Assembly: GCA_024683485.1 (NCBI GenBank)
Contig: JAIKYD010000040.1
Location: forward strand, 1-64,000
DNA from: Saccharofermentans sp.
GTDB lineage: Bacteria; Bacillota; Clostridia; Saccharofermentanales; Saccharofermentanaceae
Reading direction: 5' to 3'
Length of the DNA stretch: 64,000 bases
Shown here piece by piece: positions 1 through 64,000 of this stretch; position 1 is the first letter of the stretch, and every line of letters begins with the position of its first letter. The notes beneath the pieces are model-generated. The model saw nothing but the letters and a program-made list of their open reading frames with translations. It made no database searches and was not told where the DNA came from. Both the position numbers and the translations under genes were made by a program.

Positions 1-127
1 CGGGAACCTGGAAACGGTTCTTGTTCTTGTTGTAAGACTTCTTTAAAGCTCCGTTCCACTCTTCCTTGTTAGCCTGAAGGCTGATTACTACCTGAGAGTG
101 TTCTTTCTTCTCAATTGTGGATGCCAT
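1..127 (-). CDS. tig: Trigger factor, N-terminal part (truncated by window edge)
   Basis: Minus-strand translation MASTIEKKEHSQVVISLQANKEEWNGALKKSYNKNKNRFQVPG matches the trigger factor N-terminus; AGGAGG RBS just upstream of the ATG. Confidence 0.85.
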   Translation of the reverse strand, partial: MASTIEKKEHSQVVISLQANKEEWNGALKKSYNKNKNRFQVP

Positions 128-204
128 GTTATATCCTCCAATAATTATAATTTATGAATTAGCCGAATATGAATTGTATCACAGCGCAGTCAGAGATTGC
201 AATA

Positions 205-729
205 TTATAATACGTTAACTTGTATTCCCTTTAAGACATCAAGTGTGGCCTGATGGAGCTTAGGATCGAATGAAGCCGTAAGTTTTGAGTCTACTATTAT
301 CTCTGCCTCAGGCGCTGCAGCCTTGGCCAGAACGGCATTTGAGAGCACACAGATGTTGGATACGAGACCGCAGATCTCGATGGATTTGATCTCCTTGCTG
401 TTCTCTTCAAGATATTTAGCAAGTTCCATGCTTCCGAAACAGGGCTTTTCATATGCCTTCATGCCGGCAAGGACAGGCTTAAGTTCATCACAAAGCCCCC
501 ATCCGTCTGAACCCTTGATGCAGTGAGGTACGGGAAGGTTCTTGCCTTCCTGGGTGTCCATGTAGTTCTCCTGGTGGGTATCAAGCGTATAGACTACCTC
601 GTCACCTTCAGATTCATATTCCTTAATCCTGGCGATTATGCCTGGGATGATCTTATCAGCCCCTTCAAAGCCAAGGGCACCATCAATGAAATCCTTCTGC
701 ATGTCTACTACTACAAGAACTTTACACAT
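205..729 (-). CDS. Isochorismatase-family cysteine hydrolase / nicotinamidase-like
   Basis: MCKVLVVVDMQKDFIDGALGF...CGLVSNICVLSNA. The ORF track extends to 813, but an RBS (GGGAGGTGGACACA-ATG) supports a start at 729; the upstream extension runs into the tRNA gene. Confidence 0.85.
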   Translation of the reverse strand: MCKVLVVVDMQKDFIDGALGFEGADKIIPGIIARIKEYESEGDEVVYTLDTHQENYMDTQEGKNLPVPHCIKGSDGWGLCDELKPVLAGMKAYEKPCFGSMELAKYLEENSKEIKSIEICGLVSNICVLSNAVLAKAAAPEAEIIVDSKLTASFDPKLHQATLDVLKGIQVNVL

Positions 730-750
730 TGTGTCCACCTCCCGGGTAAT

Positions 751-781
751 AAAAAAGCTGTTACGCGGTGTAACAGCTTTT
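751..781 (-). terminator. Intrinsic terminator downstream of tRNA-Arg
   Basis: Perfect hairpin AAAGCTGTTAC-ACCGC-GTAACAGCTTTTTT read on the minus strand, 5 nt after the tRNA CCA end. Confidence 0.8.
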
Positions 782-785
782 AGTC

Positions 786-862
<77 letters not shown>

Positions 863-970
863 GTATAAGTATTGGTTTCCCAATAGCCTAATAAGTTTAT
901 TACTTGATGCCTTGAATGTCAATCACGTTTTCGTTAGAATAACTCCTATCGTTTATATGGGAGATAAATT

Positions 971-1711
971 ATGGAAAATTATAATCCTGATTCACAGCTG
1001 GTAAAAGAACTTCCACTGATTAATTGCAGAGAGTTGGGCGGCATGCCTCTTTCTGGCGGAAAGACTTTCAGATCAGGATTATTCCTTCGTTCAGGCTCTC
1101 CCGAATGGCTTAAACCTGACCAGATCGAAGCCGTTAAGGCTTATGGCGTTAAGTCGGTAATCGACCTTCGTGCCACCGATGAACTCAAAGGGACTGGCAA
1201 TCCTTTCTCTGAAGATCCCGATGTGAAATTTTACAACGTTCCCTTATTTAACGGTGATCCTAACGGCGACGATGACAAGACCATGGAGTTCATAATCAAC
1301 AACACTTTGGGTGATTACTATGTGATCATTGCTGAAGAGATGGGCGACCGCCTGGCTGAAATTATGAGAATATTACTTTCTTCTTCGGGACTTACTCTTT
1401 TCCACTGTGCCCACGGTAAGGACAGGACCGGCGTGGTTGCTGCCCTGCTCTATCTTCTTGCCGGTGCTTCAAGAGCAAACATAGTAAAGAATTACGCTGT
1501 TTCATATGAATACCTGAAAGATTTCCTTGCTCCGTCCATTGCAAAGCTTCCTGACAACATGAAGCACATCCTTAAATCGGATGCACATAACATGGAGACT
1601 TTCCTCGATTATATCGACAGGAAATGGTACGGAGATGCAGCCAACCTGCTTATTGCTAATGGTTTTTCAACTGAAGAGATAAATGCATTAAAAATGAAAT
1701 GCATTGGTTAA
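971..1711 (+). CDS. Tyrosine-protein phosphatase family (Y_phosphatase3-like)
   Basis: HCAHGKDRTG P-loop (CX5R) and NCRELGG motif. Confidence 0.85.
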   Translation: MENYNPDSQLVKELPLINCRELGGMPLSGGKTFRSGLFLRSGSPEWLKPDQIEAVKAYGVKSVIDLRATDELKGTGNPFSEDPDVKFYNVPLFNGDPNGDDDKTMEFIINNTLGDYYVIIAEEMGDRLAEIMRILLSSSGLTLFHCAHGKDRTGVVAALLYLLAGASRANIVKNYAVSYEYLKDFLAPSIAKLPDNMKHILKSDAHNMETFLDYIDRKWYGDAANLLIANGFSTEEINALKMKCIG

Positions 1712-1732
1712 TATCATATAAATGCGCAAATA

Positions 1733-2797
1733 CTAATTCTGCTTATTTGCTTGTTTAGCAAAGATATTACTGCCTATTTTCCTTATAAACGATGAAAAAT
1801 AATACAGTAATAACGCAGATATAACGGTTAGCACTAAGGCCAAAGGAATAGCTATCAAACGGTTGGGAATGTATTCAACGCAGCCTAAATCGCTCTGAAC
1901 AAAAACGTGATGAACAAGATAAATGTCGTATGAATATTTGTCAGACCAATCCAAAAGCTTCCGGACTCCGGCTTTACACACAAGATTTTTGACTAATCCT
2001 CTCACAAGCAAACATATTGTTATACCAAGTGACAAATGTCCATATTCTTTGAAATTTCCGTAATTTACTTCAAAAGCATATGGAAGATCACTGTGCGGCC
2101 AATATTCGATTCTAAACTGAATAGGGATAATCAATAGACATAAAGCAATAAATACACCTAAGAAGATCCTTTTCTCAACCTTATTTCTTTTTTCAATCCG
2201 GCTGTAAATCAGTCCTAAAATGTAATTGTTTATCCAAGCCGCAGAAAAATTGGAAAATAGATTCTGTACAACCACATGCACAACAATTAACAACAAAATA
2301 AAACCTATCCAGGATTTTATTCTGTTTTCTTTATCAATCGCATAAATAACTTGTCTTAGGATCGGAGTTAAAAGATAACAAAACAAAATCATAGGAATAA
2401 ACCATAAATGTTCCAGTCCATGAATGAACCCGGATAAAGTTAATAAGTCCGATATTTTATCCCAGTCAACATTTTGAGACGTAAAACAAATGATCGGTAT
2501 AAGGACTATAGCAATAAAAACATAATAATCGATCAGAACCTTCGGAAAACATTTCTTATAAAACGGCACAGCTTCCAGCTTCTCTTTATTTCCGTATAAA
2601 TATCCTGAAATAAAGAGGAACATCTGAATTCCGACATTAAACCACCATGCCCAGGAAATATGAGCTCCATAGATATCTGTGGCAAAATCATCCCGTTGCA
2701 TTATATGGCATGAAACAATGAACAGCATTGCCAACAATCTGACAAAACTGATTGAATAATCCTTAATCTGTTTTGTGTTTGTTATGCTGTCATTCAT
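1733..2797 (-). CDS. Acyltransferase 3 family membrane protein
   Basis: Multiple TM helices; SFVRLLAMLFIVSCHI N-terminus and HLWFIPMILFCYLLTPIL motif typical of acyltransferase-3 proteins. Confidence 0.8.
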   Translation of the reverse strand: MNDSITNTKQIKDYSISFVRLLAMLFIVSCHIMQRDDFATDIYGAHISWAWWFNVGIQMFLFISGYLYGNKEKLEAVPFYKKCFPKVLIDYYVFIAIVLIPIICFTSQNVDWDKISDLLTLSGFIHGLEHLWFIPMILFCYLLTPILRQVIYAIDKENRIKSWIGFILLLIVVHVVVQNLFSNFSAAWINNYILGLIYSRIEKRNKVEKRIFLGVFIALCLLIIPIQFRIEYWPHSDLPYAFEVNYGNFKEYGHLSLGITICLLVRGLVKNLVCKAGVRKLLDWSDKYSYDIYLVHHVFVQSDLGCVEYIPNRLIAIPLALVLTVISALLLYYFSSFIRKIGSNIFAKQANKQN

Positions 2798-2823
2798 AAT
2801 ACTGTATGCAGGATTATTGCCGA

Positions 2824-4119
2824 TTAACTGACAGGCTCGCCTAATCTGATAGTCGATACGTTGCCGTATTCGTCGAACTCGAATGACAATGCGAACTCAC
2901 CGTCACCATTCTTGAAGGAACCGGTATAACCGCACTCGTCAAACATCGGATAGACCAGAAGCAGCTCTGAAATGTTCATTCCGATATAAAGGTCCTCGGA
3001 TAACGAGAAAACAGATTGTTTCCTGAATACTACTGAAGAAAGCCTTCCTGATGTCCACTGCCCGTTCTCGAACTCGGCATCAAGGCGTATTGTCATGCCG
3101 GAATAAGCAAGGATAACCTGATCTTCCGTATGTGTTGACACAATGGGGTCTCCCAAAAGATAACGGATCTCACTTGATGTATAGGTCGAACCCATTCTGA
3201 GTCTTGCTGCACCATCTCTTGAGAAACGGAGTTCTTTTATTGATGCTGGTATATCATCTTCCACAAGGAATTTACCGTCTGACTTAAGTCTCAATTCCAC
3301 TGTCTTTGACACGATCTTAGTGCCGTCTGAAGAAAATACCTCAGGAATGACATAAGTAATATGCGTCGGTGAGAAAAGCTTGATCTCATAGTCTGATGTG
3401 ACAGTCTTAACCTTGAGCCTGTAGTAATCAGCTATGTATTCTGCCTTAGCTTGAATAACTGAGTTAAGATAGATATCCGAGTTATAAGTAGACTTGATGA
3501 CGGCTTCAAGACCATCGACATTACCATCATCGATCATCTCAAAGTAGTGGTTGATATAAGAATACGCAAGCATAGAATCAACTATAAAGTCTCCCGGAAG
3601 AGAATAAACGTTGTCCTTCTTTGAGAGCATAAACATTACAGGCGGAGCGCTCGGAGCCTTATCTTTTGAATAACAGAGCTCGACTACATCCAGGTCGCCA
3701 TATTTGTAGACGGACTGAAAACCGTCCATCTCGCCACTGTCTATTGATGCAAAATATGCCTGTTTATCCTCTTCATTCAATATTCTGAAAGAATCAGGAG
3801 TGCCGTGTTCTGATGAGTTCTTTCTTAAAATAGAACAGTACTCTGAGAACATTGAATACGAAAGACCGTCAAGCTGGTTCTTGGGAAACTTGGCATAGCA
3901 GTCTGCAACGTTGGCATCACTTATAACCGCATTAGTTACAAGCCTTGCAAGTTCGGCTTCAGATAAGGGCTTCTGTGTAACGCCGTGGGTAAGATTATCT
4001 ATTAAGTTACATCCGGTAAGTCCCAAAACTCCGAATACTACGGAAATACACATGATAACAGCAAGGGCTCTTGTAAGAGCACCTTTGAATACTTTCCTGC
4101 TGTTATCTGCTTTATTCAC
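2824..4119 (-). CDS. Putative lipoprotein, unknown function
   Basis: Signal/lipobox GVLGLTGCN. GTG start at about 4119 preferred (AGAGGA RBS); the ORF-track start at 4155 overlaps rlmB. Confidence 0.6.
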   Translation of the reverse strand: MNKADNSRKVFKGALTRALAVIMCISVVFGVLGLTGCNLIDNLTHGVTQKPLSEAELARLVTNAVISDANVADCYAKFPKNQLDGLSYSMFSEYCSILRKNSSEHGTPDSFRILNEEDKQAYFASIDSGEMDGFQSVYKYGDLDVVELCYSKDKAPSAPPVMFMLSKKDNVYSLPGDFIVDSMLAYSYINHYFEMIDDGNVDGLEAVIKSTYNSDIYLNSVIQAKAEYIADYYRLKVKTVTSDYEIKLFSPTHITYVIPEVFSSDGTKIVSKTVELRLKSDGKFLVEDDIPASIKELRFSRDGAARLRMGSTYTSSEIRYLLGDPIVSTHTEDQVILAYSGMTIRLDAEFENGQWTSGRLSSVVFRKQSVFSLSEDLYIGMNISELLLVYPMFDECGYTGSFKNGDGEFALSFEFDEYGNVSTIRLGEPVS

Positions 4120-4120
4120 T

Positions 4121-4987
4121 TTAATCCTCTTTTCTTCTCTTCGCCTGTGCCTCAAAGAGAACTACTCCTGCTGCAACAGCGGCATTAAGGCTGTTAACGT
4201 GACCTGACATCGGAATGGATACCGTGAAATCACAGCATTTTCTGACGCCGTCTCTCATGCCGTCACCTTCACTGCCGATAACCACTACGAGATTACCTGA
4301 ATAATCAGCATTGTGGTATTCGTAGTCGGCATTCATGTCAGTACCGCAGACCCAGAAGTTTTCTTTCTCCTTAAGTCTTGTAAGCGTCTGCGCAAGGTTG
4401 GTTACTCTTGCGACGGGCACGTATTCGATGGCACCTGCCGAAGCCTTGGCGACCATTGAATCTAATGCGACAGAACGTCTCTCAGGGATGATGACACCGT
4501 CAACGCCGCAGCAGTCGGAGATCCTCAGGATAGAGCCAAGATTATAGGCATCCTTAATCTCATCCAATGCTACGAGAAGAGCCGGTCTTCCTTCTTCCCT
4601 GCACTTAGCTATTATCTCATCAAGATCGGCATAGCTATGAGGCGCAACTGAGGCAATAACACCCTGATGGTTATGAGTGGCACTCATCTTATCGAGGATC
4701 TGTCTTGTAGCTCTTGTTACTACGATGCCGCGCTTGTTTGCTTCATCTAAGATCCTGATGAGTCCGTGATCTAACGGCTTGTCTCCCTCAGGCTTTAAGA
4801 TCCAGATCTTGTTGAAGTCCCTTCCTGCCGCCAAAGCTTCAGTTACGGCATTTCTGCCTTCGAGCTTATCTGTTGCCCCCTCATTAGTGAAAGCATCGTC
4901 CTGACGCGGACGTCTTTCCTGGGATCTTGCACCTTCAGGTCTTCTCTGTCTCTTATCCTGGTTAAAATGTCTCTTGCCTTTATCCAT
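4121..4987 (-). CDS. rlmB: 23S rRNA (guanosine-2'-O-)-methyltransferase RlmB / TrmH family
   Basis: LEGRNAVTEAL, ALDEIKDAYNLGSILRISDCCGVDGVIIPERRS, VIGSEGDGM, IPMSGHVNSLNAAVAAGV motifs; next to mrnC and cysS as in other Firmicutes. Confidence 0.92.
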   Translation of the reverse strand: MDKGKRHFNQDKRQRRPEGARSQERRPRQDDAFTNEGATDKLEGRNAVTEALAAGRDFNKIWILKPEGDKPLDHGLIRILDEANKRGIVVTRATRQILDKMSATHNHQGVIASVAPHSYADLDEIIAKCREEGRPALLVALDEIKDAYNLGSILRISDCCGVDGVIIPERRSVALDSMVAKASAGAIEYVPVARVTNLAQTLTRLKEKENFWVCGTDMNADYEYHNADYSGNLVVVIGSEGDGMRDGVRKCCDFTVSIPMSGHVNSLNAAVAAGVVLFEAQAKRRKED

Positions 4988-4989
4988 CT

Positions 4990-5412
4990 TTATGTCTCTG
5001 TTTCCTTGGTTATCACGCCGTCACATATATCGAAGCTCTTATAGATCAGGTATTCCATTCTCGGTTCCTCGTTATTGAGGAAAAGATAACCGATAAGAGC
5101 TTCAAATCCGGTCGCATACATATAGTCTGCATGGTTTGCGTTCTTAGATACGGCATGAGGATTTGAATTCTTGCCGCGCCTGAAATAATCCGTCTCTGTC
5201 TCCGTCAGTTCATCTGCCAGAATCCTTATGCTTGCGGCCTGGGCTTCAGCCGATACATAACGGACTGTGTTGTTATGCATCTTGTTGTTGCTGCCGGCCC
5301 CAAGAGTCGCCGACTTGCATCTGGCATAGAGCTCGTAGATTGAGTCGCCTATGTATGCAAGAACCAACGGCGAGACTTCTCTTAAGTCCTGGGCAATGAA
5401 CGGTTTGATCAT
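4990..5412 (-). CDS. mrnC: Mini-ribonuclease III
   Basis: SPLVLAYIGDSIYELYARC and TGFEALIGYLFL; location between cysS and rlmB. Confidence 0.9.
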   Translation of the reverse strand: MIKPFIAQDLREVSPLVLAYIGDSIYELYARCKSATLGAGSNNKMHNNTVRYVSAEAQAASIRILADELTETETDYFRRGKNSNPHAVSKNANHADYMYATGFEALIGYLFLNNEEPRMEYLIYKSFDICDGVITKETET

Positions 5413-5415
5413 CAG

Positions 5416-6822
5416 TTACGCCTTCTCGATCTTAAAGCCGCCGGGTACGTCCTTTACGGTGTAGCCCTTAGCTTGGATCTCATCTCTGATCCTGTCTGCC
5501 TCAGCATAGTCCTTAGCCTTCTTGGCTTCAGCTCTCTTATTTGCAAGTTCTGTGATCTCTTCAGGGATCTCGTCTTCAAGATCTAAGAGGATTCCAAGAA
5601 CACCGGTAAGCTCAACGATCTTATCTCTTGCAGCCTGAAGCGTTTCTTTGGATACCTTTGCTTCCTGTGCGCTCGAGTTTGTCTGGCGTACAAGGTTAAA
5701 GATATCAGTGATCGCATCGGCACTGTTGAGGTCGTCATCCATGTGTGCCTTGAAGCTGTCAGTTGCTGCTGCTATTGCATCGTTAAGAACCTTATCAGCT
5801 TCCGGCTCACCTGCAAGGTTACCGCTGTTAAGTACGAAGTCTGCATTTCTTACGCAGTTGGAGATTCTTCCAAGGCTCGTCTGCGCTGCTGCAAGAAGCT
5901 CGTCAGAGAAATTGATGGGGCTTCTGTAATGTCCCAAAAGTATGAAGAATCTTACGACGTTATAGGGATACTTCTTTACGATGTCTCTAATCGTGAAGAA
6001 GTTGCCCAAAGACTTACTCATCTTCTCACCGTCGATGTTGACGAATGCGTTATGAACCCAGTAGTTGCAGAATGTGCACCCGTTTGCAGCTTCGCTCTGT
6101 GCGATCTCGTTCTCGTGGTGCGGGAAGATAAGATCCTGTCCGCCGCCGTGGATATCGATGGTATCACCAAGGTACTGCTTGATCATGGCAGAGCACTCAA
6201 TGTGCCAGCCGGGTCTTCCCTCACCCCAGGGTGAACCCCATGAAGGCTCGCCTTCCTTCTTGAACTTCCAGACTGCGAAGTCACCGGGATTCTTCTTGCC
6301 TTCATAAGAAGCCTTACGCTCACCGCCGCCTGCTGCGAGCTCATCGAGATTATAGTGTGAGAGCTTACCGTAATCAGCCTTCTTGGTTACGTCGAAGTAA
6401 ACGCCGTCACCTTCGATAATGTATGTGAAGCCCTTCTCTTCCATTGCTTTGATAAGACCGATAATGGCCTTCATGGAATGAGTTGCTCTGGGCTGGTATG
6501 TCTGTCTCTTGATATTGAGACCGTCAGCATCAACGTAGTATTCCTTGATAAATCTGTCGGCAAGTTCTTCAACAGTAATGCCTTCTTCGTTGGCACGCTT
6601 GATCATCTTATCGTCGATGTCCGTGAAGTTCTGAACGAAAGTTACATCGTAACCGGAATACTCAAGATATCTGGCAAGCGTATCAAAAGTAACGAATGGT
6701 CTGGCATTGCCGAGATGGAAATAGTTATAGACCGTAGGGCCGCAAGCATACATCTTTACCTTGCCGGGCTCAATCGTCTTGAATTCTTCTTTTGTTCTTG
6801 TGAGTGTATTGTAAAGTTTCAT
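5416..6822 (-). CDS. cysS: Cysteinyl-tRNA synthetase
   Basis: [67 protein letters not shown]. Confidence 0.97.
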
Positions 6823-6901
6823 AGTTGTTCTCCTGTCATATTGAATTAGTTAGATAGATATCAGCAAAAATCAACATCGACAGGATCTGCTATTAATAAG
6901 C

Positions 6902-6936
6902 AAAAAAACAACGCCTGCCACTATATGGGCAGCCGA
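6902..6936 (-). terminator. Intrinsic terminator of the candidate intergenic RNA upstream of cysS
   Basis: Minus strand CGGCTGCCCATATAGTGGCAGGCGTTGTTTTTTT: stem CTGCC/GGCAG with U-run. Confidence 0.65.
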
Positions 6937-7163
6937 GTCAAATGCATTCAAATTGTTTCCTTCAACAAGAAGTTCCATTACTTCTAACCTTCCGATAACC
7001 CCCGAAACAAAGTGGACTCTGATTGACACCCGGAAATCCAGGGCGGTGCTCAGGTGTCAGATCTCAATAGTCCAACTTACAAGGCTTTACATCAAAAAGA
7101 CAGGCCCAAGCTCCTTATTACGTCATGTAGGTCCAATTTAGAGGCCACCATGCTCGAGTTATT
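6902..7163 (-). ncRNA. Candidate structured non-coding RNA (~250 nt), family not recognised
   Basis: Extended -10 promoter (TTTTGATATAAT) on the minus strand just upstream, internal long hairpin (AAGTtGGACT...TGACACC...GGGTGTCA...AGTCCACTT), terminal U-run hairpin, no convincing ORF. Confidence 0.5.
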
Positions 7164-7260
7164 AGTATTATATCAAAATGTACGCGCATTAAAAATATTA
7201 TTCGGGAAATCCTAACGGTAAAAGAAGACCATTCTGGAAGAAAATCTCAAAAGTTCAAAA

Positions 7261-7298
7261 TAAAAACCTCCGCACAAGCAATCTGCGAGCACGGAGGA
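7261..7298 (-). terminator. Intrinsic terminator downstream of purB
   Basis: Minus strand CCTCCGTGCTCGCAGATTGCTTGTGCGGAGGTTTTTA. Confidence 0.75.
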
Positions 7299-7328
7299 CT
7301 TTGGTAATCGTGGACTAAATCTGTGATC

Positions 7329-8771
7329 TTAAACATTCAGTTCAACTTCACTTACTTCAAGGTCATCCTTATGCGCAGCCAACAACGGTCTGACACACTC
7401 ATTAAGGAATGTGTCAACCTGCTCGGGACATCGGCCTGTATAAAGCTTGGGATCTCTGAGTTTAATGAGTTCTTCCATCGTCATGCCAAACTTCGGATCA
7501 GCTGCGATCCTCTCGAGAAGATCGTTGGGCTTGCCTTCATTCTTAACAACAGAACCGGCCTGCATAGAGAGCTGGCGGATCTCCTCGTGGAGTTCCTGTC
7601 TGTTGCCGCCCTTCTTTGTTGCCTCCATCATAATATTCTCTGTCATCATGAACGGAAGCTCATCGAGAATGTGCTTCTCTATCATCTTGGGATAGACAAC
7701 AAGGCCTGATACAACGTTCGTGTAAATACCAAGGATGGCATCAACAGAAAGAAATGCCTCAGGCACTGAAATTCTCTTGTTTGCAGAGTCATCCAATGTT
7801 CTCTCGAACCACTGCTCTGAAGAAGTCATGGCAGGATTAAGAACATCTGCGATCACATATCTTGAGAGCGATGCGATCCTCTCAGATCTCATCGGGTTCC
7901 TCTTATAAGCCATAGCGGAAGATCCGATCTGATTCTTCTCAAAAGGCTCCTCGATCTCCTTCAGGTGCTGAAGAAGTCTTATATCATTGGAGAACTTGTG
8001 AGCACTCTGAGCAATGCCTGCAAGCGCTGAAAGAACTGTGAAATCGATCTTTCTGGAATAGGTCTGTCCTGATACATAATAGGACTGTTCAAAACCCATT
8101 TTCGCGCAGATCTTCTTATCAAGCTCAACGCACTTTGCATGATCCCCGTCGAAAAGATCATAGAAAGAAGCCTGTGTTCCGGTAGTGCCTTTGCACCCGA
8201 GGAGCTTTAACGAAGCGATCGCACTTTCGACTGTCTCAAGATCGAAAACAAGATCCTGAAGCCAGAGCGTAGCCCTCTTACCTACCGTAACGAGCTGAGC
8301 AGGCTGGAAATGAGTAAATCCCAAAGTAGGCATAGCCTTGTATTCATCTGCAAAATCAGCAAGTTTAGAGATAAGAACCACAAGTCTCTTCTTAATGAGT
8401 TCCAATGCTTCTCTCATTATGATGATATCTGTATTGTCACCGACATAGCATGATGTCGCGCCCAGATGGATGATGGCGTCAGCACCGGAACCTTTGACCT
8501 GCTTACCGTACGAATGAACATGGGCCATTACGTCGTGACGGCGGATCTTCTCCTCCGCAGCCGCATCCTCATAATCGATATCATCCTTATGTGCCTTGAG
8601 ATCAGCTATCTGTTCATCAGTAATGTTAAGACCTAACTCCTTCTCAGCCTCTGCAAGCGCGATCCAAAGAAGTCTCCACGTGCGGAACTTCTTGTCAGGT
8701 GAGAATATGTACTGCATCTCCTTGCTTGCATAGCGGGAGTTCAAAGGGCTCTCGTATGTATCTTTCATCAT
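7329..8771 (-). CDS. purB: Adenylosuccinate lyase
   Basis: SPLNSRYASKEM, GSSAMAYKRNPMRSERI signature, TLDDSANKRISVPEAFL. Confidence 0.95.
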   Translation of the reverse strand: MMKDTYESPLNSRYASKEMQYIFSPDKKFRTWRLLWIALAEAEKELGLNITDEQIADLKAHKDDIDYEDAAAEEKIRRHDVMAHVHSYGKQVKGSGADAIIHLGATSCYVGDNTDIIIMREALELIKKRLVVLISKLADFADEYKAMPTLGFTHFQPAQLVTVGKRATLWLQDLVFDLETVESAIASLKLLGCKGTTGTQASFYDLFDGDHAKCVELDKKICAKMGFEQSYYVSGQTYSRKIDFTVLSALAGIAQSAHKFSNDIRLLQHLKEIEEPFEKNQIGSSAMAYKRNPMRSERIASLSRYVIADVLNPAMTSSEQWFERTLDDSANKRISVPEAFLSVDAILGIYTNVVSGLVVYPKMIEKHILDELPFMMTENIMMEATKKGGNRQELHEEIRQLSMQAGSVVKNEGKPNDLLERIAADPKFGMTMEELIKLRDPKLYTGRCPEQVDTFLNECVRPLLAAHKDDLEVSEVELNV

Positions 8772-10060
8772 TAAAGATCCTCCAGCAATTTATCAACTGC
8801 TGTGATTTTAGCACAGATTGAGAGGATTCTGACGGCTTTCTCAATATCTTCAACTTCGGGGAAAGAAGGAGCAAGTCTTATATTCGAATCCTGGGGATCC
8901 TTTCCGTAAGGGAAACTTGCGCCTGCAGGAGTAAGCGCTACACCAGCCTCTTTGCACATTGCAACAACCCTGGTTGCTGTTCCGGGCATAGCATAAAAGC
9001 TTACGAAATATCCGCCCTTAGGATCTGTCCAGTGCCATAGATCTTTATTACCGCCAAGTTCCTCATTAAGAACTCTCTGGCATGCTTCGAACTTCGGACG
9101 GAGGATCTCGGCATGCTTCATCATATGCTCATAAACTGCTTCAGCACTGGGAAGGAATCTTGCGTGTGCAAGCTGGTTTACCTTGTTTGTGCAGATGGTC
9201 TGTGCGTTAAGGAACTTCTTTGCATAAGCCATATTGTCTTTATTGCAGGCAAAGCATGAGATTCCGCCGCCGGCAAAAGTGATCTTGGATGAAGATGCAA
9301 ATTCATAGACCCTATTGGCATGACCGTACTTCTCACAGAGAGAGAGCATGTCAGGGATTTTTCCCCATTCATTCCTGTCGCCCGAAAGATGGTGCACAAC
9401 ATAAGCGTTATCCCAGAAAAGCCTGAAATCAACTGCTCCGGTCTCCATTTTCGCAAGTCTGTCGCAAGTCTCTGCAGAATAAACAACGCCGTCAGGATTG
9501 CTGTAGCAAGGAACACACCAGATTCCCTTGACATTCTCATCCTTAACAAGTTCCTCAACAACATCCATATCAGGACCATTCTCGGTCATGGGAACAGGAA
9601 TGAGCTCGAATCCCATTGTCTCTGTTACTCTGAAATGCCTGTCATAACCCGGTGCGGGGCAAAGCCACTTTCTGCCTTCAACCTGTGACCAGGGCTTAGG
9701 TGAATCAACCTCACCGAAAACCATAGCGCGCATGATCGAATCGTACATCTGGTTAAGTGACGATGAATTACCCATGAATACATTCTCTTTGTCAGTACCG
9801 ATGATATCGGCAAAGATCGCCCTTATCTCTTCGATGCCGTCTGCAACACCGTAGTTTCTAGTATCCTGGCCTTTTATTGTCTTGTAACCGTCCTTGAGTG
9901 TGTCATATATATCGTTCGAAAGGTCAAGCTGGACCGGCGACGGTTTTCCGCGTGTCATGTCGAGCGTCAGATTAAGTGCCTTGTACTTCTCAAAGCGTTC
10001 GTTCAGCTCGCTTCTTTCAGACAGGAGCTCTTCCTTAGTCATCTCACGGTAACCCTTCAT
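8771..10060 (-). CDS. Putative aspartate aminotransferase (class I, MocR-unrelated type)
   Basis: LNLTLDMTRGKPSPVQLDLS, NYGVADGIEEIRAIFADIIG, PCYSNPDGVVYS, FASSSKITFAGGG (PLP lysine). Stop overlaps the purB start (TAATG). Confidence 0.85.
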   Translation of the reverse strand: MKGYREMTKEELLSERSELNERFEKYKALNLTLDMTRGKPSPVQLDLSNDIYDTLKDGYKTIKGQDTRNYGVADGIEEIRAIFADIIGTDKENVFMGNSSSLNQMYDSIMRAMVFGEVDSPKPWSQVEGRKWLCPAPGYDRHFRVTETMGFELIPVPMTENGPDMDVVEELVKDENVKGIWCVPCYSNPDGVVYSAETCDRLAKMETGAVDFRLFWDNAYVVHHLSGDRNEWGKIPDMLSLCEKYGHANRVYEFASSSKITFAGGGISCFACNKDNMAYAKKFLNAQTICTNKVNQLAHARFLPSAEAVYEHMMKHAEILRPKFEACQRVLNEELGGNKDLWHWTDPKGGYFVSFYAMPGTATRVVAMCKEAGVALTPAGASFPYGKDPQDSNIRLAPSFPEVEDIEKAVRILSICAKITAVDKLLEDL

Positions 10061-10190
10061 GATCGGCCAACCTTCCTTAAAATGAAATTTTGAATTTTGA
10101 ATCTTGCATTTTCGAGAACGGGTACCCGCCTCAAAACCTCAACAATTATAGTCTATTGCCTAATTAAAGCAATAAATAAAATTTGCTAAA

Positions 10191-10358
10191 ATGGCATTTA
10201 CCATTCTCAAAAATGCATTTTCAACCAAATTCGGCACGTTGCACAACCCTATGCCGGGACAGCACCCGGAAATCAGTAAAATACCGTATCAAAACCAGCC
10301 GGCCTATGCTGTTCCGGTTCAGCGCATTCCCTTCAAAAAGGCACAAAATCTATCTTAA
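10191..10358 (+). CDS. Small ORF (55 aa), hypothetical
   Basis: Reads MAFTILKNAFSTKFGTLHNPMPGQHPEISKIPYQNQPAYAVPVQRIPFKKAQNLS; no clear RBS; overlaps the 3' end of the yraN-like gene on the opposite strand. Confidence 0.25.
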   Translation: MAFTILKNAFSTKFGTLHNPMPGQHPEISKIPYQNQPAYAVPVQRIPFKKAQNLS

Positions 10359-10707
10359 GGATATTTCCCTGCTCATCGTGTGTAACCCGGATCACTTCAA
10401 AGATCACATTTTTATCATAGAGCCCGTTCTCATCAATGAACCGTTCCGCAGTCCTTATCACCCTATTCCGCTTCATGAAGAGCACCGATTCAGCAGAATC
10501 CGGATACGTTCCGATATTCCTTCTTGTCCTCACTTCGAAAATATGCAGCTCATCATTTTTCTCGGCGATAATATCTATCTCACCTACATTGTGCACGGCA
10601 TAATTCCGCCTGAGGATATTGAATCCTTTATCTTTCAAAAGTCCAGCAGCTGCATCCTCACCTTTCGTTCCGATATATTTCTTGAATGTGTTTTTCTTTG
10701 TTTTCAT
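10333..10707 (-). CDS. YraN / UPF0102 family predicted endonuclease-like protein
   Basis: KGEDAAAGLLKDKGFNILRRNYAVHNVGEIDIIAEKNDELHIFEVRTRRN. Confidence 0.85.
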   Translation of the reverse strand: MKTKKNTFKKYIGTKGEDAAAGLLKDKGFNILRRNYAVHNVGEIDIIAEKNDELHIFEVRTRRNIGTYPDSAESVLFMKRNRVIRTAERFIDENGLYDKNVIFEVIRVTHDEQGNILKIDFVPF

Positions 10708-10807
10708 ATCTTCCTCTTTTCTTATATTTTTTTGATAATTCTGTTTTTTGTTGTAATGATCCTTTTACTGTCATAAAATCTAAAAAGCAAATAATAAGGG
10801 ATACTCT

Positions 10808-12457
10808 ATGATAGCCGGCACTCCAGACATCAAAACTTTCTATGCTGCACTCGATGAGTGTACCGACTGCAAATTCAGTGATAAGTTTTCCAAATACGCC
10901 GATTACCTCTCGATTGCAAAGATCGAAGATACCCAGTACATAAGCGGCCGGCCGGTATCCAAAAACGTTGATTATCTGTCCGACAATGTTGGACAGGAGT
11001 TTTTTGAGATCACGCTTGGAAACAGCGATTCTGTTACTACTATCGTCAGGTTTACCTACACGCAGTTCCCTCCCCAGTTAACTGTCGAACAGGAAGAATT
11101 CATGTGCATCTTCGGGGACAGCGTTGCAAACAAGATCGCTGTTACACGACTGAGCAACCAGTATTCTTTTCTCTATAACAACGACATCGAATTTGGAATG
11201 CACAATCAGAATTATCTGTTCTCGAGATTCGATGATATGTTCACCAAAGGCATAGCTTCCAGATATTCCGTCGCTTTCATCAACATCAAGCATGTCAATC
11301 AGATAAACAGATATTTCGGATCCGATATTGCAGGTTCAGCAATCAAGATGTTCGGTGCCAAACTCAACTCCTTCCCTGATAAAGACAGGGGCGAATTCGC
11401 AGTTCACCTTGGAGGCGATAACTTTGTAGCCGTTGTTATTACCTCACGTCTTCCCGAACTCGAGAAGTTCATATCGAGCGTTCCTGTGTCTCTTTCATAC
11501 GGTGGTGACAGGTTCGAGCATATCTTCAGCTGCAGGGCCGGTATCACGACGATACGTCCAACTCACCGCTTCGGCAACCATGTCATGGGCGAATGCTCAC
11601 AGGCGTTCAGTTATTCAAAAAAGAACAACGTTGATATCGTTTACTACTCCGAAGAGATAAACGAATCCAACCACAACAATACCGAGACTTTGACCAGGGC
11701 TCTGAATGAGAACAAATTCCTTATCTACTATCAGCCGGTCATTAGCCTTGAAGACAAGCCCTCTCTCCACGCCGCAGAAGCTTTGGCCAGATGGCCTTTG
11801 GACGGCAAGATCATGTCGCCTCAGGAATTCATCACGCTTGCTACTGATTCAGGCATCGTTACCAAGATCGATTTCTACGTTCTCGAGAACGTCTGCAGAA
11901 ACATCAAGTCATGGCAGGATCAGGGTCTTTCTATTGTTCCCATCAGCATCAACTTCTCAGGCCGTCATCTGTTCAACACCGCAATCGCAGATGACATTCT
12001 TAATATCATCGACAGGTACGGTGTTGATCACAAACTGATCGGCATAGAGTTCTCAGAACCTGACTTTACCCAGAGAATGCCTGTACTCAAGAGTGTCAGC
12101 CGCACATTAACCGAAGCCGGCGTACTTGTCACCCTTGATAAGTTCAGCACGGGTCAGTCAACACTCACTCTTCTCCACGATATGGATGCAAGCTACGTTA
12201 AGATCGATGCCGACAGATTTGACCCTGATGACCCCAAAGGCCGTATCATTGCTGCCGACATGATCAACCTTGCCAACATGCTCGGCTACAAAGTCATCTG
12301 CGAAGGCGTCAAGACACAGAAGCAGGCCGATGACCTCATGACGTGCGGATGTAATCTCTTCCAGTCATTCTTCTACGACAAGCCCTTATCCGAACGCTTC
12401 TTCCTCGAAAGACTCCAGGATCCGAATTACGATATCGATATTTCAAATAATACCTAA
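10808..12457 (+). CDS. GGDEF/EAL domain protein with degenerate motifs
   Basis: GGDNF in place of GG(D/E)EF; AEALARWP; INFSGRHL; IGIEFSEPDF; LDKFSTGQS in place of DDFGTGYS; ICEGVKTQKQADDL. Confidence 0.85.
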   Translation: MIAGTPDIKTFYAALDECTDCKFSDKFSKYADYLSIAKIEDTQYISGRPVSKNVDYLSDNVGQEFFEITLGNSDSVTTIVRFTYTQFPPQLTVEQEEFMCIFGDSVANKIAVTRLSNQYSFLYNNDIEFGMHNQNYLFSRFDDMFTKGIASRYSVAFINIKHVNQINRYFGSDIAGSAIKMFGAKLNSFPDKDRGEFAVHLGGDNFVAVVITSRLPELEKFISSVPVSLSYGGDRFEHIFSCRAGITTIRPTHRFGNHVMGECSQAFSYSKKNNVDIVYYSEEINESNHNNTETLTRALNENKFLIYYQPVISLEDKPSLHAAEALARWPLDGKIMSPQEFITLATDSGIVTKIDFYVLENVCRNIKSWQDQGLSIVPISINFSGRHLFNTAIADDILNIIDRYGVDHKLIGIEFSEPDFTQRMPVLKSVSRTLTEAGVLVTLDKFSTGQSTLTLLHDMDASYVKIDADRFDPDDPKGRIIAADMINLANMLGYKVICEGVKTQKQADDLMTCGCNLFQSFFYDKPLSERFFLERLQDPNYDIDISNNT

Positions 12458-12576
12458 CAACGTATTAGTAGCAACGGCTTCGCTTTACCTTCAAGGAATC
12501 TGCTGAGTGCAGCAGGTGCTAATAATTTATAATTTGTGCTATATTTATTCCTATATTTCATACCAGAGGTACTACT

Positions 12577-13767
12577 ATGATTTCTAAGAAAATGATTGAA
12601 TCGCTCAAGGGCGGATCTGAGATCCGCAAGATGTTTGAAGAAGGCGGAAGACTTAAAGCTATCTACGGAGCAGACAATGTCTATGACTTCTCTATCGGCA
12701 ATCCTGACTTGGAGCCTCCGAAGGAAGTATTCGATGCTCTCAAGGATCTTGCCAATAACCCTACTCCCGGCATGCATGGCTACATGCCCAACGCAGGATA
12801 TCCTTCCACTCGTCAGATCGTTGCTGAGAAGCGCGGCAAGGAAGCAGATATGGAGATTGCTGCTGATGCAGTCTGCATGACAGTCGGAGCTGCCTCTGCT
12901 ATGAATGATGTTCTTCATTCACTGCTCGATCCTGAGGATGAAGTTATCCTTCTCGCACCTTACTTCATGGAATACAACGGTTACGTTGCAAATCACGGCG
13001 GCAAGGTTGTTATCGTCCAGACTGACGACAGATTCATGCCTGTAATCGCCGACATCGAGAAAGCAATCACTTCAAAGACAAAGGCCATCATCGTAAATTC
13101 CCCCAACAATCCTTCCGGAGTAGTCTATCCGGCTGAACTCTTGATTGAACTCAATGATATGCTCAAGAAACAGGATCATACGATCTATGTAATAAGCGAT
13201 GAGCCTTATATCGATCTTGCGTATGACGGAGCTTCCGTTCCTTGTACTCTTAAGTATATCGACAACCTCATCATCTGTTTCTCATGGAGCAAGTCTTTGT
13301 CATTGCCCGGCGAGAGAATCGGCTATACACTCGTATCACCTAAGTGCGCTGACTATGCTGAGCTCACAGGTGCCATAGTTCTTTCCAACAGAACACTCGG
13401 AAGCGTTAACGCTCCTGCTATCTGGCAGAAGGTCATTGAGAAGTCGATCTATGCCAAAGTTGACGTTGCCAACTATGAGAACCGCCGCAATCTGCTTTAT
13501 GCCAATATCGTAGATGCCGGTTTCGATGCAGTTAAACCAAACGGAGCGCTCTATATCTTTATGAACACCCCTGCAGGATTAACCGACGAGGAATTCGCAG
13601 CAATATGCGCAAAGCAGAATCTCCTTCTTGTCAAAGGTTCAAGCTTTGCCCGCCCAGGCTACTGCCGTCTTGCTTTCTGTGTTTCCGAGACTTCTATCAG
13701 TAATTCCAGAAAGGCATTCTTTGCAGTTGCCGAAGAACTCGGCTTAAGCCACAGAAAAGAATTGTAA
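12577..13767 (+). CDS. Pyridoxal-phosphate aminotransferase (class I/II)
   Basis: DFSIGNPDLEPPKEV, NSPNNPSGVVYP, ISDEPYIDLAYDG, FSWSKSLSLPGERIGY (PLP lysine). Confidence 0.9.
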   Translation: MISKKMIESLKGGSEIRKMFEEGGRLKAIYGADNVYDFSIGNPDLEPPKEVFDALKDLANNPTPGMHGYMPNAGYPSTRQIVAEKRGKEADMEIAADAVCMTVGAASAMNDVLHSLLDPEDEVILLAPYFMEYNGYVANHGGKVVIVQTDDRFMPVIADIEKAITSKTKAIIVNSPNNPSGVVYPAELLIELNDMLKKQDHTIYVISDEPYIDLAYDGASVPCTLKYIDNLIICFSWSKSLSLPGERIGYTLVSPKCADYAELTGAIVLSNRTLGSVNAPAIWQKVIEKSIYAKVDVANYENRRNLLYANIVDAGFDAVKPNGALYIFMNTPAGLTDEEFAAICAKQNLLLVKGSSFARPGYCRLAFCVSETSISNSRKAFFAVAEELGLSHRKEL

Positions 13768-13860
13768 TATTACACTGGTCATCCGGAAACACCGGTAAAA
13801 ACAATTACCGGCCAGTTGAATATCAGCAAGACCTTACAACGCAAATCAACACAACAAGAC

Positions 13861-13912
13861 AGAACCGGGACAGGCTCTTCCGATTATCTAAAGCCGGCCC
13901 CGGTTCTTTTTA
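13861..13912 (+). terminator. Intrinsic terminator after the plus-strand aminotransferase
   Basis: AGAACCGGG...CCCCGGTTCTTTTTA; the 3' end coincides with the stop of the convergent sortase gene. Confidence 0.65.
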
Positions 13913-14629
13913 CGGTTTACAAACGACCACGAATTCTGTATTTCGCGGATAATATTTTCCGGTCAACGGGTCTTCTCCCCATCCGCATGCCGTAACGCAA
14001 AGTGTTTCTTCATCAAACGATTCCGGATCAAGATAAGGCATCAATTCCGAATCAGTAACATATAAAGTATCAACGATCCTGTATCTGTGCTGAATACCGT
14101 CTGTTGTCGTTACCAATACGGATTCCCCTATCATATCTGCAAGATATTGAATGGATCCGAGCTTTGTATCAAGATCACCGATCTGACGGTGACCAAATAG
14201 ATTACAAAGCCCGTCACCTCCGATATCAACAGTTCCGGGATATCTTCCGACCCCGTATCTCAAAGCATTGACTGAACAGGTATCCCATACCGGCTCCTCA
14301 ACATTGATGCATGGTATATCAAGGATCCCAAGTAAAGTAAGCGATTCATGTTCCAGAGAAAGACTGCTCATGTCCTTCATCAGTTTATCAAGACCTGCAT
14401 CAGTCTCTCCGTTCTCGCCTTCAACAGCAAGAGCATCAGTAACAGGAACCATAAAGGCAACGCTTTCTTTACCACCACTCTTGACCGTATCTTCCACCAG
14501 TTTAACAGCAGCTTTACTGTAATCCTTACGGACTTTGCCTTTTACCGGTTCAACCAGAGCAAGACAAAGACCGCATACCAAAGCAAATGCTAAAACAAGA
14601 GCGCCAATTACAGTAACAGCATTTTTCAT
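13910..14629 (-). CDS. Sortase family protein
   Basis: N-terminal TM anchor; catalytic-like His in LFGHRQ, Cys in TLCVTACGWG, Arg in YYPRNTEFVVVC. Directly downstream of a giant sortase-substrate gene. Confidence 0.88.
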   Translation of the reverse strand: MKNAVTVIGALVLAFALVCGLCLALVEPVKGKVRKDYSKAAVKLVEDTVKSGGKESVAFMVPVTDALAVEGENGETDAGLDKLMKDMSSLSLEHESLTLLGILDIPCINVEEPVWDTCSVNALRYGVGRYPGTVDIGGDGLCNLFGHRQIGDLDTKLGSIQYLADMIGESVLVTTTDGIQHRYRIVDTLYVTDSELMPYLDPESFDEETLCVTACGWGEDPLTGKYYPRNTEFVVVCKP

Positions 14630-14703
14630 ACTATCCGCCTCTCATTTCAAACTGAAAATTCACATTTTCCGGTCCTGCAAATTCTAATAATCACTGTTCC
14701 GCA

Positions 14704-17700
14704 TCATTCTTTATAACGCCTTCTCTTATTTGTCACTGTAAACCATGCCATTCCCAAAACAACCGCAGAAACCGTTATTACATAACCAGCAACAGAATAT
14801 GAAGGTATGATCCCTCCTGTCATCGGTCTGTAGTGCAATGTAACCGTCTGATCTTCGCTGTTAAGGTCCTCGTGGCTTGCAATCAGGATATCTTTAGTCT
14901 GGACTCCTTCCCTGATCTCGTCTTCAGTTGCAACATCGTATATCTTCTCGAAAACCACGATCCTGTCACCTTCTTCAAGACCTTCAGTCGTGAAGGAAAT
15001 CTCAACAGCTATCTCTCCGTCTGAAGCTTCAGGCATGAATTCCATCACGCTTATAACAGGCTGTCCAGCAACACAGATCTCACTTCCGTCCCTTTTACAG
15101 ACTGTTGCTTCCGCTCTATATTTGCTGCCTGGTTCAAGACCTGAATAAACGATAGTATCAACTATAGTGATCACACGTTCTTCCGTGGATTCAAGCCATA
15201 TTTCCTTTGCATTATTGATCTCAGCGCTCGTGGAGACAGACGGTCTTCTGACAGTCTGATCCGCATCTGCAATATCAGAATGAGCTGCAATAATGATACT
15301 TTCAGAATCTTCGTACAGTTCTTCGAAAACAACTATCGCTGTCTTCTCAAAAGGAACAGCAACATCAGCAAATGTTACATCCACTGTACCAGAAGCGACA
15401 CCGTTCATAACTTCAGCACCGGTATCCGAAGGTTTAAACTTAACAGACGCAGTATACGTTTTTCCCTCGCTGTCCTTATAGACTTCACCGTTCTCCGCGT
15501 TGTACAGAGTTCCTGTCAGAGTGTATTCACAGTCTGGAACAAGACCTTTATACGAGACAGTATCTATAACGGTCACCTTTTCGCTGTAAGTCAGATAGTG
15601 AGTGCCTGAATCAGCATCCCTTGCCATAGTACTGATCTCCGGAACCTTAGGCTGATCTTCCATATCCATTTCAGTCAGTTCATTTGCAGTGATACTGAAT
15701 TCATGTTCCGCTCCGTCAACAAAGAACCATTTGCCTGAACTGAGTTCCTTAGCATAGTAATCCCCCTCAGCAAGTTCAATACTCTTATCGCCTGATTTCC
15801 ATTCTTTGGAAGGTCTGATACCTGATGAATACTCAACATTGGAGATCTCTCCGTCTGAATTGAAAGTAACAGTACAAACATGAAGATCATTTTCTTTGTA
15901 ATAGATCCCGTACTGTGTTCCATCGAGGGAATGGAGCCCTGTAATGAGTCTTTCACAGTCAGCCGCCAGTTTTGACGGAGCGAAGAAACCAACCCTTGCA
16001 GGTTCCTTCATTACTATTTCTGAAGAAGATACGGCTTTATAGATCTTCTTGTCGTATATGCAGCCTTCCGATGCTGTTCCGTCATTATCAAAAATATAGA
16101 ACACAACCGGTTTATCCTGATCTGCAGCCAGATATCCTTCCGGAGCAGTCTTCTCGGTTACTCTGTATGTTCCGAGCGGAAGAGCACCCAGCGAAATGAA
16201 ACTGTTAAAGTAACCGCTTGTATCGGCAGCAGCAAGTGAATTAATATCGATCTGTAACGCTCCGTCTGTTTCCGAAGACAATTGAGATGTTGTAAGGCTG
16301 ACTGATACTTTGCTTTCTGAAGCATTAAGCTTAGGAAGATCTTCTTCTGTTCTGATATCTGTCCTGTCGAAGTATTCCACAGTAAACTCCGCTCCGGACA
16401 TCGTTTTTCCGGTAACGGCATTCCAGCCTGCCATATCACGTTTGACAACAGTCCAGCTGATATCACCGCTTACAGGCTCATCTTTAACCTTTATAGTTAC
16501 AAGATTGTCAGTCGCTTTATTCAGAACAACAGTATGTTTTGCCGGATCGATCTTATAACCACGGCCCGCTTTTATCTCACTGATATAGAGATCTGTCCCA
16601 TCGTCATCACTCAATGAATAAGGCGCCATGTTCCCATTCTGATCAAGCACAAAAGTATGAATAAGCTCATCATTACTCTTTCTGTACAAACCGTATGTAG
16701 TTCCTTCCAGACTGTAACATGCGTTGGCGCTTACTATCGCCGTATTGGTTGATGCCTTTTTGACAGACATCCTTACAGAAGTCTCATTAACAGCTGTAAA
16801 CGAGTAAGACTTATTCGTCCCTGCTTTAAAATCACGGTAGAAATATCCATCGCCCTGAGTCCAGCCATCAGGAACATCAAGTTTTATCCCGTTTACATCT
16901 TGTGTAGTCTCCCTGATCTGATATGAATGACCCGGAACAATTTCGATCTTGTTGCCCGGCAGCGAACTGTATCCGCTTGCAATATCTGACCAGATCACCT
17001 TGCATGAGACTCCGCTATCAGTATCACCCGGAACGGAAGCCTTGCCTTCAGCAACCTTGATGTCACTGGTTTTATCCCAAAGCTCGAAAATATAATCATA
17101 TCCTGAGAGCAGCTGATAATTTGCACCAAGTTTTTTGTTAAGTCTGAAAGAAGCCATCTGCGGCTGGTTGCTAAGTCTTATATATGAAGTATTCCCGTTC
17201 TTAGTTACAGTTACTTCTCCCGCACTGCAAGAAGCCGTTACCACACCTTTTGAACTTACATTTACTGTATAGATATTTTCATCAAGCTTATAACCTTTGC
17301 CAGCGGTAATTTCCTTCAGATAGTAAGATCTGTTATAAGCAGATGTAAATGCATCAGAAGAACCACCTTCATCACTAATAGTAAATGTTCTCAAACGGCA
17401 AGAATCTGCTTTGGCATTCTCCGGCGTCTCATACAATCCGTAAACGGTTCCTGACAACGAATAACAACTGTTATTATCAGTAACCTTTGCATTTGCCGAT
17501 TCTTTTGCAAGACTGACAACAGAAGTTCGTGGCACTTCAGTGACATTGACAATAACAGGATTTCCCTGCGTAACAGATGCTTTGCCTGAACCGGAATAAG
17601 TACTTACTGCTGCATTGCCGTCAGCACCAACTTCTATCTTATAAACCGATCTGTCCTGCAGGAAGCCGGTTGCCGCAACAGTCTCCTTAAGATAATAAGT

Positions 17701-20700
17701 ATTGCCGCATACAACCTCCAGAGTCTTATCCGCAGTTCCGTCACTTTTTATTGTAAATGTACCGGCAATATTCCCTTCCTGGAACAGAGCTTCTTTGGCA
17801 AGGACATACTCAGCCCCTGCAAGGTTATAAGCTTTATTTCCGCTAGAATAATCCGGATTGGATGAAACTTTGGTAAGGCTTAACTTTACTGAAGTACTGT
17901 TAGTAGCTGTAAATGAATACATCTGACCTTCATCTGCAGTAAAGGTATTATAAAAACAGGTCTTTCCGTGGACACTTCCCTTTGTCCAGTTTTTGGGAGT
18001 TTTCAGGATCCTTCCGTTAACCGAAAGAGTCGTCTCCAGGATCTGATAAGTATGTCCTGGAATGATGCGGAGCACGTTGCCGTCAAGCAAAGCATATCCG
18101 TTTTCAGTTGCAATATTTGACCAAACTACCGGAGTCAGTGTTTTCGAAGTTGCAGCAGACGGAACCTTAGCTTTACCGTCAGCAACTTTTATATCCGCAG
18201 TATTATCCCAGAGTTCGAAGCTGTATGTCTTTCCTGCAAGCAAACTTGCATTTATACCCAACTGCTTATTCAGACTGAACCCTGCCGTCTTAGGCGCATC
18301 AGTAACCTTAACGATCTTTACCGTACCGCTGTTATCAGCTTGAGCACCTTCATTAACCGATATGTTTCCTGAGGAACTGACCTTAACCATATAAACTTTC
18401 GTATCAAGCTCAAAACCTTTACCCGCTTTTGTTTCTTTCAGATAGTAGGTTTTACCGTAAGCGGTCTCATAAGAAGTGCCTGTCTTTCCTTCGCTGTTCA
18501 TAACGAATTCAGCAACTTTGCCGGTACCATCCGGCTTGGTGTAAAGCTCATATACCGCACCGGCAATATCATAATCATTGTTAGGCATGATCCTGCTGAC
18601 AGAAGGATCAGATGATTCCTTTGCTATGCTTATCTTTGTTGTCTTCGGCTGGTCCTTCACATTAACTCTTATAGGGTTTCCCTGTGTAACTGTCGCTTTG
18701 CCTGAACCTGATTGTGAACTTACAGAAGCATTGCCGTCAGGACTGATATCGATCCTGTATACAGTCTTATCAAGATTGAAACCTGTTGCCGCATGTGTCT
18801 CTTTCAAATAAAAAGTATTGCCGCAGACCACATTGACAGACTTGTCCGCAGTTCCGACACTATTCACCGTAAATATTCCAAGGACATTCGAAAAACCGGA
18901 ATCAGCAGATAATGAATACTCAGCACCTGCGAGGTTATAACTGCTGTTGTTATCCGAGATTGACTTATTATCGGAAACCTTGGTAATACTAAGCTTAACA
19001 ACAGTACTGTTCGTGGCAGTAAATGAATGTGTCTGCCCTGCATCTGCCGTAAATGTCAGATAGAAACTGTTCTTTCCGTGTACTGTTCCCTTTGTCCAGC
19101 CGGACGGGGTTTCAAGTATCCTGCCGTTCACAGAAAGCGTTGTCTCCATAATCTGATATCTGTGTCCGGGAATGATACGGAGGCAATTCTCCCCAAGCGC
19201 TGCATATCCGTCTGCGATATCAGACCAGATTACAGTCGTCATTGTTTTAGGATCTGCTGATGCAGATACCACAGATTTTCCTTCAGCCACTTTCACATTT
19301 GCAGTATTGTCCCAGAGTTCAAAACTGTAAGTCTTTCCTGCAAGCAAAGATGCGTTCGTACCCAGCTTCTTGTTCAGACTGAATCTGGAGATCTGGGGGA
19401 CATCAGATACCATAACGAGCTTGACAACTCCGCCATTATCAACTGCCGCACCGTTATTGACCGATATGGTTCCTGTGGAACTTACTTTAACAGTATATAT
19501 TTCCGGATCCATATCAAAGCCTTTACCGGGTTTTGTTTCTTTCAGATAGTATGTCCTGCCATATGCGGTTTCATAGGAAAAATCTGTTTTTCCGTCGCTG
19601 TTCAGGACAAATGCTGCAACCTTTCCCGTGCCGTCGGCATTGGTATAGAGTTCATACGTGCATCCGGTGAGATCGTAATCACTGTTTGGCATGTTGCCGC
19701 TTACTGATCTGTCAGATGAACTCTTGGCAATGCTAATTCTTGCTGTTTTCGGCTGATCCTTTACATTTACAATAACAGGTTTACCCTGTGTGATCTCAGC
19801 CTTTCCCGAACCTGAATCGGTGCTTACAAGAGCATTGCCGTCAGGACCGATCTCTATCTTATAAATAGATTTATCCATCTTGAACCCTGTTGCTGCTATA
19901 GTTTCTTTAAGGAAATACGTATTGCCGCAGACAACATTAAGGCTCTTATCAGCCGTACCGTCACTTCTCAATGTAATCGAACCGACAGTATATTCTTCCC
20001 GGAACGAATTATCTTTAGCCAGCACATACACTGCACCTTCAAAACTATAACTTCCGTTATTATCAGAGAGACTCGCGTTGGTCGAGGATTTGGCAATACT
20101 AAGCTTGACAGTCGTACTGTTCACAGCAGTAAACGAATAAGTCTTTCCGGCTTCTGCAGTGAATATTTTATTGAAGCAAGTCTTACCGTGGGCAACTCCC
20201 TTTGTCCAGTCAGCCGGAGTCTCAAGCACCCTGCCGTTTACTGATAATGTTGTTTCCATCACCTGATATATATGTCCGGGAATGATTCTCAGCTGATTAT
20301 CTGAAAGCAAAGCATATCCGCCTGCTATATCAGACCATACCACAGGTGTTAAGACAGTATCCGTCGTACCGGAAGGAACAGTTGCCTTTCCGTCAGCCAC
20401 TTTGACCTTTTCTGTATTGTCCCAGAGCTCGAAAACATACACCTTGCCTGCAAGGAGCTGATAATTAGTTCCAAGTTTCTTGTTCAGACTGAACTTTGCA
20501 GTCTGCGGAACGTCATTAACCTTCACAAACTTTACCGTTCCGCTGTTATCAACATCCGCACCGTTATTTACAGAAATCTTTCCGTCAGAACCAACCGTAA
20601 TTGTATAAAGCTTATTATCGAGATCAAATCCCTTGCCTGCTTTAGTCTCTTTCAGATAGTATGTTCTACCGTATGCAGTTTCAAAGGATGTATCTGTCCT

Positions 20701-23700
20701 TCCGTCACTCTTCATTACGAAAGATGCGGCTTTTCCAGTACCGTTAGAACCGGTATACAGTTCATAAGTTGTCCCCTCAAAATCATAGTCACTGTTTGGC
20801 ATAGTTCCGCTGACAGAAACATCTGATGAATTCTTGATCAGGCTTATTCTTGTTGTTTCGGGCTTATCCTTCACATTGATCATAACAGGATTGCCTTGGG
20901 TTACAGTTGCTTTGACGGAACCTGACTCCGTACTGACAACCGCATTTCCATCATTTCCGATAACGATCTTATAGACAGATTCATCAAGCAGATAACCTTT
21001 GCCGGAAACAGTCTCTTTCAAATAATAAGTTTTGCCGCAGATCACATTAAGCGTTTTATCAGCGGAACCATCACTTTTTAAAGTAAACGTTCCAACTGTA
21101 TTTGACTCTGTGAATGAAGGATCCCCTGCAAGAACGTACTTAGCTCCGGCCATATCATAAGAACTGTTGCCATTTGTAATTTTTGCGTCAGCAGACTGCT
21201 TCTTAATACTCAACAATACAGACGTGCTGTTTGTGGCAGAAAACGCATACGTCTTTCCTGCATTTGCAGTAAAAGTTCTGTAGAAGCAGAGCTTGCCGTG
21301 AACAGTTCCTCTTGTCCATTCAGCAGGTGTCTCAAGAACTCTGCCATTCACCGACAAAGTTGTCTCCATTACCTGATAAGTGTGACCTGGAATTATTCGC
21401 AGCAGACCTCCTGAAAGTGTTGCATATCCGCTTGCAATATCAGACCACACAACCGGTGTTAATGTAGTGTTTGTTGCATCAGCCGGAACAGATGCAGTGC
21501 CTGAAGCAGCTTTGATTCCCCTGGTATTATCCCAAAGTTCAAAGCTGTATGTTTTCCCTGCAAGCAAAGACGCATTTGTGCCAAGTTGTTTATTCAGGCT
21601 GAATTCAGCAGTCTGCGGGACATCCTTGACCTTAACGAGTTTTAATGAACCGCTGTTGTCTGCAACTGCGCCGTTATTTACAGATATAATTCCAGTGGAA
21701 CTCACTTTGACCGTATATGTTTTAGAATCAAGATCAAAGCCCTTACCGGCCTTTGTCTCTTTCAGATAGTAGGTTTTACCATAGGCTGTTTCAAAGCAAT
21801 CACTGGTCTTCCCGTCACTCTTCATTACGAATGATGCAACTTTACCTGTACCGTTTGAATTGGCATAAAGCTCATATGTCGTGCCTGCAAAATCGTAATC
21901 ACTGTTTGGCATGATTCCGCTGGCAGAGGTATCGGAAGAACTCTTGAAAATACTTATCTTTACTGTCTCCGGCTTATCCTTTACTCTGACAATGATCGGA
22001 TTTCCCTGTGTAACAGATGCCTTACCGGAACCGGAAGCAGTACTTACAGCCGCATTTCCGTCATTTCCAATAACGATCTTATATACAGATGTATCTTTTG
22101 CATAACCTGTACCTGTTGCAGTTTCCTTCAGATAATAAGTATTGCCGCAGACAACATTCAGCGTCTTATCAGCTGATCCATCGCTCTTTACTGAAAATGT
22201 TCCGAGTTTATTTGCTTCTGAGAAAGAAGCATCCTTAGCAAGCACATACTTTGTCCCTGCAAGATCATAACTTGAATTGTTATCTGATATGCCCGTATCA
22301 GATGATGATTTGGTAAGACTGATCTTAACAGATGTACTGTTTACAACCGTATAAGAATATGTCTTTCCCGCACTTGCCGTAAATGTCCTGTAAAAACAGG
22401 TCTTTCCATGAGCAGTTCCCTTTGTCCAGTCAGACGGAGTATTCAAACTTCTTCCATCTGCAGATAATGTTGTCTCCATCACCTGATAGGTATGACCGGG
22501 AATAATGCGCAAGCGGTTATTGGAAAGCGAAGCATATCCGCTTGCCATGTTTGTCCATACGACCGGTGAAGTTGTTTTGTCTGAAGCGTTAGCCGGAACC
22601 GTTGCTTTACCATCAGCAACTTTGACGTTTCCTGTATTGTCCCAAAGTTCGAAAACATATGCTTTGCCTGCAAGCAGCTGATAATTCGAGCCGAGCTGTT
22701 TATTCAGACTGAATTCAGCTGTCTGAGGAACATCCGTAACCTTAACGATCCTGACAGCACCTCCGTTATCCACAGAGGCACCGTTATTTACAGAAATAAT
22801 TCCAGTGGAACTCACTTTGACTGTATATGTTTTCGAATCAAGATCAAAACCCTTTCCTGCCTTTGTCTCTTTAAGATAGTAAGTTTTACCATAAGCGGTC
22901 TCGTAAGCTGTGTCAGTTTTGCCATCGCTCTTCATAACGAAGGTTGCAATCTTGCCGGTACCGTCCGCACTCTTATACAACTCATATGTCGTCCCTGCAA
23001 AATCATAATCGCTGTTTGGCATATTTCCACTGGCAGACAGATCCGAGGAACTCTTTGCAAGGGTTATCTTTGTTGTCTCAGGCTGATCTTTCACATTGAT
23101 AAGAATTGGATTGCCCTGAGTCACAGTTGCTTTGCCTGAACCGGATTTGGTACTTACTGTTGCAGTTCCATCTGAACCGATAACGATCTTATAAACAGAC
23201 GCATCTAGAAGATAGCCTTTTCCGGCTGCAGTCTCTTTAAGGTAGTATGCAGAGCCGCAGACCACGTTGACTGTATTATCTGCAGTTCCGTCACTTCCCA
23301 GACTAAAAGTGCCAGCAGTATTTTCATCTGAAAACGAATCATCTTTTGCAAGAATATACTTTGCACCTTCAAAACTGTATGAATTATTTCCTGCTGTAAT
23401 TGAAGTATTGGCAGAGGCTTTTGTAATCGTTAACGGAATCTCAAGGCTGTTTGTGGCTGAGAAAGCATGAGTCTGTCCAGCACTGGCAGTAAAAGTTCTG
23501 TAAAAGCAGGTTTTGCCATGAGCAGTTCCCTTTGTCCAACCTTCCGGTGTATCAAGGATTCTGCCGTTTACTGATAATGTTGTCTCCATTACCTGATAGG
23601 TATGACCCGGAATGATACGCAGCTGATTACCGGAAAGCTTGACATACCCTTCAGCTATATTGCTCCAAACAACAGGAGTAGATCTTGAGGAATTTGCAGT

Positions 23701-26700
23701 GGAAGGAACAGTTGCGTTTCCGTCAGCCACTTTCACGCCCCTGGTGTTGTCCCAGATTTCAAAAGAATAAGACTGTCCTGCGAGCAAAGGTGCATTGGTA
23801 CCCAATTGTTTTGACAGACCAAATCCAGCAGTCTGCGGAGAATCAGTAACCTTAACAAGTTTTACCGTTCCGCTGTTATCAGCAGTCGCACCGCTGCTGA
23901 CTGATATACTTCCTGTGGAGCTCACTTTGACCGTATATGTTTTCTCATCCAGATCAAAGCCCTTTCCTGCCTTTGTCTCTTTCAGATAGTATGTTTTACC
24001 GTAAGCAGTTTCAAAAGTTGTGTCAGTCTTGCCGTCACTGTTCATAACAAATGTTGCTGCTTTGCCGGTAAGGTCCGCATTCTTATATAACTCATAGGTT
24101 GTCCCCGTAAAATCGTAATCACTGTTTGGCATGGAACCGCTGGCAGAAACGTCAGACGAACTCTTGACCACACTGAGTTTTGTTGTCTTCGGCTTATCTT
24201 TGACATTAACCAGTATAGGATTGCCCTGTGTCACTGAGACTTTACCGGAACCCGAATAAGTACTTACTATTGCTTTTCCGTCAGTTCCTATAACGATCTT
24301 ATAGACCGATGTATCAATCAGATAACCTGTACCTGCGGAAGTTTCCTTAAGGTAATAGGTGTTCCCGCAGACGACATTCAAAGATCTGTTTGAAGTCCCG
24401 TCTGCTTTCACAGTAAAAGAACCAACATTGACCGAATCAGAAAATGAAGCATCTTTGGAAAGAACATATCTGGCTTCCTCAAGACTGTATGAACTGTTGC
24501 CATTTGTCTTATCCGGATCAGAAGACTGCTTCATAAGACTTAAAGGAACTGTGGTACTGTTAGTAACCTGGAAAGAATAAGTCTGTCCGGAATTAGCAGT
24601 AAATGTCCGGAAGAAACAGGATTTGCCATGCGCCGTTCCTTTGGTCCATCCTGACGGGGTTTCTATTTCCCTGCTGTTAACAGACATGGTTGTTTCCATT
24701 ATCTGATATGAGTGTCCCGGAATAATACTCAGCCTGTTATTCCCAGCCGGATAATAACCATTCACAGTATCAACAGAAGACCACAAAACAGATGTCGCAG
24801 ATGCAGATGTTGCAGAAGCCGGAACAGCAGCTTTACCGTCAGCCACCTTAATTCCAGAAGTATTATCCCAGAACTCGAAAACATACGTCTTGCCTGCCAG
24901 CAGCTGATAATTCTCACCTAACTTTTTAGTAAGGCTGAAATCAGCTGACACCACATCGTTTGTAACATCAAATTTATAAGAATGGTCAGCATTGGCAGTA
25001 AATGTTTTATAGAAATAATCTGTGCCCTGTTTCCATCCCGAAGGTACTTTAAGATCTCTGCCTCCCGCTGTAATAGAAGTCTCTCTTATCTCATAATCAT
25101 GACCAAAAATAAGTCCAAGATTTGTACCGGACAGTTTTTCGACATGAGCAGCACTGATCTTTATCCATTCGACCGGAACTGTTGTTGAACCATCAGCACC
25201 CGCAGGAACCGTGGCAGATCCCGTAGCTACCCATGTATCCAATGTTGTATCCCTTAAAATAAATGAATAAGTCTTCCCTGCAAGGATAACTGAATTACCG
25301 GGATCGATCTTTTTGGACAGTTCAAACGAAGCTGTCTTATTCTTATCAGCAACGTGGACTACTATAGGATTGCCGTTAGTCACCGTTGCGGTACGTGATC
25401 CGGAATATGTGCTGACTGTGGCTTTTCCGTTCGCAGCAATAACGATCTTGTAAACAGAATCATCCAGTTCGTAACCTTTGCCTGCAGTTATTTCTTTCAA
25501 ATAATAAGTGGTTCCGCAGTTTACATTAAGGTTTCCATATGAAGTACCGTCAGCTTTCATTGTGAATGATCCCACGACACCTGTATTAAGATCTGCACTT
25601 GTCGCAAGTGTATACTTTGCACCGGCAATACTGTATGAACTATTGCCGTCAGTAGCCGTCTTATTTGCCGAAGTCTTTGTTATCGTAAGAGGCACATTTA
25701 TTGAATTGGTTGCTGTAAACGGGCGAACGATTCCCGCAGCAGAAGTAAATGAATAATAAAAACACTGCTTACCATGTACTGTTCCCTTTGTCCATTCCGA
25801 CGGAACTTCAAGCTCGATTTCTCCAACAGACAAAGTGGTTTCCATTATCTGGTATGTATGCGAGGGAATCAGATCCAGCCTGTTGTCAGGAAGAGAATTA
25901 TATCCGCTTCTGACATTAGACCAGACAACCGGAGTGGATGTTGCACCGGTTGCATTCGAAGAAGTTGAAGCAACTCCATCTGCCACCTTTACACCGGCAG
26001 TATTATCCCAGAGTTCAAAATTATAAGAATATCCTCTGAGTATTGTATAGTTGGTGCCGAGTTTTTTATTCAGACTGATGATCATTCTGTCAGGAGAATC
26101 CTTAACATGAACGATCTTTGCCGTTGCACCGTCAACAATTACTGTTCCGGAACCGGAATCAGGAACAACATCAGCACCGGCACGTCCGTCTGAATAAACC
26201 CATATACGGTAGATAGTGTTGTCAAGCGCATATCCCGTTGGTGCTTTTGTTTCTTTCAGGTAGAAATAAGTATATCCCGGTGTTTCTTGAGAGACTTTAT
26301 ATGATGAAGTTGCATTTCCGTCACTGCCGATAACAAAAGTCGCTACTCTGTCACTGTCTTCAAGATAAAATACACCGTTGTTTTTGGAATAGTTTGAGTA
26401 AAGACTGTACTCTGCACCGGCTGTGCTGTAATAACCTTCATCCGTTGATGTAGAAGAATTTTTCGCAACAGTGACAGCCGTAGTAGCGGTAACTCCTCCG
26501 CGTGTAACTATCTGGAAAAAGTCATTATTAACATATCTTCCAAATGTATTACTGTATTCATCGCCGTTGAATTCGCTGCAGCGGTAGTATTCACACCACC
26601 ATCCTGAGAGTGTAACTCCGGGCAGTTCAGTCGTGCCCCTCCGGACACTCAATATATATTGAAAATATTCAGAAATAAGGCCACTGTCCCAGATTGAACT

Positions 26701-28488
26701 CGGAATATGTGAAGTATCGAAATAAAAAGTGTCATTCTCATAGTCGTATGCTGCACAACATATATAATGAGTAATAACATACATTGCTTTACGCATTTCA
26801 GTCTCATTATATTTATTTTTTATGGCACCGTCAGTGTCATGCTCTTTCCACCAGTTAACACCATATTCGTATAATGCTCCGGTTGGCCCGAAAGCACAGG
26901 CAGCCTGGGTACATTGTGCCCACGCAAGACTGCCTCCGACATATGCCTCATCGGGATCAGTATTGTCCTGCCAGTCGTACATGCTGTATGCATATCCCGA
27001 TGGAGCTTCCTTTGTCGTCTCCACGCAATACAATATATTGTTGTTCCAGTCTGCAGAATCAGAGCTTGAGAAAACACCTGCATATTTATCCGGACCTGAA
27101 CTGAACAGATCTGTCTGACCGTAAGCATCAGGCTCATATATAGTGATCGTATTTCCGGGAGAAGAATTGCCGTCCGTCACAAAGACGATCCCGTCATCTT
27201 CTGCCCTTACTGCCAGATAATACTGACTTTCTGTATATTCCACAGATGACGATTCAGGTTCAGACGGAGATATTGCAAGCTCAGCCTGCCTGCCGTCAAC
27301 GATCATGCCGAGGGTCTTTGCCGCAGCCACGGAAGTGGAATCAGCAGACACATAATAATCAACCGCATCACCGTAGTTGGAATCAGATCTCAAAGTAAGA
27401 TCACCGTTAAGCGCGCCAGCGGTAATAACGCTGCTGATACCTGCCGGAAGATACTTTGATGCATCCGCCCCATTATTTCCTGCCGATGCAACTATTGCCG
27501 CCTTTGTATTTTCGATAAGGGATATGAATGCATCATACCTGCCGGTATTTCTGATTGAAATAGCCATAAGGATATAATCAACGCCCATATCTTCAGCCAT
27601 CTGGACAGCTGCATAAACATCGGATATATTGCCCCTGCCATCATCACCGATTGCCTTAATCGAGATAATATAGGCATTATCTGTTTCATCCAGGATATAA
27701 CTGCACATTGATGTGCCGTGACCATTATTGTCGGTCACATCATCTCCTATAACAGAGTATGCTTCATTTGCGGTATTGGAGCCTGTATCAATTACTGCGA
27801 TCTTTACAGTTGCATCAGGAGCAGGATTCACATCAACCGTTTCAGTAACTGAATCACCACACACGTCCACTATTCCGTCAACTGCATACTCTAAACCTGC
27901 ATCATCTATCTCCATGACAGCTTTAGAACATGTATCACTGTCATCGAAAACAAGGATATAAGTGCCGTCATAATAAACGCCGTCTGTAACTTCGAGAGAA
28001 TTCAGATCTGTATAGGTGTCAACTATGATTCTCTGATAACCTTCCGGAAGCGAGGCAACAAGACTGTAGTACTCACTTGAAGAACCGGCAGTTGTGATCT
28101 TTCCTTCAATCTCACCCGATTCTGAATCATCCATTATTGCATCTGTGTCGTCAGGCTCTTGTGTTGTTTCCATCGTATCTGCCGTTACGGGTGTATCTGA
28201 CTCGTCATACGGCTTTGCAGTTTCAGTCACTTCCGTAAACTCTGCAGCTTCTGCTTTTTCTTCTTCGTCAGTTTCGATGGAATCTGACAGTTCGGATATA
28301 ATAATATCTTCGGGATCAGACAGTATCAGTTCATCCGTATCTTTCTGCTCTTCGTTATTTACTTCTTCTATTGGTGTTTCTTTATCTTCAGAAACAGCGG
28401 TGGCAAATGTGGTCAGTGTTGCCTGCAGCGGACTTAATGTCATTATGAAAGCCACAATTCCCGCAACGATTCGCTTTAATCTTTCCAT
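14704..28488 (-). CDS. Giant cell-wall-anchored protein: signal peptide, S8 subtilisin-like protease, many pilin/Cna-B (SpaA)-like repeats, two TQ/VaFE-like domains, RPMTG sorting signal
   Basis: S8 motifs VIDTGSN (Asp), NGHGTSM (His), VASAGNNGA (oxyanion Asn), STSVAAA (Ser); dozens of YYLKET...GYxLDxxVYKI motifs; FADVAVPFEKTAIVVFEELY...DADQTV and EGDRIVVFEKIY...SEDQTV; C-terminus YRPMTGG-hydrophobic-KRRRYKE. The ORF track starts at 28548; MERLKRIVAG at 28488 has an RBS (AAAGGAAA). Confidence 0.9.
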   Translation of the reverse strand: MERLKRIVAGIVAFIMTLSPLQATLTTFATAVSEDKETPIEEVNNEEQKDTDELILSDPEDIIISELSDSIETDEEEKAEAAEFTEVTETAKPYDESDTPVTADTMETTQEPDDTDAIMDDSESGEIEGKITTAGSSSEYYSLVASLPEGYQRIIVDTYTDLNSLEVTDGVYYDGTYILVFDDSDTCSKAVMEIDDAGLEYAVDGIVDVCGDSVTETVDVNPAPDATVKIAVIDTGSNTANEAYSVIGDDVTDNNGHGTSMCSYILDETDNAYIISIKAIGDDGRGNISDVYAAVQMAEDMGVDYILMAISIRNTGRYDAFISLIENTKAAIVASAGNNGADASKYLPAGISSVITAGALNGDLTLRSDSNYGDAVDYYVSADSTSVAAAKTLGMIVDGRQAELAISPSEPESSSVEYTESQYYLAVRAEDDGIVFVTDGNSSPGNTITIYEPDAYGQTDLFSSGPDKYAGVFSSSDSADWNNNILYCVETTKEAPSGYAYSMYDWQDNTDPDEAYVGGSLAWAQCTQAACAFGPTGALYEYGVNWWKEHDTDGAIKNKYNETEMRKAMYVITHYICCAAYDYENDTFYFDTSHIPSSIWDSGLISEYFQYILSVRRGTTELPGVTLSGWWCEYYRCSEFNGDEYSNTFGRYVNNDFFQIVTRGGVTATTAVTVAKNSSTSTDEGYYSTAGAEYSLYSNYSKNNGVFYLEDSDRVATFVIGSDGNATSSYKVSQETPGYTYFYLKETKAPTGYALDNTIYRIWVYSDGRAGADVVPDSGSGTVIVDGATAKIVHVKDSPDRMIISLNKKLGTNYTILRGYSYNFELWDNTAGVKVADGVASTSSNATGATSTPVVWSNVRSGYNSLPDNRLDLIPSHTYQIMETTLSVGEIELEVPSEWTKGTVHGKQCFYYSFTSAAGIVRPFTATNSINVPLTITKTSANKTATDGNSSYSIAGAKYTLATSADLNTGVVGSFTMKADGTSYGNLNVNCGTTYYLKEITAGKGYELDDSVYKIVIAANGKATVSTYSGSRTATVTNGNPIVVHVADKNKTASFELSKKIDPGNSVILAGKTYSFILRDTTLDTWVATGSATVPAGADGSTTVPVEWIKISAAHVEKLSGTNLGLIFGHDYEIRETSITAGGRDLKVPSGWKQGTDYFYKTFTANADHSYKFDVTNDVVSADFSLTKKLGENYQLLAGKTYVFEFWDNTSGIKVADGKAAVPASATSASATSVLWSSVDTVNGYYPAGNNRLSIIPGHSYQIMETTMSVNSREIETPSGWTKGTAHGKSCFFRTFTANSGQTYSFQVTNSTTVPLSLMKQSSDPDKTNGNSSYSLEEARYVLSKDASFSDSVNVGSFTVKADGTSNRSLNVVCGNTYYLKETSAGTGYLIDTSVYKIVIGTDGKAIVSTYSGSGKVSVTQGNPILVNVKDKPKTTKLSVVKSSSDVSASGSMPNSDYDFTGTTYELYKNADLTGKAATFVMNSDGKTDTTFETAYGKTYYLKETKAGKGFDLDEKTYTVKVSSTGSISVSSGATADNSGTVKLVKVTDSPQTAGFGLSKQLGTNAPLLAGQSYSFEIWDNTRGVKVADGNATVPSTANSSRSTPVVWSNIAEGYVKLSGNQLRIIPGHTYQVMETTLSVNGRILDTPEGWTKGTAHGKTCFYRTFTASAGQTHAFSATNSLEIPLTITKASANTSITAGNNSYSFEGAKYILAKDDSFSDENTAGTFSLGSDGTADNTVNVVCGSAYYLKETAAGKGYLLDASVYKIVIGSDGTATVSTKSGSGKATVTQGNPILINVKDQPETTKITLAKSSSDLSASGNMPNSDYDFAGTTYELYKSADGTGKIATFVMKSDGKTDTAYETAYGKTYYLKETKAGKGFDLDSKTYTVKVSSTGIISVNNGASVDNGGAVRIVKVTDVPQTAEFSLNKQLGSNYQLLAGKAYVFELWDNTGNVKVADGKATVPANASDKTTSPVVWTNMASGYASLSNNRLRIIPGHTYQVMETTLSADGRSLNTPSDWTKGTAHGKTCFYRTFTASAGKTYSYTVVNSTSVKISLTKSSSDTGISDNNSSYDLAGTKYVLAKDASFSEANKLGTFSVKSDGSADKTLNVVCGNTYYLKETATGTGYAKDTSVYKIVIGNDGNAAVSTASGSGKASVTQGNPIIVRVKDKPETVKISIFKSSSDTSASGIMPNSDYDFAGTTYELYANSNGTGKVASFVMKSDGKTSDCFETAYGKTYYLKETKAGKGFDLDSKTYTVKVSSTGIISVNNGAVADNSGSLKLVKVKDVPQTAEFSLNKQLGTNASLLAGKTYSFELWDNTRGIKAASGTASVPADATNTTLTPVVWSDIASGYATLSGGLLRIIPGHTYQVMETTLSVNGRVLETPAEWTRGTVHGKLCFYRTFTANAGKTYAFSATNSTSVLLSIKKQSADAKITNGNSSYDMAGAKYVLAGDPSFTESNTVGTFTLKSDGSADKTLNVICGKTYYLKETVSGKGYLLDESVYKIVIGNDGNAVVSTESGSVKATVTQGNPVMINVKDKPETTRISLIKNSSDVSVSGTMPNSDYDFEGTTYELYTGSNGTGKAASFVMKSDGRTDTSFETAYGRTYYLKETKAGKGFDLDNKLYTITVGSDGKISVNNGADVDNSGTVKFVKVNDVPQTAKFSLNKKLGTNYQLLAGKVYVFELWDNTEKVKVADGKATVPSGTTDTVLTPVVWSDIAGGYALLSDNQLRIIPGHIYQVMETTLSVNGRVLETPADWTKGVAHGKTCFNKIFTAEAGKTYSFTAVNSTTVKLSIAKSSTNASLSDNNGSYSFEGAVYVLAKDNSFREEYTVGSITLRSDGTADKSLNVVCGNTYFLKETIAATGFKMDKSIYKIEIGPDGNALVSTDSGSGKAEITQGKPVIVNVKDQPKTARISIAKSSSDRSVSGNMPNSDYDLTGCTYELYTNADGTGKVAAFVLNSDGKTDFSYETAYGRTYYLKETKPGKGFDMDPEIYTVKVSSTGTISVNNGAAVDNGGVVKLVMVSDVPQISRFSLNKKLGTNASLLAGKTYSFELWDNTANVKVAEGKSVVSASADPKTMTTVIWSDIADGYAALGENCLRIIPGHRYQIMETTLSVNGRILETPSGWTKGTVHGKNSFYLTFTADAGQTHSFTATNSTVVKLSITKVSDNKSISDNNSSYNLAGAEYSLSADSGFSNVLGIFTVNSVGTADKSVNVVCGNTFYLKETHAATGFNLDKTVYRIDISPDGNASVSSQSGSGKATVTQGNPIRVNVKDQPKTTKISIAKESSDPSVSRIMPNNDYDIAGAVYELYTKPDGTGKVAEFVMNSEGKTGTSYETAYGKTYYLKETKAGKGFELDTKVYMVKVSSSGNISVNEGAQADNSGTVKIVKVTDAPKTAGFSLNKQLGINASLLAGKTYSFELWDNTADIKVADGKAKVPSAATSKTLTPVVWSNIATENGYALLDGNVLRIIPGHTYQILETTLSVNGRILKTPKNWTKGSVHGKTCFYNTFTADEGQMYSFTATNSTSVKLSLTKVSSNPDYSSGNKAYNLAGAEYVLAKEALFQEGNIAGTFTIKSDGTADKTLEVVCGNTYYLKETVAATGFLQDRSVYKIEVGADGNAAVSTYSGSGKASVTQGNPVIVNVTEVPRTSVVSLAKESANAKVTDNNSCYSLSGTVYGLYETPENAKADSCRLRTFTISDEGGSSDAFTSAYNRSYYLKEITAGKGYKLDENIYTVNVSSKGVVTASCSAGEVTVTKNGNTSYIRLSNQPQMASFRLNKKLGANYQLLSGYDYIFELWDKTSDIKVAEGKASVPGDTDSGVSCKVIWSDIASGYSSLPGNKIEIVPGHSYQIRETTQDVNGIKLDVPDGWTQGDGYFYRDFKAGTNKSYSFTAVNETSVRMSVKKASTNTAIVSANACYSLEGTTYGLYRKSNDELIHTFVLDQNGNMAPYSLSDDDGTDLYISEIKAGRGYKIDPAKHTVVLNKATDNLVTIKVKDEPVSGDISWTVVKRDMAGWNAVTGKTMSGAEFTVEYFDRTDIRTEEDLPKLNASESKVSVSLTTSQLSSETDGALQIDINSLAAADTSGYFNSFISLGALPLGTYRVTEKTAPEGYLAADQDKPVVFYIFDNDGTASEGCIYDKKIYKAVSSSEIVMKEPARVGFFAPSKLAADCERLITGLHSLDGTQYGIYYKENDLHVCTVTFNSDGEISNVEYSSGIRPSKEWKSGDKSIELAEGDYYAKELSSGKWFFVDGAEHEFSITANELTEMDMEDQPKVPEISTMARDADSGTHYLTYSEKVTVIDTVSYKGLVPDCEYTLTGTLYNAENGEVYKDSEGKTYTASVKFKPSDTGAEVMNGVASGTVDVTFADVAVPFEKTAIVVFEELYEDSESIIIAAHSDIADADQTVRRPSVSTSAEINNAKEIWLESTEERVITIVDTIVYSGLEPGSKYRAEATVCKRDGSEICVAGQPVISVMEFMPEASDGEIAVEISFTTEGLEEGDRIVVFEKIYDVATEDEIREGVQTKDILIASHEDLNSEDQTVTLHYRPMTGGIIPSYSVAGYVITVSAVVLGMAWFTVTNKRRRYKE
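17150..24955 (-). repeat. About 7 tandem copies of a ~1.11-kb three-module (A-B-C) coding cassette inside the giant adhesin
   Basis: A = LNKxLGxNxxLLAGKTYxFELWDNT...TNST; B = SSY(D/N)LAGAKYVLAKD...VCGNTYYLKET...TQGNPI; C = MPNSDYDFAGTTYELY...ETAYGKTYYLKETKAGKGFDLD. The MPNSDYD-encoding sequence recurs near 18.58, 19.69, 20.80, 21.91, 23.02 and 24.13 kb. Confidence 0.9.
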
Positions 28489-28628
28489 ATCGGTTTCCTT
28501 TCCATTAATAAACGCCGACCATTTGTTACTTCCATTTAGGAAGAACAACCCTTGATCCGCGCTCTATTAATTAATTTTTCGGCTAATAATGTCCGGGCAA
28601 CAATCTCCTCAGTTGACCGTGAATTCTT

Positions 28629-29591
28629 TCATGAAACTTCCTGCTCAGTTTCAGTCATCATATTGAGTGAACCATCAACAATACTGTATTTGTAGATGTT
28701 GTCCGAGAGCCTTTCTGATTCTCTGACGTGTTCCAGGTTGCTTTCTCTTACTATGGCCTTAAGTCTGGAACTTTCTTTGAAAGCATCTGTTGAGACTACG
28801 ATAAGATCATGTATTGAAGACGGAAGAATATAACAATCCGTTCCGATATTCTTTACGACTTCTCCCAAAACATCCGAATAAAGAAGAGCATTCGCACCGA
28901 AGAATTCATACTCATTGCTGATAACATATACGCGTTCTTTTGCAGGTATCTTCTCTATATCCGGAAAAGACTCCATAACATCATTGTCATCCGCACCCCA
29001 CTTACGCATGAGACGCCCCATGGTTTCCTCTATACGTTCGCTCTTAAAAGGAAAAAGCTTCTTTGTATTCTTCATCGCGAGACTGTAAAGAAGCTTTTCA
29101 GGAATATCATCTACGCTTGCTACATCGTGCGTTATCAGGAATCCGGAAACACCTGTCTCGTCTATCCTGACTATGACACGGTAAACAACCGAAAGATCCA
29201 TAAATTCCCTGTGAGGACATAAATCGATCATCTCCCTGTTTTCTTTGGTATTAACGACCTGGAATATGATCCTGTCCTTCATTGATGCAAGATCGAGTTT
29301 TAGGATATCCTCAGGAAGATACTTCAGTGATTCTTCAAGATATATTGCCTGATCAGACATAACCTTCTCAAACGAGTCACAGTTCCTGTACTGTTCGTAC
29401 ATCCGTTCCATATAGAAAGTCGGACTGCAGAAAGTACCCTTGGCACATTTAGGTTTCATTACTATGCCCGTAAGGCAGCCGTTAACCTTTGGAACCCTCC
29501 TGAGTTCGAGTTCACAGTCCGAATACCTCTCCGGCATGTAATCAAGAAATTCCTTCATTACTCTTTTCTTAAAATTCTCGTAACTCAACAT
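28629..29591 (-). CDS. DUF5688-like family protein
   Basis: MLSYENFKKRVMKEFLDYMPERYSDCELELRRVPKVNGCLTGI resembles DUF5688 proteins of Lachnospiraceae/Clostridia; ACGGAGG RBS supports the start at 29591 rather than 29696. Confidence 0.65.
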   Translation of the reverse strand: MLSYENFKKRVMKEFLDYMPERYSDCELELRRVPKVNGCLTGIVMKPKCAKGTFCSPTFYMERMYEQYRNCDSFEKVMSDQAIYLEESLKYLPEDILKLDLASMKDRIIFQVVNTKENREMIDLCPHREFMDLSVVYRVIVRIDETGVSGFLITHDVASVDDIPEKLLYSLAMKNTKKLFPFKSERIEETMGRLMRKWGADDNDVMESFPDIEKIPAKERVYVISNEYEFFGANALLYSDVLGEVVKNIGTDCYILPSSIHDLIVVSTDAFKESSRLKAIVRESNLEHVRESERLSDNIYKYSIVDGSLNMMTETEQEVS

Positions 29592-29624
29592 TTTCTTAAA
29601 CCTCCGTAAATATTTTTTTGCAAC

Positions 29625-29652
29625 AAAAAACGCACCCCGAAGGATGCGTTCA
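29625..29652 (-). terminator. Intrinsic terminator (UUCG loop) between thiN and the DUF5688-like gene
   Basis: Minus strand AACGCATCC-TTCG-GGGTGCGTTTTTTG. Confidence 0.85.
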
Positions 29653-29722
29653 TTTATTTGCACTATAAGTTTATTCGCTTTTAGAGTCTCATTCAATAGC
29701 CCAAAGTCTCAATTTTGGCACC

Positions 29723-30391
29723 CTAATTTGCAAATGTTGCGGTCACCAAAAGCAGTCCGGCCTTGATAGATATGGCGATTCTGCCATTTTTGTCTATTGG
29801 ATGGTTCGAGAATGAGAAAGTCGGTCCAGCAGGTAATTCAGCATCTTCAAGAGGATAATATAATCCACTTGTCGTAACACCTTTAACGGGCTGCGCAAAA
29901 TCCCATGGAACGAGTGATACCGAGACGGGTCCATCAATATTGCTCACGTCGAACTCAACAGAATCCTCACCTGAAAGAGGATAGCAATAAGTCCTGCCGT
30001 CAGAGACCGTGATCTTACGGCCTTCTTCTCGAAGTTTCAAAGAAAGCTGAAGATTGGCAATGACATGATCGAGCCTTCCGGAACAAGGGGCAACAAGAAA
30101 GATTTCATCATCAAATGTCTTGCTTAATGCTATCTCCGTATCAGTCCAGTCTTTCTCGACCGGATACTTCTCAATATAAACGTTATGGGAATTGATGAAT
30201 TCCAAGCCTTCCGCGGTTATGGAATCCATATCTCCGACAACAAGATCAGGAATAATACCGTGATGCGCAAGGAAATCACAGCCGCCGTCGCAGCCGATTA
30301 TAACCGTATCTTCAGTTTGATCAGAAAGCCGCCTGATAAGGTCCGCCGCTTCAGAAGGCAACGGTCCGCCGGTTACGATAATGTACAGCAT
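29723..30391 (-). CDS. thiN: Thiamine pyrophosphokinase
   Basis: IIGCDGGCDFLAHHGIIPDLVVGDMDSI, YPVEKDWTDTEIAL, GRLDHVIANLQL. Confidence 0.93.
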   Translation of the reverse strand: MLYIIVTGGPLPSEAADLIRRLSDQTEDTVIIGCDGGCDFLAHHGIIPDLVVGDMDSITAEGLEFINSHNVYIEKYPVEKDWTDTEIALSKTFDDEIFLVAPCSGRLDHVIANLQLSLKLREEGRKITVSDGRTYCYPLSGEDSVEFDVSNIDGPVSVSLVPWDFAQPVKGVTTSGLYYPLEDAELPAGPTFSFSNHPIDKNGRIAISIKAGLLLVTATFAN

Positions 30392-31035
30392 CTTTTCAGT
30401 TCATCTACTGCTGCTGCGGGATCATCAGCATGGAACACGCTGCTTCCGGCAACAAAGAGCCTTGCTCCCGCTTCATATATCTTCTTTATATTCTCAGCAC
30501 AAACACCGCCGTCAACCGAGATTACAGTATCAGCGTGTCTGTCATCAATCTCTTTTCTAAGTCTCCTGATCCTCTCATCGGAAGATTCAAGATAACCCTG
30601 ACCGCCGAATCCGGGATATACTGTCATCACCAGGATGATATCAACCTTGCCGATATACGGAAAAACCTTCTCGACCGGGGTATCAGGATGAACGGATATC
30701 CCCGCACTCTTTCCTAATGCCCTGATCTCATCGATAAGTGCATCAGGATCTTCAGAACACTCAACATGGAATGTGATATTGTCTGAACCGGCATCCGCAA
30801 ACGCTTTGATATACTGTTCAGGATTTGTGATCATGAGGTGAGTAAAAAACTTCATGTCTGTATATTTCCTGATAGACTGAATAACAGGGATACCGAACGA
30901 GATATTGTTTACATAATGACCGTCCATAACGTCAATATGAAGATAATCCGCATTGTTCTCCACAGCCTTTATGTCTCTCATAAGATAGCCGAAATCAGCG
31001 GCAAGAATAGAAGGTGCTATCCCGATATCTTTCAT
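30373..31035 (-). CDS. rpe: Ribulose-phosphate 3-epimerase
   Basis: IAPSILAADFGYL, LHIDVMDGHYVNNISFG, VMTVYPGFGGQGY, ISVDGGV, FVAGSSVF. Confidence 0.95.
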   Translation of the reverse strand: MKDIGIAPSILAADFGYLMRDIKAVENNADYLHIDVMDGHYVNNISFGIPVIQSIRKYTDMKFFTHLMITNPEQYIKAFADAGSDNITFHVECSEDPDALIDEIRALGKSAGISVHPDTPVEKVFPYIGKVDIILVMTVYPGFGGQGYLESSDERIRRLRKEIDDRHADTVISVDGGVCAENIKKIYEAGARLFVAGSSVFHADDPAAAVDELKRCCTLS

Positions 31036-31958
31036 AGCTTTCTCCTGTGCTTATAGTTATTCCTGTTATCGTAAAGTTCTGTATAAAAGCCCGTATATCT
31101 CTCATACCGTCCCTGGTCGATAATTCCTTCTTCCAAAGCTTTCCTTACGACACAGCCGTCTTCTTTCCGGTGTGAGCAATCGTCAAACCTGCAGCCGGTC
31201 GCAATAGCCGTGATCTCAGGAAATCCTGAAAGGACATCCCTGTAATCAACGCCCTGGTCCTCCAGTGACAACGAGGTAAATCCCGGAGTGTCGCAGATAA
31301 AACCGTCAAAGAACTCATGAAGCTCCACATGTCTAGTGGTATGTCTTCCGCGCTTTATCTTCGCACTGACTTCTCCCGTTTCCATCAGATCGAATCCCAG
31401 AAGCGAATTACAGAGGGTACTCTTACCAACACCCGAAGGTCCGGCAAAAGCGGCAATTCCATCACCTATTATATCCTTTAGATCACTTTTGGTAAGTGGC
31501 TTTTGAGGTGAAGATACAAGCACATAATAACCGGCCTTGGTGTAAACTGAACAAAGCATCTCCGAATCATCTCTGTTAAGATCGCTCTTTGTAAAGATGA
31601 TAACAGGTCTTATATTTCTCAAAGAACAGACAAGCAGCATCTTATCGAGCAATGTAAGATCCGGAGCAGGCTCCGTAACCGAAAATGTCAGAAGCATTAT
31701 AGACAGATTCGCAACAGGCGGTCTCTCTATAAAACTTAGCCGTTCCCCGATCTCAGTTATGACATACTCGACATCCGGATCACCGGATGGCATTATCGAG
31801 ACCCTGTCACCTATGGCAGGTTTTATCCCTGTATGTCTCAGGATACCTCTCGCGGCACATTGGGCATATTTATACTCACCGCAGTCCCTGAACCAGACGG
31901 TATATATACCGCCCACACCTTTTGTTATAACACCCTGGAAAGAATCAGATTCTGCCAT
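31032..31958 (-). CDS. rsgA: Ribosome small subunit-dependent GTPase A
   Basis: GPSGVGKSTLCNSLLG, GRHTTRHVELHE, ICDTPGFTSL, CRFDDCSHRKEDGCVV. Confidence 0.95.
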   Translation of the reverse strand: MAESDSFQGVITKGVGGIYTVWFRDCGEYKYAQCAARGILRHTGIKPAIGDRVSIMPSGDPDVEYVITEIGERLSFIERPPVANLSIMLLTFSVTEPAPDLTLLDKMLLVCSLRNIRPVIIFTKSDLNRDDSEMLCSVYTKAGYYVLVSSPQKPLTKSDLKDIIGDGIAAFAGPSGVGKSTLCNSLLGFDLMETGEVSAKIKRGRHTTRHVELHEFFDGFICDTPGFTSLSLEDQGVDYRDVLSGFPEITAIATGCRFDDCSHRKEDGCVVRKALEEGIIDQGRYERYTGFYTELYDNRNNYKHRRKL

Positions 31959-31969
31959 TTATTGCCAGC

Positions 31970-34114
31970 TTAACCGGGTTGGTTGGTCTGATTGTTCGGA
32001 TCTTCTGTATTCTCCGGCGGTGGCGGATTCGTCGGCGGTGGCGGAACCGGTGTATCTGTCGGCGGCGGAGGAACAGGCGTGTCCGTCGGCGGAGGAGGAA
32101 CCGGTGTCGGTGTATTCGTCGGCGGCGGTGTCGGCGTGGAAGTCGGAAGCGCAGAGAATACCGCCGTAAATGTTGTCGATTCCTTAACCACAAATGTATA
32201 TGTCGTGGAAAGTGCTATCTGGTTGCCGAACTGATCGAGCCAGCAATCGAACTTGAAGCCTGTTGCTGGAGTTGCCGTAAGCGTAACCTGCGTATCAAGC
32301 TGATACTGTCCGCCTCCGGATACCGTACCGCTTCCGGTCATAAGAACTGTAATCTCAGCCTGCGGAGGAGTAGGTGTAGGTGTTCCTCCGTTCTGATAAT
32401 CCTCATGCGTTCCGATATAGAGCTTGACCGTGGATTTTCTTGCAACGGTCGTGCCGGACACAGGATTCGTAAGAATTACGAACTGCTGGCTTGCAGGGAG
32501 TGCACGCACTTCAGGCGAACCTTCGACAGTATAGTTCAGATTACTCTCCTGAAGGATATCGGAAGCCTCCGATACACTCTTTCCGACAACATCCGGAACA
32601 ACGCTCGATGTTGGTTCAGTCGCATAAACGATGATTATCGTATCACCTCTTAAAACCTGGGTGTTCGCCTCAGGTTCGGTCCTGATAACGAGTCCCGGCT
32701 CAACCGAATCTGACGGTTCCGGACGCAGTGAGAACTTAAGGCCCAGGTTCTGCAGGGACTTAAAGCAGTTCTCATAATTGGTGTTTGCATAGTCCTGAAG
32801 GATAATATATTCATCAGCTGAAGATACAGTAATGACAAGATTGCTGATCCTGTTCGCTGTTGAGATAACGACTCCCTGCTGGATGCTCTGTGCAATAACA
32901 ACACCTGGATCATATGCGTCAGTTACCTTATACTCAACTGTATAGAAAACCTGGGCAGCATCGAGTTTTCTTATTACTTCGTCAGCTGTCAGTCCGACGT
33001 AATTCTCAACCTCATAATCCGTGTTCTGTTCGATCTCAGTGGCATTGCCTACAGCTCTTATGACAAGAATTCCTATACCGATAAGAACACCGACTATAAC
33101 TACAATGATAAGAGCCAGCAGGACATTATCCCTGAATCTTGAGATACGCCTCGATTCAGCGCTCTTCTCTATCTCAGAGATCTTCTCATATTCAGGATCC
33201 TGCCTGAATGAAATGTTTGTATCCGTGCTCGTATTCTTATCGGGAACATTTTTGATCACACCATAGATACCGTTCGGATCCACGAGCAGTGAATCAAGTT
33301 CGGTTACAAGCTGACGCATCGTCTGATAACGTCTCTCAGGTGATTTCTGCATACACTTTGCGATAATGGAATCAAGACCTTTCGGTATTCCCTGCATGAG
33401 GGAAGAAGGCACCGGAGGTGTCTCCTGAAGATGCTTGACTGCAATAGCAACATTGGAATCGCCGTCAAAAGGAAGTCTTCCTGTTACCATCTCGAAAAGC
33501 GTAACGCCCAGAGAATAGATATCTGACTGAGGACCAACATTGCCTCCTCTTGCCTGCTCCGGTGAGAAATAATGTACCGAGCCCATCTGGACACCGGTCA
33601 TAGTAATGGTGGTTGAAGATGCCGCACGCGCAATGCCGAAGTCGGTTATTTTCGCAATACGGTCACGCGAGATAAGAATATTCTGTGGCTTGATATCACG
33701 GTGAACTATACCGTTCTGGTGGGCATAATCCAAAGCCAGACCGATCTGGATCACGATCGGCACAGCATTGCGCCAGTCAAGATGTCCGTTCTGGTTAATA
33801 AGATCCTTTACTGTGATGCCTTCGATATACTCCTGAACGATGTATCTGAAGTTGCCCTCATGACCTACACCGTACACCTTAACGATATTTGCGTGATTCA
33901 GGGAAGCAACTGACTTGGCCTCCGCATCAAACCTTCTGATAAAATCCTCATCAGACGAGAATTCCGGCTTCAATATCTTTATGGCAACATTAGTGCCTGT
34001 ATTCATATCGATTCCGAGATAAACGTTGGCCATACCGCCAGAGCCTATAAGCTTGACGATCCTGTACTTATTCGCAAATATCATGCCCTCAGGGCCGTGA
34101 ACCTGATTTGCCAT
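31970..34114 (-). CDS. prkC: PASTA-domain Ser/Thr protein kinase with an InlB-B-repeat-like module and Pro/Thr-rich tail
   Basis: IVKLIGSGGMANVYLG, IVHRDIKPQNIL, ITDFGIARA, TM helix LLALIIVVIVGVLIGIGILVI, PASTA-like repeats, then GSGTVSGGGQYQLDTQVTLTATPATGFKFDCWLD and (PVPPPPTDT)n. Confidence 0.93.
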   Translation of the reverse strand: MANQVHGPEGMIFANKYRIVKLIGSGGMANVYLGIDMNTGTNVAIKILKPEFSSDEDFIRRFDAEAKSVASLNHANIVKVYGVGHEGNFRYIVQEYIEGITVKDLINQNGHLDWRNAVPIVIQIGLALDYAHQNGIVHRDIKPQNILISRDRIAKITDFGIARAASSTTITMTGVQMGSVHYFSPEQARGGNVGPQSDIYSLGVTLFEMVTGRLPFDGDSNVAIAVKHLQETPPVPSSLMQGIPKGLDSIIAKCMQKSPERRYQTMRQLVTELDSLLVDPNGIYGVIKNVPDKNTSTDTNISFRQDPEYEKISEIEKSAESRRISRFRDNVLLALIIVVIVGVLIGIGILVIRAVGNATEIEQNTDYEVENYVGLTADEVIRKLDAAQVFYTVEYKVTDAYDPGVVIAQSIQQGVVISTANRISNLVITVSSADEYIILQDYANTNYENCFKSLQNLGLKFSLRPEPSDSVEPGLVIRTEPEANTQVLRGDTIIIVYATEPTSSVVPDVVGKSVSEASDILQESNLNYTVEGSPEVRALPASQQFVILTNPVSGTTVARKSTVKLYIGTHEDYQNGGTPTPTPPQAEITVLMTGSGTVSGGGQYQLDTQVTLTATPATGFKFDCWLDQFGNQIALSTTYTFVVKESTTFTAVFSALPTSTPTPPPTNTPTPVPPPPTDTPVPPPPTDTPVPPPPTNPPPPENTEDPNNQTNQPG

Positions 34115-34122
34115 AATTCCCC

Positions 34123-34869
34123 CTATAATCCGGCTATAGGCGCTGCCTTGCCGACGGTTACCGTAATATTGTCACTGCTCTTCCCTTCAAGAGCCTGATT
34201 GATCAATTTAGCGCAAATGCCCTCAAGGTTATTGCGTTCTGAGGCGCAGGCCTTGAACTGTTCATTGCTCATAAAGGAGAAAAGTCCGTCCGAGCACAGA
34301 AAGACCAAATCGCCGTAATTTATATTATAACTGTAAACGTCAGGATTGAGATACTGATTCTCACCAAGAACCTTGAGCAGTCTGCTCCTGCCGGGATGAT
34401 ATTTAGCCTCATCTTCAGTAATCAGTCCCTGTTTAACAAGCCTTCCTGCCTGGTTGTGATCCTCTGTCAGCTTTATGAGTTCGCTGCCATGGAGCATATA
34501 ACCTCTCGTATCTCCGATATGAGCGATCGTCAGCTCCGTTCCTTTAAGCAGGGCAACAGTCAGTGTCGTACACATTCCCATACGTTCCCTGTGTTCCAGG
34601 CAATCGTGGAGGATCCTGATATTAGCCTTGTTATAAACAGTCTTCAGATAGAAAGGCAGATCCTCTCTCTCTTTAACAAATGGAAGACTCTCTTTGAACT
34701 CCTGAATAACGGAATCTACGGCTATCCTGCTCGCAATCTCTCCGCAGGCTTCACCTCCGACACCGTCTGCCACAGCCATGCAAAGACAGTTGCCTACCAT
34801 TTCATACGCAAAACTGTCTTCATTCATGTCCCGGACAGGACCCTTTTCTGTCATTCCGAATGCTAACAT
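34123..34869 (-). CDS. prpC: PP2C-family Ser/Thr phosphatase
   Basis: GPVRDMNEDSF, VADGVGGEACGEIAS, IAHIGDTRGYML, SSDNITVTV. Start at 34869 (AGAGGAAACGGG RBS) inside the 3' end of rlmN. Confidence 0.93.
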   Translation of the reverse strand: MLAFGMTEKGPVRDMNEDSFAYEMVGNCLCMAVADGVGGEACGEIASRIAVDSVIQEFKESLPFVKEREDLPFYLKTVYNKANIRILHDCLEHRERMGMCTTLTVALLKGTELTIAHIGDTRGYMLHGSELIKLTEDHNQAGRLVKQGLITEDEAKYHPGRSRLLKVLGENQYLNPDVYSYNINYGDLVFLCSDGLFSFMSNEQFKACASERNNLEGICAKLINQALEGKSSDNITVTVGKAAPIAGL

Positions 34870-35903
34870 CCCGTTTCCTCTATTTTTCCTCTGCGTAGCT
34901 GTCCGCAAGCAGCCATAATATCAGAGCCCATCTCACGCCTTATAGTTGCATTGATTCCGCCGGATTCAAGAATATCCCTGAACTGCCTTACTTTCGCAGG
35001 TGATGAAGATTTGAATACCGTTCCTGGAACCTCGTTTGCAGCAATAAGATTGACGTGATAGAGACCTCCTTTTAAGAGTTTTACCAATTCGGCTGCACAT
35101 TCAGGTGTGTCATTTACTCCTGCGAATAGACTGTACTCAAAAGTAACTCTTCTGTTCGTTGTTTCTGTGTAGTCCTTGCAGGCCTTCATAAGCTGTTGCA
35201 CCGTGTATGCCTTCGCCACAGGCATGAGTTTCTTCCTGAGTTCATCGTTGGGAGCATGAAGAGATATCGAGAGATTTACCTGAAGCCCCTCTCTTGTAAA
35301 TTCTTCTATCTTCGGTACAAGACCGCATGTTGAAAGGGTAATATGTCTCGCACCGAGATTCAGGCCTTCCGGATCATTGGCAAGTCTGATAAATCCCATT
35401 ACGTTTTCATAATTATCGAAAGGCTCGCCGATACCCATTATCACGACACTTCTGATCCTTTCACCGATTATCTTCTGTGTTACGGCAATCTGCGCAAGGA
35501 TCTCTCCTGAAGTCAAAGATCTCCCGAACCCGATCTTTGCCGATGCACAGAAAGCACAGCCCATCCTGCATCCCGCCTGTGATGAAACACATACGGATAT
35601 TCCAGGCTTATACCGCATTGCTACGGTCTCGATTATATTTCCGTCATAAAGTGCATATACAAACTTCTCTGTACCGTCGATCTTAGATGCAAGATGCTCT
35701 CGTAATTCGAATCCACCGAAAATGAAATCCTCTTCAAGCATTGCCCTTACGTTTTTCGGGACATTGGTCATGTCATCAGTCTTAATACATCCAGACGAAA
35801 GCCAGCCATAGATCTGGGATGCACGGTATTTTGGAACTCCCCTGTTCTCACACCATCCGGTAAGGTCTTTAAGATTCAGATCCAGACAGAACTTCTCTTT
35901 CAA
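34863..35903 (-). CDS. rlmN: 23S rRNA (adenine2503-C2)-methyltransferase
   Basis: SSQAGCRMGCAFCASAKIGFGRSL (CX3CX2C), VVIMGIGEPFDNYENV, SLHAPNDELRKKLMPV. Probable TTG start at 35903 behind AAAGGAAG; the ORF track gives 35957. Confidence 0.93.
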   Translation of the reverse strand: MKEKFCLDLNLKDLTGWCENRGVPKYRASQIYGWLSSGCIKTDDMTNVPKNVRAMLEEDFIFGGFELREHLASKIDGTEKFVYALYDGNIIETVAMRYKPGISVCVSSQAGCRMGCAFCASAKIGFGRSLTSGEILAQIAVTQKIIGERIRSVVIMGIGEPFDNYENVMGFIRLANDPEGLNLGARHITLSTCGLVPKIEEFTREGLQVNLSISLHAPNDELRKKLMPVAKAYTVQQLMKACKDYTETTNRRVTFEYSLFAGVNDTPECAAELVKLLKGGLYHVNLIAANEVPGTVFKSSSPAKVRQFRDILESGGINATIRREMGSDIMAACGQLRRGKIEETGC

Positions 35904-35905
35904 AA

Positions 35906-37321
35906 TCAGTCTTCCTTTCTGTCTTTTTCCATTCTGCAGATAAAGAAACCCTCGCATCCATCAATATGAGGAAGAAGAGTGATCATTCCGTTGGAAGCAG
36001 TCATTTCCCTCTCATCATCCATATAGATATCCGCAGGAAGATATTTATTGATCGGAACAGTATGGAATCTTCTGTGTTCCGAAAGAAACAATTCTATCTG
36101 ATTCTCATTCTCATCGGAATTCAGGGTACATGTGCAGTATATGAGAGTTCCGCCCGGACGGACCATCTTGCATGCATGGTCAAGTATCGAATACTGAAGC
36201 GGAATAAGTTCATCGAGCTCATCATATGTGAATTTCTCTCTTATATCAGGCTTTCTGCCCAGTAGTCCCAAACCACTGCAAGGGACATCACATAAAACAA
36301 TATCATAGGTCTTTTTGGAATCTCTGTCGTCCTTGTTGATATTCGAAGCATCAGCACAAAAAGTCTCGATTGAAGTAAGACCCAGTCTCTTGCAGTTATC
36401 CCTTACGAGCTTAAGTCTGGCCTCATTTATATCTACAGCGATAATTGAAAGATCATCCCTGCACATCTGCGCCATGTGTGTGGATTTTCCGCCCGGTGCA
36501 GCACAACAGTCAAGTATCTTATCAGCTACTCTCGGATGAGCAATATGCGCAACGAGCATTGCACCCTGGCCCTGAACAAACATACCATACTTATTGAAAC
36601 ATTCTGATCTCTCAATACCGTTAAGGCCTCCGGTTATCTCTACACAGTCAGGAATAAAACTTCCCTTTACAGCTGTAATGCCTTCCTTCCCGAGTTCTTT
36701 GATCAGTGAATCCCGGTCAATCTTATGTGCATCAAATCTGACAGTAATATGTGCAGGTTCAAGAAGAGCTTTTCCTATTTCAAAAGCTGTCTGCTTGCCG
36801 AAATCCTTCTTGAAGATACCGTAGATCTCAGGCTTTAACGCAACCCTGATACCCGGCTTAAACTGCTCGAGATATCTCTTGGCCTCAGGACACTCGGTAA
36901 ACTTTCTCAGAACAGCGTTAACATATCCCGAGGCTTTATGATTGTATTTCTTGGTTATCTCAACTGATGCGTCGACTGCTGCGTAATCCGGGATATTATT
37001 ACCGAACTGGATCTGCCATACAGCCATTCTTACAGCAGTCCTGGCAACAGGATCCATCAGTTCAACTTCTTCCTTGGTAAGATGCCTGATAAGAAAATCT
37101 ATCGTAAATGTATATGTCAGCGTTCCATAGAGCATTGCCCTGGCAAAATCGATCTTCTTTCCGGCTTCCGATGCAATCTTATCTGCTTTCTTTATAACAA
37201 GATTTGAATAGGCATCTTTCTCATAAACCCAGTAGAGCATGAGAAAACAAAGTTCCCTCTCGTTATCTTCAGCAATAATCTTCTGCAGTTCTTTTTTCTT
37301 GTATTTGATCTCGTCAGGCAT
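35906..37321 (-). CDS. rsmB: 16S rRNA (cytosine967-C5)-methyltransferase RsmB
   Basis: NusB-like N-terminus; DCCAAPGGKSTHMAQM, LCDVPCSGLGLLGRKPDIR, YCTCTLNSDENENQI. Confidence 0.93.
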   Translation of the reverse strand: MPDEIKYKKKELQKIIAEDNERELCFLMLYWVYEKDAYSNLVIKKADKIASEAGKKIDFARAMLYGTLTYTFTIDFLIRHLTKEEVELMDPVARTAVRMAVWQIQFGNNIPDYAAVDASVEITKKYNHKASGYVNAVLRKFTECPEAKRYLEQFKPGIRVALKPEIYGIFKKDFGKQTAFEIGKALLEPAHITVRFDAHKIDRDSLIKELGKEGITAVKGSFIPDCVEITGGLNGIERSECFNKYGMFVQGQGAMLVAHIAHPRVADKILDCCAAPGGKSTHMAQMCRDDLSIIAVDINEARLKLVRDNCKRLGLTSIETFCADASNINKDDRDSKKTYDIVLCDVPCSGLGLLGRKPDIREKFTYDELDELIPLQYSILDHACKMVRPGGTLIYCTCTLNSDENENQIELFLSEHRRFHTVPINKYLPADIYMDDEREMTASNGMITLLPHIDGCEGFFICRMEKDRKED

Positions 37322-37331
37322 GAATCTGCTC

Positions 37332-38294
37332 CTATATGACAGGACTTCCTACAGCAAAATTATGTGCACAATCCCTTGCACTAAGCCTCTTGCCTCCAGG
37401 CTGCTGAAGTTCCTTTACCTTAATATATCCGTTACCACACTTTACGATAAGATTCTCTCCTTTGGCTCTTACCACAGTTCCCGGTGCTGAACTCATTAAT
37501 TCTCCGGGGATCATCTGATCTGCGTCATCTACTACTTCAGAATCGAGAACTTTAAGCTTTTTATCGTCTTTCATTACATAAGCACCGGGCCAGGCACTCA
37601 AAGCCCTCACCCTGTTATGTATCGCCAAGGCATCCTCTGACCATGAGAATTCGCCCTCTTCAGGTCTTATCGGAGGACATGAGGTAGCCTTGGTGTCATC
37701 CTGCTTTTCCGCAGCAATATCACCATTTACCCATTTGTCTATGATCTCAGGCAATTTGTCAGCACTGGCTCCGGCGAGCCTGTTCATAAGTGATTCAGTA
37801 TGTTCATTGGGATCTATCGCAACTTCAACTCTGTCGATCATGTCACCGGTATCCATGCCTGCATCCATCTTCATGAATGTTACACCGGTTACCGCATCAC
37901 CCTCCATTATAGCCCGCTGAACCGGGGAAGCGCCCCGTCTTGCAGGGAGAAGACTTCCGTGACAATTGATACATCCATATACAGGAAGATCCAGGACCGC
38001 TTGTGGAAGGATCTTTCCGTAAGCGGCCGTTACAATAAGATCAGGTGTATATGAAGCTAACCTTGAAAGAGCCTCTTCAGTCCTTAAAGAATCAGGCTGG
38101 TATACTTCAACACCATTCTCCAAAGCAAGCACTTTAACAGGCGGAGCAGTCAGGATATGCTTACGTCCTACAGGCTTGTCAGGCTGGCAAACCGCAAGAA
38201 CCACTTTAAACCCTGCATCGATCAACGCCTTGAGGTTGGTACCTGCAAAATCAGGCGTTCCCATGAATATTATCTTAAGATCACGCCTGTCCAA
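37332..38294 (-). CDS. fmt: Methionyl-tRNA formyltransferase
   Basis: KIIFMGTPDFAGTNLKAL, CINCHGSLLPARRGASPVQRAIMEGD, TGVTFMKMDAGMDTGDM. Confidence 0.95.
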   Translation of the reverse strand: MDRRDLKIIFMGTPDFAGTNLKALIDAGFKVVLAVCQPDKPVGRKHILTAPPVKVLALENGVEVYQPDSLRTEEALSRLASYTPDLIVTAAYGKILPQAVLDLPVYGCINCHGSLLPARRGASPVQRAIMEGDAVTGVTFMKMDAGMDTGDMIDRVEVAIDPNEHTESLMNRLAGASADKLPEIIDKWVNGDIAAEKQDDTKATSCPPIRPEEGEFSWSEDALAIHNRVRALSAWPGAYVMKDDKKLKVLDSEVVDDADQMIPGELMSSAPGTVVRAKGENLIVKCGNGYIKVKELQQPGGKRLSARDCAHNFAVGSPVI

Positions 38295-38297
38295 GTC

Positions 38298-38780
38298 TCA
38301 ATCCTCACTGTCTTCAGTCTTGTAGATTTTTCCGTCCACTGATTTATCTATAAAGAGAATACCATTCAAGTGGTCATTCTCATGGCATATGCATCTGGCC
38401 AGAAGATCATCAGCCTCAAGAACAAACTCTTCACCGTTTCTGTCAAGAGCTTTGATCTTTACATGCTGAGGTCTTTCCACTTCGCAGGTCTTGCCTGGAA
38501 CAGAAAGACATCCTTCATTATCTGTCTGGGAACCGGATGTCTCGATGATCTCGGGGTTAATGAACTCTATCAATCCGTGATCGTCGCCAACATCAACGAT
38601 AAACACTCTTCTCAATACACCAACCTGGGGAGCGGCTATTCCGATACCTCTTCCCTCAAAATACATTGTGTCAGCCATATCATCCAGGAGCTTAATGATC
38701 CTGGGACTTATCTCCTCCACCGGTCTGCTGGTCTTACGCAGAAGTGGATCGCCTTCTATTACCAGATTTCTTAAAGCCAT
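38298..38780 (-). CDS. def: Peptide deformylase
   Basis: GRGIGIAAPQVG, EGCLSVPG, CHENDHLNGILFID. Start at MALRNLV (38780). Confidence 0.95.
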   Translation of the reverse strand: MALRNLVIEGDPLLRKTSRPVEEISPRIIKLLDDMADTMYFEGRGIGIAAPQVGVLRRVFIVDVGDDHGLIEFINPEIIETSGSQTDNEGCLSVPGKTCEVERPQHVKIKALDRNGEEFVLEADDLLARCICHENDHLNGILFIDKSVDGKIYKTEDSED

Positions 38781-38911
38781 TAATATAGTCTCCAATCCAA
38801 ATTTTGCCTTATATATTATAATTTTTTAAATATAAATAAACAAGTTTGGATGAAGGACCTGTTAAGATCCCGGAATACTGTTTATATTGGTAATCATGAA
38901 TAAAAACCTTA

Positions 38912-40171
38912 TTACAGATCCCAGGAACTTATATATTTTTCCTGTTCAGCAGTAAGCTTATCGATAGAGATGCCTTTGGTAGCAAGCAATATCTCAGCTA
39001 CACGGTTATCGATAACTTCCGGTGTCTGGTAAACATCAACGGGAAGTCTTCCGGGATTATTGGCAATATACATTGCAGACTGAGCCTGCAGGGCAAAACT
39101 CATGTCCATTATCTCAATAGGATGGCCGTCACCGGAAGCCAGGTTTACAAGCCTGCCTTCAGCTATAACGCATACAGTATTACCGTTCTTAAGCTTGTAT
39201 CCGATGATATTATTGCGGAGCTCAGACTTTTCGACACAGTTCTCATTAAGATCGCTAACACTTACTTCGCAGTCGAAATGGCCTGCATTACAGCAGACTG
39301 CACCATCCTTCATGGCCTCGAAATGCCTTTGTACGATGACATCTTTACAACCAGTTACTGTAACAAAGAAATCTCCGAGAGGAGCGGCTTCATCCATGGT
39401 CATGACCTGATAGCCTTCCATAATGGCTTCACATGCCTTTACAGGATCGATCTCGGTTACGATTACCTTAGCACCAAGGCCCTTCGCCCTCATGGCAACT
39501 CCCCTGCCGCACATGCCGTAACCTGCAACGACAACTGTTTTCCCTGCAACAACAAGATTTGTAGTAGCCATTATTGCTGTCCAGACAGACTGGCCTGTTC
39601 CGAATCTGTTATCAAAAAGGTGCTTGCATCTGGCATCGTTAACGGCTATTACAGGATAAAGGAGCCTGTTCTCGCCCTTCAATATCTCGAGTCTGTGTAC
39701 ACCTGTAGTGGTCTCTTCGCAGCCACCCTTAATATTTGCAGCCATATCCTTAAGTTCTGAATGAAGGAGAAGAGCAAAATCACCGCCGTCATCGATAACA
39801 ATGTCAGGTCCGAAGCTCAAAGCCTTCTTAAGTCTTCCCCAGTATTCATCCTCACTGTCGCCGTGTACAGCATAGACATTCATAATATCCATGGAAGCCA
39901 GAGCTGCGGCAACATCATCCTGTGTTGACAGGGGATTGCAGCCTGTAAGGGCAACCTCAGCACCTCCACGAGCCAATGCACGTGCAAGGCAGGCTGTCTT
40001 GGCTTCAACATGAACGGATACCGATATCTTCAAACCCTTAAACGGCTGTTTATCAATGAGTTCACTCTCAATGGCACGGAGAACGGGCATATTACGGTAA
40101 GCCCATTCGATCTTCTCGATACCCGAATGTGCAAGATTTATATCCTTAACTTCATAACTGAATGAACCCAT
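38912..40171 (-). CDS. ahcY: Adenosylhomocysteinase
   Basis: ALTGCNPLSTQDDVAAAL, VAGYGMCGRGVAMRAKGLGAKVIVTEIDP, NAGHFDCEV, INLASGDGHPIEIMDMSFALQA-like motif. Confidence 0.94.
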   Translation of the reverse strand: MGSFSYEVKDINLAHSGIEKIEWAYRNMPVLRAIESELIDKQPFKGLKISVSVHVEAKTACLARALARGGAEVALTGCNPLSTQDDVAAALASMDIMNVYAVHGDSEDEYWGRLKKALSFGPDIVIDDGGDFALLLHSELKDMAANIKGGCEETTTGVHRLEILKGENRLLYPVIAVNDARCKHLFDNRFGTGQSVWTAIMATTNLVVAGKTVVVAGYGMCGRGVAMRAKGLGAKVIVTEIDPVKACEAIMEGYQVMTMDEAAPLGDFFVTVTGCKDVIVQRHFEAMKDGAVCCNAGHFDCEVSVSDLNENCVEKSELRNNIIGYKLKNGNTVCVIAEGRLVNLASGDGHPIEIMDMSFALQAQSAMYIANNPGRLPVDVYQTPEVIDNRVAEILLATKGISIDKLTAEQEKYISSWDL

Positions 40172-40183
40172 CGTAAAAACTCC

Positions 40184-41029
40184 TTAAACTTTCAATCTTT
40201 TAACAAATTCCTTGACCAAAGCACAACTGTTGTCAGAAGCCAATGCCGCGTTATCAAGGACCTCCTGCTCCGATAAAGGATTACCGGAAATACCGGCAGC
40301 CATATTTGTAACGCAGGACATAGCAGCAACCCTGATGCCCATATGTGAAGCAGCGATCGCTTCCGGAACAGTTGACATTCCAACACAGTCAGCACCAAGG
40401 ATCCTAAGCGCCCTTATCTCTGCAGGAGTCTCGTACTGAGGTCCCTTGCTGTATGCATATACACCACGGCTGATCCTGATCTGAAGATCCCGTGCGCAGT
40501 TGACCAGTAAATCCGTAAGTTCAGGATCGTAAACATGACACTGATCAGGAAATCTGGTTCCAAACTCAGAAATATTAGGACCAATCAATACTGACTCTGA
40601 ATAAAAAGAAAGGTGGTCAGTAATAGCAACCAATTCCGGCACTTTCATATCAAGTCCTATACCACCTGAAGCATTGGTCAGGAGCAGCGCCTTTACACCT
40701 AATCTTCCCATTACCCTTACATAAAAAGTAACGGTCTCCATCGGATAACCTTCGTAATAATGGAATCTTCCGTTCATCATAAAGACGGGCTTACCCGATA
40801 GCATTCCGGTAATAAGCGAACCCTTGTGTCCCGGCGCGGTTGATACAGGAAATCCGGGGATATCACTGTAAGAGAACTCAAGCTGATTTTCTGCCATTGA
40901 AGACAGAGGACCAAGACCCGAACCGAGAACTATGCAAACTTCCGGCATCTCGCGGTTAGACAAAGCGCTCCTGATATAATCAGCAGCGCCGTCAACTCTT
41001 TTAATATATTCTTTTGGATCTGTAATCAT
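40184..41029 (-). CDS. punA: Purine nucleoside phosphorylase
   Basis: VLGSGLGPLSSM, GFPVSTAPGHKGSLITG, FHYYEGYPMETVTFYVRVM, LLTNASGGI, GPQYETPAEIRAL. Start at MITDPKEY (41029). Confidence 0.92.
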   Translation of the reverse strand: MITDPKEYIKRVDGAADYIRSALSNREMPEVCIVLGSGLGPLSSMAENQLEFSYSDIPGFPVSTAPGHKGSLITGMLSGKPVFMMNGRFHYYEGYPMETVTFYVRVMGRLGVKALLLTNASGGIGLDMKVPELVAITDHLSFYSESVLIGPNISEFGTRFPDQCHVYDPELTDLLVNCARDLQIRISRGVYAYSKGPQYETPAEIRALRILGADCVGMSTVPEAIAASHMGIRVAAMSCVTNMAAGISGNPLSEQEVLDNAALASDNSCALVKEFVKRLKV

Positions 41030-41037
41030 AAAACCTA

Positions 41038-43833
41038 TTATTTCTTGCCGCAGCAATCTTTATATTTCTTGCCTGAACCGCAAGGACACGGATCATTTCT
41101 TCCGACTTTGGAAGAATCACGCTTAACAGGTGTCATAGGAGCATTATTTCCCGTTGATCCCTGAATAGGCTTAGCTGCAGACTGAGGTGTTACAGCCGGA
41201 GCATTGGCGTGGTTCTCCTTCATCTCCCTTACCTGAGGTTTTATTTCGATATGTGTCTCAGGAGTAAATCTGGCTCTCATGATGAATTTAACAGCATCAT
41301 TCTGGATGTTCTCGTTCATCTCTTCAAACATAGCAGAACCTTCGAGTTTATACTCGACAACAGGATCATGCTGACCGATACTTCTCATTCTGATTGAATT
41401 GGAAAGCTGATCAAGAGCATCGATGTGATCCATCCACTTGAGGTCAACTGTCCTGAGCAGGATCTGGCGCTCAGCCTCACGGAATATCTCAGTGGAGATC
41501 TCCTTCTCCTTTTCTGCAATGAAATCTTTGGCTTCCTCAGCGATATTAGCTGCAAGCTCATCACAGTCAGGAATATCCTTGTCAACATCCTGAACCAGAA
41601 GAATCGAAGGAAGCTGACCAAAGATCTCCTCGAGCATTTTACCCAATGAATATCTCTCTGTTGAAGTGATAACGCCATCCAGAGCAAATTGATTGCATAC
41701 TCTTGAAGCCACACGTTCGATCATCTGCAGATATATACCGTGAACATCCTCACCGAAGATGACCTGTCTTCTCTGCTCATAAGTAATAGTTCTCTGAACG
41801 TTATTAACATCGTCATACTCAAGGACACTCTTACGTGCCGAGAAATGCATTGCTTCGAGCTTTTTCTGTGAACTGTCAATAACCTTGGTTAATGACTTTA
41901 CCTGAAGTTCCATATCATCTTCGATACCAAGACCGTCATAGATCATAGAGACTCTTTCGCCTCCGAAGATCCTCAGGAGATCATCCTCAAGTGAGAGGAA
42001 GAACTTGGATCTTCCGGGGTCACCCTGACGTCCGGCACGTCCCTTGAGCTGATTATCTATACGTCTTGATTCATGACGTTCTGTACCTACGATATAAAGA
42101 CCTCCGAGTTTCCTTACTTCTTCAGCTTCAGGAGCAAGTTCCTCCTTGAATTTGCTCTCAAGATCGCTGAATCTCTTTCTTGCTTCAAGAATGAGTTCAT
42201 CATCGGTCTCGTTGTGAGCTGTGGAAGCTGCGATAAGGTCTTCTGTATATCCAAGCCTTCTCATTTCCTGAAGTGCCATGAATTCAGCGTTACCGCCAAG
42301 GATAATATCGGTACCACGGCCCGCCATGTTGGTTGCAATCGTGACTGCACCTTTACGTCCGGCCTGGGCAACGATCTCAGCCTCACGCATATGGTTCTTG
42401 GCGTTAAGGACATTGTGCTTGATACCGTATTTCGAGAAAATCCGTGAAAGAAGCTCAGACTTATCAACGTTAACTGTACCAACAAGCACAGGCTGTCCCT
42501 TGGAGTTTGCTTCCTTAACAGTCTTAAGAATGGCTGCATATTTACCGTTCTCTGTCTTGAAAACACCGTCATTCTCATCAACTCTGACAACAGGTCTGTT
42601 CGTCGGAATCTGAATAACGTCAAGATTATAGATCTGTCTGAATTCGGCTTCCTCTGTATAAGCAGTACCGGTCATTCCGGAAAGCTTCGTGTACATACGG
42701 AAGAAATTCTGGAAAGTGATAGTAGCAAGTGTTTTATTCTCATTTGCAACCTTAACGTGCTCTTTTGCTTCGATAGCCTGGTGTACACCGTCACTGAAAC
42801 GTCTTCCCGGCATAAGTCTTCCGGTAAAGTCATCTACGATAATGACTTCGCCATCCTGGACAATATACTGCTGATCTTTCTTAAAGTTTCCGTTTGCCTT
42901 CAAAGCGTTGTTGATATAGTGCTGAAGGTCAAAGTTATCAGGATCTGAAAGGTTCTCGATATTAAAGAATTTCTCGGCCTTGGCGATACCGTTTGCGGTA
43001 AGGACTGAAGTCTTTGCCTTCTCGTCAGTAACATAATCAGCATCACCGACAAGCTCATCCATATCGACCTTGTCATCTGTCTCAACAACTGTATATTGCT
43101 TCAGTGTCTTAACAAAAGAATCTGCCTTCTGGTAAAGATCAGAAGACTCAGTTCCTCTGCCCGAGATAATAAGCGGTGTTCTGGCCTCATCGATCAAGAT
43201 CGAGTCAACCTCGTCGACGATGGCATAATTGAGTTCTCTCTGAGCGATCTGCTCTTTGCTTACGACCATGTTGTCACGCAGATAATCGAATCCGAACTCA
43301 TTATTGGTTCCATATACGATATCGCAGGCATACATGCCCTTACGGTCCTTCATGGGTATATCGTGGATAATGAGACCTACACTCATCTTAAGGAACTTAT
43401 AGATCTTTCCCATCCATTCGGAGTCACGCTTTGCGAGGTAATCGTTAACCGTTACGACGTGAACACCCTTGCCCGTAATAGCATTAAGGTAAACCGGCAT
43501 GGTGGCTACAAGCGTCTTACCTTCACCTGTCTTCATCTCGGCAATTCTTCCCTGATGGAGAATGATTCCGCCGATAACCTGGACTCTGTAAGGCTTCATG
43601 CCAAGGACACGCCATGATGCCTCTCTAACAGTGGCAAACGCTTCCGGAAGTAATGAATCAAGAGATTCGCCTTCCTCATATCTCTTTCTGAATTCGTCTG
43701 TCTTGCCTGCCAGATCGTGATCCGACAGTTTGGAATACTCGTCTTCATAAGAGAAGACCTTTTCAACAAGAGGATTGATCCTCTTAAGTTCGTGATCGCT
43801 GTGTGAACCGAAAATGCTTTCAATTAAACCCAT
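41038..43833 (-). CDS. secA: Preprotein translocase subunit SecA
   Basis: MGLIESIFGS, MKTGEGKTLVATMPVYLNAI, VDEVDSILIDEARTPLIISG, GRAGRQGDPG, SEC-C zinc motif CPCGSGKKYKDCCGKK. Confidence 0.97.
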   Translation of the reverse strand: MGLIESIFGSHSDHELKRINPLVEKVFSYEDEYSKLSDHDLAGKTDEFRKRYEEGESLDSLLPEAFATVREASWRVLGMKPYRVQVIGGIILHQGRIAEMKTGEGKTLVATMPVYLNAITGKGVHVVTVNDYLAKRDSEWMGKIYKFLKMSVGLIIHDIPMKDRKGMYACDIVYGTNNEFGFDYLRDNMVVSKEQIAQRELNYAIVDEVDSILIDEARTPLIISGRGTESSDLYQKADSFVKTLKQYTVVETDDKVDMDELVGDADYVTDEKAKTSVLTANGIAKAEKFFNIENLSDPDNFDLQHYINNALKANGNFKKDQQYIVQDGEVIIVDDFTGRLMPGRRFSDGVHQAIEAKEHVKVANENKTLATITFQNFFRMYTKLSGMTGTAYTEEAEFRQIYNLDVIQIPTNRPVVRVDENDGVFKTENGKYAAILKTVKEANSKGQPVLVGTVNVDKSELLSRIFSKYGIKHNVLNAKNHMREAEIVAQAGRKGAVTIATNMAGRGTDIILGGNAEFMALQEMRRLGYTEDLIAASTAHNETDDELILEARKRFSDLESKFKEELAPEAEEVRKLGGLYIVGTERHESRRIDNQLKGRAGRQGDPGRSKFFLSLEDDLLRIFGGERVSMIYDGLGIEDDMELQVKSLTKVIDSSQKKLEAMHFSARKSVLEYDDVNNVQRTITYEQRRQVIFGEDVHGIYLQMIERVASRVCNQFALDGVITSTERYSLGKMLEEIFGQLPSILLVQDVDKDIPDCDELAANIAEEAKDFIAEKEKEISTEIFREAERQILLRTVDLKWMDHIDALDQLSNSIRMRSIGQHDPVVEYKLEGSAMFEEMNENIQNDAVKFIMRARFTPETHIEIKPQVREMKENHANAPAVTPQSAAKPIQGSTGNNAPMTPVKRDSSKVGRNDPCPCGSGKKYKDCCGKK

Positions 43834-43845
43834 TTTGTACCTTCA

Positions 43846-44265
43846 TCATTCTTCTTTATTTTGTTCGGCAGCTTCCTTGAGCCTTTCCAGAGCTGTTCTG
43901 TATCCACCATCAGGATTAACATAACAGTTCTTGACCCGCGATATCGTGGTAGAACTGACCTTTGTTGAAGATCTGGCTTTACCGCGTGCTCTGCCTGTTG
44001 ATTTCTTTCCTGTTTCCGACTTGGAGTCATTTGCCGCTTCAGCGGGCGATATCTCTTTGATGATCTCTTCGTAACTCTTGCCCTGTTCGATCCTTCTGAC
44101 TATCTGCCAGCGGTGAAGAAAAGAGTGAAGTTCGTTTATCGAGCAAAGATCAACAAAGAACTTATGCATCTCCGCGCTGTCTCTCATAGTCAGCATTGCG
44201 TTGTAAAGATCCGTCAATTCCTCCAATTCACTTTCCGTAAAGTGAGAATCATTAATGCCGTCCAT
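43846..44265 (-). CDS. YerC/TrpR-family DNA-binding protein with an insertion in the HTH region
   Basis: LTDLYNAMLTMRDSAEMHKFFVDLCSINELHSFLHRWQIVRRIEQGKSYEEI...SSTTISRVKNCYVNPDGGYRTALERL. Confidence 0.8.
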   Translation of the reverse strand: MDGINDSHFTESELEELTDLYNAMLTMRDSAEMHKFFVDLCSINELHSFLHRWQIVRRIEQGKSYEEIIKEISPAEAANDSKSETGKKSTGRARGKARSSTKVSSTTISRVKNCYVNPDGGYRTALERLKEAAEQNKEE

Positions 44266-44285
44266 CTTATTCCCTTTATCCGATA

Positions 44286-44519
44286 TTACGATACGACTCT
44301 CAAAAGATAATCACGGAGCGGATCGGCATATCCCATATATGCTGCAACGAAAAAAGCGGTAACGGCGAGCACGATAAGAATACCCAAAAGCAATCTTGAA
44401 AACACAAGATTGGTCTTGGCTTTTCTCAGTGAATCCCCAATGGAAAGTGATGCGGTCTTGTCCGTAGTAATCTTTGAATTAGCCAGGCTCGGACGTCTTA
44501 CGCTGTTATCATGTCTCAA
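44286..44519 (-). CDS. Small single-pass membrane protein, unknown
   Basis: LRHDNSVRRPSLANSK...VFSRLLLGILIVLAVTAFFVAAYMGY; GGAGG RBS 8 nt before TTG at 44519. Confidence 0.5.
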   Translation of the reverse strand: MRHDNSVRRPSLANSKITTDKTASLSIGDSLRKAKTNLVFSRLLLGILIVLAVTAFFVAAYMGYADPLRDYLLRVVS

Positions 44520-44608
44520 TGTTATTACCTCCAAACATACTCATACATCATAACGCATTATTAATTATAATACAATAAAGACGAACCACCCGGGCATCAT
44601 CGGACCTT

Positions 44609-45634
44609 TCAGGTGTATCTGTCAGAAGATCCGTATTCGCTGATATCCAGTATTACGCCCTGAACAAAGGCATATCCCTTGAGTTCTTCGAGTGCTTCCT
44701 TGCTGACCGGACTCGAATTCTCTGGTATTATAACCGAAATATGTCTGGAATCAACGCGGTCCACACTGTAAGTCTTTCCGTTTATTACCGCAGACTGTGG
44801 CTCAAATCCCTTTATCGCCCTGATATCCTCTTTTATCTCCTTCTCCACATGCGAGATATCCTGATAATACGGTGACGTGAGGTCAATACTCCTGATAGCA
44901 GTAATCTCACCACCGTTGACGGAATCAATAACCGGAAATGTCTTTGGAAGATTAGCCCCGTATTTTTCCCTGAAAGCATCTCCCCTGTCAAAATTGCTCA
45001 AAGACCATATTGCGTCCTTTTGCTTTTCCTCATTGCCGGATTCCGCAAGAGCCTGGGCTTTGAGCGTAAGGACAGGATCTCCGTACAACGGGATCACCGA
45101 ATAGATACTCCTGGTCTTTCTTCCCGCAATCGTAACAACCGAATATTCAGTGGTTACCTCAATAATATGATGTTTCTCATTTACAGCGAAAAAGACATCA
45201 ATATCATCAGGCACAAAAAACTCTGAACCCCCGTTGCGTTCAATACAGGCATTCCGTATCTGCTCTTCCATAGTATGCGAGAACAATCCCTGAAGGATAA
45301 GTTCTTTTACAGTATTTCCGGTAGCGTTATCTGTCCCCAATCCGACTGAAATGACTTTTGAGATCACTTCCGCCCCTCTGGTGCCGCCAATTCCAAGATC
45401 AGGAAAAGCATTAAGAGCTGCTGACATAAAGTCAGTTGAAGGTATGGACACAGGATAAAGGAGCGACATCTTCTCACATGTCTGTTCGCAAGACCGTCTC
45501 ATAAGTATATCCGTCCGGTAAAGATCTATAGAACTTATGACGGATGCAAGAAATACAAGCGTTATGGTAAACGCTACAGCTGCTTCTAGTGTAATCTGTC
45601 CCTTTTTATTCTTTCTGCGGCTCATCATAGTCAT
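44609..45634 (-). CDS. TadE-like pseudopilin-type protein
   Basis: RRKNKKGQITLEAAVAFTITLVFLASVISSIDLY N-terminal TadE-like helix. Confidence 0.6.
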   Translation of the reverse strand: MTMMSRRKNKKGQITLEAAVAFTITLVFLASVISSIDLYRTDILMRRSCEQTCEKMSLLYPVSIPSTDFMSAALNAFPDLGIGGTRGAEVISKVISVGLGTDNATGNTVKELILQGLFSHTMEEQIRNACIERNGGSEFFVPDDIDVFFAVNEKHHIIEVTTEYSVVTIAGRKTRSIYSVIPLYGDPVLTLKAQALAESGNEEKQKDAIWSLSNFDRGDAFREKYGANLPKTFPVIDSVNGGEITAIRSIDLTSPYYQDISHVEKEIKEDIRAIKGFEPQSAVINGKTYSVDRVDSRHISVIIPENSSPVSKEALEELKGYAFVQGVILDISEYGSSDRYT

Positions 45635-45640
45635 GCCCTC

Positions 45641-47005
45641 TCATTCGTAAAGCTGATAGGACTTCTCCACTGTATATTCTTCCCCTCTGAAATCCGCTCC
45701 CAGAGCAACTCCTTTATAAAGGGTTCCGTAATCTCTTATGAGGATTTCATGGCTTCTTTCCAAAAGTTCATTCTCTGGTGTAAGAAAGCTGAACAGGTAA
45801 AGGAAATCTCTGTAACTGAATGTGACAAATTCCACATCATCGTATTCAAAAATGACTGCCCGCTGACCGTTTACGACGAGCAGGAAGTCCTTCATCGACT
45901 GAACTATGGCACAATAATAGGTAAGACCGGCTGCGATCAGCTTCGGGTCGATATCCACCGTTCCTTCGCTGACAGCAAGTATTATCACTGATATGATCTC
46001 GCCAAGGATCTCCATTGTGTTCCGGAATCGCTCATCTGCAAAGTCTTTAAGCATATTGGAGACTATGAGCACCTGAACCATCAGATATTCGATCTTCAGA
46101 CAGGCAGGAAATGTATCGAGACCTGTAATGATATACTCGGAATCAGCTTTCTTGGAATCGTGGACCGACTTAAACTCGGTTCCGGTTATCGAACAGTCAC
46201 CGTCAGGGGCAAACCAGCAGTCGAAATTATAAGCACAATAATGAGCGGTATTCATATGCGTCATCATGAGATCAGAATTATCTGACAATGCATCCATAAT
46301 GTCCTCAAGTCTCGATACCGTTGTCAGAATAGAATCCCATTCGGCGACATCAACATCAATGTCAAGTTCAAAATCAGAAATTGCATCCTTGTAATCCGAG
46401 CTAAGTGAATCCATATCTGCCGCTTCACCGATCAATTCACCGATATTCAGCATATCTCCTGCTTTCCCGATCCATTCTTCAGCAGATTCAGATCCCTTTA
46501 TCATCTCTGACACATAACCGGCTGCAGGGCTTTGCATATATTCACCGATCTTGGAGAATATGCCACGGTCATCAAGTTCAAGTATCATTTCCTTATAGCT
46601 GTCAACAACGGATTTCATAGCTATCCCGGTACCCCTGTAGAAATAGAATGAATTGATTGCCTTCTTCAGATCATCTGCGGTAAATTCAGACATCCCGGTA
46701 ATATAAAGCACAGATGTTGACGAAAGACCATTTATCTCCAGCGCCTTGCGGAAACATTCATCATCAATTTCATCAAGTGTAAAAGCGTAAACCCCGTAAA
46801 CATCAAATAGCTGCCTGTCATAATCAGACATGATAGTATCGATCTGCGTCTTAAGAGCAGTATTGACACTCAATGCGTAATCAAGATTCCATACAAACGC
46901 TGCAAACGTACATTCAATAAGGATCAATGCGGAAAGGATAACCGCCAGAAAAACAGAGGAGGCACCATGCTTATTTCTTCTGATTTTATTAGTCTTCCTC
47001 ATCAT
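45641..47005 (-). CDS. DUF5702-like secreted/membrane protein
   Basis: NKHGASSVFLAVILSALILIECTFAAFVW...QIDTIMSDYDRQLFDVYGVYAFTL. Confidence 0.65.
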   Translation of the reverse strand: MMRKTNKIRRNKHGASSVFLAVILSALILIECTFAAFVWNLDYALSVNTALKTQIDTIMSDYDRQLFDVYGVYAFTLDEIDDECFRKALEINGLSSTSVLYITGMSEFTADDLKKAINSFYFYRGTGIAMKSVVDSYKEMILELDDRGIFSKIGEYMQSPAAGYVSEMIKGSESAEEWIGKAGDMLNIGELIGEAADMDSLSSDYKDAISDFELDIDVDVAEWDSILTTVSRLEDIMDALSDNSDLMMTHMNTAHYCAYNFDCWFAPDGDCSITGTEFKSVHDSKKADSEYIITGLDTFPACLKIEYLMVQVLIVSNMLKDFADERFRNTMEILGEIISVIILAVSEGTVDIDPKLIAAGLTYYCAIVQSMKDFLLVVNGQRAVIFEYDDVEFVTFSYRDFLYLFSFLTPENELLERSHEILIRDYGTLYKGVALGADFRGEEYTVEKSYQLYE

Positions 47006-47291
47006 CTACCTCCTGTGACAGATCGAAAACAGAGCCGTATATGATCCTGAAGTTATCAGATATCCCCGAAAGGAATGTGCTCAGTTTCTCCGGAGAAGCA
47101 TCGTAACAGACAGCACCTCCCACAATGTTCTTATGAGCCACTTCCCTGTCACACTCCATAAAGAAGAGTTCATTTCCGCCGTCCCTGGCACATTCAAAAC
47201 TGTCCAAAGCTATGGCTTCAGGGCCGGTGATCATAAAAGTAAGCATGATAAGTATCAGGGAAAAAGCTATGGCTGATTCCAAGGTAGACAT
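46989..47291 (-). CDS. Small TadE/pseudopilin-like protein
   Basis: MSTLESAIAFSLILIMLTFMITGPEAIALDSFECARDGGNELFF: short E-containing N-terminal helix; same orientation as two related genes. Confidence 0.5.
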   Translation of the reverse strand: MSTLESAIAFSLILIMLTFMITGPEAIALDSFECARDGGNELFFMECDREVAHKNIVGGAVCYDASPEKLSTFLSGISDNFRIIYGSVFDLSQEVDDEED

Positions 47292-47406
47292 GATGAACCT
47301 CCTTCCGGAATAAAAACTTCCTGCAGTCAGATATTTAAGGTCATCATACAATCAAACGGGCTTTGACATTCCATACAAAATCCGACAAAAACCGACAGAG
47401 CCAGGC

Positions 47407-47434
47407 AAAAAACAACGCCCGGCAAAGCGGGCGC
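47407..47434 (-). terminator. Intrinsic terminator downstream of the TIR/RyR-like unit
   Basis: Minus strand GCGCCCGCTTTGCCGGGCGTTGTTTTTT. Confidence 0.85.
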
Positions 47435-47568
47435 TGAAATGCTTCAAAGCATTGATTTCATTGGCTTTTAAGCTATATTGCTTTTCGCGGTGTCTTAATA
47501 TTCCATAATAAGCAATTTGAAATCATTTTCGGACCATAACAATATCCAGAGACTTGAGTCTAAGAAAA

Positions 47569-49533
47569 TTACGACTCTCTTTTAAATCCCGCGATCATAT
47601 CATCATAGGCATTTACTACATCTTCCGTAAGTTTAAGGGAATCATATTGCTGGACTTCATAAGTCAGGTCGTCAAAATGGACCAGATTCTCGTGCACTCT
47701 GGCTTTTGACCTGATCAGTTTGCGTTCCTCTTTAAGAGCACTTATCTCTGCTGCTATGTTCTTTGCTTCTTCCGAGTCTTTATCGAGTTCTTTCCGCTTT
47801 CTGCCAAGCTCTTCTAATTTCAGACCGATCGAATCCAGTCTCTCCTTGAGCTCACCTTCAGGACATGAATATCCAAGGGTTCTCGTATACATATCCCATC
47901 TCATATGTTCATAGATAAGCCATGGATCTGTCTGCCCCGTTACTGACATATCCAGTCCCAGTTCCCGGATCAGTTCTAACTTATATCTATAACTCAACGT
48001 CCTTGCATATACAGAATGACGGTCATATTCACTGTTGCAGTATTCCCGCCAGGTAGTATTCGAATTGCGTTCTTTCTGCCTTGCATCATGTATCTTCTCA
48101 CTCAGGCTTTCTATATCCGACATGGAAATGAATGAATAACTGTATACATCATGGTTCATTCCGGTTAACTGAAGACCGCTCAGCAAATTTCCGTTCCACA
48201 TCTCAGTTATGGAATCATCAAGAATACTGACCTGTATCTTATATCCGCCAGTCTTACTCTTCTTACGGCAGACAGAATCGATCATCAGAGCAGTTCTGAT
48301 ATTCTTCAGATCATCTCCGATATTTACATAAGCAAAAGTAAAGTCACTATGCTCATCGATTATCTCTTCAAGACGGAATGATTCACCGTCAATTCCGCCA
48401 ATATAATCCAGCTTATATATGGCATCTCCCCTGACATCACACTCAGACTTAACATCAGGCATAAGACGTGTAAGATAATCCGGCCTGTCCTCTTCATCAA
48501 TAATGACTATCGATGGTCTGTAGTACGGCATTTGAGACAGATGAAGTATCGTCTTCAGCATCTCAATGTTTCTGTCATTAACGCCTGCAATAAGGAACTT
48601 GATCTCCCTCTCACCATTCTTATCCCCGGTATAATTATCGAAAATCGAATTGTGAAGAAGATTATTATATGCATAGGTCTCTTCAACACGGACAAAGTTA
48701 ATATAGGAATCTGAGTTATTGTTTTTTGCAAGGAAACCGTTATACATATCCCATGGCGTATCGGATAATTCAACAAACACCTTGGTCTTAACAGTTGAAT
48801 TGCTTAACAGATCAGATATCTGTTTCAGATCGGAAAGATTATCCTGCTCTTTCTCATTAAACAGGAAAATTTCCATAGAAACGGCTTTAGAGAGATTCTT
48901 TCTGATGAATTCTTTAATGTCACCTTCAATGACCATAAATCCTTTGGAAATGATCCTGAACTTCTGGTCATCAGATAATTCTGTCCCGGATTGCATAAAA
49001 ACAATAACGCTGTCATCCCTGTCAGGAACAGAATCAGCAATGTTCCAGGTCTTAAAATTGTATTCAGAGAAAACATAAAAGACTTTATTTCTGCTCCAAA
49101 ACAGTTTGAATCTCTGGTTCTTACTATCCAGAAATTTAATGACACAACCTGCAACCAATACCAGTAGGAAAAGATTAACAAGTATCGTTAATCCACCGTA
49201 GATCAAAGAGAACACAGGCTTCCCTTCATAAGCCACATTCTCATACCCGTCACCAAGCACTTTTGTAAATGACTTAAGAAGCGAACCGATACCGCTATGA
49301 AGCACATGAAGCACAAAATGATCACCGTTATATTCCAGCGTGAACTCGTATGGAGCATACAGTATCCAGCATGCCGCAAACTCAATCATCACAGCAATCT
49401 CGATCCTGTGTTTCCGCTTATTGTCACAGAATACAAGAATACCCAAAATAAACAGGATAAATCCGATTACCCCTGATACACACCAATAAATAAAGACCGA
49501 ACTGTTATCCCAAAACATATTTGCTCCGTTCAT
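47569..49533 (-). CDS. Membrane protein with ~3 N-terminal TM helices, two Rossmann/TrkA-N-like regions and C-terminal RyR-like domain
   Basis: TM segments VFIYWCVSGVIGFILFILGILVF, IAVMIEFAACWILYAPY, LIYGGLTILVNLFLLVLVAGCVI; NKVFYVFSEYNF... and EREIKFLIAGVNDRNIEMLKTIL; C-terminal DPWLIYEHMRWDMYTRTLGY...KARVHENLVHFDDLTYEVQQYDSLKLTEDVV resembles RyR-domain motifs. Confidence 0.7.
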   Translation of the reverse strand: MNGANMFWDNSSVFIYWCVSGVIGFILFILGILVFCDNKRKHRIEIAVMIEFAACWILYAPYEFTLEYNGDHFVLHVLHSGIGSLLKSFTKVLGDGYENVAYEGKPVFSLIYGGLTILVNLFLLVLVAGCVIKFLDSKNQRFKLFWSRNKVFYVFSEYNFKTWNIADSVPDRDDSVIVFMQSGTELSDDQKFRIISKGFMVIEGDIKEFIRKNLSKAVSMEIFLFNEKEQDNLSDLKQISDLLSNSTVKTKVFVELSDTPWDMYNGFLAKNNNSDSYINFVRVEETYAYNNLLHNSIFDNYTGDKNGEREIKFLIAGVNDRNIEMLKTILHLSQMPYYRPSIVIIDEEDRPDYLTRLMPDVKSECDVRGDAIYKLDYIGGIDGESFRLEEIIDEHSDFTFAYVNIGDDLKNIRTALMIDSVCRKKSKTGGYKIQVSILDDSITEMWNGNLLSGLQLTGMNHDVYSYSFISMSDIESLSEKIHDARQKERNSNTTWREYCNSEYDRHSVYARTLSYRYKLELIRELGLDMSVTGQTDPWLIYEHMRWDMYTRTLGYSCPEGELKERLDSIGLKLEELGRKRKELDKDSEEAKNIAAEISALKEERKLIRSKARVHENLVHFDDLTYEVQQYDSLKLTEDVVNAYDDMIAGFKRES

Positions 49534-51524
49534 TATTCTTCATCAAGCATTTTATCAAGTCTGTTTTTCATCTGAAGATATAACATCTGATAGAACATTC
49601 TTCCATTTCCTCTCCATGCCTTTTCCATCAATTCAACGGCCTTTTTAAGATCAGCAATTCCAGCCCTGCCTTCTTTTAACTTACTGCGCAGATCATATGC
49701 ATTTGCCAGATCAGCCATATCTTCAAAGTCCCCGGTCTGAACACAGATTATTTCCAGGATATCAACCGCCTTATTTGCATATTCTAAAAGCATTCCATCA
49801 TCTTCACCTAGATTATGCCATGCGGATGCAAGAGAATAGACAGTCCTGCCAGCAGACCGCTTTAGGCCAATAGAATCATCCAAACTCATTAAAGTATCAA
49901 AAAATCTATGTGACTCTTCAAAATACCCGGCTGCTCTCTGTAATCTTTCACGGCATTTACCGGGATCATCAAAATCTTCCTCATTATAATCCACAAGCGA
50001 GAGCTGACCCTTCTTATACAGGTTTTCCCCGTAGTTTGCTGCCATATCAACTTCATACCCGTAGGTTTGGCAATAGTTCTCTATGCAGTCACAACCCTTA
50101 TCAAGAATCTCTATACGTGTTTTATTAGAAGCACCATCATATTCTGATACTTCGAAAAGAAGATTATAGTATTCAATCAGCTTCCTGGAATAATATTCCG
50201 GATCAGTTTTCCTGCATAGTGCGATATTCTGATATCCGCCGTTCAGCCATCCCTTAGTCGTGTCAAGCATCTTTTCCAAAACATCTTCAACATTACTTTC
50301 AACTGGTTGATTATTTGCAGAGGTTAAAACCGGTCTCCCGCGAAGCTCAACATATTGATCAATAAACAATCTGACCATAACAAAGATCTCTTCTGACAGA
50401 CATTTATAATCAGGTTCAACCTTATTTCTGTTAATGTTTACGAGGTGACCATAATACTTGAATTGCCAATTATTTGCTTTATCAAGATCCTTAGTTCTTC
50501 TGTTTCCATATCTGTAATATGCAACCAGCTGCTTATATGCATCTTCCGAGCCCTCATCTGCAGCTTTAGATAAATGTTCCAATGCATAACCGGAATTCTT
50601 TTCAGCAAGTATGCCATTCAGGAATGCCATACCAATACAATAATCTTTCTCGCATTTTTCCGTGTTATTTACATCATCAGGCAAACCGGATGAAATAATA
50701 GCTTCACTTATACTCTGTTCATCCAACTGAACAAGCTTTGGCAGGTTAATGAATTTAGACAGGAGATCAGTTTTATCAGTTTCAACAGCTTCGACAGGTA
50801 TTATCTTCTTGCCATTATTTACAGAATCCGGATACTCATGAACCATGACATAATTTCCATCCTCCAAAACAGAAGGAGTAACCAAAAGCATAACAATATC
50901 ACTGTTTTCCAGTTCGTTCTTTATCGCCAGATTATATTCTTCCCCCGGCACCAGAAATTCATCAAACCAGATCGCGACATCTCTTAACCTCTCGTCAGCA
51001 TGAACAGCCTTCATTATCTTCAAAGCATATTCCCTGTCTTTCTTGCGGTAGCTCAAAAACACTCTCGCTCTCACAGAATCCGATATCCGTTGCCTTAGAG
51101 AAGAATCGGCTAAAACCGAGTCAAGAAACAGCTTTAGTTTATCTTTAAACGGCAGTTCAGTAGCATCTTTCTCGAAAATATTGAGCGACTGCATTTTGCC
51201 AAAGTATTGCTCAAACAAAGTTCTGTTCAATCCCTGCAAAATTAACGGGAGAACAGGAATGCCGTTTTGATTTGCCAGATTGATCTCACGGTTTATATAC
51301 GGATCACTGTTAAACTTATCCTGGGAAACAGGAAAAACAAAGATATTCATGTGATTTAGAGAATCATCCTCATCTTCAGTTTCTCTGCAAAACATTACTG
51401 TATCCGCTCTTACAGAAAGAATCATCTCACAAACACGCTTGAAGAGTTCTTCATTGTCTTTGCAGCAGGCAATATAAATCTTGGGTTTATTTTGTATCTG
51501 AGCATTTGGAGGATATATTCTCAT
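49533..51524 (-). CDS. Tandem TIR-like domain protein with Sel1/TPR-like C-terminal region
   Basis: Canonical TIR ARVFLSYRKKDREYALKIMKAV...IWFDEFLVPGEEYNLAIKNELENSDIVMLLVTPSVLEDGNYVMVHEY...KKIIPVEAV, preceded by a divergent TIR-like KIYIACCKDNEELFKRV...NIFVFPVSQDKF..PYINREINLANQNGIPVLPLI; Sel1-like GYALEHLSKAADEGSEDAYKQLVAYYRYG. Start at MRIYPPNAQ (51524). Confidence 0.82.
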   Translation of the reverse strand: MRIYPPNAQIQNKPKIYIACCKDNEELFKRVCEMILSVRADTVMFCRETEDEDDSLNHMNIFVFPVSQDKFNSDPYINREINLANQNGIPVLPLILQGLNRTLFEQYFGKMQSLNIFEKDATELPFKDKLKLFLDSVLADSSLRQRISDSVRARVFLSYRKKDREYALKIMKAVHADERLRDVAIWFDEFLVPGEEYNLAIKNELENSDIVMLLVTPSVLEDGNYVMVHEYPDSVNNGKKIIPVEAVETDKTDLLSKFINLPKLVQLDEQSISEAIISSGLPDDVNNTEKCEKDYCIGMAFLNGILAEKNSGYALEHLSKAADEGSEDAYKQLVAYYRYGNRRTKDLDKANNWQFKYYGHLVNINRNKVEPDYKCLSEEIFVMVRLFIDQYVELRGRPVLTSANNQPVESNVEDVLEKMLDTTKGWLNGGYQNIALCRKTDPEYYSRKLIEYYNLLFEVSEYDGASNKTRIEILDKGCDCIENYCQTYGYEVDMAANYGENLYKKGQLSLVDYNEEDFDDPGKCRERLQRAAGYFEESHRFFDTLMSLDDSIGLKRSAGRTVYSLASAWHNLGEDDGMLLEYANKAVDILEIICVQTGDFEDMADLANAYDLRSKLKEGRAGIADLKKAVELMEKAWRGNGRMFYQMLYLQMKNRLDKMLDEE

Positions 51525-51560
51525 TAGCCATACCTCAAAAACAATTGATAAGACTTTTCT

Positions 51561-51607
51561 ATCATAACAGACTTGTGTTCCATAAAAAACAATTTGCCGG
51601 AACACAA
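51561..51607 (-). promoter_or_regulatory. Putative promoter (-10 TATGAT) and 9-bp inverted repeat upstream of the tandem-TIR gene
   Basis: -10-like hexamer TATGAT (forward ATCATA, 51561-51566); perfect arms TTGTGTTCC (51573-51581) and GGAACACAA (51599-51607). Confidence 0.45.
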
Positions 51608-51616
51608 AGAATAAAG

Positions 51617-51649
51617 AGGCTGTCTCAAAACAAAGTACTGAGACAGCCT
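51617..51649 (-). terminator. Hairpin terminator downstream of pheT
   Basis: AGGCTGTCTCA-gtactttgttt-TGAGACAGCCT followed by T-rich sequence. Confidence 0.65.
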
Positions 51650-51676
51650 GTATTATTCCGTTAACTGCTTATAACC

Positions 51677-54091
51677 TTACGACCGGAGTGTTACGCCGTA
51701 TTTCTCATTAAGATTATTCAGGATCGATGTGACAAAACCATCGATAACTTCAGGTGTGAATTCCTCATCCTTCGGCGTAAATACAACACTGAACGCAAGA
51801 CTCTTCTTGTTTCCGAGCTGTATTCCCTCATAAATATCAAAGAGTTCTATTTTCGATATATACCCGCATGAAGCCTTGATCTCCTTCTCGACCGCAGCAC
51901 ATGAGACCGATTTATCCATAACGAAGCAGAAATCACGCTTCTCCTCGAGGAACTTCGGAAGCGGTACAAACTTTCTTTCCTTGCCATAGTACTTGCTCAG
52001 TATCCTTAGATCGATCTCAGCAACATAAGCCGGAACTCTCATATCGAGTTCATCACAGATCTCATAGAGTACCTGACCCAGATAACCGACCTCTTCACCG
52101 TTGCAGATGACCTTGGCGGTTCTGCCGGGATGGAGGAACGGCTTAGAATCCTTCTCATAATCGAATTCAACATCCAGCGAATCAGCTATAACTGATACGA
52201 GGCCCTTTAAAGTAAAGAAATCTTCTTTCTCGCCGAAAACACCGATGCAAATCGTCTCACGCTCATCAGGATATTCTGTTAAAGGCAGCTCCTTCGGAAT
52301 GAACTTATTGCCCATCTCATAGATACGGCCGGACAGGATTCCGTTCTTCTGGTTACGTGCCATGGCCTTGATCATCTGTGGAGCAAGCGTCGTACGCATC
52401 AGGGAAAGATCAATATTGATAGGATTCATGATCTTGATCGCGAATCTCTCGGGAGCATCCTCCGGAAGTCTCAAAAGATCAAAGTCGGACGGCGAGAAAA
52501 ACGAATAATGTACACCTTCGTCAGCTCCGGCTGCGCAAAGATCACGCTTGATCTTGAGTTCTGAACGCTGCTTTAAGTCATAACCACCGCTTGTAACCTT
52601 TGCCGTAGGGATGAATGTAGGTGTGATGTGATCGTATCCATACATTCTGATAACTTCCTCAGCAACATCCTGATAAGATTCCATATCCACACGGTAACCC
52701 GGAATAGCGATCGTCAATTCATCTCCGTTAAGCTCGGGCGCAAAATTCAGATTGGTAAGAATGCGCACGATATCTTCATCAGGAACAGTAATTCCCAAAA
52801 CTCCGTTGACCTTCTTAACACTAACCGTCAGCTTCCAAGGCTCGATCGAATTGCCGGTATTAACATCGAAAGCGGTCTTGGATACTTTACCGCAGCCGAG
52901 TTCTTCGATGAGGTGCAGAGCACGCTTCATAGCCATGACTGTCGTGTATTCATCAACACCCTTGGAGAATCTCATGCTTGAATCAGAGACCTGACCAAGA
53001 GCCTTTGAACTTTTACGGATATTGTCATGCGCAAACTTTGCAGCTTCGAACATAACAGCATTTGTGGAATCAAGGATCTCTGAATTAAGACCACCCATTA
53101 TGCCTGCCAAAGCAACAGGCTTCCTGCCGTCGCAGATAACAAGATTATCTGATGTAAGAGCAAATTCCTTCTCATCAAGAGTAACGATCTTCTCGCCATT
53201 CTCAGCGCGGCGGACGTGTATCTCTCCTCCTTCCAGATACGAGTAATCGAAAGCATGCATCGGCTGGCCAAGCTCGTAAAGAACGTAATTCGTGATATCT
53301 ACAACATTTGAGATAGCAGAGCAACCGACCAAAGCGAGACGGCGCTTCATCCACGAAGGAGACTCAGCAATCTTAACATCCGAGACATAGTGTCCAATGT
53401 AGCGCGGACAAAGATCCGGGGCAGAAACACGGATATTGAAATCGATCGCAACATCGCTCTCCGTGTAATCAAGGGCGGGTTCCTTTACTGGCTTTCCAAG
53501 TACTGCCGCAACTTCTCTGGCGATACCGAAGATGCTCTGGCAGTCAGGTCTGTTTGCTGTAATGGAAACATCGAAAATATAATCGTCCAGACCCAGGATA
53601 GGCTTAACGTCTGCACCCGGAACAGAGTCTTCAGGAAGCACGAGAAGTCCGTTATAACCTGCACCCGGAAACATATCCTCAGTAACACCTATCTCAACAC
53701 CAGAACAGAGCATACCGAACGAATCGTAACCGCGGAGCTTGCCCTGACCGATCGTCATGAGTCCTTCAACTGTCTTATGGTCTTTTGCCGTAGCATAAAC
53801 CTGTGCACCGATCAAAGCCAAAGGATATTTGCCGCCTGCAGCAACATTATCCGCACCGCAGCAGATCTGCAAAACGCCATTCTCACCTGCATCAACAGTG
53901 CAAAGGTGAAGATGTGTGCCCTCAATAGCTTCACAGGTCTTAACTTCTCCGACAACGACCTTGCTGATATCCTTACCTACTTCGTACTTTTCTTCCACTT
54001 CGAAGCCGCAGCTGAAAAGCTTATTCTCAAGCTCGTCAGGTGTGACATCTATATCCACATATTCTTTAAGCCAGCTTAATGGTACTAACAT
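51677..54091 (-). CDS. pheT: Phenylalanyl-tRNA synthetase beta subunit
   Basis: MLVPLSWLKEYVDIDVTPDEL, ITANRPDCQSIFGIAREVAAV, ISNVVDITNYVLYELGQPMHAFD. Confidence 0.97.
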   Translation of the reverse strand: MLVPLSWLKEYVDIDVTPDELENKLFSCGFEVEEKYEVGKDISKVVVGEVKTCEAIEGTHLHLCTVDAGENGVLQICCGADNVAAGGKYPLALIGAQVYATAKDHKTVEGLMTIGQGKLRGYDSFGMLCSGVEIGVTEDMFPGAGYNGLLVLPEDSVPGADVKPILGLDDYIFDVSITANRPDCQSIFGIAREVAAVLGKPVKEPALDYTESDVAIDFNIRVSAPDLCPRYIGHYVSDVKIAESPSWMKRRLALVGCSAISNVVDITNYVLYELGQPMHAFDYSYLEGGEIHVRRAENGEKIVTLDEKEFALTSDNLVICDGRKPVALAGIMGGLNSEILDSTNAVMFEAAKFAHDNIRKSSKALGQVSDSSMRFSKGVDEYTTVMAMKRALHLIEELGCGKVSKTAFDVNTGNSIEPWKLTVSVKKVNGVLGITVPDEDIVRILTNLNFAPELNGDELTIAIPGYRVDMESYQDVAEEVIRMYGYDHITPTFIPTAKVTSGGYDLKQRSELKIKRDLCAAGADEGVHYSFFSPSDFDLLRLPEDAPERFAIKIMNPINIDLSLMRTTLAPQMIKAMARNQKNGILSGRIYEMGNKFIPKELPLTEYPDERETICIGVFGEKEDFFTLKGLVSVIADSLDVEFDYEKDSKPFLHPGRTAKVICNGEEVGYLGQVLYEICDELDMRVPAYVAEIDLRILSKYYGKERKFVPLPKFLEEKRDFCFVMDKSVSCAAVEKEIKASCGYISKIELFDIYEGIQLGNKKSLAFSVVFTPKDEEFTPEVIDGFVTSILNNLNEKYGVTLRS

Positions 54092-54111
54092 AGTTTCTGC
54101 CTCCTTTTGCC

Positions 54112-55155
54112 TTAGTCATCGATCTGTTCAAGCACGCGAAGATCTGACTCAAACAACAGTTTTATATTGTTGATGCCGTACTTGAGCATGGCAATACGAT
54201 CGATTCCGATTCCGAAAGCCAGACCGCTGTATTTGTCACTGTCGATACCGCAGCCTTCAAGAACTTTCTTGTTGACCACACCCGCACCGAGAACCTCGAT
54301 CCAGCCTGTTCCCTTACAGAGCTTGCAGCCCTTCCCGCCACACTGGAAGCAGCTTACATCAACTTCAACAGAAGGCTCCGTGAATGGGAAATATGAAGGA
54401 CGGAGACGTGTTCTGGTCTCTTCTCCGAATATTTTCTTAACAAATACATCGAGCATACCCTGAAGATCGCAAAGCGTGATGCCCTCATCTACAACGAGTC
54501 CTTCCATCTGTGAGAACATCGGGGAGTGTGTTGCATCGTCATCGGATCTGAAAACCTTACCGGGTGAGATGATCTTGATCGGAGGTTTCTGTGATTCCAT
54601 AACATGAACCTGACCTGCAGATGTTTGTGTTCTCAAAAGGAACTCAGGGCTTAAATAGAAAGTATCCTGCATATCACGTGATGGATGATCCTGAGGAATA
54701 TTAAGAGCCGTGAAATTATAGTGATCAGTCTCTATCTCATTTCCCTCATAAACCGAGAAACCCATTGAACCGAAGATATCAACGATCTGGTTTCTTACCT
54801 GGGTATTAGGATGGAGATATCCTTTCTTAAGTTTCTTCTCAGGCAGGGTAACATCAATGGTCTCAGCTTCATAACGCGCCTTCTGCTCAGCGGCTTTGAA
54901 CTGAGCATCCAAAGTATCGAATTTATCCTGAGCCCAGTTTCTGATCTCGTTGACCATCTTTCCGTAATCGGCCTTGAGTTCTTTAGGGATCTTGCCCATC
55001 TCCTTCATAAGAGATCCGATCTTGCCTTCCTTTGAGTCCATGACACTCTTTCTGTACTCAAATATCCCTTTTGAGCTGTTGATCTCTGTAAGATCACTCT
55101 CGATCTTGCTCCTGATCCCGGACAGCTTCTCTTTTAATTCGTTTAGTTCAGTCAT
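54112..55155 (-). CDS. pheS: Phenylalanyl-tRNA synthetase alpha subunit
   Basis: [67 protein letters not shown]. Start at MTELNEL. Confidence 0.97.
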
Positions 55156-55189
55156 GTTCTCCTCCTCCTTACACATTTTCGCCGAAGAT

Positions 55190-55468
55190 TATAAAAATCC
55201 CATGGCAACTGTTAATTGCCATGGGACGAATAAGCATTATTTGCACCTTCGCGGTACCACCCATGTTCGGAAGTTTCTATAAACTATCCGCACTTTAAAA
55301 GCGCCGTAATGCTGCGCCATACATCTGCTTAGTCAGTAGTAATTACCGTTTCCGCAAGAATGCTCCAGTGTTGAAATTCATCTTAATACCCCGGGATCGT
55401 GCTTTCAGCCGGTGACACGACTCTCTTTTCCTGTCATAGTAAGACTACTTACGCACCTTCATTGCATT
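55190..55468 (-). promoter_or_regulatory. T-box riboswitch leader of pheST with intrinsic terminator
   Basis: T-box sequence GGGTGGTACCGCGAAGGTGC (55251-55262 core, minus strand) followed by terminator CCCATGGCAATTAACAGTTGCCATGGGATTTTTAT; -10-like TATAAC near 55476-55481. Confidence 0.9.
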
Positions 55469-55516
55469 GCCTATTGTTATATGAAAAACCAAAAAAGTCA
55501 AGCAAACAGAGCCTTC

Positions 55517-56176
55517 TTACATATCAAAGAAGGGATTGTTCGCGATTTCATAGCCGACAGTCGAAGCAGGGCCATGACCCGGATAGATCCTTAGTTCAGG
55601 ATCGAGTTTGCTAATACGTCTTATGGAATCAACCATTTCCTTTGCTGATCCCCCCGGCATATCCGTACGGCCTACCGATCCGCAGAACACGGTATCACCG
55701 GTAAAGAGCAGCTCATCTCCTTCATTGTTTACAAGAAAACATACACTTCCCCTTGTATGTCCGGGTGTCTCGAAAACCTTGATCTCAATATCACTGTCTT
55801 TATATATGTTTTGTCCGTACATGCCGGCAACATTGGTAAACTTAAAATTGTAAAGGACCTGATATCCGTCCATATAGGAACAGTTCATGTATCCGTTGAC
55901 CAAAAGATCCTTATCGTTACTGCTGAAAAAGACCTTGGCTGTCGGATATGCATCCTGCCATTCATCAATATATTTGATGTGATCGTGGTGACCATGAGTG
56001 ATAAGGATACCTTTCAAATGGCATTCGCCCTTTGAAAGTCCGGGCAGTTCAGCAAATACCTCTGCCTTCTCTGGTGAAACAGAAGGATCTACAACAATAA
56101 TACCGGTCTGGCCGGTGATTAGATACATATTTGATTCGAGAGGTCCCAGCGGGACAGTAATCAGCCTGCGTTCCAT
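55517..56176 (-). CDS. MBL-fold metallohydrolase (glyoxalase II-like)
   Basis: ITHGHHDHIKYI (HxHxDH), FETPGHTRGSVCF, LLFTGDTVFCGSVGRTDMPGG, YPGHGPAST. Confidence 0.92.
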   Translation of the reverse strand: MERRLITVPLGPLESNMYLITGQTGIIVVDPSVSPEKAEVFAELPGLSKGECHLKGILITHGHHDHIKYIDEWQDAYPTAKVFFSSNDKDLLVNGYMNCSYMDGYQVLYNFKFTNVAGMYGQNIYKDSDIEIKVFETPGHTRGSVCFLVNNEGDELLFTGDTVFCGSVGRTDMPGGSAKEMVDSIRRISKLDPELRIYPGHGPASTVGYEIANNPFFDM

Positions 56177-56553
56177 TCGCGGTAATCAAGAGCTCCGCTT
56201 TCTATAGCGGTAATAAGGATCTCTGCGGATGCTATATTGGTCGCATAAGGAATAGTATTCTGGTCACAAACATCCAAAAGCTCAAACGGATTGGATTCTC
56301 CAACCTGACGTCCGTCTCTTAAATAGATAACACAGTCAATTCCGTTATACTCAGCTCTTGAAGCGAGTTGCTCAAAGCCGCTGGAATAATCTACGGAAAG
56401 TCCCGAGACATCAAGATCCGCAGCAGATTTGAGGAGTTTGGCCGTGTTGTAAACGGAGATGAGCTGATGTTTCTCAAGCAAAGGCTTATAGGCAATGCAG
56501 AAATTGACCAGAAGCTCGGTCTTCCTGTTGTCGGCCATCAAAACTATTTTCAT
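56161..56553 (-). CDS. Methylglyoxal synthase-like fold protein lacking canonical catalytic residues
   Basis: MKIVLMADNRKTELLVNFCIAYKPLLEKHQLISVYNTAKLL...CVIYLRDG...NTIPYATNIASAEILITAIE follows the MgsA pattern, but the AHD, GGDQQIG and DPL..PH motifs are altered. Start at MKIVLMADN (GGGAG RBS). Confidence 0.75.
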   Translation of the reverse strand: MKIVLMADNRKTELLVNFCIAYKPLLEKHQLISVYNTAKLLKSAADLDVSGLSVDYSSGFEQLASRAEYNGIDCVIYLRDGRQVGESNPFELLDVCDQNTIPYATNIASAEILITAIESGALDYREWNAG

Positions 56554-56690
56554 CCGAAATCTCCCATTAAAACAGATAAACAAATTGTACAGTAAAACGC
56601 ATTTTAGAGCAACAGTATTTATAACAAACTCACAAATTAGCAGAATAGGAATTACGTCTGGGCAAAACAACTCGTGCAAATCAAAGCATT

Positions 56691-58532
56691 TTACGGATTA
56701 GTACAATAACCTTCGGAGTTAAAATTATAGTTTTTGCCATCTATCTTATAAGTACCGCTCTTTGCATACCAACCACTGCTATCCTGATAGTACCATCCTA
56801 CGGAATTTTTATACCATTTTGCTTTAGGCTCATAAGTCCAGGAACCGTTATCATTAAGCCAATATCCCGAACAGTATTCATTTGCTGCCATGCTTCCATC
56901 CGGTTTAAAGTAATACCATATTGTTCCGATTTTCTGCCAGCCGGTCTTCATAGCACCACTCGAATCAAGATAATACCAAAGCCCGTTTATTTGTAACCAA
57001 CCGCTTCTCATTGCACCGTCTTTGCCGAGAAAAAACCATTTGCCACCATCCAACTGCCAGCCAGTGAGCATTACACCTGTTCTGTCAAAAAGATACCAGG
57101 ATCCGACTCTGTACCAACCGGTTGCTTTAGAACCATTCTTATCATAGTAGTACCACTTACCATTCTCTTTTGACCATGTTGATTTCTTGCCGGCAACAGG
57201 TGTTGGTGTTACGGAGGGTTTCTTTGTCGGCTCTTTAGTGGGCGCCGGTGTTGCAGTCGGCTTCTTTGTAGGAGTCGGATCAGCAATTAATACCGGAACA
57301 CCCAGCTTTACAGGGGCGCTGGCAAAATCAGTTTCAGCCTCCGCATTAATATCTTCAGCAAGAATATATACATAGTACTTGGTGTTCCAGTCTTTCAGTT
57401 TAAGAGAAGCCGGAAGTACAAATGTACCGGTACCGTTCTTTCCGTACAAGCCGTCTAACCCGTCGTAATAAAGTATATTTGCGTTATTCGAGTTTTCTGT
57501 TTTGTACTCTTTATCTAGTATCAGGACGGAGGCACGTGTAGCCGTATCCGCATTCGTTCCAGTAATGGTATAAGGAACAGTTACTTTTGTTCCTGATACA
57601 GATACTTTCTTTCCTTCTTGAATGGCAATCTTAAGACCGCTGTCCTTAAATGTAAGTTTAAAAGTGTCTGAACGATTGCCAACGGAAGATGCAAATATTA
57701 TATTTTTCTGATAGACATTTATTGCAGGAGCAACGCCATTAGAGAACTTTATTGTTTCTTCATACAATTGACCATCATCAGTCACAAGACTAATAACTCT
57801 TGACAAGTCGGGATCAGCTGAACGCAAAAACCAGGTAAAACCCTTACCGCTTTTCAAACGATTATCCACGCTGTGGTAACCATATGTTTCGTGAGAACCC
57901 AATTTATAGGCAACATCTGAAGTCCATCCGCAATCAGATGAGTATCCATACGCTTCATTCATTACTTCTCCTGCATCGAGAAGAAACACTTTATCATTTA
58001 CACTTACTGGTGAAACATAATACCATTCTTCATATGAACCTGGAGCATACACCACATTTCCATTTCCCGTACTTGTAGCAATGACACTTCTCTCCCGTTC
58101 TGAAAATGAATCCTCATAAAATGTAGTGTTAAGATAATCTCTTAAATCGCTTTTCTCCCAGTTATTTGATTCTTTATCAAACTCTGAAGAGAATAGTGTT
58201 TCGTCACTATCAAGAAACAGGGCCTTTTCAGACGTATATACAGTACAGTCTTTTTGCAATACACGGAATTTTAAATCTCTTCTGCCATAGTATTGCTTAG
58301 TATACTCACCAAAATACACATAGCTTCCAGACCACGGTGAATTCACATCTTCCGGTACGGCAGGATTAGTTATTACAGAAATACCAAGATAAGTATTATC
58401 CTGATTTTTTGTTCCTTCAGCAAGAACTGTTTCATCAGTTCCGGTAATTCTCGGAAAGAACGCAATCATTACAGCTGCAACCATTACAACTGAGACTGCT
58501 TTTCGAACAAGTGAAGAAAAATGCGCTCTCAT
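56691..58532 (-). CDS. Secreted DUF6273-like protein with choline/cell-wall-binding repeats
   Basis: Signal peptide MRAHFSSLVRKAVSVVMVAAVMIAFFP; VYFGEYTKQYYGRRDLKFRVLQ...SDLRDYLNTTFYEDSFSERERSVI; TPTPTKKPTATPAPTKEPTKKP linker; WYYYDKNGSKATGW / WFFLGKDGAMRSGW / WYYLDSSGAMKTGW repeats. Confidence 0.85.
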   Translation of the reverse strand: MRAHFSSLVRKAVSVVMVAAVMIAFFPRITGTDETVLAEGTKNQDNTYLGISVITNPAVPEDVNSPWSGSYVYFGEYTKQYYGRRDLKFRVLQKDCTVYTSEKALFLDSDETLFSSEFDKESNNWEKSDLRDYLNTTFYEDSFSERERSVIATSTGNGNVVYAPGSYEEWYYVSPVSVNDKVFLLDAGEVMNEAYGYSSDCGWTSDVAYKLGSHETYGYHSVDNRLKSGKGFTWFLRSADPDLSRVISLVTDDGQLYEETIKFSNGVAPAINVYQKNIIFASSVGNRSDTFKLTFKDSGLKIAIQEGKKVSVSGTKVTVPYTITGTNADTATRASVLILDKEYKTENSNNANILYYDGLDGLYGKNGTGTFVLPASLKLKDWNTKYYVYILAEDINAEAETDFASAPVKLGVPVLIADPTPTKKPTATPAPTKEPTKKPSVTPTPVAGKKSTWSKENGKWYYYDKNGSKATGWYRVGSWYLFDRTGVMLTGWQLDGGKWFFLGKDGAMRSGWLQINGLWYYLDSSGAMKTGWQKIGTIWYYFKPDGSMAANEYCSGYWLNDNGSWTYEPKAKWYKNSVGWYYQDSSGWYAKSGTYKIDGKNYNFNSEGYCTNP

Positions 58533-58546
58533 TGTCACTAATCTCC

Positions 58547-60685
58547 TTAATAGACCAAAAACGTTGTGCCAAAAGGCTTGATGCCTATCTTGCGGGTGCC
58601 GTTCAATATACCACCAAGAATAAACTGCTCTGATAAAGGATGAATTATTCCGTCGTCCTCCGATACCATACATTTATATTCTCCGTACCGCTCACTAACA
58701 TCAACATAGACAGGCTTTTCAGAGCGGTTTACAACAAACACTATCGCCCTGCTCCCTGTTGATATCCTGCCAAAAGCGTCACGGCCTTCCTTTAGATACC
58801 TTGCAAAAGCAAATGTACCGCCTGAAGCCATAAGAGTCTTGTAATATCCCGTCCTGAGACATTCGTTCTCTGTTCTGATCCTGGCAATCCTTCTGAAATA
58901 AACAAGAGCATCCTGTTGTCTCTGATCGAGCCTGTTCCACGGATATGTTCTCCGGTTAAAAGGATCTTTATACCCTTCCATAAGGACTTCATCACCGTAA
59001 TACAAGCATGAAGCACCTATATAGCAAGTCTGGAAGGCAAACGCCATCTTAGCCAGAGAAGAGACAATATCATAATATTTCGAATCCACCTTGAATCCAC
59101 GCTGGATATCTCTGTCATCAGTATCTTCAGGTTTGGAGAGTGCTGTCATTATACGTGGAACATCATGCGATGACACAAGATTCATCATCGAATAGTAAGC
59201 TTCCTTAGGGTAACGTTCCCTGAAACCCTCAAACCTTGAATCAGCTGTTTCCGCATCGATATAGCCGCAAAGAAAATCAAGAAGAATATGTCTGAATGTA
59301 TATCCCATAACTGAATCATGGGTATTTCCGAGCATAAAGTCACGGTAAGATCCGTAACTGCATTTATTCGAAGCATCTTCCCACACTTCACCAATCACGG
59401 CCCCCTCACCGTTTGTTTCCGCCTTAACGGTATCTCTCATTTGCCTGATAAAACTGTCAGGCAACTCATCAGACACATCAAGTCTGAAGCCGGCTGCGCC
59501 TCTCGAAGTCCATGTATCGACCACTCCGTCTTTCCCGAAAATGAAATTCCGGTAAGACAGATCATCTTCATTGATATTAGGAAGGTCCGGAAATCCCCAC
59601 CAGGAGTCATATCCGACAGATCCGTCACCGTTGCGGTAAAAGTTATACCATGACCTGTAGCGGCTCTCACAACCTTCATCAAAGGCTTTATAAGCACCAA
59701 CGCCATCATATCTTCCGAACTTGTTGAAATACTTTGAATCAGCTCCGGTGTGGCTGAACACGCCGTCAAGGATGATCTTTATTCCCCGCTCACTGCAGGC
59801 GTTCTGAAGGCTCATAAAGGCCGCTGTACCGCCAAGCACAGGATCGACATTCAGATAATCCGCCGTATCATACCGGTGCGAGGATCTGGCCTCAAATATA
59901 GGATTCAGATACAGAACATTGATCCCCAGTTCCTTAAGATAATCGAGTTTCTCTTCAATGCCCTTCAGGCTTCCGCCATAGAAATCACAAGCGAGATATC
60001 CGGTCTCAGGTTTTCCCTTGGTATCAACATCCTCATTCCAGTCCCTGTGATAGATCCTCTCCTGTCTTGCATCAATACCTGTCATCTTCTCATAATTGAA
60101 AGAAGAGTCTCTGGCAAATCTGTCAGGAAAGATCTGATACATCATGGCTCCCTTAAGGAAATCAGGAGTCTTGAAATCTTTGTTATATACAGTTATCTGG
60201 AACGCAAAAGGATACTTGTCCTCATCCACACCAACCCTTGGAGGATCATTATACAAAGTTCCTTCACCATCCTGAGTATCCATGCCGGCTCCGTAATACA
60301 ATGTAATCACAGGAGCGGGGATGTCATTGACGTTATCGCTTGCTATCTTAAAACAGTCCGGAAGATCTTTATAATTTCCGCTCACATTAAACCTGAACCA
60401 GTAAAAAAGTATCGAAGGTTCTGAAGGAAGCATCAGATTTACATGATATCTTCCGGAACCTGACACGGAATACATCGGTTCCTCATGATACGAGAAATTA
60501 TAAAGCCCGTAAGTATAACAGAAGGTTACGTTAGTTGCATCGCGGAAACAATCGAAAAAGATATCCACATAAGACCCTGCAGGTCTTGCACCAAACGGAT
60601 GCCTGTACTCAGGAAGGCGCGATGCATGCATGCACCGCGCCTTATTTAATCTTTCTAGATCAGTCTGTGTCTTCTCTGAAGGCAT
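58547..60685 (-). CDS. Alpha-amylase family (GH13, neopullulanase/maltogenic amylase-like)
   Basis: MMYQIFPDRFARD, LNPIFEARSSHRYDTADYL, GVFSHTG, GFRLDVSDELPD, IGEVWED, SSHDVPRI. Confidence 0.93.
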   Translation of the reverse strand: MPSEKTQTDLERLNKARCMHASRLPEYRHPFGARPAGSYVDIFFDCFRDATNVTFCYTYGLYNFSYHEEPMYSVSGSGRYHVNLMLPSEPSILFYWFRFNVSGNYKDLPDCFKIASDNVNDIPAPVITLYYGAGMDTQDGEGTLYNDPPRVGVDEDKYPFAFQITVYNKDFKTPDFLKGAMMYQIFPDRFARDSSFNYEKMTGIDARQERIYHRDWNEDVDTKGKPETGYLACDFYGGSLKGIEEKLDYLKELGINVLYLNPIFEARSSHRYDTADYLNVDPVLGGTAAFMSLQNACSERGIKIILDGVFSHTGADSKYFNKFGRYDGVGAYKAFDEGCESRYRSWYNFYRNGDGSVGYDSWWGFPDLPNINEDDLSYRNFIFGKDGVVDTWTSRGAAGFRLDVSDELPDSFIRQMRDTVKAETNGEGAVIGEVWEDASNKCSYGSYRDFMLGNTHDSVMGYTFRHILLDFLCGYIDAETADSRFEGFRERYPKEAYYSMMNLVSSHDVPRIMTALSKPEDTDDRDIQRGFKVDSKYYDIVSSLAKMAFAFQTCYIGASCLYYGDEVLMEGYKDPFNRRTYPWNRLDQRQQDALVYFRRIARIRTENECLRTGYYKTLMASGGTFAFARYLKEGRDAFGRISTGSRAIVFVVNRSEKPVYVDVSERYGEYKCMVSEDDGIIHPLSEQFILGGILNGTRKIGIKPFGTTFLVY

Positions 60686-62382
60686 CAGTCTTTCTTCTCC
60701 TTATCTTCCGGCTTTTTCTCCTCAGGTTTTGCAGGAGCTGGCTTTGCCGGCTTCTTGGCAGCAGGCTTCTTTGCTGCCGGCTTTTTAGCGGGAACTTTCT
60801 TCGCAGGAGCCTTTCCGGCTTCTGTCTTCTTTGGCTCCGCTTTCTTAACTGCAGTTTCCTTCTTATCTGAAGCTTCCTTCACCGTTTCAGCAGCAGGTGC
60901 CTTGGGAGGCTCAGCCTCGGCTCTGGGAATACCTGTTATAAGGGAATAGAGACCTGCATATTCACCGGCACTCTTCTTCCATGAATAATCACCCTTCATG
61001 CCTGCTTCAATGAGCTTATCCCATACATCCTTATGATGACGGTAAATATCCGCAGCATACTTGGTAACGAACAGGAACTCATGGGCATTGATGTTTGCGA
61101 ATGAGAAGCCGTTTCCTTCACCGGTAAATTCGTTGTAAGGCGTGACGGTATCCTTAAGTCCTCCTGTTTCTCTTACAACAGGAACCGAACCGTATGCCAT
61201 GGAACACAGCTGTGACAAACCACATGGTTCAAAGATACTCGGCATAAGGAATATATCAGAAGCAGCATAGATCGTATGTGCAAGTCCGCTGTCAAAATCA
61301 ATGCATGCACACATCTTGCCGGGATTGCGGTTCGCAATGTCAGTAAGTGCTCTCTCATAATAAGGATCGCCTGTACCGAGAATAACAACCTGCATTCCGT
61401 CGTAAAGCATTTCCTCAAGAACATAGAGCAGCAGATCCAGACCCTTCTGATCTACAAGTCTGGAGATCATTGCGCAGAGAGGTGCACCCGGATTGACATC
61501 AAGGTTAAGCTGTTCCTGCAAAGACTTCTTGCATGCAGCTTTTCCTTCCTTGTAATTCTTGATGGTGTACTTCATCGGGATCTTATCGTCATTGGAAGGA
61601 TCGTACTCCAGTTCATTCATTCCGTTGATAATTCCCGATACCTTATAAGCATACTTCTGCAATGTGTAGTTAAGACCTTCTCCGTAATAATCGGTCATGA
61701 TCTCATATGCGTATGTCGGGGAAACCGTCGTAACAGAATTAGAGAAAACGATACCGGCCTTCATGAAGTTGATCGCCTTGTCCTTGATGCAGAAATCCTC
61801 TCTGAGATAATCATCAGGAAGATCGAGCATCTCTCTAACGACATCGATAGAATGAACACCCTGATACTTGAGGTTGTGTATCGTATAAACAGTCTGGACA
61901 TTGGTGTGATAGCCATTCTTCTTGAAATGACAGTCAAGGAGCCTCGGCATCATGCCGGTCTGCCAGTCATTGCAGTGAAGGACATTCGGTTCGAAGTCCA
62001 TGAAATCACCCATGAAGTCCAATACTGCTCTCTGATAGAAGCAATAACGCTCGATATCGAAAACATAATCTACATAGATCTGATCAAAATTGAAGTAGTA
62101 TTCGTTATCGATGAAGTAGAATACAACACCGTTTACCTCAAGCGAGAAAAGTCCCGCATAAAGGGAACGCCAGCCCATGTGAACCATCTTCCAGCCAAGG
62201 AAATGAAGTTTGTCGCTGTACTTAACCTTGATCTTCTTGTAGAGCGGGATGATGACACGTGCATCCACCCCCTGTTTGTTAAGCTCTACAGGCAGGCTTC
62301 CTACAACGTCTGCAAGACCTCCGACCTTAACGAACGGACTGCATTCAGACGATGCGAACAATACTTTGATATTCTTTTCCAT
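60685..62382 (-). CDS. glgA: Glycogen synthase with Lys/Ala/Pro-rich C-terminal tail
   Basis: VLFASSECSPFVKVGGLADVVGSLP, HCNDWQTGMMP, FLMPSIFEPCGLSQLCSMAYGSVPVVRETGGLKDTV; tail AKKVPAKKPAAKKPAAKKPAKPAPAKP. Confidence 0.96.
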   Translation of the reverse strand: MEKNIKVLFASSECSPFVKVGGLADVVGSLPVELNKQGVDARVIIPLYKKIKVKYSDKLHFLGWKMVHMGWRSLYAGLFSLEVNGVVFYFIDNEYYFNFDQIYVDYVFDIERYCFYQRAVLDFMGDFMDFEPNVLHCNDWQTGMMPRLLDCHFKKNGYHTNVQTVYTIHNLKYQGVHSIDVVREMLDLPDDYLREDFCIKDKAINFMKAGIVFSNSVTTVSPTYAYEIMTDYYGEGLNYTLQKYAYKVSGIINGMNELEYDPSNDDKIPMKYTIKNYKEGKAACKKSLQEQLNLDVNPGAPLCAMISRLVDQKGLDLLLYVLEEMLYDGMQVVILGTGDPYYERALTDIANRNPGKMCACIDFDSGLAHTIYAASDIFLMPSIFEPCGLSQLCSMAYGSVPVVRETGGLKDTVTPYNEFTGEGNGFSFANINAHEFLFVTKYAADIYRHHKDVWDKLIEAGMKGDYSWKKSAGEYAGLYSLITGIPRAEAEPPKAPAAETVKEASDKKETAVKKAEPKKTEAGKAPAKKVPAKKPAAKKPAAKKPAKPAPAKPEEKKPEDKEKKD

Positions 62383-62384
62383 AA

Positions 62385-63494
62385 TCAGATACCTGCTCCT
62401 TTTCCTATAACAACAGGATAGTCGGGATGTCCGACAAGTCTTACGCCCGGTCTTACGAAAGCGTTCTTATCGAGAATAACGTTCTCAAGATGGCAGTTCT
62501 CTGAGATATGAACGTCCTGCATGATAACGCAATTCTTGACTGTTGTATTTTTCGCGATCGTAACACTTCTAAATATAACTGAACCCTCTACCTTACCATA
62601 GATACGGCAGCCGTCTGATACGATCGAATCGCTCATCTCTGCGTTATCGAAGTAAAGTGTCGGAGCTTCATCCTTGACCTTTGTATATATAGGTTTACCG
62701 CTCCAGAACAGGTCGTTTCTGACAGAATCCGTAAGAAGCGACATCGAAGCGTTGAAGTAAGCCTGTACGCTGTTGATCCTCAATACGACACCGGTGTACT
62801 CAAAACCGTGGACCTTGAACTCATCGAACATCTTAACGATTGAATGAATACCGAAGTGGCTCTGGCCATGTGCCATCTGACGAGCAAGGATATCGATGAG
62901 AAGATCTCTTCTAAGGCACAGAATACCGAGAGAACATCTCTGGGATGTTGCCTTTGCGGGATTGTAGAGCATGTCTCTTACGAATCCGTCGTCATCTATA
63001 TCGAGGATAAAGGAAGGATTGCCGTACTTTGTACCGTCACGGTTATACATAACGGAAATGTCGGCGCCTGATTCCTCATGTGACTTGATGAAATTATCGA
63101 ATGTCGTGTTAAGGATAACGTTAGCACCGGCAACGATAACGTAAGGTGTTCTCGACTGCCTCAGGAAATCGATAACGCCCGTAAGTTCCTCGTCTGAATT
63201 GATATTGGTGGCCTCAGAGTTAACGTAAGGCGGCAGGATATGAAGACCGTCATTCTTTCTGTCGAGTGACCATGCACCGCCGGTACCGAGGTGGTCCATC
63301 AGTGACTTGTACTTGTTGTATGTGAGAAGACCTACATTCTTCACACCTGAATTGACCATGTTGGAAAGCATGAAGTCAATGATCCTGTATCTTCCGCCGA
63401 AAGGCATCGCGGAAAGTGCGCGAGGATTGGAGAGCTCGCCCAGAGATATCTTTTTGTTGTCGGCTAAGATAAGCCCCATCGCATTATTAAACAT
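62385..63494 (-). CDS. glgD: Glucose-1-phosphate adenylyltransferase, GlgD subunit
   Basis: GLILADNKKISLGELSNPRALSAMPFGGRYRIIDFMLSNMVNSGVKNVGLLT. Confidence 0.92.
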   Translation of the reverse strand: MFNNAMGLILADNKKISLGELSNPRALSAMPFGGRYRIIDFMLSNMVNSGVKNVGLLTYNKYKSLMDHLGTGGAWSLDRKNDGLHILPPYVNSEATNINSDEELTGVIDFLRQSRTPYVIVAGANVILNTTFDNFIKSHEESGADISVMYNRDGTKYGNPSFILDIDDDGFVRDMLYNPAKATSQRCSLGILCLRRDLLIDILARQMAHGQSHFGIHSIVKMFDEFKVHGFEYTGVVLRINSVQAYFNASMSLLTDSVRNDLFWSGKPIYTKVKDEAPTLYFDNAEMSDSIVSDGCRIYGKVEGSVIFRSVTIAKNTTVKNCVIMQDVHISENCHLENVILDKNAFVRPGVRLVGHPDYPVVIGKGAGI

Positions 63495-63514
63495 ATGTCT
63501 TGATCTCCTTTACC

Positions 63515-64000
63515 TCATGCTCTGAATGTCGACTCGATGATCTTGCAGTCATCGGAAACTTCAACGTCCGAATCAACCATGCTGTTTGCCGGGATTACAG
63601 AACCGTCCCTGATCGTAAGTCCGCGCTCGAAAACACAGATACCTTCAGAGCAGATCTTGTGGTTCGTATAAGGTCCTTCGCCCTCAACGAAATTGCCTGC
63701 CTGAACATCTTTGCCGATTATCGTTCCTGCGTCGATTATACAGCGCTCGATGCGTGCGCCTTCCTTTACGACAACCCCCGGCATGAGAACGCAGTCCTTG
63801 ACGATCGCGTCCTTCTCAACGATAACAGATTCGGATAGTACCGAATGCTCAACATCACCAAAGATGCGGCAGCCGTCCGTAAGCGCAGAGTTCTTGACCT
63901 TTGCGCCTGAACCGATAAAGTGTGAAGGTTTTACAGGGTTTCTCGAGAAGATCTTCCATGATCTGTCAACGAGGTTGATCTCTTCAGGCTTATCGAGGAT
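63515..64000 (-). CDS. glgC: Glucose-1-phosphate adenylyltransferase GlgC, C-terminal part (truncated by window edge)
   Basis: Open frame to window end: ILDKPEEINLVDRSWKIFSRNPVKPSHFIGSGAKVKNSALTDGCRIFGDVEHSVLSESVIVEKDAIVKDCVLMPGVVVKEGARIERCIIDAGTIIG. Upstream of glgD in the same operon. Confidence 0.9.
   Translation of the reverse strand: MLDKPEEINLVDRSWKIFSRNPVKPSHFIGSGAKVKNSALTDGCRIFGDVEHSVLSESVIVEKDAIVKDCVLMPGVVVKEGARIERCIIDAGTIIGKDVQAGNFVEGEGPYTNHKICSEGICVFERGLTIRDGSVIPANSMVDSDVEVSDDCKIIESTFRA

Follow-up and report, generated by a model that had tools for sequence, protein, structure and literature searches.

The gene at positions 14704-28488 (minus strand) of the window, by which we mean the whole stretch of 64,000 nucleotides of Saccharofermentans sp. 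DNA that was analyzed, encodes a giant protein of 4,594 amino acids in which a compact subtilisin-type (S8) domain with its own propeptide is followed by a probable thioester domain (TED), a very long stalk of pilin-like modules, and a wall-anchoring signal. On balance, we read this protein as a sortase-anchored, single-chain fibril of the TIE type, in which the TED stands behind a pro-subtilisin that mainly cuts itself and in which the second head can be exchanged. This reading builds on the architecture of the protein, its conserved catalytic and thioester residues, its synteny, and the variation of its heads and stalk, all of which were observed.

The reading frame starts with an ATG at 28488, preceded on its 5' side by AAGGAA, and runs to a stop codon at 14704 without any internal stop. 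The single uninterrupted ORF of 13.8 kb claimed in a preliminary description of this DNA was thus recovered, on the minus strand, while a plus-strand reading of 14704-28488 was ruled out, as the interval is full of stops in that direction. From the N-terminus, the protein consists of a signal peptide (aa 1-31), an acidic segment (aa 32-129), the propeptide (aa 130-210), the S8 domain (aa 224-398), a variable linker, and the TED (aa 440-670), followed by 29 CnaB/SpaA modules, two TQ domains (aa 4283-4519), RPMTGG at aa 4554, a hydrophobic segment, and a basic tail. The signal peptide (MERLKRIVAGIVAFIMTLSPLQATLTTFATA; 28396-28488, minus strand), which was read from the sequence by inspection, and the acidic Glu/Asp/Thr-rich segment (28102-28395, minus strand) had both been described before; in contrast, the TED (aa ~440-670) and the propeptide (aa ~130-210) had been missed, as had the fact that the S8 domain is shortened. 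No paralogues of the gene were found in its own genome, and the relatives of the host are Saccharofermentans and Ruminococcaceae/Clostridiales bins, mostly from the rumen or gut of ruminants.

The S8 domain (27295-27819, minus strand) gave no match when the 4,594-aa protein was scanned with Pfam at full length, but the isolated segment matched PF00082 (5.6e-10, 39.4 bits, cut-off 21.8), and a family profile matched subtilisins in the PDB, with 1dbi at 1.7e-18. The motifs expected of a subtilisin fold follow each other in order, i.e., DTG with the Asp, HGT with the His, the oxyanion Asn, and TSxA with the Ser. As the preliminary description had noted, Asp, His, Asn, and Ser elements are present; each member of the tetrad (Asp234, His257, Asn338, and Ser386) is found in 24/24 aligned sequences, an alignment with a mean column identity of 41% and 27% invariant columns. 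The nearest NCBIfam models to the segment are of the QhpE/PatA type, i.e., short S8 processing proteases, yet the segment remains far below their cut-offs, and the annotated neighbors show the genetic surroundings of neither family.

The region around the serine reads STSVAAAK, without the full GTSMA-P-H segment, and retains the T-S-x-A-x5-G spacing of TSMASPHVAG. While the canonical S8 proteins that the profile also matches have the sequence SNYG...APG..I.......SGTSMASPHVAG, the shortened family reads SNYGxxVDYYVxAxSTSEAAAxxLG, so that about 18 residues before the serine are deleted with the T-S-x-A-x5-G spacing retained. Furthermore, the Pro-His after the serine and the C-terminal part are absent, and the domain stops soon past the serine helix. 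The possibility that Ser386 is a chance serine, with the true serine region lost, was discarded, since comparison with the canonical relatives reveals the clean removal of a loop with the spacing kept.

The segment ahead of the S8 domain (27859-28101, minus strand) is assigned as a subtilisin-type propeptide on the basis of its predicted fold and its conservation. Predicted structures of segments, for which the preliminary description had proposed AlphaFold as a check, resemble pro-subtilisins in the S8 part and class II TEDs, with weak E-values, in aa 440-670. For propeptide plus S8, the mean pLDDT is 72.7, and the best PDB matches include unprocessed pro-subtilisins and PCSK9 with its prodomain; in other families, too, homologous propeptides stand ahead of canonical S8 domains. 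The propeptide is retained throughout the family, and its last strand leads into [VIL]-Cys-Gly, with Cys210 conserved in 23 and Gly211 in 20 of the 24 sequences, past which conservation collapses and the next ten residues are nearly free. An alignment set by eye against the end of the BPN' propeptide places Cys210 at P1, which gives the predicted cleavage site.

The assignment of aa 440-670 (26479-27171, minus strand) as a divergent TED, based on sub-threshold TED_2 similarity, homologues, two invariant residues, and fold matches, is very probably correct. The segment itself reaches 18.9 bits against Pfam TED_2, under the cut-off of 27, but homologues aligned over their full heads exceed this cut-off (L043 of G063, 32.3 bits; L044 of G030, 32.7 bits), and their TED_2 matches fall inside the region matched by the family profile. 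Cys488 and Gln659, the putative thioester residues, do not vary across the 14 rows of alignment A4; Cys488 lies in YCVE, which fits the motif [YFL]C-hydrophobic-hydrophilic, and the 171 residues between the two equal the spacing of Cys296 and Gln467 in the TED of SaTIE (PMC6194298). The third TED motif, TQxx-hydrophobic-W, is half kept as TQAACAF, with the Gln present in most rows and the Trp absent. The AlphaFold model of the segment (pTM 0.78) was compared with the PDB using Foldseek: class II TEDs (6fwy and 6fwv), whose fold joins a beta-barrel to a three-helix bundle, take the top three places, with low TM-scores. TEDs are the only fold matches with E<1, although E-values of 0.013-0.08 do not, taken by themselves, reach significance. 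A PDB sequence-profile search with the region returned nothing at E<=1.

The stalk (15673-26478, minus strand) was delimited by Pfam matches, Glu anchors, and module alignments. On the full protein, Pfam SpaA scored 2.7e-135 (441 bits) over 18 stretches, and NCBIfam matches comprised VaFE_rpt and SpaH/EbpB pilin models. Where about 28 pilin/Cna-B-like modules had been proposed, we count 29 CnaB/SpaA-like modules by their Glu anchors, 27 of which are recognized as CnaB-type by the models used for the relatives. The modules mostly follow each other in the order C-A-B, with a supermodule period of about 370 aa. Of the isopeptide triad, the Lys and the catalytic Glu show no substitution in the alignments of the A, B, and C modules, and the Asn/Asp is found in nearly all modules. 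The seven supermodules share 55-71% aa identity and 60-72% DNA identity and therefore represent old duplications and no assembly artifact. The stalk is followed by two TQ domains of the Thr-Gln ester-bond (VaFE) type (14932-15642, minus strand; Pfam TQ 1.1e-42, 145.8 bits, above cut-off, two stretches), in agreement with the two TQ/VaFE-like domains described previously.

The previously described sorting signal is likewise complete, consisting of RPMTGG (aa 4554-4559), a hydrophobic transmembrane-type segment, and a KRRRYKE tail (14707-14829, minus strand). An adjacent sortase gene is located at 13910-14629 (minus strand; PF04203 9.4e-10), with the His, Cys, and Arg present in GHR, TACGW, and PRN, and its best subfamily match is class D, below cut-off. 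Among the homologues, all nine that carry [RS]PxTG[GE] have the sortase gene nearby, directly beside them in eight cases and about 3 kb upstream in the ninth; none was found within the examined flanks of the eleven that lack PxTG or carry PPKTGD, VPQTGN, IPQTGV, or IPKTG, although these cases are phylogenetically non-independent. Five of the eleven stand at the same syntenic locus, where motif and sortase are missing together.

The gene belongs to a conserved order, PknB-RsgA-RPE-TPK-DUF5688-[giant gene]-(sortase)-aminotransferase-EAL, and homologues at the same place in other genomes measure 4,140, 3,052, 2,290, and ~1,400 aa, so that the stalk at this locus spans about 1.4k to 4.6k aa. Its composition varies as well: the 4,140-aa homologue (G029) has at least 10 CnaB-type and at least 12 TQ modules and the 3,052-aa homologue (G017) at least 4 and at least 9, respectively, minimum counts obtained with the same models that give 27 CnaB-type and 2 TQ modules for the giant protein. 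At the same locus in G071, the ORF (L032) stops at 1,354 aa inside a stalk module without an anchor, which may represent an interrupted gene or an assembly error.

Within the family, an S8 head was found in 32 of 117 genomes. The TED described here was found in 13 of the 117, all from one genus, and all 17 TED places lie with an S8 head; two more TED_2 proteins of the genus (G029 contig 1 and G041) lack S8. Outside the genus, no combination of S8 and TED was detected with the TED profile in a search of 190 genomes of the order, nor in 392 genomes of the class and 399 of the phylum, where matches cover S8 only. Furthermore, S8 and TED on one chain were not found in the literature searched, which leaves most subscription journals uncovered. 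The combination of S8 with a long pilin-like stalk, which had been called unusual, is indeed unusual, with S8 plus TED found in one genus of those sampled, but it is no one-off, given the number of family genomes with an S8 head.

In G039 and G086, the protein at the same locus keeps the S8 domain and carries an NlpC/P60-type domain where the TED would be, and NLPC_P60 scored above its cut-off in L047. L113 and L115 are proteins at the locus of the giant gene that combine S8 with an NlpC/P60-type domain (DCMRYVNLAYA ... HAAIY) instead of a TED. In a tree of the S8 domains, the proteins with a TED fall on two branches that lie apart, and those with NlpC/P60 do not share a single branch either; this scatter indicates that the S8 domain has stayed in place while the head after it was exchanged.

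In the working that we propose, the adjacent sortase would act at RPMTGG and attach the protein to the wall by its C-terminus, and 29 isopeptide-type and two ester-type modules would build a stiff stalk, which we estimate at ~100 nm or more. At its far end, the TED, if its thioester forms, would bond covalently to an amine of its target, be it a surface or a polymer. The compact pro-subtilisin would mainly cut itself, removing the propeptide at the predicted [VIL]-Cys210-Gly site, and this self-cleavage may mature or uncap the tip; the S8 module would thus be the constant front piece behind which TED or NlpC/P60 is swapped as second head. We favor such a self-processing cap because of the swapping of second heads, the strict conservation of the tetrad and the propeptide end, and the minimal size of the S8 domain. 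Against it, the propeptide is of a kind typical of secreted subtilases that later act on other proteins, and the parts of a canonical subtilase that the S8 domain lacks (the pre-serine loop, the Pro-His, and the C-terminal part) may have taken even self-cleavage with them. A more specific version, in which the S8 domain is an autoprocessing safety cap that masks the TED or NlpC/P60 domain during secretion and anchoring until a single self-cleavage frees it, is a plausible but tentative suggestion.

The preliminary description had placed a protease at the tip of a long stalk, acting on host or neighbor surfaces. The wall anchor, the N-terminal S8 domain, the isopeptide/ester-type stalk, and the complete tetrad all support the first part; the attack on surfaces leaves out of account the TED directly behind the S8 domain, the shortening of an S8 domain that has its own propeptide, and the swapping of the second head, which a maturation or cap role fits at least as well. 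In its present form, this alternative holds that S8, freed of its propeptide, remains at the end of the stalk and cuts proteins of the host, the feed, or neighboring cells, while the second head (TED or NlpC/P60) holds on to that surface or attacks it as well. The complete, invariant tetrad and the resemblance of the propeptide to those of secreted subtilases speak for it, as do the precedents of wall-anchored S8 proteases in streptococci and lactic acid bacteria (PMC9082167, PMC7783315) and of stalked "fibrillar enzymes" (PMC9210967). However, the domain is shortened around and after the serine, and self-processing alone also explains the conservation of active site and propeptide; we therefore regard an attacking protease as rather unlikely, if a serious contender.

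It is also conceivable, with a still lower probability, that the S8 fold has no peptidase activity and has a structural or binding role, as a spacer or ligand site in an adhesin that works by its TED alone. The pre-serine loop, the Pro-His after the serine, and the C-terminal region of canonical subtilases are all missing, and a distant relative from another family (L107) has an Asp at the position of the oxyanion Asn (GAAGDDG). This is opposed by the invariance of all four active-site residues in 24/24 sequences, in an alignment with so few invariant S8 columns. The relative in question, from G366, is itself a giant wall-anchored protein (3,795 aa, LPSTGG) with the same shortened S8 domain, in which AGDD replaces AGNN, and with FctA/Cna_B/DUF285 modules after it.

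The host bin is a draft metagenome-assembled genome (MAG; 81.75% complete, 125 contigs, 5% contamination), and the exact repeat number of the gene is therefore provisional. Collapse or expansion of stalk repeats during assembly is unlikely, as the supermodules of ~1,110 bp show the low pairwise DNA identity given above, with 83% in the best common blocks. That the whole ORF is a chimera or a falsely expanded repeat, as a draft MAG with contamination might yield, is highly improbable, since about 10 other genomes share the gene order around homologues, another genome carries the 4,140-aa version, the stalk repeats are only 60-72% identical in DNA, and the frame is open from end to end.

Each part of the protein is known from other systems, and what appears to be new is S8 plus TED on one chain, a variant of the TIE adhesin. 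TIE proteins (BaTIE, SaTIE, EfmTIE86, CpTIE, and the SfbI group) likewise have a TED near the N-terminus, a CnaB stalk, ester domains, and a sortase anchor, but the giant protein differs in the pro-subtilisin ahead of the TED, the strongly diverged TED sequence, a stalk of 29+2 modules compared to three to six in class II TIE examples, and RPMTGG in place of the classical LPXTG. Most of what is known of TIE adhesins comes from pathogens, and their TED stands at a free N-terminus. With the cell-envelope proteases lactocepin/PrtP, C5a peptidase, and SpyCEP, the giant protein shares S8 and propeptide on a sortase-anchored surface protein; to our knowledge, these have a full-size S8 domain and neither a TED nor a CnaB/TQ stalk, while the S8 domain here is minimal. 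In the fibrillar enzymes of Monzon and Bateman (PMC9210967), an enzyme-type domain also tops a repeat stalk, whereas the giant protein combines an enzyme-type with a covalent-adhesive domain. Periscope proteins resemble it in having a surface stalk whose length is set by repeat number, but their repeats are highly identical and vary in number within populations (PMC9704523), while the supermodules here have diverged (55-71% aa identity) and length was seen to vary between species, in a comparison of one genome per species. Stalks of this kind are familiar, and the tip that joins a protease to a probable covalent grip was detected in one genus only.

Several other genes in the window, all on the minus strand, deserve mention. 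A TIR-domain protein (49533-51605; PF13676 5.6e-13, PADLOC ThsB-like 3.7e-07) overlaps by one base a neighbor that encodes 654 aa without a Pfam match (47569-49533), and the two possibly form a defense pair. Two adjoining ORFs of 341 and 454 aa (44609-47005) have no Pfam or PADLOC match. A choline-binding-repeat protein with DUF6273 (56691-58673) is encoded beside alpha-amylase and starch/glycogen synthase genes, and a PASTA Ser/Thr kinase (31970-34114) carries an extra InlB-B-type repeat (Flg_new_2) behind its PASTA domains.

Taken together, commensals of the rumen and gut place a pro-subtilisin before a probable TED and, at one chromosomal place, exchange this TED for a peptidoglycan-hydrolase-type domain. 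The locus also provides a natural series of stalks that differ in length and in their crosslinked modules and is useful for asking what sets the reach of an adhesin. If the S8 domain is a self-cutting cap, this would answer how a reactive thioester stays protected until it meets its target, by a maturation step that is testable. Should the safety-cap reading be true, one cap would serve chemically unrelated effectors and thus represent a general means of arming fibrils anchored to the wall.
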